The notes beneath the pieces were generated by a model. It had not been told where the DNA came from. It saw only the letters and a program-made list of their open reading frames with translations, and did not search any database. 41,791 nucleotides of DNA from IMG/VR virus record IMGVR_UViG_3300013372_004772, positions 1-41,791 of that record. One strand, 5' to 3'. Numbering within the stretch: position 1 is the stretch's first letter; the number at the start of each line of letters is the position of its first letter. Made by a program: the position numbers and the translations under genes. This document shows, one piece after another, positions 1 to 41,791 of the stretch. Source of the DNA: a virus.

Positions 1-3000
1 CAAGGTCCCAATCATCGATGGCGTGGAAATGTCGTTATCCTCCCTTTGCGTGAAGTCAAGATAATGGCCGATTTCATGGACCAACACGGCGTAGCCAAGT
101 CTCTGCTTTACCTTGTCTGCCACCTCGGCCCATTCTTTGGCTTCTGGCGAACCTTGTTCGGGTTCACGTAATTCAAAACCAAGTGGAATGTCAAGAGATG
201 CAAAAAGATTTGTCAGATTACGTGACTGCCTGGGACTCCTAAGGGCCTCATTCCAACGACTCACAAACCCGGCTTCGGCGGCATCTTCTGGGGAACCGTC
301 GTTGTTGATTGTGGATAAATTAATTAATATTTCAGATTTGGTTTTATTATCACCTAGTTTTGCTCGAGACCACCACTTTTGTTTTGGAGCAAATGCCCCC
401 ATGGATGAGTCACTAAACTCGGAGGATTCAAAATTAATCTCAAGTTCGTCTCTTTCGGTGAGTCCCTTAATATCGAGATTATTCAAAACGTCGTCAAGCG
501 CCTGCAGCACCCCATACATTGCCAACTGATGCTGTCTGTCTGTTTCCGTTTTTGGTTCAATGGCGGACTTTGGCGCGTTCACTTTTACACCATGAGTTTT
601 TTCAAAGTATTTTGCCACGTCTTTCCGCGTAGAGCCAAATCTAGTTTTTTGCGTTTCGATATCTGCCACAACTGGCGTTCCATCTGCAGCCCGACCGAAT
701 GTGAGTTCGCTTGGACCATTGGTGACTTTTTCTCTGGTGGTTCTGGACGATAACCCACCACTGCGCGTGCTTGACGCCAAACCACCACTGCGTTTTGGTT
801 TGTCTGGTTGTTTTGCTTTTGTGGCGTCGAGTCTTTTAAGTTCTTCATTAATCATGCTAGTTAAATTGGCTTTATTTTTTTCATCATTTCCCGGTTCGTT
901 GTCGGGATGGTCGAAAAGCATGAATGTTCTCCCCGTACCAACACCGTGTGTTTTTTCATATCGACGCAAAAATGCCTCATAGGGCGTAGTTTTTTCGTCT
1001 GGGACTAATTCCTCAACTGTCACTCCCTCCCAATCGCCCGAATCTATTTTTCCCTGAACCCACACTCTTGTCATTTGCGGATTGAATGGTTCCACTTCAT
1101 CCAGTGGCAGCAACTGAGAATCCAGAACCAAATCAATCCCTCGTTCGGCTAACTCTTCACGTTTTTGGGCGGCTTTAATAATTGAAGTTACGTTTTGGTC
1201 CGATAGTGGATTGACTCCAACTGAAGAAGACTTTCCCATGTCTGTTCTAATTTCCGCGGGGGACACAACGACAGCAGCAATATCCTGGCCACCGAATGAG
1301 CCAAGAATCATTGCTTCTTGATACACCGCTTTGCCGCTTCCATCTTTAAGCAAATTGGCAGCAGGTGAAGCAACTGAGTCCATATCCCCAGTCCTGTCTG
1401 CATAAAGAATTGACGCTGGATTGAAATATGAATCCCGATATGGACTTGCCTCAATTGTCGAAAGTTTTGCTGCAGGAGACCTTGAGCCAGCATTGGTGAC
1501 ACTATCCCCCTGGAAAACCAGTGACCGCTCGGCAACATCGGAGCGCAGAATAACCCTAGACCTTCCATACTGACTCATGTCGGCATTGTCCGCCTGAGCC
1601 GCCGCTCCAACCGCATAGGGATGCTGTATCTCCACGTCCTCGCCATATTTTTTCTTTAACGTGGAGACTCGGCGTTTTTCGGAAACTGCGGAAGTCACAA
1701 AACCAGACGCAGGCCGCAATTTTCTAGTTGATTCTGAATCGTCGTCATAGGGGATACCCAGATAATTTAATTCCTGTATCTTGCGGGCATTGGCCGTAAA
1801 CAGCGGGTCGAACCCGAATCTTTCACTGAGCCCCCGCACTCCCGCCCTCTTCATATCATCGACATCGTGCACCGTTAGGTATCTATCGCTGTTGATGATT
1901 CGAATAGGGTCACTTACTTGAACAGATACATTTTGACTAAATTGTGGTGGAAGTCTTTTTAGCGCATCCTCAACCGCAAGATTTAATTCATCAGGGGACA
2001 TTTTTTCAATGTCTTGAATTAATTGTTTAATTATTTCTGCTTTTGCGTCATCGCCCTGCTCGACCGCGTCTTTGACCGCTTGCTCCAGTCTGCCCTTGTA
2101 TCCATTGGGGAACTTGCCGGATGGGCTCATCGTGAGCGCGGTGCTGCCTGATTTTTTGTCTTTAGATACCTCGGGCATCACATCTCTTTCGTACCTGTCA
2201 ATATCAATGCCTTTTTCCTTTGCCTGCGAAAGAATTTCTGCTGTACGATTTCCCGACGTTGACGACGCCAAACCTTGTCGGTCTCTTAGTTTTCTTACAA
2301 CGGAAGCAGAGAAGTCTGGGGCCGTTGCATCGCGTGCCGCCACCTTCTTTTTGGCGATACCAAACTCGTCGGTCCATTCGTTTGCAAGACGGAGAATTTT
2401 GGTAATTGGCGCATCCAAAACAATGACGGCCATTTCGTGGTTGTTCCCCAAGATGCCGTCCTCAAAATCCATCGCCAGCATTGCGGCCCATCTGTGATGG
2501 CCATCGACCACATAGCCATCCCTGGAAACGAAAATGGGCTTCTTGCCTGGGTCATACGTACCCGCCTTTTTTGCACCCATCATTCCTGCAACTTTTTGTC
2601 CCTGCATGTCTCTTTGGGTCGCCTTGAGTTTGTCTGAGCGCATTGTCGTTGGCTCTCCCGAAGAAATACCTCCAACCGTTTTCAAATACTCCAAGAACGA
2701 TTCAGTTCCATTGACTTCGACTGATATCTTTTCTCCCTTGGCGAGTCTCTTTGCATTCTGCGCTTCGAGCATTTTCTCTGCGGCGCTTCCAGGAACTGGT
2801 TTTCCTTCTGCTTGTGGCATCATGAATCTTGGAATTCCCTTGTTTCCTAAACAAAATGCGCTAGTTCCTTTCACTGTCACCTGACAAAGGTCAAATACGA
2901 AATTATCTAATTCTTCTTTTGAGATTTCACCATTCTCTGCCATGTTTTCCAAAGTAGAAATCATTTTTGCCAATTCATCAATGAGGGTGTGGGCGCCCTC

Positions 3001-6000
3001 CATGTCCGGCATGTCAACATCATGGCCATCAAGAAGCGCCATAACACCTTCCTCAACCGTAGAAACGGAGACAAGTTTTCTTTCAATGGCGGGTTGAATG
3101 TTTAATGATTTAAGATAATTGCTCCAATTCTGCTGCATGAGGCTGTCATCTTCATCGTCTGGGTCGTCGATATCAATATCAGCAAAAGCCTCTCGCACTA
3201 AATCGTCGATTCTTTTACTCTCGGGCGTCGAGGTTCGAGACGCCATGCCAACACGAGCAGCGCGCTTGGAGGGAACGTATGGTTCTGGGCTTTCTTCAAG
3301 TTCACGAATAAGTTTGTCTGGTGCATTAGCGGAACCCGCATCCCTAACACGGCCGTAAGGGACGTTGCCGAATTCTCTTGTTTCCCCGTTTTTGTACGAA
3401 ACTGTAAGGGTTCCGGTTTGTGGGTCATATTCAATTTTCTTGGCAATTGATGAATTGCGTGAATCTAGTTCCATTGCCACAGCAGCCTGTGCTCTTGGTG
3501 CTCTAGTTAATTCTTGATGTCTTTCGATTCTATTTTCTGAACGCTTTGCGACAATTCTTTGCCCTAGTGGCCGTGATTCATTTGTGCCAAGGGAATGCAA
3601 AACCTGCCTTAACTCATTTAATTGTTCATCGGGCCCCTTCTGGGAAGCGATTCTTCCAATTGCAACACCATCGGTTCTTCTGCCGACAATCTCTATTTCT
3701 CCGGGAGGGAGAATCAGCGAACCTATTTCGCCACCGTTGGTTCCTGGAGTTTTGTCAGGCAAACCCTTAGAACCTTCCGGTACAACAATCATTAATCGTT
3801 GTACTGAACTTTCCGTATCGGTATCCAAAGACGAAACGTCATCCACTGAGTGCATAACCGCCGTAAAGTGCTTATTAACGGATATCAGCGCATTCGAGTC
3901 GTTACCAAGTGCGCCAGTTGGTAAATGGATTTCAGCAACAACTTCTGTCGGCATCTCCGAAGAATCAATCAAATCGATAAAAGGTATTAACTGATTTTCG
4001 ATTGAGTTAACAACTTCATTTGTTCGTGATTGCAGCGCCCTGCCCCACTCGACTGGGTCGGAAGTATTCCATTTTGCACCCCTCCAGTCACCATCAATTA
4101 TTTGTCTCTGCTGCGAGGTCGCGGTATCCATGATTGATTCGTGGACTTGACTTCCCATTCGCGAAACATCAGTTCTTGAAGAAAGACCCCCTGCGGAATC
4201 AATTAAACTTGCGATTTCTCTTACGTAATCGTCGATTTCACCAATAACGGTTCCGCCTGGAATGTCTTCGAGTTCCCGACGGTTTTTGCGACGCCTCAAA
4301 CCCCTGCTAATAGATTCCTTAATCGACTTCTTGATACTGTCTCGCGTAAGAGCGACTACTGGTTTTGCGTCAGGGTTGGCCATGCCAAAGTCGGTGGGGA
4401 TATCCGTATCGAAATCAAGTGGTCCAAGGAATGCATCTATTTCTGGAGTTCGCTCAAGAAGCCCTGCCTCAACTGCTGCACCAACATCTGCCTGCATTTC
4501 GGCAATGGTGAGGGCGGACTTGATTTTAAATGTTTTGTGAAGTTCGTCGAGAACTTCTTCGCTTTTGCTTTCGTAGGCTCTGGCGACTTGGGTGTATACG
4601 TCTAGGGCTGCTTCGTACTTTGTTGTGCCAATTTCACCTCTTGCCTCCATGGCTTTTATTTCTCGATGCAGTTTCTGCAGGGGTAAATACAGTTCTCTTC
4701 TTTCCTTGACATCCGCATTGATGAATGGCGCCATATATGCAGCACTCCAGTAATTCTTCATGGCATATTTCCCGCCTGCGTTTTTACTAAGAAGGACTTG
4801 CATTACTTCGGGTAAATTGTCAAGCGCATTTGGAAGCCAATCGCTATTGCTAATAATCGATGCAAAATCCCAATCCCTACCGAAAAGGCTCGGGAAACTT
4901 GCCTCACCGCTGAGCAGCCCTTGGGCAAGTCTCATCAACTCTTCGCTAGTGTAATTGTCTGTGATGCCCGGAATTGATTTGAGATAGTTTGCTATAAGCA
5001 CTAATTGTCGACCGTGAATCATTTCGTGATTCATGATGAACATTCCTTGACCGAGCGTCCCCTGAGTTGCCGAAATTGCAAACTGCTGATACTCGTCACC
5101 CTTGTCGATTTGTTCCCGCATTGCGGCGAGGTTCATGGTTTCGGAAAAATAACTCTCCTTAATTCTTCGCGCTCCCTCTCTATCTAACGAAGTTGATATT
5201 GCTTGCAATTTTGCAACCTCTGTGCCCGCTGTGCCATCTGCTTCGAATAGGGTGAATCCGTTTCCATCTTGACCCATGTTCTCCATGGACTTCAATGGAA
5301 CGATTGGGTTGATGCCGATATCGAATCCGCCCGCTTCATTTGCCCACGTCACGGCATCGGAAGTACCGTTGAATTTGTCGTCTGGGTGAATAAATTCTAT
5401 TTTTCCAATTCTCGAAGTCAATTCTGGATATTTCCTACGTTGGTTGGCCAAAGCAATCAACATGCCAGATTCTTGCTGAATTAAGCCATTGTATTTCCCT
5501 ATCACGCCTGCAAATACTTTTTCCTCCATTGAGCCTGGCGCGAATACGTCGGACATTTTTTTTCGTCCTTCAAAAACTGCCAAAACGTCATCTCTGAATT
5601 TTTTTACATCTCCACCATATTTGGTATCTATTAAATTTTTGAACTCACTTGCCGTAATGCCAAATTTTTGAGGGTTGGAATCTAGGTACGTAAAAACCAA
5701 ACTCATTTGCGTGGCCCTGTGTTTGGCCATTGCTTTGTCGAAATTTTTATCACCTGGATTTGCTCCGTAAAGTCCGCTGAAATCTGCCGCCCATGCGCCC
5801 CCTTCCGGACTTTTCATCTTTTCAAATACTTTTGCAATTCCATCTTGAACGGAGTTCGGGTTCGTGGGGTCGATATCAATACCCATATCTCTGGCCATGT
5901 CCAGAAACTCAGTTACGTCTGAGCGAGTTTTGTCTTTCAATCTTTGCCGCATAACGGCTGTTTTTGTTAATCTTTTTATTTCCGCTTCGCTTTTCTCTGG

Positions 6001-6993
6001 GAATGCTCTGCGAATTAGAGTTTCGAAAACGTCTTCGTAGTCATCTGGGTCAATTGGTATGGCTGAGGCAGCGAGGTCGGCAACGTCTTTTGCGAATTCC
6101 GGTGAAGGTATTTCTCTGCCGTCTGGTCCAAGAATCCCCGTACCACGGAGTCTCCCCGTAGTGCTCGCCAATCCTCGAGCAACCCTGCTTTGGGCTTGTC
6201 TGGAAACTCGAGAAACACCACCCGCCCCATCGGAAACAAGCGGTACTGCGGAATCAATGTCAGAAATATCCGCCATCGCGGCTTGTACCGCATTGCGCAC
6301 AAAATCGACTACGGCTCTGCCAATTGCGGGTGTAAAATCAAAACAGTTGCTCCCAATTTCATCTGTGAATTGGTTGGCTGCGGGCACACCTGGAGGGCAA
6401 CGCATTCTCCCACTTGGGTCGAGAACTATACCAACAGCCCTTGCCGCAGCCTGTCCGATATTCCCAGCGGCACTTCCGATACTTGGCCCCAATGCCTTGA
6501 CTTTTAATTGCCCAGTACGTTTGTCCATCTTTGCAGGGCGAGCAATAATTTTTGGATTGAAATCTTTGGAAAAACTTTCTCCTGCTGCTTTTACCAGGTC
6601 ATCCTGTTTTACCGTTCTCGGCCTGTCAATCCATCCGACATTTGCGACATCTCCCATTTGCCCATCGAGATTAAAGCGTGGAGTTACTTCAAAATATTGA
6701 TTTTCTTTTTTCTTTGCTTTTGGGTCGTAGCAGTGAGTTCCAATTCGTTTGAAATTGGATTCTTTTTTGCGCTTATCTTTGTTATCTGCCGACGCATTCG
6801 CCCTGCCGGACCCTCCGCGCTTCCCGGCGCCCATGGCGGCCTTGGTTGCGTAGTCGGCAGAAAACGGAAATACGCTGAGCATCTGCCGAGTCTCGGCAAA
6901 TTCGAAAATCCGTTCTTGTTTTGATTTTGTGACTATCGGCGCAAATCTTTGATTTGTGATTACACGCGATATGACGACCCTACGCTCCTGCAT
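1..6993 (-). CDS. Giant polyvalent virion protein (3' end outside window)
   Basis: An uninterrupted frame of 2331 codons runs off the left edge; I checked every in-frame codon and found no stop. ATG at 6993 follows AGGAAAAGG by about 8 nt. Visible segments: basic N-terminus with a Cys-Pro-Pro-Gly...Gln-Phe-Thr...Cys motif (199-217); a zinc-protease-like HEMIH followed by Gly-Arg-Gln (656-660); a weak ADP-ribosyltransferase-like strand SLILPPGEIEIV (1092-1103); a KTSC-like segment (about 1185-1240); a ParB/Srx-like domain with DGHHRW (1497-1502); and a second HExxH, HEIGHYLD (2306-2313). Short GL[AS]S-type peptides separate these segments. The gene is last in the visible portal-protease operon. 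Such architecture fits polyvalent proteins packaged with phage DNA and injected into the host; that role is inference. Individual enzymatic activities are unproven, and the weakest call is the ADP-ribosyltransferase-like part. Confidence 0.85.
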   Translation of the reverse strand, partial: MQERRVVISRVITNQRFAPIVTKSKQERIFEFAETRQMLSVFPFSADYATKAAMGAGKRGGSGRANASADNKDKRKKESNFKRIGTHCYDPKAKKKENQYFEVTPRFNLDGQMGDVANVGWIDRPRTVKQDDLVKAAGESFSKDFNPKIIARPAKMDKRTGQLKVKALGPSIGSAAGNIGQAAARAVGIVLDPSGRMRCPPGVPAANQFTDEIGSNCFDFTPAIGRAVVDFVRNAVQAAMADISDIDSAVPLVSDGAGGVSRVSRQAQSRVARGLASTTGRLRGTGILGPDGREIPSPEFAKDVADLAASAIPIDPDDYEDVFETLIRRAFPEKSEAEIKRLTKTAVMRQRLKDKTRSDVTEFLDMARDMGIDIDPTNPNSVQDGIAKVFEKMKSPEGGAWAADFSGLYGANPGDKNFDKAMAKHRATQMSLVFTYLDSNPQKFGITASEFKNLIDTKYGGDVKKFRDDVLAVFEGRKKMSDVFAPGSMEEKVFAGVIGKYNGLIQQESGMLIALANQRRKYPELTSRIGKIEFIHPDDKFNGTSDAVTWANEAGGFDIGINPIVPLKSMENMGQDGNGFTLFEADGTAGTEVAKLQAISTSLDREGARRIKESYFSETMNLAAMREQIDKGDEYQQFAISATQGTLGQGMFIMNHEMIHGRQLVLIANYLKSIPGITDNYTSEELMRLAQGLLSGEASFPSLFGRDWDFASIISNSDWLPNALDNLPEVMQVLLSKNAGGKYAMKNYWSAAYMAPFINADVKERRELYLPLQKLHREIKAMEARGEIGTTKYEAALDVYTQVARAYESKSEEVLDELHKTFKIKSALTIAEMQADVGAAVEAGLLERTPEIDAFLGPLDFDTDIPTDFGMANPDAKPVVALTRDSIKKSIKESISRGLRRRKNRRELEDIPGGTVIGEIDDYVREIASLIDSAGGLSSRTDVSRMGSQVHESIMDTATSQQRQIIDGDWRGAKWNTSDPVEWGRALQSRTNEVVNSIENQLIPFIDLIDSSEMPTEVVAEIHLPTGALGNDSNALISVNKHFTAVMHSVDDVSSLDTDTESSVQRLMIVVPEGSKGLPDKTPGTNGGEIGSLILPPGEIEIVGRRTDGVAIGRIASQKGPDEQLNELRQVLHSLGTNESRPLGQRIVAKRSENRIERHQELTRAPRAQAAVAMELDSRNSSIAKKIEYDPQTGTLTVSYKNGETREFGNVPYGRVRDAGSANAPDKLIRELEESPEPYVPSKRAARVGMASRTSTPESKRIDDLVREAFADIDIDDPDDEDDSLMQQNWSNYLKSLNIQPAIERKLVSVSTVEEGVMALLDGHDVDMPDMEGAHTLIDELAKMISTLENMAENGEISKEELDNFVFDLCQVTVKGTSAFCLGNKGIPRFMMPQAEGKPVPGSAAEKMLEAQNAKRLAKGEKISVEVNGTESFLEYLKTVGGISSGEPTTMRSDKLKATQRDMQGQKVAGMMGAKKAGTYDPGKKPIFVSRDGYVVDGHHRWAAMLAMDFEDGILGNNHEMAVIVLDAPITKILRLANEWTDEFGIAKKKVAARDATAPDFSASVVRKLRDRQGLASSTSGNRTAEILSQAKEKGIDIDRYERDVMPEVSKDKKSGSTALTMSPSGKFPNGYKGRLEQAVKDAVEQGDDAKAEIIKQLIQDIEKMSPDELNLAVEDALKRLPPQFSQNVSVQVSDPIRIINSDRYLTVHDVDDMKRAGVRGLSERFGFDPLFTANARKIQELNYLGIPYDDDSESTRKLRPASGFVTSAVSEKRRVSTLKKKYGEDVEIQHPYAVGAAAQADNADMSQYGRSRVILRSDVAERSLVFQGDSVTNAGSRSPAAKLSTIEASPYRDSYFNPASILYADRTGDMDSVASPAANLLKDGSGKAVYQEAMILGSFGGQDIAAVVVSPAEIRTDMGKSSSVGVNPLSDQNVTSIIKAAQKREELAERGIDLVLDSQLLPLDEVEPFNPQMTRVWVQGKIDSGDWEGVTVEELVPDEKTTPYEAFLRRYEKTHGVGTGRTFMLFDHPDNEPGNDEKNKANLTSMINEELKRLDATKAKQPDKPKRSGGLASSTRSGGLSSRTTREKVTNGPSELTFGRAADGTPVVADIETQKTRFGSTRKDVAKYFEKTHGVKVNAPKSAIEPKTETDRQHQLAMYGVLQALDDVLNNLDIKGLTERDELEINFESSEFSDSSMGAFAPKQKWWSRAKLGDNKTKSEILINLSTINNDGSPEDAAEAGFVSRWNEALRSPRQSRNLTNLFASLDIPLGFELREPEQGSPEAKEWAEVADKVKQRLGYAVLVHEIGHYLDFTQREDNDISTPSMIGTL
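739..789 (-). repeat. Tandem SGGL[AS]SxT peptide repeat inside the giant protein
   Basis: The frame encodes SGGLASSTR followed directly by SGGLSSRT (residues about 2069-2085). Single copies of the same motif occur at residues 274, 936, 1249 and 1574 of this protein, near residue 1061 of the prohead protease fusion, and near residue 677 of the tape measure. The doubled copy lies between an unassigned segment and the C-terminal HExxH segment. It may be a linker or a processing site. Confidence 0.7.
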
Positions 6994-7019
6994 GGCAGGT
7001 ACCTTTTCCTGGTCGTTTT

Positions 7020-8366
7020 TTACGACTCTGGGTTATATTTTGATTCCTCAACTTCTGAGTTGAGTAGTTCAAATTCCAGAAGTTGGGACATAAAATCTCC
7101 ATCAGGACCACTTTCATTAGCCGATGACGCAGATTTCCCACCGACAACCCATGTTGCTGGAACGAGAGATTCGGCACCGAGTGCTTTCGCCCTCTGCATG
7201 ATGTGGCGTTTTACCGCGCTCTTATCTTTTGCGCGTCCAAATGCCTGAATCGCATTGGAAAGGTCTTCCTTGTTGGCAATCGGGTATGAGCCATCTGGCA
7301 AAGCGGTGCCTTCTTTGGCCATTTTTTCTCTTTGCTCATCCGTAAACGCACGCTTGAGTGCAATTTCCGCCACCTCGGCGTCGATTGCTTCGGCATCTTC
7401 CTCTTCATATTTGTCGTATCCGAGGACTTCTCCGTCCAGAGCGACGAACACATCGTATGACTTCCCGTCAATGCCATCAATCTCCACAGCGTAGGCGTCG
7501 TAGCCCTCAAACACGTCGGGCTCAACGGCAACGACAGTTCCCTGAATTGACTTTGTTGCAATTTCGGCAGCATCATTGAAATCAATCAGCATCATTTCAT
7601 CAACAAGTGACTTCTGCTCAAACGCATTGTTGTCAAGTTTGTGCCAACCCAGTACTTCGGCGGTTGAACCGTCAACGAAAACCTCAATCGGTCTCCCGTC
7701 TTTTGCCTCAACGTCGACGACAAACATGTCTGCTTCGGCCGAATAGCCAGAGTCAAGAACCTTTCCGTCGAACATATCTTCAGCGATTCCCTCAACGTGG
7801 AGTAGGCCTGGCATTCCCTTTTCCGCCATGCAACCACCAACGCAGTCATCACAAACCGACTGACCGCCCGGATACACCTTGCGGTCGATTGCGCAGAGGT
7901 AACCCCTGGCACCAACGTCTGCGGTTTTGTATCCCATGGTCCGTAGGCGACGAGACTTCATCTGCTCCATTTCGTCATCTTCTTCTTCGTCATCTTCGTC
8001 TTCATCTTCCATGACGTCGGCATCATCATCATCCTCATCATCGCCCATCGCCACTTCTTCTTCTTCTTCTTCGTCGTCGTCTTCATCGTCTTCGTCCATC
8101 GCCTTAATTTTCATGGGCTTCTTTTTCTTTTTGGGCATAGACATGTACATTTTTTCATCTGTTTCGTCTGCGTCAACTACTTCTGCTTGGTCGTCCATCT
8201 CTTCGTCTGAGTGGGCCATCTTCATTTGCACTGGCATCGCACCACACGAAGCACACACCTTTGCGCCCGCTTCAAAGCCGCAGTCAGCCGCAGCAAGGCC
8301 CTTTGCACACTTCAGAACTGAACCGTCCGTATCGAGTTTAACAATCGCGTTCTTATCGTAATCCAT
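7020..8366 (-). CDS. Acidic head-operon protein with Cys clusters and PepSY-like repeats
   Basis: 448 residues; ATG preceded by AAGGAG at 9 nt. Order of parts: an N-terminal zinc-ribbon-like cluster (C20, C29, C38, C41); a Lys patch (79-88); an almost pure Asp/Glu stretch (91-135); a second cluster (C158, C172, C175, C179); two PepSY-like alpha-beta repeats (about 188-245 and 263-320); and a C-terminal segment (351-406, LPDGSYPI...HIMQRAKALG) like a small domain common in actinophage capsid and protease proteins. It lies between the prohead protease fusion and the giant protein. A scaffold-like or internal head protein is plausible given the acidity and context, but I do not recognise an established function. 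It lacks the look of an HK97-fold major capsid protein. Confidence 0.8.
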   Translation of the reverse strand: MDYDKNAIVKLDTDGSVLKCAKGLAAADCGFEAGAKVCASCGAMPVQMKMAHSDEEMDDQAEVVDADETDEKMYMSMPKKKKKPMKIKAMDEDDEDDDEEEEEEVAMGDDEDDDDADVMEDEDEDDEEEDDEMEQMKSRRLRTMGYKTADVGARGYLCAIDRKVYPGGQSVCDDCVGGCMAEKGMPGLLHVEGIAEDMFDGKVLDSGYSAEADMFVVDVEAKDGRPIEVFVDGSTAEVLGWHKLDNNAFEQKSLVDEMMLIDFNDAAEIATKSIQGTVVAVEPDVFEGYDAYAVEIDGIDGKSYDVFVALDGEVLGYDKYEEEDAEAIDAEVAEIALKRAFTDEQREKMAKEGTALPDGSYPIANKEDLSNAIQAFGRAKDKSAVKRHIMQRAKALGAESLVPATWVVGGKSASSANESGPDGDFMSQLLEFELLNSEVEESKYNPES

Positions 8367-8447
8367 GTTGTATGGCTCCTTGTTGCGTTACGAGACGACA
8401 ATAGCACGTGCTGCACCGACCCGTTGTATGTAAAATTCGTTTTAAAA

Positions 8448-8481
8448 ATTATACTTCACTTAACTATGTTGCCGTGAAGTA
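8448..8481 (-). promoter_or_regulatory. Possible promoter inside an inverted repeat
   Basis: On the minus strand TATAAT lies at 8453-8448, and TTCACG sits 19 nt upstream as a weak -35. A perfect 8-bp inverted repeat, TACTTCAC/GTGAAGTA (8452-8459 and 8474-8481), overlaps both elements. This could be an operator covering a promoter for the 448-residue gene and the giant gene. The rest of the 137-nt gap (8367-8503) holds the strong AAGGAG site and nothing else I can name. Confidence 0.45.
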
Positions 8482-8503
8482 ATTGAAATTATGCGCTTGC
8501 GGA

Positions 8504-11500
8504 TTAAGCGTCAACTGGTTTTGAAGTTTTATCCACAAACGTTGACATCGCCGCTGAAGAAACTTTTTCAAGTAGTTCTGCGAATATTTCTCCTCTTGAA
8601 CCCATGGTCCCACCTTTGCCAGCAGTTTTTTGTCTATCGATTACCGCCATTACGGCATCAAGTATTTGGTCCGCTTCGTCTGCTGAAATCTTAATAAAAC
8701 CAACATTCGTTCTTTTTGAATTTGGCCTAAAAGCGCCCGCTTCGTATTTGGCAATTTTCTGTTGAAGTAGGGTTAGCCCTTTACGTATCGCATCCGAATC
8801 TGATTTTTTGATTTCTGCCGGAAGGGATTCATCAATCTTTTTCCACCAAGTTGATTCTGTGGTTACTTGAGTCCTGGGCATTTTGTTGTCCGTGGACGAA
8901 GAAAGTCCGCCGCTTCGGCCCTGCTTTCTTCTTCGATGTGCTTTTTGGTAATTGGTGGCCTTAGCAACGGCTCTGTTGATATTTTGCTCAAAATCAACCT
9001 CACCGAAGCCCTCTTCGGCGCCTGTTCGTTCGCTTCCGTAAACTTCATCAATATTTACACCGCCCAAAACATCCTCGTCGCCCTCATCTAGGCCAAGTCG
9101 CTCGACCGCTTCCCCACGCCTATAAAGCGATTCTCGGGCCTGCTCGGCTCCAAGGTCATCCTCTCTGTCCGAACTTCTTTCCCCTTGATAATCTTCCAAA
9201 AATTCTCTGGCATTTGAAAAAAACGAAAGAATTCCTTTTTCGGTTTTGGACAATCTGCGCTCTTCTCCAATTTGTGCCAATTCTCGAACAGACTCGTCAA
9301 TGGCCTCCAAGGCATTGGAAATTGACTCGTCGGTTGGTGGTTCTGATTCTTCGGGGAATGCTGCTGAAATAATTCTTTCGGCTGCGTCATTTGCTGCGTC
9401 TACAAAATCACTTTCCACATCATCCCTGTCGGAGACTTCAGAAATGGTTTCTTGCCAAGCAGTCATTTTCCTACTGAGTTCGTTGGCTCTCCTACTCTCG
9501 GTGGAGTTAATTGTTTTTGGTGCCTTGGGAGCATCGGGTTCTTTTGGAGTTTTGGGTGCGTCTAATTCTGGCGTTTTTGGAACTTCCGGTTTTGGACTTA
9601 CCGACGGAGCCTTGGGTTTTGCGGCACGTTCTGCGGCCCTATCTCTTTCGTCTTCCAAATCCATAACTTGTTCAAGTAGAATGTCGTTGAGATTTTTGAC
9701 CCAAACTCTCCACTGCGGACTGCCTGTCAACCTGTCCAACTTTTCCCTATTCGCAGACACCCACTCAAACTTTTTTTCGACGTCCATTTCGCGCCAATCT
9801 TTTGGAAAATGGCCGGCATCGATGTAGGGCTGCATCGTATCCTTCCCTCTCATGTCTTTGAGGGAATCCAGCATTGTCATCTCGCCCGCATAATTTTTTC
9901 TGATAATAAAAGGTGTATATTCCAAAGGTTTGCCGTCTTTGCCTTTGGGGTATTTGGTTCCCTTTTTGACCCCCGCTGCTGCGCTTGGTTGGTTGGCGCG
10001 CAAATCAGTACCGCCGACTACTCGACGTTCTTGTTTTGGAGCCATTCCGGGTTTTTGACCGCTCCCAACATAGTCGCGTTCTCTCTGTACGTTGTCCCCC
10101 AATCCACCCCGGGCTTTGCCTCTGAGTTTATTTTTTCTTTCAAATTCTCCCGTTTCAACGATTTGCTTAATTATTTCATATGAGGAAATGCCTTTTTCCA
10201 TATTTCCGTTTGGGGATTTTCTGTGCCCACCAAATTCCTTGAACACATCTTGCACCTGAGGCCAAACAGCCTGGAGTTCCTTGAGCATCCCCTCATCAAT
10301 ATCTGGAAGATAAAGTGAGGTTTGCATTGCCCTTCCAACACCCATCGGCTTTTCCTGATACCTGACTGAATCTTTTACCGCTTTCCCAATTCTTTGAACA
10401 ATGTGGTCTTCTGGAAAATCCTTGACTACGTCATCGAACATTCTGACAAGTTTTGGCTTCAATTCTCTTGAGATAAATACGGGGATGGGTGGTCTTCCGT
10501 CTTTTGCTGCTTGCTGATACCAAAGAAGGTCCCCTTCCTTTCTTGACTTTCGTCTTTCCCGCGCCCTGAGTTGGGCTTCTGTTGCTGGTTTTATGACCGG
10601 AGCATCAGGGTCAACGGGGGATTCGGGGTTATTGGTATCGGAACGTAGTCCAACTGCTCTATTGGAGGACCTTGTCGGGTCTGGCATTTCCCGCCAAGTA
10701 CCATCAAAAATCAATCCATCACCGTCGATGTCACGGCGTTTTTGTGGGTCGAGGACTCCCTCTATCCGGGAAAGCGCGCCTCTAGCGCGCCTGACTTTTC
10801 CCCCACCACCGGGCGCAAGCCCGCGACCAATTCTCCCCAATAGATTTTTCGTGGCGGTGTCCACCGCTTCAAAGGCGTCGTAGTCCATCGGGGATGTCAG
10901 GACTATTCCTTCTTCCGTTACGAATGATTCAATTCTGTGGTAGTCAAGAACTGGGTCGATTGCTTGTTTCGTATTGAATAAGTCCTTTACGTCACACGGA
11001 ATCATCCATGCACTTTTTTCCTCGGTTTCGTATCCGATAATGTCCTGAAGAGACGAAACGATGCCACGTAATTTGTCGGCCAAGTTGTCTCCAGCGGCCA
11101 TTTTTTCTTCAAAGATTTCGTCCAAACTTTTCATTGAATCAAAAAGTCCACTTTGGACATTTGACTCACCGTATTTGACGGGAATAATCGGACCTTCTGC
11201 TGAAACAGGTTTTCTTTGCACCGCTGGAAAATTCGGCACTCTCTGCATTTGTTGTGGCCCGGGCTTCATTATCCCCGGCATTGGCCTTTGAACCATCATC
11301 GGTGAACTGAGTTTTTCCGGCTTCCCGAACATGTATTCTTCGCCGTCAAAGTAGTACCCGAGTCTGTACATCCCTTTGCCGGGTTTAAGAAATACAACGG
11401 AACTTTCGGTTGCCTTCATGACCTTGATTGGGCCGCCAGTTCTTGTTGACAACTCATTTGTTAAGGCAATCAATCTGTCGCCCTCGACCGGTTGGGCGAT

Positions 11501-12091
11501 TCCTTGAGCAAATGGGTCGTTTGGTTGCTGCGGTTTTTCGTCCAAGGAGATTGTCGCCATTGGCATCATGCCGTGGCCCTTTTCATCGCTTTTTACCGAA
11601 ATCGTTCCAGTTAATTGATTTGCGCCGTGCAATACCGGGCTCAACTCATAGAGTTCTACTTCGCGAAGAAGATTGGCTTGTTTTGCGTTATCAAAAACTG
11701 CATCAAGCGTTTTGTATCCAATTGACCACTCTTGCTCTTCGCCGAAGAATGCAACATTCGTGAATGCCTCCTTGCCCTTTTCTGAGTTCAAATTGAACTG
11801 AACTTTTGCATAAAGGCCGCCGATGCCAGCAATTTTCATTTTTGTAGGCAGCCGCGGGTCATTGGGCGGAACTTCATAAATTTCAAGAACCTTACCGATT
11901 GGGTCATTCCAATTGTGACCCCAAACAACTCTTGGTTTACGACGCTGGAGGCTTTTCGAAAACGCCCCAGTAACGCAGATGTCGCCAACGGAATCCTTGT
12001 TCCCAATTCCGGCTACGAAACATTCAACAATTCCCTGTGCCTCATCAATATTGAATTGGCCAGTATTGGCTTTGAATGAAATATCTTGCAT
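8504..12091 (-). CDS. HK97-type prohead protease fused to a large head protein
   Basis: 1195 residues; start ATG follows AAAGGA at 6 nt. Residues 1-165 form an HK97-family prohead protease: VVWGHNW with probable catalytic H59, EWSIGYK with probable S123, and LYELSPVLHGAN (148-157). Family members are usually near 200 residues, so about 1000 residues are additional. The extension has a Met/Pro-rich stretch, a DIDGDGLIFDGT calcium-loop-like motif near 454-465, a charged helical region, a Pro/Lys-rich linker (about 817-865), an acidic helical region, and SGGLSSST near 1060-1067. The protease normally trims capsid or scaffold proteins during head maturation. The extension may be a structural or injected part, released by self-processing; that is inference. 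It follows the portal, the standard order. Confidence 0.88.
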   Translation of the reverse strand: MQDISFKANTGQFNIDEAQGIVECFVAGIGNKDSVGDICVTGAFSKSLQRRKPRVVWGHNWNDPIGKVLEIYEVPPNDPRLPTKMKIAGIGGLYAKVQFNLNSEKGKEAFTNVAFFGEEQEWSIGYKTLDAVFDNAKQANLLREVELYELSPVLHGANQLTGTISVKSDEKGHGMMPMATISLDEKPQQPNDPFAQGIAQPVEGDRLIALTNELSTRTGGPIKVMKATESSVVFLKPGKGMYRLGYYFDGEEYMFGKPEKLSSPMMVQRPMPGIMKPGPQQMQRVPNFPAVQRKPVSAEGPIIPVKYGESNVQSGLFDSMKSLDEIFEEKMAAGDNLADKLRGIVSSLQDIIGYETEEKSAWMIPCDVKDLFNTKQAIDPVLDYHRIESFVTEEGIVLTSPMDYDAFEAVDTATKNLLGRIGRGLAPGGGGKVRRARGALSRIEGVLDPQKRRDIDGDGLIFDGTWREMPDPTRSSNRAVGLRSDTNNPESPVDPDAPVIKPATEAQLRARERRKSRKEGDLLWYQQAAKDGRPPIPVFISRELKPKLVRMFDDVVKDFPEDHIVQRIGKAVKDSVRYQEKPMGVGRAMQTSLYLPDIDEGMLKELQAVWPQVQDVFKEFGGHRKSPNGNMEKGISSYEIIKQIVETGEFERKNKLRGKARGGLGDNVQRERDYVGSGQKPGMAPKQERRVVGGTDLRANQPSAAAGVKKGTKYPKGKDGKPLEYTPFIIRKNYAGEMTMLDSLKDMRGKDTMQPYIDAGHFPKDWREMDVEKKFEWVSANREKLDRLTGSPQWRVWVKNLNDILLEQVMDLEDERDRAAERAAKPKAPSVSPKPEVPKTPELDAPKTPKEPDAPKAPKTINSTESRRANELSRKMTAWQETISEVSDRDDVESDFVDAANDAAERIISAAFPEESEPPTDESISNALEAIDESVRELAQIGEERRLSKTEKGILSFFSNAREFLEDYQGERSSDREDDLGAEQARESLYRRGEAVERLGLDEGDEDVLGGVNIDEVYGSERTGAEEGFGEVDFEQNINRAVAKATNYQKAHRRRKQGRSGGLSSSTDNKMPRTQVTTESTWWKKIDESLPAEIKKSDSDAIRKGLTLLQQKIAKYEAGAFRPNSKRTNVGFIKISADEADQILDAVMAVIDRQKTAGKGGTMGSRGEIFAELLEKVSSAAMSTFVDKTSKPVDA

Positions 12092-12142
12092 CTAAAATCC
12101 TTTGCGACCTAGCAATGATAAACGACCAGGACGTTTATTCAT
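12092..12142 (-). CDS. Possible 16-residue leader peptide
   Basis: A tiny frame encodes MNKRPGRLSLLGRKGF, and its TAG directly abuts the ATG of the protease fusion. The arrangement would allow translational coupling. No good ribosome-binding site precedes its own ATG, and the AAAGGA serving the protease lies inside it, so it may be chance. Confidence 0.25.
   Translation of the reverse strand: MNKRPGRLSLLGRKGF
12118..12138. repeat. Inverted repeat ATAAACG/CGTTTAT
   Basis: A perfect 7-bp inverted repeat with a 7-nt loop in the 88-nt gap between portal and protease fusion. It could act as an RNA hairpin modulating translation. No T-run follows, so it is not a standard terminator. Confidence 0.4.
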
Positions 12143-12150
12143 TGGAAGTA

Positions 12151-12179
12151 TTTCTGTAATCTTTACTTAAATACAGAAA
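12151..12179. repeat. Inverted repeat TTTCTGTA/TACAGAAA after the portal stop
   Basis: Perfect 8-bp arms with a 13-nt spacer begin directly after the portal stop codon on the minus strand. AT-rich arms make a weak hairpin. It may be an operator, an mRNA-stability element or a weak attenuator between portal and protease genes. Confidence 0.4.
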
Positions 12180-14165
12180 CTAACTTACGTACATCCATGC
12201 TCGGCGCGCTTCGGCGGCAGCAATGTCTCCGACTGATTTGGCCAAGATGCTAGAGAAGATGGCCACACAACTTGCCCGTAGGTGGAGGTTTCTGTCGTCT
12301 TCGTTTTTTACATTTAGGCTGGACGAATACGCGGAATTGAGAGAATTATAGGTCGTCTGATTCACCTGCTTGAAACGTTCAATCTGTGAATTGAGGTGCG
12401 CAATCAAATCTGATTTGTTCAGGGACTTTTCCGAAACCTCAATCCCGTCATGAAGAATTGCCGACAACACAGGACGGATGTCTTCCTCCATTTGCTTATC
12501 CCAAATTTCACTGTTAAAAATGCTATCGATTGACAGGTTTCCGCTTGATATGGCTCGCTTGGCTCGTACGCCACCTATTTTTTCCAGAGTGACTCGTTGC
12601 TGGCGCTCGATGACTCTTTCAAATGCGCGATTAAGAATTGCGCTCCATCTTTGCAATGAAATGTTATCTTCCTTGGTTTCGATGAAACCAAATGAGTCAG
12701 CCGATAATTGCTGTTGCGGCATTTCTGCTGTTGTTTCCATCCCTGGAGGTGGTGCCGGTAGCGGCGGCACTGGCTGCGTTGCCGCTTCTGCTGCCATTGA
12801 GCCGGCCATAGTGTTTGGGTCAAGAGGGCTTGGAATATTTCCTTGAGCATCAGGCATCCCAGGTACTGGGGGTTGCTCGCCGGGCATGCCAGGGGGCATT
12901 CCGGGCATACCGGCTTGTGGTTGTGCTTCCATTTTCTTTTCGGTATTCGCGATTGGCGTCAAATTTGGATTCATCAATAGGGAGTCGGCGAGGTCACTCT
13001 CCACTTTTTTGCGACTCGTAAATTCGCGATACTCGTTTGTGCTTATTAGCCCCATTTGTACTTCATCCATAAAATACCGTGAGCGTTCCTGTTTGTACAG
13101 AATCAAGACCGGAACACTGGATACATCAAAGTCGACGTAATTAACGTCATCCAATTCGTCAAATCCACGTGCAAGGAGGTCCAAGTGCGGGAGCATTGTT
13201 TCGTTCCAAAAAACGCGATGTTCTTCGGAAGCGTTGGCGAAAGTTCTTCCAGATGCATTTCCGATTACTGACTCAGGAACACCAAAGGCGGCAAGAATTT
13301 CCTCTTTCTGAATTTGTCGCATCTGAACATAGGCAGCATCTCGCGGGCTTGCAGACGTGTCAACGTAGTCAACCCCATCGTCGGATGAGATTACGGTGGT
13401 TGCACCAGCCCTACCAATGTTGCCCCTAAATCTATTTCTTAGTTCCTCTTTGTCGTCGTCATCAATCTCACCCTTGACTACAAGAATGCCGCCTGGTCGT
13501 CCATCGTTAATTAGATAATTCCTGTTATAAACTTTTGCAAGATTTTCAATTTCGATTGCAACTCCGGCCGATTCCATTGGCGTAAGCGACAGGTACGGGT
13601 CAAGGGGGTGTGGTCTGCGAATCCACAAGACATCCTCTTTGGGCATGACTATTTTATTTCCGTTAGGCAGATTGACTTCGTACCCCGAGACAAAAGTTTT
13701 TTCGTGCGGAACTGGCGCAGTGAACTGAGGGGGCAAAAGACTGAGACCGATAAGTCTTCCGTCTCTACCTTTAATTTTTTCAATGAACGCACCGCGCGAA
13801 CTCATTAACAATTGAGATGTAAGCCTGTAGCGAAAAATGAAAGCGTTTTCTGCCTCATTGGACTTTGTGTTGAATATCTCGATTAAAGGAGAACGCAGCG
13901 CTCTCCTGCCTGTAAGTACTTCTCCGTCTCTGGAATTGTCCTTGCGGAGAATGATTGACAAGCGCGCCTGGTTTCCCGCAATTGCGTCAATACATCTCTG
14001 TACCCATGTAATTTTTTGAAATCCTTCGCGATACGCACGTTCAATGTCCCACATGTCGTGGTACGGCTTGCCCACGCGGCCCAAATCCAGATTCACGGGC
14101 GCACCCGGACCGATGGATTTGGGGCCTTGATTTAAGCCTTTATTTTGAAATGAATTCCAAGCCAT
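12180..14165 (-). CDS. Portal protein
   Basis: 661 residues. The first roughly 400 residues match an HK97-type portal, including the N-terminal WDIERAYREGFQKITWVQRCIDAIAG, the segment with LWIRRPHPLDPYLSLTPM and the region with AAFGVPESVIGNASGRTFANASEEHRVFW. A Met/Pro/Gly-rich linker (about 412-475) leads to a helical C-terminal extension of about 180 residues, longer than the usual 400-500 for the family. The portal forms the dodecameric DNA channel at a capsid vertex and docks the terminase and neck. The ATG follows GGGAG by about 13 nt. It lies 7 nt downstream of a small membrane-protein gene and is opposite in direction to the terminase, an unusual arrangement. Confidence 0.92.
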   Translation of the reverse strand: MAWNSFQNKGLNQGPKSIGPGAPVNLDLGRVGKPYHDMWDIERAYREGFQKITWVQRCIDAIAGNQARLSIILRKDNSRDGEVLTGRRALRSPLIEIFNTKSNEAENAFIFRYRLTSQLLMSSRGAFIEKIKGRDGRLIGLSLLPPQFTAPVPHEKTFVSGYEVNLPNGNKIVMPKEDVLWIRRPHPLDPYLSLTPMESAGVAIEIENLAKVYNRNYLINDGRPGGILVVKGEIDDDDKEELRNRFRGNIGRAGATTVISSDDGVDYVDTSASPRDAAYVQMRQIQKEEILAAFGVPESVIGNASGRTFANASEEHRVFWNETMLPHLDLLARGFDELDDVNYVDFDVSSVPVLILYKQERSRYFMDEVQMGLISTNEYREFTSRKKVESDLADSLLMNPNLTPIANTEKKMEAQPQAGMPGMPPGMPGEQPPVPGMPDAQGNIPSPLDPNTMAGSMAAEAATQPVPPLPAPPPGMETTAEMPQQQLSADSFGFIETKEDNISLQRWSAILNRAFERVIERQQRVTLEKIGGVRAKRAISSGNLSIDSIFNSEIWDKQMEEDIRPVLSAILHDGIEVSEKSLNKSDLIAHLNSQIERFKQVNQTTYNSLNSAYSSSLNVKNEDDRNLHLRASCVAIFSSILAKSVGDIAAAEARRAWMYVS

Positions 14166-14172
14166 TGATTAT

Positions 14173-14352
14173 TTACTCGGCTCCCAATAGGTATCCAAAA
14201 ATTCCACAGGTCACTCCCGCAACGATAAAACCGACAGGCGGGTATATAAGGAAACTACCCAACGCACTAAACAGTATAAATGATGACATCAAGATATTCG
14301 CGAACATCCCTCGGTTCATCTTATTTTTTAAGAACATTATTAGTTTTGTCAT
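14173..14352 (-). CDS. Small two-helix membrane protein
   Basis: 59 codons just upstream of the portal on the same strand. The product begins MTKLIMFLKNKMNRG and then has two hydrophobic stretches (about 17-37 and 39-57) separated by a Pro-Pro turn, ending LLGAE. The gap to the portal start is only 7 nt, supporting co-transcription. No convincing ribosome-binding site is visible, so translation may be leaderless or weak. It is the first gene of the leftward head operon. Possible roles are a membrane-acting accessory, superinfection exclusion or lysis; none can be assigned from sequence. Confidence 0.6.
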   Translation of the reverse strand: MTKLIMFLKNKMNRGMFANILMSSFILFSALGSFLIYPPVGFIVAGVTCGIFGYLLGAE

Positions 14353-14403
14353 GATGTAGTAAACTAGCGCAACTAATGGTCTACGATTGAAGACGGCTAT
14401 CTT
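14353..14403. promoter_or_regulatory. Divergent intergenic region between head operon and terminase
   Basis: Only 51 nt separate the leftward membrane-protein/portal genes from the rightward terminase. Any promoters for both directions must lie here or overlap the genes. I see no clear -35/-10 pair, only a GAAGACGG run that may serve as the terminase ribosome-binding site. Confidence 0.35.
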
Positions 14404-15708
14404 ATGAGCGACTGGAAAAAAATCTTAGAGTTTCTTGAACCCAAGGAACCTGTGTTCTGTCCTGAGCAGCCGTCAATAAATCAGAGAGTTTTTTTAAGGA
14501 CCAACTCGATTGAGGCGCTCTTTGGCGGCGCCGCTGGTGGCGGGAAGTCATCAGCGCTTTTGATGGCCGCCCTACAATACGTAGACATACCCGGGTACTC
14601 GGCGATTTTGTTCAGAAGAACTTTTGCCGACCTATCGCTACCTGGAGCGTTGATGGACAGATTCCGGTCGTGGGTCAGCAACTATGACGACGTCCACTGG
14701 AACAACAACAGTTTTGTTGCCACCTTTCCGTCTGGGGCGAGAATCTCGTTCGGTTACCTCAATAACGTGAACGATTACCTTCGTTATAAGGGTTCGGAAT
14801 TTCAATTCATAGGGATGGATGAGGTCACGGAAATCAGGGAGTCCGACTATCGGTACCTATTCTCTCGTCTACGTCGCCCTGCAAGCGGACCCCTTTCAAC
14901 GGTCCCCCTGAGGATGAGGTGTGCCTCAAACCCGGCCCCGAACTGGGTGCGACAGCGATTTATAGTTGAAGGCAAAGAAAAGGGCCGTATTTTCGTGCCT
15001 TCCCGCCTTACCGACAACCCTGGGATTGACGCCACCTCTTATAGGCAAGCCCTATCCGCCCTTGACCCCGTCGAAAGAAGGAGGCTGGAAGAGGGTGACT
15101 GGTGGTCGACCACTCTTGGAAGCATGTTTGATAGGACGTCAGTAGTTATAATAGATAATGAAGAAATACCCATTGCGGCCTCAACGGCCCGTGTTGTGAG
15201 ATTTTGGGACATGGCGGCGACAGAGCCAAATCAGTCCACCCCCGACCCAGACTGGACTGTTGGTACATTGATGATGTTTGACCAAGGAATTGCCTATGTC
15301 TTGGATGTCAAGAAAAAAAGACTCAAAGCAGACAAAATCGAGCAATTTATTGCCCAAACCGCGTATGAGGATGGGCATGGCGTGGCGATTCGCATGGAAC
15401 AGGAGCCTGGTTCGTCTGGCAAGACAGTCGTCGACCAGTTCGCCAGATACGTGCTGCCGGGCTTTGATTTTGGGGCAAATAGGGCAACGGGAGACAAAGT
15501 TACGAGGGCCCGCCCATTTGCGGCAGCCCTAGCCAACGGCAACGTGAGGGTACTCCGTGCTCCATGGCTAAGCGATTGGCTCGACGAATTGTCTTCATTC
15601 CCCGAGTCAGCCCCCCATGACGACCAAGTTGACTCAGCAACTGGGGCATTCAATTTTTTGACTGGATTGGGGTTGCCACAACGCCGAAAAGTCAGTATCG
15701 TAGTTTAA
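14404..15708 (+). CDS. terL: Terminase large subunit
   Basis: 434 residues, full length for the family. The ATPase domain has Walker A GGAAGGGKSS (41-50), Walker B FIGMDE (135-140) and the coupling segment CASNPAP (173-179). The C-terminal RNase H-like nuclease has RFWDMA with D269, an acidic strand RMEQEPG (330-336) and the closing HDDQVDSA (405-412). It translocates DNA into the prohead through the portal and cuts concatemers. No small subunit is recognisable nearby. It heads the rightward gene block, divergent from the portal. Confidence 0.96.
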   Translation: MSDWKKILEFLEPKEPVFCPEQPSINQRVFLRTNSIEALFGGAAGGGKSSALLMAALQYVDIPGYSAILFRRTFADLSLPGALMDRFRSWVSNYDDVHWNNNSFVATFPSGARISFGYLNNVNDYLRYKGSEFQFIGMDEVTEIRESDYRYLFSRLRRPASGPLSTVPLRMRCASNPAPNWVRQRFIVEGKEKGRIFVPSRLTDNPGIDATSYRQALSALDPVERRRLEEGDWWSTTLGSMFDRTSVVIIDNEEIPIAASTARVVRFWDMAATEPNQSTPDPDWTVGTLMMFDQGIAYVLDVKKKRLKADKIEQFIAQTAYEDGHGVAIRMEQEPGSSGKTVVDQFARYVLPGFDFGANRATGDKVTRARPFAAALANGNVRVLRAPWLSDWLDELSSFPESAPHDDQVDSATGAFNFLTGLGLPQRRKVSIVV

Positions 15709-15745
15709 CAACAATCACAATTACTACAACTACTAAAAGGGAAAA

Positions 15746-16258
15746 ATGACGACTGTTATCGATATATCCGTATTTGAAAAATGGCGTGCCGACATTCTGG
15801 AGGTGGAGAACTTGCTTTGTTCTTATGCCGACACATGCCCAGAACTGACAGAAGCAGCAGAAATGTTGGCCCAGTTGAATTTAGTAAAACGAGACATGTC
15901 AGCGATGTATGACTCATTCGCTCACAGATTTGGTGTGCTTATGGGTAACAAGGGTCTAGTAGAAACTTCGTCTGGCATCACAATTGAGAAAAAAAGCGGT
16001 GCAGACAGAAAAAAATGGGAACATGGGAAATTGGCTTCGGCTGTTGCCGAACGTCTTTCCGATATGTCTGTGGATATGGACACCGGTGAACGCACCATGA
16101 CGGCAGGTCAAATGGTTGAAAAGTTGCTCGACTATGCCGCGGTTTCCTATTGGCGTGTCGGCAAGTTGGGTGAATTGGGGATTAACCCTGATTCATACTG
16201 CGAGCAAGGCGATTACAAAACAAGCATCATTGTTCGATTAGGAGACAAAAACAAATGA
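15746..16258 (+). CDS. Conserved-looking phage protein of the recombination block
   Basis: 170 residues, soluble, mostly helical, with a charged central motif SGADRKKWEHGKL (about 84-96). I recognise no enzymatic signature. AAAGGG lies just upstream of the ATG. Its last 4 bases (ATGA) overlap the start of the Rad52-like gene, indicating translational coupling, so a role in recombination or DNA handling is a reasonable guess. It could be an accessory of the annealing protein or nuclease. Confidence 0.7.
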   Translation: MTTVIDISVFEKWRADILEVENLLCSYADTCPELTEAAEMLAQLNLVKRDMSAMYDSFAHRFGVLMGNKGLVETSSGITIEKKSGADRKKWEHGKLASAVAERLSDMSVDMDTGERTMTAGQMVEKLLDYAAVSYWRVGKLGELGINPDSYCEQGDYKTSIIVRLGDKNK

Positions 16259-16902
16259 ACGATTTATATCAAAAACTTTCCGAGCAGTTCCCACGGGAAA
16301 TGGAGCGCACCCTAAACAAGGGCGGTGCAAATCTTACTTATATTCCAGTAAGTGAAGTAATCAACCGTATGAACAAAATTCTCGGCGTGGAAAACTGGTC
16401 ATTTTCAATCAAGGGCTACACGGAGATTGGGGACTCAATCGTGGCCCACGTCTCTGTTGTGGCCACAGTCAACGGCAATGTGGTCACTCGTGACGGTGTT
16501 GGCGGTCAAAAAATTAAACGCATTAAGGCCACTGGCCTTGCGGTTGATTACGGCGACGAGGTGAAGGGGGCAGTTTCTGACGCATTGAAGAAAGCGGTTC
16601 AGACTCTCGGTGTCGGTTTGTACCTTGCGAGAAGTGAGGATGCAATGGAGATGGAAAGCGTTATCGAAGCATCGAACACCCCTCCATCGGAACACGAAAT
16701 AATGTGGGAGAACTTTAGAGGAATGTCAAAATCTCTTACCAAAATCCAACGCGAACAACTTGCAAAAGCGTGGACGGAAACATATGGGGATAAGCCAAAG
16801 CCAACATCTGCCTCAGATGTTGACGCTGATACTCTTGAATTTCTGGTGACACAAGCGGTTGCAGCCCAACTAGGAGCAACCGTTGTCGCAGAGCCAAAAT
16901 AG
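16255..16902 (+). CDS. Rad52/22-like single-strand annealing protein
   Basis: 215 residues. The N-terminal 130 residues match the Rad52/Rad22 annealing fold: YIPVSEVINRMNKILGVENWSF near the start, then a beta region, then GDEVKGAVSDALKKAVQTLGVG (about 101-122), the family's most characteristic stretch. The variable C-terminus is helical. Such proteins coat single-stranded DNA and anneal complementary strands in phage recombination, working with an exonuclease. The following gene is a Cas4/RecB-like nuclease, a fitting partner. Coupled to the previous gene by ATGA and overlapping the next by 20 nt. Confidence 0.88.
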   Translation: MNDLYQKLSEQFPREMERTLNKGGANLTYIPVSEVINRMNKILGVENWSFSIKGYTEIGDSIVAHVSVVATVNGNVVTRDGVGGQKIKRIKATGLAVDYGDEVKGAVSDALKKAVQTLGVGLYLARSEDAMEMESVIEASNTPPSEHEIMWENFRGMSKSLTKIQREQLAKAWTETYGDKPKPTSASDVDADTLEFLVTQAVAAQLGATVVAEPK

Positions 16903-17665
16903 CCCCCTGCTTCCACCGCCTCACCTTTCTCCAAGTTCACTGGCGACATTTGAGCAGTGCCCGCTTAAATTCAAGTACAACAAGATTGACTTAATACCCG
17001 ACAAATCGGGCATAGAGGCGGTCATGGGTAACTTTGTTCATGACGTTCTGGAATCTCTCTACAAACTCCAGCCAGAGGAAAGAACAAAAGCATCAGCGAG
17101 AGATTTGGCGAGAGAAGTTTTCTACGGAGAATACGAAGAGCGAATCTTCGGTTTGCTCCATACGGAAAGTGCTGTCAAGAAACTGCGTTGGCAGGCATGG
17201 TTTTGTATCGACAATTTATGGAAGGTCGAGGACCCCACAAAGGTCCATCCAATTGGCCTCGAAAGTGAATTGAATCATCAACTTGGCGGCGTTGTCCTCA
17301 AGGGATTTATAGATAGGTATACAGACAGCAACGAAAATGGTCTTGTAATTTCTGATTACAAAACTGGAAAAACACCAAGGAAGGAATGGCTTTCCGACAA
17401 GTTTGAGCAACTGCGCATTTATGCAGCAATTATGCAAGAAACTCAACTTTTGCCAGTTTCTACTCTTGAACTTATTTACCTAAAAGACGGTGTAAAATTT
17501 TCCGAAACTGTCACCAAAAAATCTCTCGACGAAACTGTTGTGCGAATCAAAAGCATCAAGTCATCGATAGATGAGCGATGCGAAACCGGAATATTCGAAG
17601 CACAAACATCAAGACTTTGTGACTGGTGCTCGTATAAATCAATATGCCCTGAGTGGAACAAGTAG
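16883..17665 (+). CDS. Cas4/RecB-like PD-(D/E)XK exonuclease
   Basis: 260 residues. Start TTG at 16883 is chosen because AGGAG lies 6 nt upstream. Nuclease landmarks: GNFVHDVLE with H53, GFIDRY with D144, ISDYKTGK with D158 and K160, and QLRIYA (176-181). C26 together with C246, C249 and C255 can bind a 4Fe-4S cluster, as in Cas4 and AddB-type nucleases. It probably resects double-stranded ends to give the substrate for the upstream annealing protein. No CRISPR array or other cas gene is present, so a CRISPR role is unlikely. Confidence 0.9.
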   Translation: MSQSQNSPLLPPPHLSPSSLATFEQCPLKFKYNKIDLIPDKSGIEAVMGNFVHDVLESLYKLQPEERTKASARDLAREVFYGEYEERIFGLLHTESAVKKLRWQAWFCIDNLWKVEDPTKVHPIGLESELNHQLGGVVLKGFIDRYTDSNENGLVISDYKTGKTPRKEWLSDKFEQLRIYAAIMQETQLLPVSTLELIYLKDGVKFSETVTKKSLDETVVRIKSIKSSIDERCETGIFEAQTSRLCDWCSYKSICPEWNK

Positions 17666-17667
17666 TC

Positions 17668-18195
17668 ATGGGTTTTGTTTCCGATGATGAATTTGCGCGT
17701 CTCGTCTCCGAAGATGTAAAAAATAAAGTATCTGGGCGGCAAAGACAGGTTTTATTGGAGCGAGAAAATTGGAATCGCTGGCAACGAGCATTGCTCATGC
17801 TGATTGACAATTTACAAGAACAAATCGACAACCTTGAAATTGACCAGGAGTCAGACCAAAAACGTTTTGAATCGATGGGGGAAGACGGCCTGGTTCTGTT
17901 GAAGGAATCCAATTTTGCCTATACAAACAAAAAAACCAAGATTGAACGATTCAAATTTCACGTAAACAGGCGTCTTGATGATGTTACAAAAATTATCGAA
18001 ACTGGTGCTACTGACAATGTGGGAAACGATTTGCTTTCGGTGAACAACGACGCAAACTTTTTCCGCAAAGCGATTATCAAACATCGCGAACTCCTACAGG
18101 AATACGACCTTGAGGAAACCGAAATAGATAGGGCGCTTTGGAAAACTTTGAACAATGAGTGGACATTTGGGGACATAAATGAAGGCAACCTGTAG
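17668..18195 (+). CDS. Unknown helical protein
   Basis: About 175 residues from ATG at 17668, just after the nuclease stop; a GTG at 17653 in the same frame is possible but has no better ribosome site. The sequence is highly charged with long heptad-like helices (for example LLMLIDNLQEQIDNLEIDQ), suggesting a coiled coil. No known domain is visible. It sits between the nuclease and HNH genes, and its stop overlaps the HNH start by one base. Confidence 0.7.
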   Translation: MGFVSDDEFARLVSEDVKNKVSGRQRQVLLERENWNRWQRALLMLIDNLQEQIDNLEIDQESDQKRFESMGEDGLVLLKESNFAYTNKKTKIERFKFHVNRRLDDVTKIIETGATDNVGNDLLSVNNDANFFRKAIIKHRELLQEYDLEETEIDRALWKTLNNEWTFGDINEGNL

Positions 18196-18509
18196 TGAGA
18201 TACAGGAGCAAGAAAAAAGAAGAAGAATACAAAATACGTAGACCCTTGGTGATAAAACTTTTAGAGCAGTACCCCCATTGCCAGGCCTGCGGGGTATTTG
18301 CGGCCCATGACGGCAAGGTTACCTTTCAGCAAAACCCCTCTCAAGATATTCACGAATTAGTGCGACGCTCCCAGGGTGGCTCAATCCTTGACGAGACCAA
18401 TCTTTTGGCGGTGTGCAGAAAATGTCATGACAGAATTGGCAGGTACCCACAATTGGCTTTTGACCTAGGACTTTCAAAGCATCACTGGGACGATACGCCG
18501 AAGGGGTAA
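18195..18509 (+). CDS. HNH endonuclease-like protein
   Basis: 104 residues, GTG start overlapping the previous stop (TAGTG). A zinc-binding frame CQAC (29-32) and CRKCH (74-78) brackets HELVRRSQGGS (53-63) and an Asn in DETNLL (66-71): the H-N-H layout with structural Cys pairs. Phage HNH proteins of this size often act in packaging or as nicking enzymes. Here it lies within the recombination block rather than next to the terminase. It could also be a homing-type enzyme, but it interrupts no gene. Confidence 0.82.
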   Translation: MRYRSKKKEEEYKIRRPLVIKLLEQYPHCQACGVFAAHDGKVTFQQNPSQDIHELVRRSQGGSILDETNLLAVCRKCHDRIGRYPQLAFDLGLSKHHWDDTPKG

Positions 18510-18519
18510 TGTTTGGCCC

Positions 18520-19098
18520 GTGAATGACGCGGCCCTCTTGCCACCCCCGAAACTAATGGGATTGGACCTCTCCCTTACATCAACTGGAGTCAGTGTTGGA
18601 GAAAACACCTTCACAATTAAGCCCAAAACCAAGGGGGTCGAGAGGCTCGTCGAGGTATCCGAAAAGGTCCTCGAATGTGCCAGTAGAACAAATCCGATAG
18701 CAGTGATTGTTGAGGGCTATTCGTATGGTTCAAAATTTTCCAGAGCACATGCCCTTGGAGAACTTGGCGGTTCGGTCAAAATGATGCTTTATAAATCCGG
18801 ATTTAAAATTGTTGAGGTTCCTCCAAAATGCAGGGCCAAATTTGCAACCGGGAATGGCAATTCTGGAAAACTTGATGTTTTGGCTTCCTTGCGAACTATT
18901 GCTCCCGCAAAGTTTTTTGAAAAGCATGACGACGACGAGTGCGACGCTTGGGTGCTGGAACAAATGGCATATGCGGAAATTGGAGAATCCCCATATAAGT
19001 GGTCCGATGTGCAAATGTCGGCACTAGATAAGGTAGATTGGGCTCCACTATACGACGCACTAAAGGGAAGTAAACCATGGTCAGAACTGCTCCCATAA
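18520..19098 (+). CDS. RuvC-like Holliday junction resolvase
   Basis: 192 residues with GTG start at 18520. RNase H-fold acidic residues: GLDLSLTSTG with D16, IVEGYSYG with E65, and DDDECDAWVLEQM with D139 and D142. GNGNSGKLDVL (111-121) fits the conserved Lys region of phage RuvC-like proteins. It would cut branched DNA before packaging or during recombination. The 3' end overlaps the next gene by 22 nt. Confidence 0.87.
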   Translation: MNDAALLPPPKLMGLDLSLTSTGVSVGENTFTIKPKTKGVERLVEVSEKVLECASRTNPIAVIVEGYSYGSKFSRAHALGELGGSVKMMLYKSGFKIVEVPPKCRAKFATGNGNSGKLDVLASLRTIAPAKFFEKHDDDECDAWVLEQMAYAEIGESPYKWSDVQMSALDKVDWAPLYDALKGSKPWSELLP

Positions 19099-19415
19099 GC
19101 CAAGTCCAAATCGAACAAGAATTATTGCGCATGATGGACTTGCTCGAAAGCGAAACAGAAGCATTTGAAAAACTTGCCGAGGATGCAGCCAAAAAAGAAG
19201 CGCAGTTTAAAGCGAATTGGGCCAAGGAATATCTTTCCGCAAAAGGCTCAATCAAGGAACGCGAAGCGTGGGCAGATTACAAGATGGCCGACTTAAATTA
19301 CGATTACAAAATAGCGGAAGCGCTAGTTAAGTCCAAAAGAGAAAAATTAATTTCGCTAAGAACATCGATGGATTCACTCAGGACATTGAACGCAAACGTC
19401 AGGGTTCAGGTATGA
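19077..19415 (+). CDS. Unknown coiled-coil protein
   Basis: 112 residues; AAGGGAAG precedes the ATG. Almost wholly helical and rich in Glu, Lys and Ala. The closing region (EKLISLRTSMDSLRTLNANVRV) resembles small actinophage proteins seen next to recombination genes, by general impression only. Its stop overlaps the following ParB-like start (ATGA). No enzymatic motif. Confidence 0.65.
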   Translation: MVRTAPISQVQIEQELLRMMDLLESETEAFEKLAEDAAKKEAQFKANWAKEYLSAKGSIKEREAWADYKMADLNYDYKIAEALVKSKREKLISLRTSMDSLRTLNANVRVQV

Positions 19416-20209
19416 ACAATATTCATCCGTCGCTTGAACCAATGTCTTTCCCTATCGAGCAATTGGCCCATCTTCAGGACAATCCAAGAAAAGGAAATGT
19501 CGAAGCAATTGCGGCTTCATATCGGGAATTTGGTCAGGTTAAGCCAATAGTCGCCAAAATGAATACGGATGGGAGCGCAACAATAATTGCCGGAAACCAT
19601 CAAGTCATGGCAGCGAAACAACTTGGGTGGGACAAAATAGCGGTTGTATTTCTTGACGCAGACGACAAGAAGGCCATTGCTTATGCGCTCGCCGATAACA
19701 GGACGATGGAACTTGGCCATACCGATGAGGATATTTTGCAAAAACTTTTGGCAGAAGTTTCGACCGACTACAGCGAACTATGGGATGGTCTTGGTTGGGA
19801 TGAATTTGAGATGGCCGCCATGGACGAAAGAGCAGTCGTTAAAGCCAGTGACGCTTTGACAAATTCGACATACGTGGCTCCAGTAATGACCGGAACTCCG
19901 CAGTCCCACTACACCGACATGGAGAAACAAATTTCATCTCTCGCCGCAACAGACGAACAAGACGGGGAAGACAAATTAATCGCCCCAAGCGGCGTTGACC
20001 AATCAGATGTGGCAATCCGCGGTTCTGGTGTTGCCCTGCCTGGCTCGCAACCCAAGGCAATTGTTTCAGTGCAGGTCGTATTCGATTCACCCGAGCAACA
20101 ACGCAAATGGTATGACTTTGTCCGTTGGTTGAGAAATGACCCATCGATAGACGGGAACACAACTGCTGAAAGATTAATTTACTTCATCGACTCACATACG
20201 AACTCATGA
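19412..20209 (+). CDS. ParB-like protein (first of cassette)
   Basis: 265 residues. The ParB/Srx fold covers about 12-100: DNPRKGNVEAIAASYREFG, then GQVKPIVAKM, then IIAGNHQVMAAKQLG (58-72), a GNH variant of the ParB nucleotide-binding motif, and ALADNRTMELG. The C-terminal part has a short conserved-looking tail (QQRKWYDFVRWLR). Phage proteins of this type often accompany DNA-modifying enzymes rather than partition systems. There is no ParA here. It overlaps the next gene by ATGA, so it is probably co-produced with the PAPS-reductase-like enzyme. Confidence 0.85.
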   Translation: MNNIHPSLEPMSFPIEQLAHLQDNPRKGNVEAIAASYREFGQVKPIVAKMNTDGSATIIAGNHQVMAAKQLGWDKIAVVFLDADDKKAIAYALADNRTMELGHTDEDILQKLLAEVSTDYSELWDGLGWDEFEMAAMDERAVVKASDALTNSTYVAPVMTGTPQSHYTDMEKQISSLAATDEQDGEDKLIAPSGVDQSDVAIRGSGVALPGSQPKAIVSVQVVFDSPEQQRKWYDFVRWLRNDPSIDGNTTAERLIYFIDSHTNS

Positions 20210-21354
20210 GTAGACAGAGACTTTTTCTTGACATAAATTGTGTCGACGCGGCAAGACAGAGAATTCGCCATGTTTACGACACATTCGACACAGTTTGCGT
20301 TCAGTTTTCTGGCGGCAAAGACTCGACTGCAGTCTTGTTGCTGGCGAAAGAAATACACGAAGAACGAAACTTGGGCCCTGTTAAAGTTATTTTCAGAGAC
20401 GAAGAAATGGTCAGCCCGTTAGTAATTGATTACATTAATTACATCCGAGAACTTCCATGGGTGGACATGGAGTGGTACTGCATGCCGCAGGGCTCAGAAG
20501 TCTGGGTTCTTGGTAAGAGGGAATCGATTATTCTGTGGAGCGAGATTCGCAGAAAAGAAGGACGTCTTGCCAGAGAAATCCCTCCGTTTGCGATAACGGC
20601 AGAGCACTTTGGGCTTCCACCTGGCAAGCCACCGCCAGAAATAATTGACTATTACACCATGCAGGGGAAGGTCGGCAGCACGGCTTTTATTACTGGCGTT
20701 CGCGCTTCGGAGTCGATGCTTCGTTATCGCTCCCTGGTGCAAAAACTTCACGAAAATTACATTGTCACTCCATATAAATCCAAAAAAGGCATACCCTTAA
20801 AATTTGCAAAAGTCATTTATGACTGGCAAACAGCAGACGTATTCAAGTTCATAATCGAAGAACACAATTTTCGCTACTGCGAGTACTACGACCGAGCCGC
20901 GATTACCGGCAGTAATACGCGAGTGGGAATCCCTCTCCACGGAGTAGCCATAAGACGCCTGGGGGACGTCATCGCAACAGAGCCAGAATTCTACGATGTT
21001 TTGGTTCACTGTTTTCCTGAAATAGATGCTCAGCGTCGGTATTGGTCTGTTTACGATTACGACAAATTAATTAAGCAATATGCAGAAAAAGGCTTTGATG
21101 GGGTTAAGCAATTCATCAACGACTTTATGATGAATGAATTCAAGGCCGTAAGGGCGAAAGCATTTGTTGCAGAATTTAGAAGAAAACATGCGGTTGACCC
21201 GCATTCATACACTATTTATTCTTTGATTTATCAAATGTTCATGGGTGCGATGCTTCACAGCGTTGCCGTATCACCAATTGGTCCAAAAACAAAATCACAC
21301 TCAGTCAGAGCGATTGAGGAAATAGAAAGCGCAGATGTGAACGATGGAAATTAG
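20206..21354 (+). CDS. PAPS-reductase/IbrA-like PP-loop protein
   Basis: 382 residues. The PP-loop is FSGGKDSTAVLLL (34-46), followed by VKVIFRDEEMVSPLVIDYI and an internal TGVRASESMLRYRS segment. This places it in the phosphoadenosine phosphosulfate reductase-like ATP pyrophosphatase superfamily, including IbrA and DndC relatives. These enzymes adenylylate or transfer sulfur-type groups; a sulfate-assimilation role is unlikely in a phage. It is sandwiched between two ParB-like genes, with 4-nt and 11-nt overlaps. This is the IbrA-IbrB style pairing plus one extra ParB. A DNA-modification or anti-restriction role is inference. Confidence 0.88.
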   Translation: MSRQRLFLDINCVDAARQRIRHVYDTFDTVCVQFSGGKDSTAVLLLAKEIHEERNLGPVKVIFRDEEMVSPLVIDYINYIRELPWVDMEWYCMPQGSEVWVLGKRESIILWSEIRRKEGRLAREIPPFAITAEHFGLPPGKPPPEIIDYYTMQGKVGSTAFITGVRASESMLRYRSLVQKLHENYIVTPYKSKKGIPLKFAKVIYDWQTADVFKFIIEEHNFRYCEYYDRAAITGSNTRVGIPLHGVAIRRLGDVIATEPEFYDVLVHCFPEIDAQRRYWSVYDYDKLIKQYAEKGFDGVKQFINDFMMNEFKAVRAKAFVAEFRRKHAVDPHSYTIYSLIYQMFMGAMLHSVAVSPIGPKTKSHSVRAIEEIESADVNDGN

Positions 21355-21886
21355 CCTTATCCCAGTAGACGATTTAAAAAAAGGCAGTTGGCACTCAAAT
21401 CAGATATTAAAGCCAGACCTAAAATCGCTTGCTAAATCAATAGCGGACTTTGGTTTCATTTCGCCTTTAACGATAATGAAGAAAGATAACTCCGTTATTG
21501 ATGGGTATCACAGATGGATGATTGTCAAGGAAAGTGTTGAACTTAGAAAAACCATTACAGAAATACCTTGCGTATTGATTGATTGTGATTCGCTTGACGC
21601 CGCCATGATGCACCTAAGACTGAACAGGTCGAGAGGCTCGCTCGTTGCCCACCGAGTTTCCGAAGTGGTAAAAACACTGGTTCGTAGCAAAAAATACACA
21701 GAAGGTGATTTCAGGCAACTTCTGTCCATGTCGGTGGATGAACTTGATGTATTGCTTGACGGAACGATTATTAAACGTGTAAATATCTCCGAGCACAAAT
21801 ACTCGCGAGCATGGGTTCCTATCGAGGCCCCCAAAGGTGCGGTCGACAATTTCACCGCAGAAAAGCCACCGAATCAAGATAGGTAA
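21344..21886 (+). CDS. ParB/IbrB-like protein (second of cassette)
   Basis: 180 residues. The ParB/Srx core is compact: IPVDDLKKGSWHSNQILKP, then KSIADFGFISPLTI, then SVIDGYHRWMI (50-60), then the LRLNRSRG segment. The DGYHRW form is typical of IbrB-like proteins paired with PAPS-reductase-like IbrA. It overlaps the PP-loop gene by 11 nt. It differs from the GNH-type ParB at the front of the cassette and from the DGHHRW domain in the giant head protein. Confidence 0.85.
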   Translation: MEISLIPVDDLKKGSWHSNQILKPDLKSLAKSIADFGFISPLTIMKKDNSVIDGYHRWMIVKESVELRKTITEIPCVLIDCDSLDAAMMHLRLNRSRGSLVAHRVSEVVKTLVRSKKYTEGDFRQLLSMSVDELDVLLDGTIIKRVNISEHKYSRAWVPIEAPKGAVDNFTAEKPPNQDR

Positions 21887-21908
21887 TTTTTTGACGCTTC
21901 AATAATGG

Positions 21909-21914
21909 TAAGAT
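21909..21914 (+). promoter_or_regulatory. Possible -10 element TGGTAAGAT
   Basis: The 83-nt gap after the ParB cassette contains TGG followed by TAAGAT, an extended -10-like sequence, about 55 nt before the small basic gene. TTGACG at 21891 is too close to be its -35. This may mark the start of the connector/tail operon. Confidence 0.35.
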
Positions 21915-21969
21915 TTTGGTATCGCAAGTGTTCGTATTTGTGATATGTCTTTACACGAGGAGTCTTAAA

Positions 21970-22101
21970 ATGCCAGGTACAGAAATCGGTGGCGGAGAAG
22001 GTGGCGTCGCGGGAAGAATTAGACGTGGAGCATCCCGTGGAGTTGAACGTCTTCAAAGAACAGGTAGAGCAATTTTGGACCGTTTCCGCGGGCGTCGCTA
22101 A
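21970..22101 (+). CDS. Small basic Gly/Arg-rich protein
   Basis: 43 residues from ATG at 21970, preceded by CGAGGAG at 7 nt, a strong site that decides this start over an upstream in-frame GTG/ATG. The N-terminus is Gly-rich (PGTEIGGGEGGVAGRI); the rest is an Arg-rich amphipathic helix ending DRFRGRR. Net charge is strongly positive. No family is recognised. It could bind DNA or be a small head or neck component, since the connector gene follows 35 nt downstream. Confidence 0.65.
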   Translation: MPGTEIGGGEGGVAGRIRRGASRGVERLQRTGRAILDRFRGRR

Positions 22102-22136
22102 AGCCTCACCGTTTTCAAAATTGAGAGGTTAGTCGA

Positions 22137-23222
22137 ATGCTAGTTACTCTTGCCAACCTCACGACCTACATGGACATAACGCTGTCCCCGCGACAGCAAG
22201 ACGCAGCAGAAATGATTCTTCAAGGTTTGCAAAGCGAACTTGAAACTCATCTTGGTCGGCCCATAGAGGTCACGACATTCACGGACGAAACACACATCCT
22301 TGAGTCATCCCATGTAAATATTCCCTTGGGTTCATACTTCTATAACCAGGGGCTTGGGCTCGGCGAATCCGACGCAAACGGTGTCATTTCATATTCTCAA
22401 CCACCAAGCACAATCTATTTAAGACAAACACCATGCGCTTCAGTTTCTAGGGTAACTATCAGCGGACCAACTCTTGATAATAAAGTTTTAGGGGAAGCCT
22501 TTAAGCGAACAGCGACAATAACTGCAGCGTCAACTCAAACAGCCGCTATCACCGGAGCGGTTAAATCGGGGAGCAATGTTACATATACCGCGACAAATAC
22601 ATTTGCAGTTAACGACATGGTTACCGTTACCGGCATCACGCCATCAGGGCTCAACTGCACTTCAAAAGCGATAACTGCCAGAACCGGTTCGACATTTACA
22701 ATTTCAAATGCGGCGGCGACTGGAACCTACGCTTCTGGCGGTTCGGCTGCCGGTGGTGTTGCTACATATACGGCATCCAATCACGGAATAACTCTTGGAC
22801 AAACAGTTACCGTTACGGGTATAGTTCCGACCACTCTTAACTTGGGCGCAAAAATAGTTACTGCTGTTACACAAAATACTTTCAGCGTTGCATCATCTGG
22901 CGCTTACGGAACATACGTGTCTGGTGGAAGCGTAATTGCAAACGGGGGGGACTATACGGTTAGGCGATACGGAATTGACATTTATACGGGTTACGCAAAT
23001 GACGTTGTCAAAATTACGTATTCCGGTGGCCTGGATGGCACGAACATAAAAATGTTTAAGTTGATGATTCTTCGTGCAGCAACTAGAGAAATGACAAACA
23101 TGCACGATGACGTAGTGGGTGTAAAAGACCTCAATCCACGAGGGGTGGCTGTTACAGAAACAGGATTCCTAGAAACCGAATTGATGGCCATGAAGAAATA
23201 CTCAAGAAGAAGAATTGGATAA
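22137..23222 (+). CDS. Head-tail connector protein with inserted beta-domains
   Basis: 361 residues. The N-terminal helical part (QQDAAEMILQGLQSELETHLGRP) and the C-terminal part (MFKLMILRAATREMTNMHDD...GFLETELMAMKKYSRRR) look like a gp6/connector-type head-tail adaptor, usually 100-200 residues. Between them lie two beta-rich repeats (about 135-205 and 205-265), each with a VTVTGI core and GTY-SGG ending. The first copy is about 77 percent identical by eye to a domain in the baseplate gpJ-like protein. The repeats probably decorate the virion surface. GAGAGG precedes the ATG. Confidence 0.75.
   Translation: MLVTLANLTTYMDITLSPRQQDAAEMILQGLQSELETHLGRPIEVTTFTDETHILESSHVNIPLGSYFYNQGLGLGESDANGVISYSQPPSTIYLRQTPCASVSRVTISGPTLDNKVLGEAFKRTATITAASTQTAAITGAVKSGSNVTYTATNTFAVNDMVTVTGITPSGLNCTSKAITARTGSTFTISNAAATGTYASGGSAAGGVATYTASNHGITLGQTVTVTGIVPTTLNLGAKIVTAVTQNTFSVASSGAYGTYVSGGSVIANGGDYTVRRYGIDIYTGYANDVVKITYSGGLDGTNIKMFKLMILRAATREMTNMHDDVVGVKDLNPRGVAVTETGFLETELMAMKKYSRRRIG
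22540..22752 (+). repeat. Beta-domain copy 1 (shared with the gpJ-like protein)
   Basis: The encoded stretch runs from TAAITGAVKS to TYASGGSAA. It matches the segment at 37213-37428 at about 55 of 71 residues by my alignment, while many synonymous bases differ. This points to old duplication or independent acquisition with protein-level constraint, not a recent copy. Confidence 0.75.
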
Positions 23223-23225
23223 TTT

Positions 23226-23687
23226 GTGTCCGAACTGCAGGTAAAAATGAAAGTCAAGACCGAGGGTCTTGGCGAGATGAAGGACGAACTAGATGCTATT
23301 GGCGACCGAATGGACGACCTTCGCCCAGTGTGGCCAAGGGCCAATGCAAGTTTGAAAAAATATTTAATAGAGAACTTCACCGCTCAAGGTCTCCCTGTCG
23401 GAGGATGGAAACCCCTCAGCGCCGAGTATGGTTCGTGGAAGTCATCCCGTTTTCCCGGAGCGCCACTGCTTGTTCAAACGGGCGCACTGTTCGAGAAAGT
23501 TGCCGGCGGCCCAGAAATTGACGGTGGCAAACGTAGTGCCTCTTTTGCGTTTAGTGGAGACATTGCCAAGTTCCACCAATACGGAACCACGAAAATGCCC
23601 AAACGAGAAATTATATTTTCGCCAGAACTCTGGGAGCAAGAGGTTGCGGAAATGGTCCAAAATTACATAATTGACGGAATAGTCTGA
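23226..23687 (+). CDS. Tail completion / virion morphogenesis protein
   Basis: 153 residues, GTG start just after the connector stop. It resembles the phage virion-morphogenesis/tail-completion family: ENFTAQGLPVGGWKPLSAEYG, then PLLVQTGALFEKV, then AKFHQYGTTKMPKREIIF. Family members help join the tail to the head neck. The position between connector and tail terminator fits. Confidence 0.82.
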   Translation: MSELQVKMKVKTEGLGEMKDELDAIGDRMDDLRPVWPRANASLKKYLIENFTAQGLPVGGWKPLSAEYGSWKSSRFPGAPLLVQTGALFEKVAGGPEIDGGKRSASFAFSGDIAKFHQYGTTKMPKREIIFSPELWEQEVAEMVQNYIIDGIV

Positions 23688-23688
23688 T

Positions 23689-24324
23689 ATGACAAATTAT
23701 TTAATGCATGGGGCGCATTTTGCCAAAAATTATGTTTCTGATTACTTGAGAGACGATTTGCCCCCGAGGATTATCAGGTACAGAAATGGTTGGAATCTTT
23801 CCAGTACGGAACTTCCCACCCCAGAGAAATTTTTTTCTTATGAGCCCTTGGCTCTTGACGCATGGCCGACAGTCATTACTGTCGCTATCTCCACTACCGA
23901 TTTTGAGCGCATGGGGTTTGATGGGCCGGACCCCCTATACCGAGTCAATTACTCAATGAGAACTTACGTGTGGTGCAGGGCTGTGGGTCCAGAAGAAGCC
24001 ACAATTGCCAGAGACAGGCTCACATCCGTGGTGCGTTCAGCGCTTCTGGATTATCCGTGCCTTCAGGCTGTTGACCCGCGCGAGACATTTCAGGCAAGGG
24101 TTGACGAAAATACAATGCGAGAAGAATTTTCGGAGATAACTCTCTTAAAAGGCGAAAGAGTTTTATGCGGTGGGTATGTCGGATACACGCTGGGAATTAA
24201 CGAGGTTGTCACCCGTCAAGATATTGGAGAAATTCAGGGCATCGAATTGGCGGTTTCTCAACAGGGTGTGTCTGACAATAATTTGACGAACAGTACCTGG
24301 AATCAGATTCATACTGTCGAGTAG
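23689..24324 (+). CDS. Tail terminator-like protein
   Basis: 211 residues starting at ATG 23689, one base after the previous stop. The central region (VNYSMRTYVWCRAVGPEEATIARDRL) and placement after the completion protein and before the sheath fit a tail terminator or neck component. No hydrophobic segment or catalytic motif is visible. Family assignment rests mainly on synteny. Confidence 0.6.
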   Translation: MTNYLMHGAHFAKNYVSDYLRDDLPPRIIRYRNGWNLSSTELPTPEKFFSYEPLALDAWPTVITVAISTTDFERMGFDGPDPLYRVNYSMRTYVWCRAVGPEEATIARDRLTSVVRSALLDYPCLQAVDPRETFQARVDENTMREEFSEITLLKGERVLCGGYVGYTLGINEVVTRQDIGEIQGIELAVSQQGVSDNNLTNSTWNQIHTVE

Positions 24325-24336
24325 TGAATAATGAAG

Positions 24337-24342
24337 TACAAT
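24337..24342 (+). promoter_or_regulatory. Possible -10 element TACAAT
   Basis: TACAAT lies 27 nt before the start of the 104-residue gene in a 45-nt gap. No matching -35 is obvious. The same hexamer is found before the sheath and before the gene at 39066. Confidence 0.35.
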
Positions 24343-24369
24343 CTATTTGCGCTTAACGAGGAGTTTTAA

Positions 24370-24684
24370 ATGTCGCATTTGTTCATCATCGTCGAAGAGG
24401 GAAAATATTCCGGAATCGACCCAACAGCAACTGTTGTAAAAAACAAGACACTGGGGCCCTTCTACGTTAATGAAGACGGTTCATGGCTGCCAAGCATGGG
24501 TGTAGCGGCAATTGACGCATCCTGCAAATTGTGCGCAAAAGGAATCGAAGAAGGAAGCCTGGAAGTCCTACGTTCGCCATCCGAGACAAATTCTCTAAAA
24601 TCTAAATTAAAAAATGTTCCGGAGTCAAAAACCGAAGTAACGCAAACAGTTGCATCGGCAGAGGACAATGGTTCGGTACAATAG
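24370..24684 (+). CDS. Unknown small tail-region protein
   Basis: 104 residues; CGAGGAG is 8 nt before the ATG. The first 75 residues look globular (LFIIVEEGKYSGIDP and a Cys-x-x-Cys in SCKLCAKG), and the tail is charged and probably disordered. No family recognised. It sits between the terminator-like and sheath genes, so it is likely a minor virion protein or assembly factor. Confidence 0.65.
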   Translation: MSHLFIIVEEGKYSGIDPTATVVKNKTLGPFYVNEDGSWLPSMGVAAIDASCKLCAKGIEEGSLEVLRSPSETNSLKSKLKNVPESKTEVTQTVASAEDNGSVQ

Positions 24685-24688
24685 AACC
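24670..24688 (+). promoter_or_regulatory. Inverted repeat with embedded TACAAT before the sheath gene
   Basis: GGTTC and GAACC form a 5-bp inverted repeat with a 9-nt spacer that contains TACAAT (24677-24682), 46 nt before the sheath ATG. It overlaps the stop of the previous gene. It may be a late promoter for sheath and tube. Confidence 0.4.
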
Positions 24689-24727
24689 AAATAAGCGCGT
24701 TAATTTCCCAGTAGTGAGGAAGGTGTC

Positions 24728-26209
24728 ATGGTAGGCGTAAACATCCAAACAGCAGTCAGAGTCGGTCCAAACGCAGCAACGTCTGTCGAGACCTCACAGT
24801 TGTTCGCGGTCGGCTTTGCAGCCCGAGGCCCAGTGAACACGGCAAAATTGGTCACCAGTCTTGAAGAATTTGAAGATATTTTTGGTGGATACAACAACGC
24901 TTATTTGCACCCAGTAATCGAATCCTTCTTTGAAGAGGGCGGAACTCGTGCCTGGATTGCTCGTGTTGCTGACTCAGCAGCCACAATCGGTTCGCTTACT
25001 CTCACTGCCGCAGGTGCGGGCGGTGCGTCCTTAATTAATATCGCCGCAAATGGTCCTGGCGCATGGAGTTCGCAAATCACCGTGCAGACAGTCAACCCGG
25101 GTACTGGTGGCAGCGATTTCATTATCAAGATTTTTGACAACGGCAGTCTTGTTTACTCAACAGGAAACTGCACGACGGTAGCGCAGGCTGTTGGAAGAAT
25201 TAATTCAAGTTTCCGAGCATCGAGAATTGTCCTGGCGACAAACGTTGCAGGTACTGCAGTTACTCTTCCAGAAAACCAAGCATCACCAGTTGCCCTTTCT
25301 GCTGGAACTGCTGACAACTCAGCAAACGTTACGACATCAAACCACGTGACAGCGCTTGACCTTTTCCTTGAGTCTTACGGAACGGGTGTTGTTGTTGCAA
25401 CGGATGTTGTTCACAACACAATGAATGCGGCGCTCGCAACACATGCAAATGCAAAAAACAGAATTACATTCCTCTACGGCGGTTCCGCCGACAGCATTGC
25501 TACAGCAAAAGCAGCAGGAAATGCGTTGGCTTCCGGAAACAGCAACGCCGAGCATGTCGCATACTTCTACCCTTGGGTTTTTGCACCAACATCAAACGCT
25601 GGCGCAAATAGACTCATTCCACCTGTTGGTTACGCCGCAGCAAAAAGAGCGGTTGCGCACACCCAAGTGGGCGCCCACAAACCAGGTGCTGGATTAATTT
25701 CTGTTGCACAATTTGTTAACGGAGTGGCCACTGACATCGACAAGACAAACGGCGATGCTTTGGACGAAGCATTTGTTAATGCAATTCGTGTTATCAACAA
25801 CACGATTCGTATCTACGGTGCGCGTTCAGTGTCACCAGACATCTCCAACTTCCGCTACATCACGGCGCAAGATGTTGTCAATCAGATTGTCGTTGAAGCC
25901 AACCGTTCACTTGAGGACCTTATCTTCAGCGTCATCGATGGCCGAAACACCGTATTTGCGGCAGTCGAATCAAAACTGTTCGCAATCCTTGAGCCACTAC
26001 GTGCTAACGGAGCGTTGTTTGAAGCATTCGACGCAAACGGTAAGAGAATCGATTTCGGTTACACGGTCAAATGTGATTCAGGGCTTAACCCAGTTACACA
26101 ATTGGCAGAAGGCCTCGTAAAGGCCAGAGTCGGCGTTCGTGTATCGAGCGTTGGCGACAAAATCGAAGTAGATATCATCAAATCAAACCTGACCAAGTCA
26201 GTCGTTTAG
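24728..26209 (+). CDS. Contractile tail sheath protein
   Basis: 493 residues. The start GVNIQTAVRVGPNAATSVETS and the C-terminal portion (YGARSVSPDISNFRYITAQDVVNQI, then EPLRANGALFEAF and VGVRVSSVGDKIEVDI) match phage tail sheath proteins, including the late DUF-type C-terminal fold. The middle (about 95-200) is a beta-rich insertion. Sheath subunits contract around the tube to drive it into the host. It marks the phage as a myovirus. GTGAGGAAGG precedes the ATG. Confidence 0.94.
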   Translation: MVGVNIQTAVRVGPNAATSVETSQLFAVGFAARGPVNTAKLVTSLEEFEDIFGGYNNAYLHPVIESFFEEGGTRAWIARVADSAATIGSLTLTAAGAGGASLINIAANGPGAWSSQITVQTVNPGTGGSDFIIKIFDNGSLVYSTGNCTTVAQAVGRINSSFRASRIVLATNVAGTAVTLPENQASPVALSAGTADNSANVTTSNHVTALDLFLESYGTGVVVATDVVHNTMNAALATHANAKNRITFLYGGSADSIATAKAAGNALASGNSNAEHVAYFYPWVFAPTSNAGANRLIPPVGYAAAKRAVAHTQVGAHKPGAGLISVAQFVNGVATDIDKTNGDALDEAFVNAIRVINNTIRIYGARSVSPDISNFRYITAQDVVNQIVVEANRSLEDLIFSVIDGRNTVFAAVESKLFAILEPLRANGALFEAFDANGKRIDFGYTVKCDSGLNPVTQLAEGLVKARVGVRVSSVGDKIEVDIIKSNLTKSVV

Positions 26210-26229
26210 TAAACGGAGGGTAATAAATC

Positions 26230-26703
26230 ATGGCAAAAGTATCCCAGAGGCAAGTCCTTGCAAAAGTGGCACCGCACGGCGGCGCAGCACAAGCAGACTT
26301 GCCAAAGTTTGAAACCTTCCTATTTGCTCAAGTTTCGGGCGGCGAAATCACTGCTTCCGTAGAGAAAATCTACGAGGGCGGCAAGTCATCACCGACAGTT
26401 TTGTGCGCACCATTCGATATTGGTGACATCACACTTACGGCGCATTACGACGATGACAGAGTTGCATCAGACACGAACACCGGTTTGGCCGCGAAGATTG
26501 CCAAACTGCGTGAATATGTGGGCAAGGCCTACTATGACATCACTGTCGAGACGTATGACTGTGACCTCAAGAAGCCAGGTCTTGACCGTATTTACTCAAA
26601 GGCCCTTCTTGTTGGTTTGACCGAGCCAGACGGTGACTCATCCTCCGGTGCTCCTTCAACCTTTGCGCTGACCTTCTCGGTATCGACGGTTGCCAGTAAG
26701 TAA
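26230..26703 (+). CDS. Tail tube protein
   Basis: 157 residues following the sheath by 20 nt, with CGGAGGG before the ATG. Beta-rich, with the tube-family pattern VSGGEITASVEKIYEGGKSSPTVLC and ITLTAHYDDDR. Its size and position between sheath and tail chaperone are typical of the inner tube protein, through which DNA passes. Confidence 0.88.
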   Translation: MAKVSQRQVLAKVAPHGGAAQADLPKFETFLFAQVSGGEITASVEKIYEGGKSSPTVLCAPFDIGDITLTAHYDDDRVASDTNTGLAAKIAKLREYVGKAYYDITVETYDCDLKKPGLDRIYSKALLVGLTEPDGDSSSGAPSTFALTFSVSTVASK

Positions 26704-26757
26704 ATTTTAATAACAATTTACAACTGAGTGCGCAATGTTGTGTGCTAAGTTCTGTTC

Positions 26758-27297
26758 ATGAGCAACAACGAACTATACACATCATCAGAAGATTCCGATA
26801 AAAAGCCTACAAAGGCGCCCGCAAAAACAATTGCAAAAGACGAACCAACGTTGCTTTCGCAGTTGACTGAAGCGATTAAGCGCAAGGTGGAGCGAGCCGA
26901 AGTTTTGCTTTCCGTGCCAGAACGCCCGGGGGTAAAACTAATCATCAGCCCAAACATCACACAGAATCAAATTAGAAACTGGAGAAAGTCATCGGGCGAA
27001 GACAGCAAGGCCGGCATGGACGCTTTGCGTTTTGCTTGCTTGGTGGTCGGCTCAACGACTAAGGGAATGATTTTCGGAGAAGAAGAAGTCCGAGACCAAG
27101 ACGGAAATGAACTTACATTTGCGTCAGATTCGATTCTCGAAATGACAGAAACAACACGCCCACAACCAGACTGCGTGAGAGCATTCTTTGGAGTTGACCC
27201 GCACATCGAGTCTGCCGCTGTGGCGATTTTGGAAGCAGCCGGTTATTCCGATGCTGTTGACACCGAGGATTTTACGAAGGAGTCTTCGACGAATTAG
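26758..27297 (+). CDS. Tail assembly chaperone (short product)
   Basis: 179 residues in the unshifted frame, located just before the tape measure. An initial disordered, charged stretch is followed by a helical domain (ITQNQIRNWRKSSGEDSKAGMDALRFACLVVG...DQDGNELTF). Its position and the overlapping -1 frame match the gpG/gpGT-type chaperone that coats the tape measure during tail assembly. There is no clear ribosome site; an AT-rich CTAAGT lies just upstream of the ATG, so it may be leaderless. Confidence 0.82.
   Translation: MSNNELYTSSEDSDKKPTKAPAKTIAKDEPTLLSQLTEAIKRKVERAEVLLSVPERPGVKLIISPNITQNQIRNWRKSSGEDSKAGMDALRFACLVVGSTTKGMIFGEEEVRDQDGNELTFASDSILEMTETTRPQPDCVRAFFGVDPHIESAAVAILEAAGYSDAVDTEDFTKESSTN
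27268..27276 (+). other. Probable -1 frameshift site (GAT TTT ACG)
   Basis: In the unshifted frame the ribosome reads GAT TTT ACG at 27268-27276. The preceding T gives a TTTT run, so P-site tRNA on TTT can re-pair on TTT one base back. The -1 frame has a stop at 27258-27260, so slippage must occur after this and before the 27295 stop. No classical XXXYYYZ heptamer was seen. Confidence 0.6.
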
Positions 27298-27455
27298 TCG
27301 AAGATTCCTTAATCGTCAACGCTGCTCGCTTGGGCGAGTTGTGGGGCACTAGTCCCCTGGAAATCCTAAATGTATCAACGGAGCACTGGCTGGTGCTTAT
27401 GGCATGTGCTAAAGTGGTATCGAACGACCGCGAGCGAGAACGGCGCGAACGCTAG
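27270..27455 (+). CDS. Tail assembly chaperone frameshift extension
   Basis: The -1 frame adds about 60 residues after F172, starting YEGVFDELVEDSLIVNAARLG and ending SNDRERERRER at TAG 27453-27455, giving about 232 residues in total. The segment LWGTSPLEILNVSTEHWLVL followed by an Arg/Glu tail is characteristic of the extended tail chaperone. The frame has no usable start of its own near its beginning. The remaining 71 nt to the tape measure contain only its ribosome site. Confidence 0.8.
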   Translation, partial: FYEGVFDELVEDSLIVNAARLGELWGTSPLEILNVSTEHWLVLMACAKVVSNDRERERRER

Positions 27456-27526
27456 AAGTAGCACTCCACTCCGCCCGAGTCACCAAGAAGGATTAAACAA
27501 AATCCCTCGTAACGACTTAGGACATA

Positions 27527-30500
27527 ATGAAAGCAAGAGCCGAACTACACGTCTCGACCGTCAAGGACGAAGGCCCAACAAAGTCAACCGAGAGGGTAGA
27601 CGAACTTGGCGACCATGCGACCAAGACAAATATACGCCTTCGCGCAATGGGTGCGGGCGCAAAGAAAGCAAGCAAAGACCTTTTAGCACTTGCATCGTCA
27701 TCCCTGATTGCAGGCGGCGCACTAAAATCAGTCAGTAAACAAACCGACACATTCCAGCGTGTTGTTTATTCGGGTACAAAAATGCTCAGGTCGATGGGCG
27801 GTGTGCTGCAAAAATTTCTAGTCAGCGGCCTAAAAATGGCAACCGTATCAATTGGTGCCATGGGTTTGGCTTTGGTGGGTATTCACGCATTATTTGTTGC
27901 CGGAAGGTTCCTGGTGAAGTCATATCACGTCGCCCTTCAAGGTCTGGCTGGTGTCGCTGCTGGCGCGACTGTGGCCATGGGTCTCTTGAGTGCGGCAATG
28001 CGAGAACAACAGGCTGCGACATTTGCCTATACAGGAAAAAACAATAAAGAATTTGGCAGCGGCCTCAATCAAGTCAGAGTGAACATGCGCGGATTGGCAA
28101 TGGACACGGAACTAGCAGGCGCCGGCGCAGAAGCACTAAGCAAAGTTTACGCAGAGATTGCAAAAGGCAAGTCTGGATACATGGGGGGAAGTAAAACCCT
28201 ACTCAAAGACCTCGGAGATTTTGCCAGCGCAGGTCAGTCGATGGAGGAGGGCTTACTAAAAGCAGCAAAGGTAGTTAATGCAATTCAGGACCCGAAGACT
28301 GGTCTTGGTGGTATTCAGGCTGCCTTTAAAGAAATGGGCCCTGCTGCAGTCGAAGCATTGAAGAAGGCGAAAAAAGAAGGCATCAATACAAAGAAAGAAT
28401 TTATTGAAGCAATGAAGAGTGGAAAACTTTCTGCTCTTGGTGGTGTTACTGGACAAATGGAAGCAGTGAATGGCACCTTAATGGGTCAGTTCAAAAAATA
28501 TTTTGCTCTTCTGAAGGGACAATTTGCGGACTTTGGACAACAGTTTTTGCCGCAAGCAAAAGTTGCTTTGGAAAAAATCTACAGAATTGTAAGTAAAACG
28601 CTAAGTCAAACTTCTGGCGCTGTAGCCGGATGGGAAAAAAGCGGCGGTTTTGTAGACATTCTGGTTAAGGGAGTTCAGAAAATATCTGATTTCTATGTAC
28701 GACTGATTCAAGATTACCTTCCTAAATCTCAAGGCATGTTTGACAGACTTGGTCAATGGTGGGACAAATTTAAAGAAGGATGGAGCGAAATAGTAAGGAC
28801 TCTTAAGCCCTTCATAGAAGGTGCCCGAGTCATGGAAAAGATGTTTGGAAATGCTTGGCGTCCAATCTGGGCAGAAATAAAAGGGGCATCGGAAGAGTTC
28901 AATCGAATAACTCAAAAAAATCGTGCGGATTTTGCAAAATTAGGCACAACCATTGGGGAAACTGTTGCTGAGGTTCTAAAAGTAATGCGGATATTCCAAG
29001 AAATAATTGGAGAAAACCTTCCGTTCATCAACAACATGATTAGGGGTTTGAAGGTAATCGTTGAGCAATTCAGCCGAGTATTTGGTTTCCTAAAAAGTTT
29101 ACCTGGATTTGATGGTCAAGCAGCAATGGCCTTAATGATTGCCATGGCGCGAGGAATGAAGACAGCACGAGGAACCGTTGTCGACAATAACAAATTAACC
29201 CAACAGATGAATGTGCAGGCAAGAAGTGTAAGTATTATCGGTGCCGTACAGGGCGCGTACCAAGGTTTCAAACTTGGTTCAAATCCCGCCATCGCTGGCG
29301 CCACCGGAGGATTCGGGCCACTAATTGGTGCTGGAATTGGTGCGGGCGCCAAGAGCGGAGCGATGGGCCCAGAGGCAAAAGCACTTTGGGAAAAGTCATA
29401 CCCATATATGAGAGCCGCCAACGCATTGACCGGGGGCCCAGACAAGGTCGGCGGAGCAGCGGGTGCACTTGGTTTGACTGGTGCGACGGGTTCTGCTACT
29501 TCGGCCATGTCGGGTGTGGCGAGTTCAGCGTCAGCCGCATCGGCGGCATTAAGCGGGCTTGCCAGCAGCACTGGTGGAGTGAGACCTCCTGGGGGTGGAG
29601 TACCAGGTATGCCACGAGGAGGAACCACCACAACGCCAAGTGGGCTGATTTTGCCTGCCGGCGCGGTAGTTCCGCAAAGACCGTTAACCGTTCCACAACA
29701 ACGCCTACAAGACCGACGATTGGCGCATCAATTAGCAAGAAGCCAAGCCGCACGTGCTGCACTTGCGTCGTCAACCCCAGCGACCCCGCAGACCCTCAGG
29801 CAAAGACTAAGCAACCTAAAACAACAAGGTGCAACGAGCGCCTCAGCCATGAAAAAGATTGTTGCCGGAAGAGGCTCTGGGACGTCGACTACCCCCAAGA
29901 AACATTTCAGCCTCTCCAGCAGAGCGATTGGCGCAAACATCATGGCTCAATCGAACCAAAGAAAAGCGGACAAAGACGCAAGGGGCGGTGGAAAATACAA
30001 GATGGACGGAATGGTGGGAGGCTTCCTACTACAACAAGGTCTATCAAAACTTTCGAATAAAGTTGGCGACGAGGATATAAAGGGCGGTTTGGGTCTTGCT
30101 TCGTCCATGGCCCTATTCAGTCCAAAACTGGCTTTGGGTATAGCGGGTGGAACATTTGCAGCAAAGAGTTCAAACATGGCCCTTGCCGCTGGTGGCGGTG
30201 CGTTGGCTGGTGCGCAAATTGGCAAATCGTTTGGGCCAATGGGTACCGCCCTTGGTGCAGCGATTGGAACTCTGACTGGCGTGATTATGGCGCCACTTAA
30301 TGCCCTCAAAGCAAAACGCAAAGAAGCAAAAGCAATGGTCGATGGTTTTTTTGAAGACACCTTTGGAAACTTCATGGTGAGCATGGCGAAAAAGGAATAC
30401 GAAGCAAGGCAAAGAGGTGAAACAGAGACCACCGTCACGGAATCTTTGAGAGAAGAAACAGCAAAATACGAGAGAATGGCGGCGATAGGCAAAAGGGGAG

Positions 30501-32449
30501 CAGATAGGGGAGGTAAAAAAACCGGAAGACTAAGTTTTATGGAGGAAGTGTTTAGAGGCGCTGCAGTAGGTGGAACAGCGGGAGCGGCTGGCGGACTTGC
30601 AATCGGCCTTGGGACGACCGCTGCTACAGCCGGGATAGGTGCTCTAGCCCTCCCACTTTTTGTGGCGGCACTCGGTGCCATTGGTGCCGGAGTAGGTGCC
30701 ATAGCAGGTGCAGGCAAATTTGGGCTTAACAAATTGACAGACAGGTTTGGCGGCGCAAGCAAAGAACAACAAGAAGACCGAAAGATAAAGAGAGAAAGCC
30801 TTAACGAAATTTTTGCTGCAGGCGGCATGAGTAAGGCCCAATACGAGAAACTTACTTCAAAACGTAAACGAAAATTTGCTAGAGACGAAGAAATGGACGA
30901 CGACCTTGTCGCCTCGTACCTCAAAGAATTTGAAACCAAAACAACGACCATGACAGAAGCCATGAAAACAGTCAACACCACCATGACTGCGCGAATTGAC
31001 GAAATAGAAGCCATTACCGGCATGAGTGAGGCGCAAGTGGTGGCCGAGGCTCAAAGACTTGGGATAAATTTGGGTGACCCTTTCGCCGACTTTATGGGTC
31101 AATTAGAAGAATTTGGCGCCCTGACAATCAAGACTGCAGCACAAGTCGACCAGGCGATAGCAACGCTAATGTCTAACGTAATTTCAACTAATTTTGATAC
31201 AGCAATTAAGCAACAAAATGCACCATTGATTTACGATGAAAAGTTGAAGAATTTTAGACAGGATTTCGACGCATCAGGGTCCACGGAAATTAGCGCAGAA
31301 CAAACAAAGTCTCTCTTTGAAACGGCGTCCGTCGAATTAGCAAATGCATACGGTGGCGATACGACAAAGGGCGCTTTTGAAATGTTGCGCCAAATTGGCT
31401 CACCAGACGGCCTTGCTTTTCAAGAAATAAATCCAAAAACAGGAAAGAGAAATCCACTAGGTGGTCTCGGAGATTTGGTTTATTCGGGTCAAGGTGGAGA
31501 AGCGGCAACAAAAACTGTTAACGATATAAAAAAGGGTCTTGGTGACACAGCCGCCAATCAACTAGGTGCAATTCTTGCAAACAACAACATGTCGTTGGGC
31601 AAGGATGGATTGGCAGGTTTTAAGAAACAATTTGCCGCAATGAGTATTGACGAACAAGAATCAATAATGAATAGATTGCAAATGTCTGACGAGGACGCCG
31701 AAAGACTCGGTAGCGGGGGAGTTCAACAATTTCTTGCCGATATGGGAATTAATGAACAGGCTATAGCGATTGACGAAATGAGTGCAGCATTCACTTTGGC
31801 AAAAACAAACGAAGAAAAATCAGCGGCACTCCTCTTGGCAGAAAAAGACGTCGTCGAGGGAATGGCCAAATTCTTTGGACCAAATGCTTCGAATCCAGAA
31901 TGGTGGACCACGGCGGCTTTGAGGGAATTGTTTATTGAGGCGGGAATTATCAAAGAACCAGATACGTCAACGCCAAGAGGCAAGGGAATTGGCGATACGA
32001 CAAGTTCTAGATTGTCTAAAACCCTTGAACGTCACAGCGCAATGAACAACATGATTTCCGGTAAACGCACAATTACTTCGGCGTTCAGAACCAATAATCT
32101 TGGGTCAATTAATTCGGACCATGTGACCGGCAGGGCGTATGACCTTGTCGGCAATCAACTCGGCATGTACAAGACGACCGTAGAACGACAGGGCGGGTTT
32201 GCTGAGTTCCATGGCGGTTCACAAAATAGACACCTTCATGTCGTCCCTGGCCCTGGGGGTCCAGCCGGAGACGCAACAAACCCATACAGAACCGCACCGC
32301 AAACAGCCATGTCTTCATCATCGCCAGTTCAGGGAAATGGCGCAATCACCCTGACTCTGAACGTAAACGGAATTGGAATCAAAGAAGCGATACCACAAAT
32401 CAAAGCGGAACTTGAACGCTCCATGTACGAATACGCCAATAGGAGTTAA
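27527..32449 (+). CDS. Tape measure protein with M15-type peptidase domain
   Basis: 1640 residues, ATG after AGGA. The N-terminal half has long helices and a hydrophobic segment (about 100-160); the middle has Ala/Gly-rich and Pro-rich disordered parts including SGLASST (676-682); glycine-zipper-like helices lie near 900-1060. The C-terminus carries SDHVTGRAYD (1530-1539) and RHLHV (1568-1572), the SxHxxGxAxD and HxH zinc ligands of M15 peptidases (VanY/endopeptidase type). This probably opens peptidoglycan during DNA entry. An EF-hand-like DFDASGSTEIS lies near 1250. The protein sets tail length and spans the tube. Confidence 0.92.
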   Translation: MKARAELHVSTVKDEGPTKSTERVDELGDHATKTNIRLRAMGAGAKKASKDLLALASSSLIAGGALKSVSKQTDTFQRVVYSGTKMLRSMGGVLQKFLVSGLKMATVSIGAMGLALVGIHALFVAGRFLVKSYHVALQGLAGVAAGATVAMGLLSAAMREQQAATFAYTGKNNKEFGSGLNQVRVNMRGLAMDTELAGAGAEALSKVYAEIAKGKSGYMGGSKTLLKDLGDFASAGQSMEEGLLKAAKVVNAIQDPKTGLGGIQAAFKEMGPAAVEALKKAKKEGINTKKEFIEAMKSGKLSALGGVTGQMEAVNGTLMGQFKKYFALLKGQFADFGQQFLPQAKVALEKIYRIVSKTLSQTSGAVAGWEKSGGFVDILVKGVQKISDFYVRLIQDYLPKSQGMFDRLGQWWDKFKEGWSEIVRTLKPFIEGARVMEKMFGNAWRPIWAEIKGASEEFNRITQKNRADFAKLGTTIGETVAEVLKVMRIFQEIIGENLPFINNMIRGLKVIVEQFSRVFGFLKSLPGFDGQAAMALMIAMARGMKTARGTVVDNNKLTQQMNVQARSVSIIGAVQGAYQGFKLGSNPAIAGATGGFGPLIGAGIGAGAKSGAMGPEAKALWEKSYPYMRAANALTGGPDKVGGAAGALGLTGATGSATSAMSGVASSASAASAALSGLASSTGGVRPPGGGVPGMPRGGTTTTPSGLILPAGAVVPQRPLTVPQQRLQDRRLAHQLARSQAARAALASSTPATPQTLRQRLSNLKQQGATSASAMKKIVAGRGSGTSTTPKKHFSLSSRAIGANIMAQSNQRKADKDARGGGKYKMDGMVGGFLLQQGLSKLSNKVGDEDIKGGLGLASSMALFSPKLALGIAGGTFAAKSSNMALAAGGGALAGAQIGKSFGPMGTALGAAIGTLTGVIMAPLNALKAKRKEAKAMVDGFFEDTFGNFMVSMAKKEYEARQRGETETTVTESLREETAKYERMAAIGKRGADRGGKKTGRLSFMEEVFRGAAVGGTAGAAGGLAIGLGTTAATAGIGALALPLFVAALGAIGAGVGAIAGAGKFGLNKLTDRFGGASKEQQEDRKIKRESLNEIFAAGGMSKAQYEKLTSKRKRKFARDEEMDDDLVASYLKEFETKTTTMTEAMKTVNTTMTARIDEIEAITGMSEAQVVAEAQRLGINLGDPFADFMGQLEEFGALTIKTAAQVDQAIATLMSNVISTNFDTAIKQQNAPLIYDEKLKNFRQDFDASGSTEISAEQTKSLFETASVELANAYGGDTTKGAFEMLRQIGSPDGLAFQEINPKTGKRNPLGGLGDLVYSGQGGEAATKTVNDIKKGLGDTAANQLGAILANNNMSLGKDGLAGFKKQFAAMSIDEQESIMNRLQMSDEDAERLGSGGVQQFLADMGINEQAIAIDEMSAAFTLAKTNEEKSAALLLAEKDVVEGMAKFFGPNASNPEWWTTAALRELFIEAGIIKEPDTSTPRGKGIGDTTSSRLSKTLERHSAMNNMISGKRTITSAFRTNNLGSINSDHVTGRAYDLVGNQLGMYKTTVERQGGFAEFHGGSQNRHLHVVPGPGGPAGDATNPYRTAPQTAMSSSSPVQGNGAITLTLNVNGIGIKEAIPQIKAELERSMYEYANRS

Positions 32450-32452
32450 TTT

Positions 32453-34261
32453 ATGGGTTTCCCAAAATCTTTTCCATATGGAGGACCACAAGAAGTGCTC
32501 CTAGAAACAGACTACGTTCTTTTGAACTTAAACTATCCTTTGAAGGCGTATTTTGGGCAGGTGCCCATTTGCTACAGGCATGTCAACATACAAAACAGAA
32601 ATAACCCCACGCCCGTAGGCGACGCCGACGACCCTCCGTACTATATTTTTGGATTTGGAAGAGCGAATTTACCTCCCCCAAAGGTCTACTCAAAAGAAGA
32701 TGACCCCAACGGTTACAAAGCCGCCAACCAACGCAATTCTTACAGTGTTGCAAGGGGAATGTTTCCAGATGTTCTCAATATAGGTACCGAGAAAAAGGGT
32801 ACTGGCTACACCGGGAGTGATATTAATGACATTACTCGAAGCCCCCTGGGAACCAGACCGATAATACTTAAAAAAAGAGGTTATTTGGTAACCGAAGGTC
32901 TTGTAAATGAGAACACCTATGTACTTGCCGCAGTACAAAACACGTACATTTACCCAAACACCCCCATAGAAGAGGTGGCACGATTGTTCTTGAGGTACCA
33001 AAATGCCGAGACAGAGTCAGACAAACTAAAATTTATTATTAAAACAAGTAAGCGTCCCGAAAGCCAAGGAGGAACCGGAACTTCAGAACCAATAGAAACA
33101 CTTGAGGAATTGGCGCGGTTATTTCCAAAATACTTTGCGCTTAACGAATTGCAAAACGCAGTCAAATTGTTGGAAATAAGTGGAGTTACCGACATGTCGG
33201 ATGTGGCGCCACCCAAATATCGTAAATACTTTATTGACGGCGAATGGTACACCGTTAGCGCCAACTACGCAGGTCTTTGGAAAACACTCAAAGACAGAGG
33301 ACTAAGTGAATCGGCAATTCGGAGAGAACTTCTTGACGCAGGATTCACGTCCGAACAGGTAGACGAAGTAAGAAAACCTCCCGCGGAAGATAATCCAATC
33401 GTAGTTGCAGCCGCAGTTGCAGGCACAGTCGCAGGTGCAGGGACGAGCGTGGGAACCGGGGGTGCCACTTCTGCTAATGGAACCAAGTGGACAGGTCCAG
33501 AGGGCTACAAACTCGGAAGTATTCAAAATATAACCGTGCAAAGAAGCAGAAACGTCTTCTTCACCACAGAGGAGTCTGAAGTCCTATTGAGAAATGGGGG
33601 CAAGGCTTTATCGAATACCAGGCCAATCATGTATCAGGTGTACAGGGCCCCAGGAAGCCAGAGTCCGATAATAAATCAATATCAATTTGATTTAGCCCCT
33701 AACGAAATTCAATACGGCGGATTTGGCGGGGAATGGGCGACTGTTGAAAGGTCTGGTGGATTTCCACTTATTGATTGGAAAAGTTTCAAATTGCTTCAAA
33801 TTTCTTTTTCATTTGTTATTGCAGCCAAAGCCGGCCTCGGTCTGACAGCAGACGGACTCGAAATTCCGGTAACCGACCAAATAAAACAACTTCAATCAAT
33901 GGCACAAACCCCTTTCCCAGTTTTGTTTTATGGCTTTGATGACCTTCTTATGAGTCAATTTAGGTATGACGGGCAGGGAAATGCACGAGGCGTACAATTT
34001 GTTATTCAAGACCTATCTATCGCTTCTACGCGGAGAAATGCAGCCATGGAAATAACTAGAGCAACAGCAAATATAACGCTTCAGGAAATTCCCATTGAAA
34101 GGCAACAACTTATTGGTATGCCCAGATTGGTACATAAACCAACCGTACCCGAAAAACCAGTTATCATCACCGAACCAGAGTACGGATTAGGTTCGGACTC
34201 GTTGACTACACCACCCAATACAGAGGTGGATTATTCAAACAATAATGGAGCCACAAACTAA
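32453..34261 (+). CDS. Baseplate hub-associated protein (XkdP/gp53-like)
   Basis: 602 residues directly after the tape measure. The C-terminal third (QFDLAPNEIQYGGFGGEW, then the SFKLLQISFSFVIA strand, then PFPVLFYGFDDLLMSQFRY and VQFVIQDLSI) resembles tail baseplate proteins that link tube to hub. The middle has a Gly/Ala/Val-rich linker (about 318-345); the N-terminal third is unassigned. No LysM repeat is evident. Ends with TAATG, sharing one base with the next start. Confidence 0.65.
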   Translation: MGFPKSFPYGGPQEVLLETDYVLLNLNYPLKAYFGQVPICYRHVNIQNRNNPTPVGDADDPPYYIFGFGRANLPPPKVYSKEDDPNGYKAANQRNSYSVARGMFPDVLNIGTEKKGTGYTGSDINDITRSPLGTRPIILKKRGYLVTEGLVNENTYVLAAVQNTYIYPNTPIEEVARLFLRYQNAETESDKLKFIIKTSKRPESQGGTGTSEPIETLEELARLFPKYFALNELQNAVKLLEISGVTDMSDVAPPKYRKYFIDGEWYTVSANYAGLWKTLKDRGLSESAIRRELLDAGFTSEQVDEVRKPPAEDNPIVVAAAVAGTVAGAGTSVGTGGATSANGTKWTGPEGYKLGSIQNITVQRSRNVFFTTEESEVLLRNGGKALSNTRPIMYQVYRAPGSQSPIINQYQFDLAPNEIQYGGFGGEWATVERSGGFPLIDWKSFKLLQISFSFVIAAKAGLGLTADGLEIPVTDQIKQLQSMAQTPFPVLFYGFDDLLMSQFRYDGQGNARGVQFVIQDLSIASTRRNAAMEITRATANITLQEIPIERQQLIGMPRLVHKPTVPEKPVIITEPEYGLGSDSLTTPPNTEVDYSNNNGATN

Positions 34262-35439
34262 TGAGTGATGTGGGCGGCCAAATTGTTCAAATGCAAGGCA
34301 TGGAACGTGAAGTTCCAATTGTTTTTTTATTCAACTCGGGCACACAGCCCAATCAAACATCCATAACCAAAATGATGAACAACATAACCAAGGTAAGCGT
34401 AAGTTATGCGTTTGGGGCATCGACGGCGGTTACCTTTGAAGTTGTGGACCCCGGCTTTGAATTCACAAGACAGAACTACTTTCAACCAAGACAAACCTTT
34501 ATCTACAAAAGTCATAATTTCAATGAACTTGCTACAACTAACGCTTATGCCCGAGAAAATTACGTTGGATATTTCATGGAGGTGGCAGACGTTTCCATAA
34601 ATCAGGGTCCGGGCAATTCCCCGGTTATCAGAATTTCTGGATACACCAAGGCCATTCAACAAATGAAACGAGACAGAAAACCAGGAGTCGTCAAAGGGGC
34701 AAATCATAATTTTGTCATAAATGCTGCAAAAAAATATGGTCTTAATTGCGTAGCGCAGGAGACGTCAAAGGACAAAGATATAACATCCGCCGACGGAGAA
34801 AAGATGGCAGACAGTCTTTGGGACGTTCTAACAAGACTTGCGGGGGAATCAAAAGATAAAAATAAAAATCCTTATCAAATTTTCGAGATGGACGGAACTC
34901 TATATTTTGGGACTCAACAATGGCTTATGTATAAGCGCGGAGTCGACAGTTATGAGCACACCACATTCGATAAAAAGAAAAAAAAGAACGTCACGACGAC
35001 ACGCTATGTTACCCATTTGCATTATCCAGCAAGAACTGTTAACGGGGAAAAAGATACGCGGTTTATTTTAATGCAGATTCCGAGTATGCATAAAGCAGAA
35101 AACGACCCGCTCGAAGGAGATGGGAGTTGCATAGTCGACAGAACCAATGGCGTTCGACTTCGTCCGGGAATGACGGTGAATGTGGCTGACGTGCCTTGGC
35201 ACTCAGGAGATTTTTTAATACAATCTGTTGACTTTGATGAAATGGTGGTCGACCCAGTAGCGGTTACGTTCGCGACACCGCCAAGGGCTAACCAGAAGCA
35301 GATTAAGGAGATAGATGTTGGTACAATTTATCCAGGGTCTGTCGATTGGGCAACGGTAGAGGGTCTATACGCTCCCAACCCAAAACCGAAATATACGACG
35401 CCGCAACCAACTCAAGGAAGTACGCCAGTTTATGAATAA
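34261..35439 (+). CDS. Baseplate hub protein (gp27/gpD-like)
   Basis: 392 residues. Beta-rich N-terminus (ITKVSVSYAFGASTAVTFEVVD), an ADVSINQGPGNSPVIRISG segment and a C-terminus of alternating strands (LRPGMTVNVADVPWHSGDFLIQSVDF) match contractile-phage hub proteins (XkdQ/gpD/gp27 group). It would form the trimeric hub that holds the spike. Overlaps the next gene by 8 nt. Confidence 0.72.
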   Translation: MSDVGGQIVQMQGMEREVPIVFLFNSGTQPNQTSITKMMNNITKVSVSYAFGASTAVTFEVVDPGFEFTRQNYFQPRQTFIYKSHNFNELATTNAYARENYVGYFMEVADVSINQGPGNSPVIRISGYTKAIQQMKRDRKPGVVKGANHNFVINAAKKYGLNCVAQETSKDKDITSADGEKMADSLWDVLTRLAGESKDKNKNPYQIFEMDGTLYFGTQQWLMYKRGVDSYEHTTFDKKKKKNVTTTRYVTHLHYPARTVNGEKDTRFILMQIPSMHKAENDPLEGDGSCIVDRTNGVRLRPGMTVNVADVPWHSGDFLIQSVDFDEMVVDPVAVTFATPPRANQKQIKEIDVGTIYPGSVDWATVEGLYAPNPKPKYTTPQPTQGSTPVYE

Positions 35440-35809
35440 AATTAGTTACATAAATACACAAAAATCTTCTTCCCATCCGACTGCTGTTGGTGGGGTGTAT
35501 GAGGGCATCGTCAAGTCATTCAAAAACGGCCTCGCAACCGTAACTGTAAAACAACTTGAGTGCACTTATTCAGAAGTAAGATTTCTTGGCAATTCAACAA
35601 GGGGAAAACTGAAAAAGGGAGACCAGGTTCTATGCACTTTTATCGACAACGAACTAAGCACTCTTTACATTATTGGAGCGTACAGCAAGTCGCTTGACAC
35701 ATTTGTCGGCAAAGAAAAGTACAACGCTTTAATCGATGCCCTCATAAGTCAAATTGGCATTACCGGCGCTGCCCTAACCACTTTTAATGCGCTTAAGCAG
35801 AATGATTAA
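35432..35809 (+). CDS. Spike/OB-fold baseplate protein (gpV-like)
   Basis: 125 residues. An OB-fold-like N-terminal domain (VGGVYEGIVKSFKNGLATVTV...KKGDQVLCTFIDNELSTLYIIGAY) is followed by a helical tail. Size and place between hub and gp25-like gene suit a short tail-spike or gpV-like protein. There is no long beta-helix tip, so a separate tip protein may be needed. Confidence 0.68.
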   Translation: MNKISYINTQKSSSHPTAVGGVYEGIVKSFKNGLATVTVKQLECTYSEVRFLGNSTRGKLKKGDQVLCTFIDNELSTLYIIGAYSKSLDTFVGKEKYNALIDALISQIGITGAALTTFNALKQND

Positions 35810-35812
35810 TTT

Positions 35813-36109
35813 ATGGACACTTTAAAATTTCCCATCAGGTTTACCGTGGGTCGACAGATTGAAAAAGTAAAAGATGGAACAGATGATTTTATTCGTCAAC
35901 TAATAAGCGTGTGTATTCTCACTGAACCATATGTACTCCCATTGACGCCGGAGTTTGGAACTGCCGACCCGTCTTTTTCCACCGTGTCGCCATCAAGCCT
36001 GATGTTGAATGTAAGTAAATTTATACCAGAAATATCTCTGCTGGCAGTAACGCCTTCGGTGAGTGCGGATTCTGGAACAATCAACGTCAGATTCATATAC
36101 AACAGGTGA
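35813..36109 (+). CDS. gp25-like baseplate wedge protein
   Basis: 98 residues with the gp25/gpW pattern: KFPIRFTVGRQIEKVKDG, DDFIRQLISVCILTEPYVLPLTPEFG and a final beta strand. It is a wedge component of contractile baseplates, essential for initiating sheath assembly. It precedes the gpJ-like gene, as is standard. Confidence 0.85.
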   Translation: MDTLKFPIRFTVGRQIEKVKDGTDDFIRQLISVCILTEPYVLPLTPEFGTADPSFSTVSPSSLMLNVSKFIPEISLLAVTPSVSADSGTINVRFIYNR

Positions 36110-36113
36110 GGCC

Positions 36114-37547
36114 ATGAGCGCAGACTTATCACAATACGTAAACCTAAAACCACTCGATATTTCTCCTACACAGATTTATCTAGATTCAATTGAACTGGCA
36201 AGAAACGTTTTCCCAGGGTTTGACCTCAGACAAGGAACGATAGAAGACGCTATGTTCCAGGCTTTTGCTTACATGTCTGCATTGAATATTGGCGCCATTA
36301 ATAGATTGCCGGATTCCCTGTTTTTGGGACTGGGAAAAATGATTGGCACACCTTATAGGGATGCAACACCGGCAACAATGGATGTCACGTTCACGGCGAA
36401 TACAAACGATGGAGCAACAGTTCCCGCCGGAACCCTGGTTAGATATAAGCCGCTAACAGTGGACGGAGAAACATCAATTTCTTACGTCTTTGAAACAAAC
36501 GAATCATTTGTGATTGCGGGCAACAACGACGATGACCCACTTCCTACTGGGACCATCAATTGCACCAGCCAGGTGCTGGGTAACGTAATTTCCCTTGATG
36601 CCGGGGTAGAACTCAGGCTGGAATCTTTTTCGCAGGAATTGTTTTCTGCAGAAACCGCGGGCAATTTTGTAAATGGAACCGACGGAGAGGGACTTGACGA
36701 ATTTATGTCTAGGGCGGCCTCCAATTTGGCGTCTATGTCATCGGCCTTGGTTACCCCGAGCCAACTAAACAACTATCTTTTAGTTCAGTATCCACAGTTG
36801 GTTAGTCGCTCAAAGGTTTACGACCTCACCGACCCGGAAGGGAGTAGGACTATCGGTGAAGCAACTTCTGCTGGCAAAGTCCTCGTTGTTTCCTATGGCC
36901 CACAGAGAGATTTAACTGATGCTGAATTAGCGATTATTGATTTGGACATCCAGCAAAGAGTTGTCGCAGGACTAGAAGTGGCCGTGAAAAAACCGGTTTT
37001 TTGTAATTTTAAAATTACCGCAACCGTAAATTACTTTTCATCTCAAGATGTTGACGATGTTGAAAATTCTATAATTTTCAGTTTGCTGGGTCGCAACAAC
37101 CCAACCAACTCTCAATGGACAGAAGAAAGACTCCGCTACAACGAAATTTTGAGGACGTTTTACGGAATTCCTGGAGTCCATAGCGTTGAATCTTTGACAA
37201 TTTCAAAAACTGACACCGCGACGATAACGGGCGCCGTAAAAGCAGGCAACAACGTCACTTACACTTCAGCAAATACGCTATCTGTCGGCGACGTAGTAAC
37301 CGTAACTGGAATTAGTCCATCAGGACTTAACTGCGCTTCAAAAACAATAACGGCTAGAACCGATACAACATTTACCGTAGTCAATGCGGCGGCAACCGGA
37401 ACATATGCTTCCGGCGGGAGTGCGGCGGCGACATCGCCCAACTGGGGAGCAACGTCAGGAAACGACATTCTTTACGAAACAAAAGGAACGCTTCTGAATT
37501 TGCAAGCAGAAAAAATAGTATTAACCCTCAACTCGATAGAAATTTAA
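36114..37547 (+). CDS. Baseplate J-like protein with inserted beta-domain
   Basis: 477 residues from ATG 36114, which has AGGTGAGG just upstream; an earlier in-frame GTG (36063) lies inside the gp25-like gene and is less likely. The start (YVNLKPLDISPTQIYLDSIE) and core (AMFQAFAYMSALNIGAINRLPDSLFLG; DEFMSRAASNLASMSSALVTPSQLNNYLLVQYP) match baseplate J wedge proteins. Near the C-terminus (about 363-438) lies a beta-domain matching one in the connector protein, splitting the usual C-terminal fold. Wedge proteins form the outer baseplate. Confidence 0.86.
   Translation: MSADLSQYVNLKPLDISPTQIYLDSIELARNVFPGFDLRQGTIEDAMFQAFAYMSALNIGAINRLPDSLFLGLGKMIGTPYRDATPATMDVTFTANTNDGATVPAGTLVRYKPLTVDGETSISYVFETNESFVIAGNNDDDPLPTGTINCTSQVLGNVISLDAGVELRLESFSQELFSAETAGNFVNGTDGEGLDEFMSRAASNLASMSSALVTPSQLNNYLLVQYPQLVSRSKVYDLTDPEGSRTIGEATSAGKVLVVSYGPQRDLTDAELAIIDLDIQQRVVAGLEVAVKKPVFCNFKITATVNYFSSQDVDDVENSIIFSLLGRNNPTNSQWTEERLRYNEILRTFYGIPGVHSVESLTISKTDTATITGAVKAGNNVTYTSANTLSVGDVVTVTGISPSGLNCASKTITARTDTTFTVVNAAATGTYASGGSAAATSPNWGATSGNDILYETKGTLLNLQAEKIVLTLNSIEI
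37213..37428 (+). repeat. Beta-domain copy 3 (shared with the connector)
   Basis: Encodes TATITGAVKAGNNV through TYASGGSAA. Its partner at 22540-22752 differs at about 16 of 71 residues by eye, while the DNA shows frequent third-position changes. Confidence 0.75.
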
Positions 37548-38747
37548 ATGAGACTTGTTAATCCAACTAGAAATTTGCTTTCTGGAACCAAAGCATTTGA
37601 TGCACGAGACGAAGACGGAATTTCCTTAGACCCCACCACCTACCCAATTAGTTGGTCATCCACCAATTCTACGGTTTCGGTAAATTCTGAGAAATACGTT
37701 CATCCCCGTCAATACTCACTAAAAGTTCAGCCCGTCAATCAAAATTCACCAATTGTTCTTTCCATTTCTGGAGTTTCTCCAATACTTACAGAAATGAATA
37801 ACAGCAGGGCGCAATTTCATGCTCAGATATATGCAACCACGGAATTAAATGCTTCTGCAAAATTAATCAATGTGCCTGCAAATACATTCGCTACTTACGC
37901 TCAGGATGTGGTCAGTTCAGTGTGGTCTCCAATATGGTCACCAGAACTCGAAGTTGGTTTAGTCGATTTAAGTAACGACACTATTGAATTTAATGTTGAA
38001 ATAACAATCACAAATCATGCTGGTCAGGTTTTTTATATGTCTGTTCCAACCATCATGAATGCTCTTGGGTTTATAAAAAATACTTTTGTGGCGAATATGC
38101 GCAAATTTATTCCTACGTTCATATGGGACAAAGACAAAATTCAGGAGTATCCCAATTATCCATTTACAAAATTGATGGATATTCTTACCAGAAAAGGTGA
38201 CTATTCAACAATTTTGTATACAAGATTTTATAATTACTTCAATTCCCAATTGACAGTTTCGAGTCTTGATGAAGATTACAGATACAGCATATTGATAGAC
38301 CCCGAGCATGTTGACCCGGACTATCAAGATTGGCTATCTCAGTTTAATGGAACAAGACTTTATCAATCAATCACTTCATCGAACTCGCTTGAGGTGCTCG
38401 ACACCAATAACATCGATGATTCGATTACTTGGCAGTTGACTAATGGCTATTTTGGAAGAAACGCCGGAACGGTAGAAGCGATTAGGGAATGCGCCAAGCA
38501 AATCTTGACAGGCAATAAGGTCGTTCACGTTTTCTCGGGTGGAAGTTTTTTTCAGATAAATGTTTATACGTTGTTGAGCGAGACACCTGGGGTAACCGTA
38601 AGTGGCGATACATCGCCACAAGTCGAGGCAATTATAAATAAAGCCAAACCAATGGGGTTCGTATTGAACCACGAAGCGTATTCCGCTCTTCCGTTAATTC
38701 TTGACAGTTCTGTTTATGCTGTGCTTGGAACCGCCTCTCTCGGATAA
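37548..38747 (+). CDS. gpI-like baseplate/tail protein with N-terminal beta-sandwich
   Basis: 399 residues, starting directly after the gpJ-like stop. An N-terminal beta-sandwich (about 1-175) resembles a carbohydrate-binding module. The C-terminal half, with a segment like DPEHVDPDYQDWLSQFNG and TNGYFGRNAGTVEAIRECAKQIL, is like gpI-type phage tail proteins that attach fibres to the baseplate. A role at the fibre junction fits. Confidence 0.7.
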   Translation: MRLVNPTRNLLSGTKAFDARDEDGISLDPTTYPISWSSTNSTVSVNSEKYVHPRQYSLKVQPVNQNSPIVLSISGVSPILTEMNNSRAQFHAQIYATTELNASAKLINVPANTFATYAQDVVSSVWSPIWSPELEVGLVDLSNDTIEFNVEITITNHAGQVFYMSVPTIMNALGFIKNTFVANMRKFIPTFIWDKDKIQEYPNYPFTKLMDILTRKGDYSTILYTRFYNYFNSQLTVSSLDEDYRYSILIDPEHVDPDYQDWLSQFNGTRLYQSITSSNSLEVLDTNNIDDSITWQLTNGYFGRNAGTVEAIRECAKQILTGNKVVHVFSGGSFFQINVYTLLSETPGVTVSGDTSPQVEAIINKAKPMGFVLNHEAYSALPLILDSSVYAVLGTASLG

Positions 38748-38751
38748 GTGG

Positions 38752-38757
38752 TAAAAT
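38752..38757 (+). promoter_or_regulatory. Possible -10 element TGGTAAAAT
   Basis: A TGG-TAAAAT extended -10-like sequence lies 26 nt before the holin start, immediately after the gpI-like stop. It is similar to TGGTAAGAT at 21906-21914. No good -35 is present. Confidence 0.35.
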
Positions 38758-38783
38758 GTACATACCAACTCAGGAGGCAATAC

Positions 38784-38996
38784 ATGAGCACATTTGCAAA
38801 AGACACGGCGGAAAGAGCAGTTAGGACATTCCTTCAGGGATACTTGGGGTCATGGCTTGCTGCTGGTGCGGATTTTGACGGTTTGGTTTCGGAAACAAAC
38901 ATCAAAGTTGGAATTGTTGCCGTTGCCCTTTCGGTGGCAATGAGTCTTGGGTTGAAGAACGTTGGCTCAAAGAAAAACTCGCCTAGCGTTCTTTAG
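38784..38996 (+). CDS. Holin, r1t type
   Basis: 70 residues from ATG 38784, chosen because AGGAGG lies 6 nt upstream. The r1t-family signature KDTAERAVRTFLQGYLGSW is followed by a hydrophobic helix (IKVGIVAVALSVAMSLGL) and a charged tail. It permeabilises the inner membrane at lysis. No endolysin gene is adjacent in this window. Confidence 0.88.
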   Translation: MSTFAKDTAERAVRTFLQGYLGSWLAAGADFDGLVSETNIKVGIVAVALSVAMSLGLKNVGSKKNSPSVL

Positions 38997-39028
38997 GTTT
39001 ACTGCTCGCAATGCGGGCGTGCGTAATC

Positions 39029-39034
39029 TACAAT
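39029..39034 (+). promoter_or_regulatory. Possible -10 element TACAAT
   Basis: TACAATCT lies 32 nt upstream of the fibre-adaptor start in the 69-nt gap after the holin, just past a short hairpin GCTCGC-AAT-GCGGGC (39004-39018). The hairpin has no T-run after it. The hexamer matches the ones at 24337 and 24677. Confidence 0.4.
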
Positions 39035-39065
39035 CTTATGTGTCCTTGGTTAGGAGAACGCGCCC

Positions 39066-39446
39066 ATGATTGCTGGTGTTTACAATATAACGTTAGAGCA
39101 GGGGACTACTTTCTATCGTTTAATTGATGTCATGGAACCAACCATTCTTGACCCGGACGTGTATGAGCCATTCAATTTGACTGGGTATACAGCACGGATG
39201 CAAATTCGTAGAACCATTGATTCCCCTGACCCAATGCTTTCCCTTACCAGTCCAACGGTCAACGGTAATGGAATAACCGTTATGGATGGTGCAAATAATG
39301 CAATCAGCATAAACATCAACGATGCGACAACGTCCACAATTCCATCTAGTGGTTTATATGACTTGGAAATTATCAAAACGTCGACTGGTCAGGTCAGTCG
39401 CCTAATACAGGGAACGGTGACCCTTTCGCAGGAGGTTACGAGATGA
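39066..39446 (+). CDS. Tail-fibre adaptor / BppU-like protein
   Basis: 126 residues with the pattern of fibre-attachment domains: ITLEQGTTFYRLIDV, LTGYTARMQIRRTIDS and SGLYDLEIIKTSTGQVSRLIQGTVTLSQEVTR. Proteins of this kind dock fibres to the baseplate. TTAGGAG precedes the ATG. Overlaps the next gene by 4 nt. Confidence 0.7.
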   Translation: MIAGVYNITLEQGTTFYRLIDVMEPTILDPDVYEPFNLTGYTARMQIRRTIDSPDPMLSLTSPTVNGNGITVMDGANNAISININDATTSTIPSSGLYDLEIIKTSTGQVSRLIQGTVTLSQEVTR

Positions 39447-40024
39447 CCACCACATCACCGGTTGTTTCTGTTCTTGTAGACGCACCAAATCAAGTTTTCG
39501 TAAATCAAGATTCACCCAATTTACTTCAGGTTCGAGTAGCAAAAACCGGAGAAACAGGTGCTGGGTATGGTGGCGTCACATCTACAACAAGTCTAAGTAT
39601 CGGTGCTGGCTCAAAGGTTTTCACATTAAGTACTTCATCTAGCGCATTTGCTACTGGCGCCAGAGTTAGGGCGTCATCTACTGTCAGCCCAAACAACTAC
39701 ATGGAGGGCATAGTCACAATCTCTGGAACTACCATGACTATGACCTGCGACAGTTTTGGCGGGAGCGGTACCCCTGCTAGTTGGAACATCCACCTAGCCG
39801 GCGACAAAGGCGATACTGGTGCGGCTGGTGGTTCGTATGTCCACCATCAATCATCGGCAGCATCAGTGTGGACAGTTACCCATAATCTTGGCTACTATGC
39901 TGGCGGTATATCGGTCATTGACAGCGGTGAATCCATAGTGGTGGGTGATGTAACACACACAAGCATTAATGAATTTACCGTGAGTTTTTCAACTGCTTTT
40001 TCTGGGAAGGTTTACGTCTCTTAG
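39443..40024 (+). CDS. Tail-fibre protein with collagen-like stretch
   Basis: 193 residues. The order is a short N-terminus, a beta-rich middle, a collagen-like GDKGDTGAAGG (about 119-129), and a C-terminal tip (about 134-193) with WTVTHNLGYYAGGISVIDSG and a closing FSGKVYVS. The tip is closely similar to the C-terminus of the gene at 40620. Such tips trimerise and may touch the receptor. Confidence 0.8.
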   Translation: MTTTSPVVSVLVDAPNQVFVNQDSPNLLQVRVAKTGETGAGYGGVTSTTSLSIGAGSKVFTLSTSSSAFATGARVRASSTVSPNNYMEGIVTISGTTMTMTCDSFGGSGTPASWNIHLAGDKGDTGAAGGSYVHHQSSAASVWTVTHNLGYYAGGISVIDSGESIVVGDVTHTSINEFTVSFSTAFSGKVYVS

Positions 40025-40035
40025 CAAAAAGCGCT

Positions 40036-40533
40036 TTATTGCGAACCTATTGACAGCCTCGCAACGTCTTCCCCACTCAGGTAAATCTTGCCAAAACTTA
40101 TTTCGATTTCTTCGCCCGACCCACTAAGGATGATGTCAACCTGCTTGTAGTGGATTCCAAGTTTTTCAGCAATTGATTTTGACAATCCCAAGGAAATGCC
40201 ATAATCAATATGAAATTCAGTAGATTCCGAATCTGGTGTTGGCGCAATATTGGGAGTGGCAACAACATAGTGGACACCACCAGTTGAGGGATTCTCCTCT
40301 AGGGATATCTCAATAACCTCTTCTGTAATCGGTTCTTCTTGCAATTGCTCAACAACAGGCAATACTTTTTCTGGCTCACCATCTTCGGGAACAGAGTGAC
40401 GAAACGCAAACTTGTCGCTATTTGTTGAAAAATCGTCATCAGGACTGTCGGGTACGACCGGGATAACAGTTTTGGTAGATGCTTTTTTGGGCTTTGTGGC
40501 CTTTTTTACTGTTACTTTTTTCTTTGTTGCCAT
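40036..40533 (-). CDS. Lone minus-strand gene, Lys-rich N-terminus, unknown
   Basis: 165 residues from ATG 40533 with TAGGA at about 9 nt. An upstream in-frame ATG would add 31 residues but overlaps the divergent region and lacks a ribosome site. The N-terminus is Lys-rich (ATKKKVTVKKATKPKKASTK), the middle is acidic and probably disordered, and the C-terminus (HIDYGISLGLSKSIAEKLGI...EIEISFGKIYLSGEDVARL) is a small alpha/beta domain. No family recognised. It is convergent with the preceding fibre gene and divergent from the next, so it is independently transcribed. Confidence 0.75.
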   Translation of the reverse strand: MATKKKVTVKKATKPKKASTKTVIPVVPDSPDDDFSTNSDKFAFRHSVPEDGEPEKVLPVVEQLQEEPITEEVIEISLEENPSTGGVHYVVATPNIAPTPDSESTEFHIDYGISLGLSKSIAEKLGIHYKQVDIILSGSGEEIEISFGKIYLSGEDVARLSIGSQ

Positions 40534-40570
40534 AAATAAAATCCTACCATGATGAGTCCTCTCCATGTGC

Positions 40571-40576
40571 CATAAT
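40571..40576 (+). promoter_or_regulatory. Possible -10 element CATAAT
   Basis: CATAAT lies about 44 nt before the gene at 40620, in the 86-nt divergent gap. It resembles the other -10-like hexamers before tail genes. No -35 is clear. The remaining gap holds the minus-gene ribosome site. Confidence 0.3.
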
Positions 40577-40619
40577 AGTACGAAGTTCGTATTCCGATAC
40601 ACCCAGCAAAGACGGTGCG

Positions 40620-41075
40620 ATGTCATACAGAATCAAACTCAGACGCTCAACGGCCGCTCAATGGACTGCCGCTAATCCAGTTTTGTTTGCTGGTGAAGCA
40701 GGTTATGAAACAGACACTGGAAAATTCAAGATAGGTGACGGAACATCTGCTTGGAGTGCTCTTTACTATTTCATGACAGCGAACTCATCTACGCTAGATG
40801 ACCTTGGTGGTGTCACAATTACTAGTGCGGCAGCCCAGCAGAGTTTGGTTTACAACGGTTCAGCATGGGTAAACAAAGCAACCACTTTTACCCACACACA
40901 ATCCAGCGCATCTGCGGAGTGGACGGTTACACATAATCTTGGTTATCGCCCAGGTGGTATAGCCATTGTTGACAGTTCAGAAAATGTCGTGGTGGGCGAC
41001 ATTGTTCATTCTTCAGATAATGCATTCGTGGTAAACTTTTCCAGTGCCTTCACCGGAAAAGCATACGTTTCGTAA
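40620..41075 (+). CDS. Tail-fibre protein with Mtd-like N-terminal domain
   Basis: 151 residues. The start RIKLRRSTAAQWTAANPVLF...GYETDTGKFKIGDGTSAWSALYY matches the N-terminal domain of major-tropism-determinant and hyaluronidase-type fibre proteins. The C-terminal tip WTVTHNLGYRPGGIAIVDSS ... GKAYVS repeats that of the 39443 gene. Together they suggest a short fibre or receptor-binding protein. Confidence 0.82.
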   Translation: MSYRIKLRRSTAAQWTAANPVLFAGEAGYETDTGKFKIGDGTSAWSALYYFMTANSSTLDDLGGVTITSAAAQQSLVYNGSAWVNKATTFTHTQSSASAEWTVTHNLGYRPGGIAIVDSSENVVVGDIVHSSDNAFVVNFSSAFTGKAYVS

Positions 41076-41093
41076 AAGAAAGAGTAAATAGCC

Positions 41094-41791
41094 ATGGCCA
41101 AGCATTTAAATAACTTAAATCTTAACAAGAACGAACTCCAGAACGCCAGGATTCAAAACCTTGCTTCGGCTCCAGCCAGTCCGGTCGCTGGTCAGATTTA
41201 CTTTGATACCACAGAAAACGCTCTCAAGGTCTACAACGGTACGATTTGGGAAGCGTCGGCACTCAGTGGTGTTACTGCCGATGCGGCAGAACTCAATATT
41301 CTTGATGGTGCTACCCTTTCTACGACTGAACTCAACTATGTTGACGGCGTAACTTCTGCGATTCAGACGCAGATTGATACAAAAGCACCTCTTGCTTCGC
41401 CAACCTTCACTGGCACCGTAACCCTGCCTTCTGGCACCGTCACTTCGGCGATGATTGCTGATGGCACCATTGTCAACGCCGACATCAGTTCGTCTGCTGA
41501 CATTGCTGACAGCAAACTTGCCACAATTTCGACTGCTGGCAAAGTTTCCAACTCAGCAACCACCGCATCGGCGTCTGCTGGTAACAGCACAATCGTTGCC
41601 CGTGATGCCTCTGGTAACTTCGCTGCTGGAACGATTACCGCGGCATTGAGTGGTAATGCCTCAACCGCTACCACACTTGCCACAGCGCGAGCAATTGAGA
41701 TTTCGGGTGACGTAACAGGTACCGCAAACTTTGATGGTTCTGCCGCAATCAACATCGTTACCACCATTGCTGCCAACTCGGTAGCACTCGG
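41094..41791 (+). CDS. Tail-fibre protein, repetitive (right end outside window)
   Basis: At least 232 codons from ATG 41094, open to the right edge. After a short N-terminus ([21 protein letters not shown]) come Ala/Thr/Ser-rich repeats typical of fibre shafts ([56 protein letters not shown]). It probably forms a long trimeric fibre. The tip is not visible. Confidence 0.85.

Follow-up and report, generated by a model that had tools for sequence, protein, structure and literature searches.

Why a short peptide of the form G[LM][AS]S[STR]T should recur along one giant phage protein, and what might read it, is the question raised by the window, a 41.8 kb IMG/VR virus fragment (record IMGVR_UViG_3300013372_004772) analysed over its full length. 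The portal, a prohead protease fusion, a PepSY-like protein and the giant protein are encoded on the minus strand, and terminase and tail genes, including the tape measure, on the plus strand (Table 1). All six copies that an earlier note had described in the giant protein are present in its 2331-aa open reading frame, residue for residue, and the same holds for the copies it had placed in the protease fusion and the tape measure. The note had also positioned the copies at domain borders, and each recognised module of the giant protein (HExxH, KTSC and ParB-like) does fall between sites or, for the last HExxH, after the final one, the ParB-like label being a probable one that derives from the GHHRW signature. 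The putative ART-like part proposed in the note would correspond to residues 940-1180. With these several unrelated domains in one chain, the protein has the makeup of a polyvalent protein. Polyvalent domains in relatives comprise UvrD, ArdC-N with MPTase-PolyVal, RNase_T, NUDIX, sigma-70 region 4 and zeta.

Table 1. Features of the window and its relatives. Positions are nucleotides of the window or, where so marked, protein residues (aa); residue numbers of sites and modules are given under remarks.
Feature	Contig	Position	Strand	Remarks
Giant polyvalent head-operon protein, 2331 aa	window	1-6993	minus	5' complete; 3' end open at the window's left edge
Last HExxH of giant (HEIGH)	window	64-78	minus	residue 2306, after the doubled site (2080)
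Giant site 6, GLSSRT	window	739-756	minus	residue 2080, doubled with site 5
Giant site 5, GLASST	window	766-783	minus	residue 2071
Giant site 4, GLASST	window	2257-2274	minus	residue 1574
ParB-like block (GHHRW)	window	2299-2721	minus	residues 1425-1565, between sites 1249 and 1574; matches phrog_2859, phage F116
Giant site 3, GMASRT	window	3232-3249	minus	residue 1249
KTSC-like match	window	3358-3456	minus	residues 1180-1212, between sites 936 and 1249, just before site 3; below Pfam gathering score
Giant site 2, GLSSRT	window	4171-4188	minus	residue 936
Module between giant sites 1 and 2	window	4189-6171	minus	residues 275-935; invariant HExxHxxQ and distant invariant E
First HExxH of giant (HEMIH)	window	5014-5028	minus	residue 656, between sites 274 and 936
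Giant site 1, GLASTT	window	6157-6174	minus	residue 274
PepSY-like protein	window	7020-8366	minus	
Prohead protease fusion, 1195 aa	window	8504-12091	minus	S78 domain at N terminus
C-terminal domain of protease fusion	window	8507-8869	minus	residues ~1075-1195, directly after last site
Protease fusion site, GLSSST	window	8891-8908	minus	residue 1062
Protease fusion site, GLRSDT	window	10634-10651	minus	residue ~481; looser copy, absent from the earlier note
Module with EF-hand-like loop, DIDGDGLIFDGT	window	10697-10732	minus	residue 454 of protease fusion
Peptidase_S78 domain	window	11600-12034	minus	residues 20-164 of protease fusion
Portal	window	12180-14165	minus	
Tape measure protein	window	27527-32449	plus	
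Tape measure site, GLASST	window	29555-29572	plus	residue 677
Exonuclease	G001	2371-2561 (aa)		between sites 2320 and 2616
NUDIX	G002	1553-1682 (aa)		between sites 1502 and 1747
UvrD helicase	G006	1701-2218 (aa)		between sites 1601 and 2239
ArdC-N				begins 8 residues past site 3583
Spelling GL.S.T	window, G001, G008, G019			
Spelling LRSSG	G007, G017, G018			
Spelling GLAS.S	G002			
Spelling GF.S.T	G003, G016			
Spelling RGMASR	G011			
Spelling GL.S.R	G015, G020			G009 compatible, few sites
Spelling GL.S.G	G010			
Spelling R[LF]SSG	G005, G006			G006 by profile
Spellings GLSSG, GFxSRG, FASxS, GSKSTT	additional loci			

Other parts of the window carry features of their own. A phosphoadenosine phosphosulfate reductase-like gene (phrog_2302) is located between two ParB_N-like genes (19412-21886), and a candidate tail protein (22137-23222) matches the ubiquitin-activating E1 FCCH domain (E 5e-8), which is odd for a phage. 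The C-terminal part of the tape measure (residues ~1496-1572) has a weak Peptidase_M15-like match (E 0.02) and is a possible cell-wall peptidase. As to the host, one related locus (L220) is a contig of an Acidimicrobiia MAG (UWMA-0303) and encodes a portal 67% identical to that of the window; the host group is uncertain, and this binning gives a hint only.

The strict motif was seen 7 times in the window's two large head proteins, compared with a mean of 0.005 in residue shuffles. A motif-free count of all gapped words of 3-4 residues in the head proteins also placed GL.S.T on top (7 vs 0.07 expected, P ~1e-12), the next word reaching 1e-4. Searching viral contigs with the giant protein itself gave no match, so the portal and protease were used as queries instead. 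They retrieved 142 viral loci, of which 16 larger contigs were analysed in full (17 with the window). In large late proteins of the 16 related contigs the template motif is repeated ~4-29 times per contig, with up to ~20 sites in one protein. Profiles built for each contig, with tape measures excluded from training, gave 279 sites distributed over 66 proteins (including a site of the window that was added by hand), and 0-2 in shuffled proteins.

The top gapped word differs from contig to contig, yet every well-sampled contig gives a spelling of one template (Table 1), as in G001, where GL.S.T occurs 25 times vs 0.23 expected (1e-41). Only one position, Ser at the fourth place, is near-constant across spellings, while the position of the basic residue varies and GSKSTT, found at a single locus (L076), is without even the hydrophobic residue. 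Profile hits considered probably false are GLLSNTG of a 690-aa protein, which stays identical whatever the spelling, along with two or three inside GMP repeats of G006. Compositional coincidence in Gly/Ser/Ala-rich linkers could draw on the low content of hydrophobic residues in the site flanks; it is contradicted by the shuffles (0-2 sites per contig, against 4-29 observed), by the phage-specific spelling and by the in-register switching described below, and its probability is practically negligible. Four cultured actinophages with related proteases (Gordonia GMA6, DalanDe, Brevibacterium Cantare and Streptomyces Gilgamesh) lack an equivalent word and were discarded as laboratory models. In Gilgamesh, gene 48 (L218:4764-18638) encodes a motif-free hypothetical protein of 4624 aa between portal and protease.

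Placement of the sites was assessed against circularly shifted site positions (2000 shifts). The number of contigs covering a site is 4.35, compared to 6.3 +/- 0.25 expected (0/2000). Alignments end within 25 aa of sites at twice the expected level (3.76 vs 1.88), and cross them less than expected (3.09 vs 5.11). None of the sites is inside the 18 examined Pfam domains (8.3 expected, P 0.00015). Protein termini are avoided too: 4 proteins have their first site less than 100 aa from the N terminus, and 3 have their last site as close to the C terminus, vs ~14 expected in each case. Sites also delimit mobile segments: a module of G001 (residues 1813-2320) is absent from other contigs and has sites 1813 and 2320 at its ends, and in the zeta-kinase protein of G018 an inserted cassette is flanked by LRSEG and LRSSG, the home spelling on both sides. 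Site flanks are basic, hydrophilic and poor in hydrophobic residues. In a poor AlphaFold2 model of an 877-aa relative (pLDDT 56.7), the four sites are in low-confidence stretches, as is half of the protein. The sites thus occupy borders, in the giants nearly all of those between domains, rather than domain interiors, as is characteristic of polyprotein processing sites. A search in related phages, which the earlier note had suggested as a check, shows the motif staying at borders across the 17 contigs, and a role of the motif as the border mark of a polyvalent virion polyprotein is strongly supported.

Border placement alone would also suit a DNA-level repeat or a recombination hot-spot for module swapping, in which the peptide has no role, as sites lie at borders of swapped modules. 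Codon diversity contradicts this explanation. All sites within a contig are distinct 18-mers, even when they encode identical peptides, such as the six GLASST copies in G001, and their serines use both TCN and AGY codons. Positions are, in addition, retained while spelling changes: between phages of different spelling, 346 of 768 projected sites (45%) have a partner site within 8 residues, compared to 5.1% of random positions. For example, the border preceding the C-terminal domain of the protease fusion reads GGRGLSSSTTPT in G008, SNGGLRSSGKQP in G018, TPSGLRSDRGKV in G020 and GRMGFSSSTGKT in G016. A DNA repeat is accordingly a very improbable source of the pattern. The border is conserved while its spelling turns over in concert. 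Because of border placement, in-register switching, differing DNA and the home spelling of the tape measure, this pattern indicates selection at the protein level, probably exerted by a trans-acting reader.

Motif carriers in relatives are the protease fusion, the giant protein, one or two more giants downstream and sometimes a protein of ~3000 residues beyond them. Their giants are encoded among virion structural genes, between portal/protease and the major capsid protein. In G001 the portal gene is followed by those for the protease fusion, PepSY and the giant, then by three smaller genes, polyvalent protein 2, one small gene, a protein with sigma-70 region 4 and zeta kinase, and the major capsid protein. 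Two loci (L164:8352-17690, minus strand, and L224) encode, downstream of the capsid gene, a separate protein of 3100-3200 aa with three successive HEWxH-type signatures, each between motif sites. A large protein before the capsid gene of another locus (L145:13923-16556) combines duplicated DUF3721 units (CxGAHK...WMPC), sigma-70 region 4 and a zeta-toxin-like kinase.

Large late proteins hold 1.99 sites per 1000 residues; the corresponding figures are 0.03 for small head-module proteins and 0.05 for other ORFs. The tape measure, encoded on the opposite strand, forms an exception, with a class density of 0.78. Most tape measures carry the spelling of their own contig (0/20000 label permutations, the group labels partly following phylogeny): RLSSG and RFSSG in G005 and G006, LRSGG in G007 and G017, GFASST in G016, and GLASST in the window and G001. 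The site is weak or absent in the tape measures of G002, G008, G010 and G019, and the tape measure of G015 is truncated. As the home spelling is found in most relatives, a compositional accident was rejected as the origin of the tape-measure copy.

These observations suggest that the giants are cut, or otherwise handled, at the motif points before or after injection into bacteria. We propose, with a probability of about 0.58, that the motif marks where the virion polyproteins of these phages are processed by proteolysis; that they are cut, when this happens and which enzyme does it are inferred from patterns in sequence. Several observations speak against it: the scissile bond is not evident from the motif, in which only the fourth-position Ser is near-constant; no head domain clearly co-varies with spelling under phylogenetic control; the HExxH module has no fold match; and the pattern is missing from the four cultured actinophages with related proteases. 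The chief rival is a docking or ejection code, in which the motif would serve as the binding site for a partner such as scaffold, portal, tail channel or a host factor, cassettes would be recruited, unfolded or threaded uncut, and spelling would be an address. Concerted, spelling-specific change suits any trans-acting reader, and the motif is shared by head polyproteins and the tape measure, which are both predicted to exit the virion at infection. For docking, however, a single tag on each polypeptide should be enough, and proteins have as many as ~20, placed at borders and away from termini; small head-module proteins lack them. We consider docking a serious, though rather unlikely, explanation, and processing is preferred because sites are at borders only, avoid termini, may be doubled, are scarce in small neighbouring proteins and occur in the tape measure. 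Another candidate is the substrate motif of a modifying enzyme (e.g. a kinase or ADP-ribosyltransferase) on exposed linkers, in accordance with the Ser/Thr-rich motif and its basic, hydrophilic flanks. The basic residue shifts its position between spellings, however, and strict border placement would be unexpected, so that modification appears improbable.

The S78 (HK97-type) prohead protease domain in the head operon (PF04586, E 2.8e-9; phrog_80, E 3e-25) neighbours the giant in gene order, and many relatives have it as the N terminus of a site-bearing polyprotein. A protein of 3963 aa at one locus (L225; G006 55483-67374) has the S78 prohead protease at its start and also contains UvrD helicase, ArdC-N and MPTase-PolyVal domains, so that prohead protease and polyvalent protein are joined in one chain. 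A module of ~50-70 residues ending in the EF-hand-like DxDGDGxIFDGTWREMP is found in the protease fusion and, within one phage, in a further two large head proteins. It is present in the L145 protein and other relatives as well, often right before a motif site, gives no match in Pfam and may be a shared prohead-targeting or propeptide module.

In every contig, irrespective of spelling, the S78 domain shares 78-93% identity with its G001 counterpart, and no other part of its protein is better conserved. Under phylogenetic control its similarity shows no relation to spelling (partial r 0.03-0.08, not significant). The motif is absent from capsid proteins, whose putative propeptide border is invariant across spellings, capsid cleavage in the clade being assumed; the capsid border was consequently rejected as a shared cleavage site. 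The near-unchanged domain together with the invariant capsid border weakens the S78 protease as the cutter. In a narrower form of the processing model, with which its probability overlaps, the S78 protease would cut through the invariant core, the fourth-position Ser, and spellings would come from another constraint. Gene position favours this version, as does the cutting of ejection proteins at short motifs by prohead proteases in the available account of SPN3US (PMC10052503). It conflicts with a domain that stays the same across wholly different spellings, with the motif-free capsid border and with a tape-measure site outside the head, and we regard it as unlikely. Of the earlier note's reading, the part on a border motif of a polyvalent protein is strongly supported, over 17 contigs; cutting by some protease is the best fit; the prohead protease as the cutter is unsupported.

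An HExxH is found in the giant of all 17 contigs, and in an alignment of 18 sequences H357, E358, H361 and E533 of the module between giant sites 1 and 2 are invariant at 16-49% identity to the window. E533 is a candidate third ligand, as a zincin-like metallopeptidase would have. Compared with G001, the module retains 0.46 of the self score within a spelling and 0.17-0.22 across spellings, while the portal keeps ~0.80 in both. AlphaFold2 modelled residues 300-905 of the giant confidently as a single, mostly helical domain (pLDDT 81.8, pTM 0.85). A fold search with this model in PDB and a viral library gave no significant match, so the peptidase nature of the module rests on its HExxH signature. 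With phylogeny controlled, the module's relation to spelling has p 0.13. The C-terminal domain of the protease fusion is the head domain that appears to follow spelling best, weakly (partial r 0.23 with p 0.004, uncorrected for 15 tests; 0.16 with p 0.046 when an overlapping set was used). Across all pairs and under phylogenetic control, none of the head domains follows spelling in a convincing way, the group labels being partly phylogenetic. The giant's own HExxH module and the C-terminal domain of the protease fusion are candidate readers; a site-flanked HExxH module or a specificity domain in the protease fusion seems more likely to read the spelling than the near-invariant S78 prohead protease alone, which is an unlikely reader. 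A host protease is possible.

In the proposed processing mechanism, cassettes (HExxH peptidase-like, ParB-like, KTSC, sigma-70 region 4, zeta-type kinase, exonuclease, NUDIX, UvrD helicase and ArdC-N) would be chained in a small number of giant late proteins, whose genes lie between those for portal and major capsid protein, and a single recognition peptide would mark each border. A trans-acting reader, divergent between phages, would recognise the phage's own spelling, reach the tape measure too, and free the cassettes during assembly or after ejection. More tentatively, a whole phage clade might possess self-processing virion polyproteins, in which cassettes are joined by a phage-private peptide and all sites, in head proteins and tape measure, change together with a fast-evolving reader. 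Each phage would then liberate or address only its own cargo, and new cassettes would join by bearing the local spelling.

Polyvalent virion proteins have been predicted to be processed, with the general site undefined, and a border peptide would allow domain boundaries to be read from sequence. Shared spelling would mark the proteins on one processing or delivery route, tape measure included. The phages also offer many natural experiments in which a reader co-evolves with tens of sites, making the processing hypothesis directly testable.

Eukaryotic RNA virus polyproteins have repeated protease sites between domains, a protease flanked by its own sites, and sites that co-evolve; there is no homology to them, and the present case concerns virion cargo of a DNA phage. 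Polyvalent proteins, known from phages as well as conjugative elements and defined by Iyer et al. 2017 (PMC5512222), are likewise giant, multidomain and encoded among virion genes, with zincin-like peptidase, ArdC-N, ParB-like and other effector domains. Their release by embedded metallopeptidases was proposed and likened to that of viral polyproteins; in the parts of that work drawn on here, the site is left undefined, and neither a repeated border motif nor private spellings are described. In the SPN3US/phiKZ-type head (PMC10052503), a short motif is similarly repeated in several virion proteins, and the prohead protease cuts ejection proteins after A-X-E, some of them several times. As presented in the portions of that source consulted, those cuts take off propeptides, involve one motif that is read by a single head protease, and do not separate effector cassettes; a tape-measure motif is not described. 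Phage P1 Pro trims the capsid protein and DarA (PMC9024508, PMC12810830), and the trimming of head-packaged anti-restriction proteins in P1 assembly (DarA, DdrB) parallels the packaging and processing predicted here; according to the sections of these sources used, a protein is cut once or a few times, and concerted spelling of a motif is not reported (PMC5512222, PMC9024508, PMC12810830). For these systems, the source passages covered describe no motif that stands at all domain borders, recurs in the tape measure and has a private spelling in each phage. The polyvalent family is known, and the border code appears, as far as the literature search reached, to be a new feature of it.

Follow-up and report, generated by a model that had tools for sequence, protein, structure and literature searches.

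The locus described here raises the question of what two different ParB-fold proteins and an enzyme of the PAPS-reductase family, encoded by three overlapping phage genes, do together. It lies in the record of a freshwater, contractile-tailed phage, which we analysed over its whole length of 41,791 bases (the window). IbrA-IbrB pairs are already known, as are phage ParB and PAPS genes, which are annotated in isolates; such genes are widely labelled 'PAPS reductase' or 'ParB-like nuclease' and taken as sulfur metabolism or partitioning. Our survey indicates instead a single phage module, conserved and with a methyltransferase exclusive to it, that contains, judging from sequence and structure models, a probable AMP-transfer enzyme. 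The open-licence papers that we consulted, in which absence is weak evidence, do not describe the triplet as a unit, its methyltransferase partner or the likeness to FAD synthase.

The overlapping genes and their surroundings

All three genes lie on the + strand and start with ATG. The first, at 19412..20209, encodes ParB1 (265 aa; PF02195 8e-9, phrog_723 2e-43 in the Pfam and PHROG searches). The second, at 20206..21354, encodes an IbrA-like PP-loop ATP-pyrophosphatase of the PAPS-reductase family, here called the PAPS protein (382 aa; PF01507 6e-10, phrog_2302 4e-76). The third, at 21344..21886, encodes ParB2, a short IbrB-like protein of the ParB/Srx fold (180 aa; phrog_2159 1e-26) which scores 20.7 bits against PF02195, below the cut-off of 26.3. 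The overlaps of 4 nt (ATGA) and 11 nt reported by the first-pass annotation can be read directly from the sequence, and so can its motifs: IIAGNHQVMAAK in the first gene, FSGGKDSTAVLLLAK in the second and VIDGYHRWMIVK in the third. In the set made up of the window and its 80 closest relatives, 45 members have the identical 4-nt overlap and 46 the identical 11-nt overlap, and pN/pS is 0.09-0.36 for all three genes. The genes are thus under purifying selection and, because the overlaps recur in relatives and pN/pS is low, the overlaps go beyond chance.

The overlapping run does not start at 19412, since an earlier gene of the phrog_1389 family, with no assigned function (19077..19415, + strand, 112 aa), already overlaps ParB1 by 4 nt. 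Its linkage to the module is confined to the close relatives of the window (cluster 7, 46 loci). The triplet sits inside a + strand gene run which begins at the terminase large subunit (14404-15708, + strand); the tail sheath gene starts at 24728. A short Arg-rich basic ORF (21971..22102, + strand, 43 aa) occupies the slot 3' of ParB2. ARAGORN found no tRNA in the window, and promoter and terminator scans gave scores at or near background.

Several features of the window are recorded here in their own right. The portal gene (12180-14165, - strand) and the terminase gene are divergently transcribed, and GC and AT skew switch sign near 14 kb. The ORF that runs off the window edge (1-6993, - strand) has a length of 2,331 aa or more. 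A 1,195-aa ORF (8504-12091, - strand) matches a head-maturation protease at its N-terminus only, and a single - strand ORF of 196 aa without a PHROG match (40036-40626) stands amid + strand tail-fibre genes.

Conservation of the triplet and its neighbours

To survey the locus, we gathered loci by similarity to the PAPS protein of the window, taking the best 80 matches, and then built and searched a profile for each of the proteins; coverage is therefore dense near the window and sparse elsewhere. ParB1 was found within 3 kb upstream of the PAPS gene in 62 of the 63 close IMG/VR loci with enough sequence (within 150 nt in 51), in 5/5 isolates and in 17/17 other viral loci; the sole exception, L077, has 998 nt of upstream sequence. 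On the downstream side, ParB2 follows at no more than 1.2 kb in all 79 close loci, 5/5 isolates and 17/17 other viral loci. At bacterial IbrA loci ParB2 was present in 77/79 and ParB1 in 4/75. These results uphold the earlier suggestion that a distinct ParB stands in front of an IbrA-IbrB-like pair, and the synteny survey, which the first-pass annotation had named as a check and, had the first ParB proved unlinked, as a refutation, came out in favour of the linkage.

Arthrobacter, Mycobacterium, Bacillus, Rhizobium, Amycolatopsis and Aminicenantes all have phages or prophages with the triplet. It is annotated in Arthrobacter phages Laroye and Kovu, Mycobacterium phage Athena, the M. abscessus prophage prophi79-1, Bacillus phage 022DV001 (B. 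subtilis), Rhizobium phage L338C and an Amycolatopsis phage-plasmid. In the tree, the phage-type PAPS proteins form a single clade of 29 rows (SH-aLRT 100), separate from the IbrA type; four of these rows have no ParB1, all on contigs whose upstream sequence falls short of 1 kb. Among 50,697 phage records, the C-terminal tail of ParB1 was detected only in triplet-bearing genera, in 73 records (Mycobacterium 52, Arthrobacter 12, Bacillus 6, Rhizobium 3). Phage-type PAPS is nearly as numerous across the same genera, with 74 records (52, 12, 6 and 4, respectively); the match is one of counts per genus and not of record-by-record pairs. A viral scan using the Bacillus PAPS protein as the query returned no relatives. 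Taken together, the three genes are probably one conserved phage module, kept across very different hosts.

Some loci depart from the plain arrangement. Two relatives have a ThyX-type thymidylate synthase gene between ParB1 and PAPS (L046, 6719-7408; L056, 6928-8001), and one of them carries a dCMP deaminase gene directly upstream (L056, 6044-6502). An insertion separates PAPS from ParB2 in L040 (9143-10210) and L041 (9143-10189); it encodes a protein of some 350 aa, of which the L040 copy has no Pfam, PHROG or NCBIfam match. Faecalibacterium phage FP_Taranis (L187, 3300-5639) has a ParB-PAPS-ParB arrangement adjoining the terminase, with a very divergent PAPS protein outside the phage-type clade, possibly an independent assembly. 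Pseudomonas phage Amjad_SA (L188, 2994-7152) carries an IbrB-like ParB before the PAPS gene, not after it, and then a protein of about 650 aa.

Next to the triplet, or within it, phages of Arthrobacter, M. abscessus and Bacillus and the further loci L168, L177 and L179 encode a small SAM methyltransferase, phrog_11826. It was found in 18 phage records, all from triplet-bearing groups, and ParB or PAPS is annotated next to it in most of these rows. The (N/D/S)PP(Y/F) motif of amino-methylating DNA enzymes is absent from this methyltransferase. In phage Kovu an acetyltransferase occupies the same slot. The window has no phrog_11826 gene, and no base-biosynthesis enzyme was recognised among its genes scanned. 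A PAPS relative in Microbacterium phage Hendrix (L190, 1619-5167) lacks ParB partners and lies in a glycosyltransferase-methyltransferase-acetyltransferase-PAPS cassette.

Terminase genes follow closely after the triplet in Laroye, Kovu, Athena, prophi79-1 and the Amycolatopsis phage-plasmid, and packaging genes adjoin it in 022DV001 if the ends of the record are joined. The fact that ParB1, PAPS and ParB2 are kept together, often near DNA-packaging genes, argues that they are probably one machine on phage DNA. The same proximity also fits a late-transcription activator. Late activators are usually placed ahead of terminase and structural genes, the position that the triplet holds in many phages, and the module could act on packaging and structural genes in the manner reported for E. 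coli IbrA-IbrB, with ParB1 adding DNA targeting. The PAPS and ParB2 half is indeed homologous to bacterial IbrA-IbrB, phage annotations read 'co-activator of prophage gene expression IbrA/IbrB', and the title of Sandt 2002, as it stands in the reference list of PMC10434257, names activation of prophage eib genes by IbrAB. However, an activator would have no need of an enzyme active site conserved so strictly, nor of a dedicated methyltransferase or acetyltransferase neighbour, a recognised HTH domain occurs in neither ParB, and FP_Taranis carries a RinA-like activator besides its triplet. We consider co-activation of late genes the chief alternative to DNA modification, possible but rather unlikely.

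Fold and predicted chemistry of the PAPS protein

Like IbrA-IbrB (YbdN-YbdM in E. coli K-12), the module pairs a PAPS-like protein with a short ParB after it, both homologous to the bacterial ones, and shares the PP-loop, RxxES and DW active-site residues and the DGxxR and NRxxG motifs of ParB2. Unlike the bacterial pair, it has the extra ParB1, a PAPS protein of a separate clade with a shorter C-terminus and, in some phages, the dedicated methyltransferase. The C-terminal region of bacterial IbrA (DUF3440) is not shared by the window protein, for which Pfam gave PF01507 only. In an alignment of the two clades, the PP-loop SGGKDS and residues D65, E67, R123, R166, E169, S170, R173, D206, W207, D211, Y228 and R239 are invariant. 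The same alignment contains no cysteine common to both clades and no conserved iron-sulfur cysteine set. Position 225 is Cys in all phage-type rows except L178 (Ser), and Asn in all bacterial rows except L091; in the phage clade C225 lies within a YCxxYD motif that is common to FAD synthase.

The AlphaFold2 model of the PAPS protein has a pLDDT of 88 and a pTM of 0.84 (our AlphaFold2 models were computed without rows from the phage collection). Its best structural match is FAD synthase, with Z 17.3 over 168-178 residues, and APS/PAPS reductases, FMN adenylyltransferase and ATP sulfurylase come next. A profile search against sequences of solved structures likewise returned FAD synthase first and CysD second (E 9.6e-9 over the whole sequence, single stretches being weak), and aligned the FAD-synthase motif PYCILYDR with YCxxYD. 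Both the GGKD PP-loop and the YCxLYD motif are thus common to the phage protein and FAD synthase/FMN adenylyltransferase, although identity is 18-19% and the phage protein has an extra C-terminal helical part and ParB partners. FAD synthase and ATP sulfurylase transfer AMP onto an oxyanion. Since these nearest relatives in fold and sequence transfer AMP, the window protein, which has the PP-loop and fold of PAPS-family adenylyltransferases of the FAD synthase/CysD type, is probably an adenylyl-transferring enzyme. By the family tests given below it is neither a sulfate reductase nor a DndC. The substrates of FAD synthase and CysD are small molecules, and likeness to a modelled fold would not by itself specify the substrate of the phage protein.

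The first-pass annotation had raised sulfur among the possible chemical modifications of DNA. Phosphorothioation or a thiolated base, with the PAPS protein acting as DndC or SspD, would draw on real similarities: the protein belongs to the same PP-loop superfamily as DndC, SspD and BrxP, Dnd systems are genetically tied to the ParB-like DndB, and PADLOC DndC models reach its N-terminal PP-loop, a comparison also published for an M. abscessus prophage gene (PMC8092301). C225 is near-invariant in the phage clade, and a LarE-like single-cysteine chemistry is conceivable. On the other hand, the protein scores 22.6 bits against the DndC model TIGR03183, far under its cut-off of 290.4, and matches to CysD and related NCBIfam models are also only far under cut-off. 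No DndD, DndE or cysteine desulfurase was found among the window genes scanned, although the host may supply a desulfurase. The lack of an iron-sulfur cysteine set also argues against this chemistry, and C225 as a sulfur carrier is weakened by the Asn of bacterial IbrA and by the equivalent Cys of FAD synthase, which is not a sulfur enzyme. The sulfur proposal has thus lost ground, the nearest relatives being AMP-transferring members of the family, and we consider it very unlikely. Auxiliary sulfate assimilation, in which a CysH-type gene would raise the sulfur metabolism of the host, takes its support from the family name of PF01507; with the C-terminal ECGLH motif absent, no CysH model among the NCBIfam matches, no cysteine shared by the two clades and near-invariable ParB partners, it is hardly credible.

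The two ParB-fold proteins and a model for the module

The N-terminal part of ParB1 is confidently modelled as a ParB/Noc/KorB fold (AlphaFold2, with Foldseek matches to Noc, ParB, KorB and PadC). In 90 homologues, the usual Arg position of its nucleotide-binding box is Gln in 70, Thr in 11 and Arg in 9, and a C-terminal tail of about 50 residues (about 214-262) is conserved. Based on its strand-helix-helix pattern, a ribbon-helix-helix fold was considered for this tail and rejected: the RHH profile probability was 0.2%, below that of the ParB2 control, and Pfam gave one weak RHH_10 match (E 0.19). In ParB2, the DGxxR and NRxxG motifs are invariant, with DG and R kept in 177/177 sequences. Both proteins share the ParB/Srx nucleotide-binding fold with plasmid and phage ParABS systems. 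In contrast to these, no HTH domain was recognised in either protein, no ParA was found among the window genes scanned, and ParB1 scores 35.9 bits against the canonical ParB model TIGR00180, below the cut-off of 58.45.

ParB folds bind CTP, ATP or GTP, are often fused in phages to methyltransferases or domains of unknown function, and occur alongside defence and mobile elements (PMC12704722). Together with the adenylyl-transfer fold of the PAPS protein, this nucleotide binding and this company would suit host takeover or counter-defence, in which the task of the complex would be adenylylation of a host protein or nucleotide signal, or the consumption of NTPs, with DNA as no more than a docking site. 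The first-pass annotation had likewise raised the sensing or blocking of host defence. The triplet adjoins packaging genes and not an early accessory region, which makes such a role improbable.

Of the several readings, chemical modification of DNA in the broad sense is still the best. The form that we tentatively prefer, at somewhat less than even confidence, is a ParB-guided adenylylating enzyme that acts on phage DNA near packaging, late in infection, probably as a modification system. In this model, the three gene products would form one phage machine. The PAPS enzyme would use ATP for AMP transfer or activation with release of pyrophosphate, in the manner of FAD synthase or ATP sulfurylase and not by thiol-based sulfate reduction, a chemistry suggested by its fold and sequence neighbours. 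ParB2, as the IbrB-type partner, would be its conserved nucleotide-binding subunit, and ParB1 a ParB-fold subunit added by the phage, whose own nucleotide fold and tail may bring the PAPS-ParB2 pair to phage DNA. The most likely substrate would be phage DNA just before packaging, on which a base or phosphate could be activated and then substituted, a dedicated methyltransferase or acetyltransferase elaborating the product in some phages; the outcome would be DNA shielded from host nucleases. Complex formation, DNA as the substrate and the protective purpose are all steps that we infer. A narrower version, in which a ParB-guided FAD-synthase-like enzyme directly adenylylates a base or phosphate, possibly at the packaging ends, and a methyl- or acetyltransferase finishes the mark in some phages, seems to us improbable as it stands. 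Athena and its kin, Laroye and 022DV001 are cultured carriers, and the function of enzymes of the IbrA-IbrB type is therefore directly testable in laboratory strains.

As a separate observation, a short, strongly basic ORF stands in the slot that separates ParB2 from the head-tail connector in 77/77 close loci tested, counting the best-charge ORF in each slot at a net charge of at least +5. Examples besides that of the window are found in L025 (5598-5825) and L051 (2340-2789), and these ORFs are Arg-rich in some loci and Lys/Ala-rich, like histone H1, in others.
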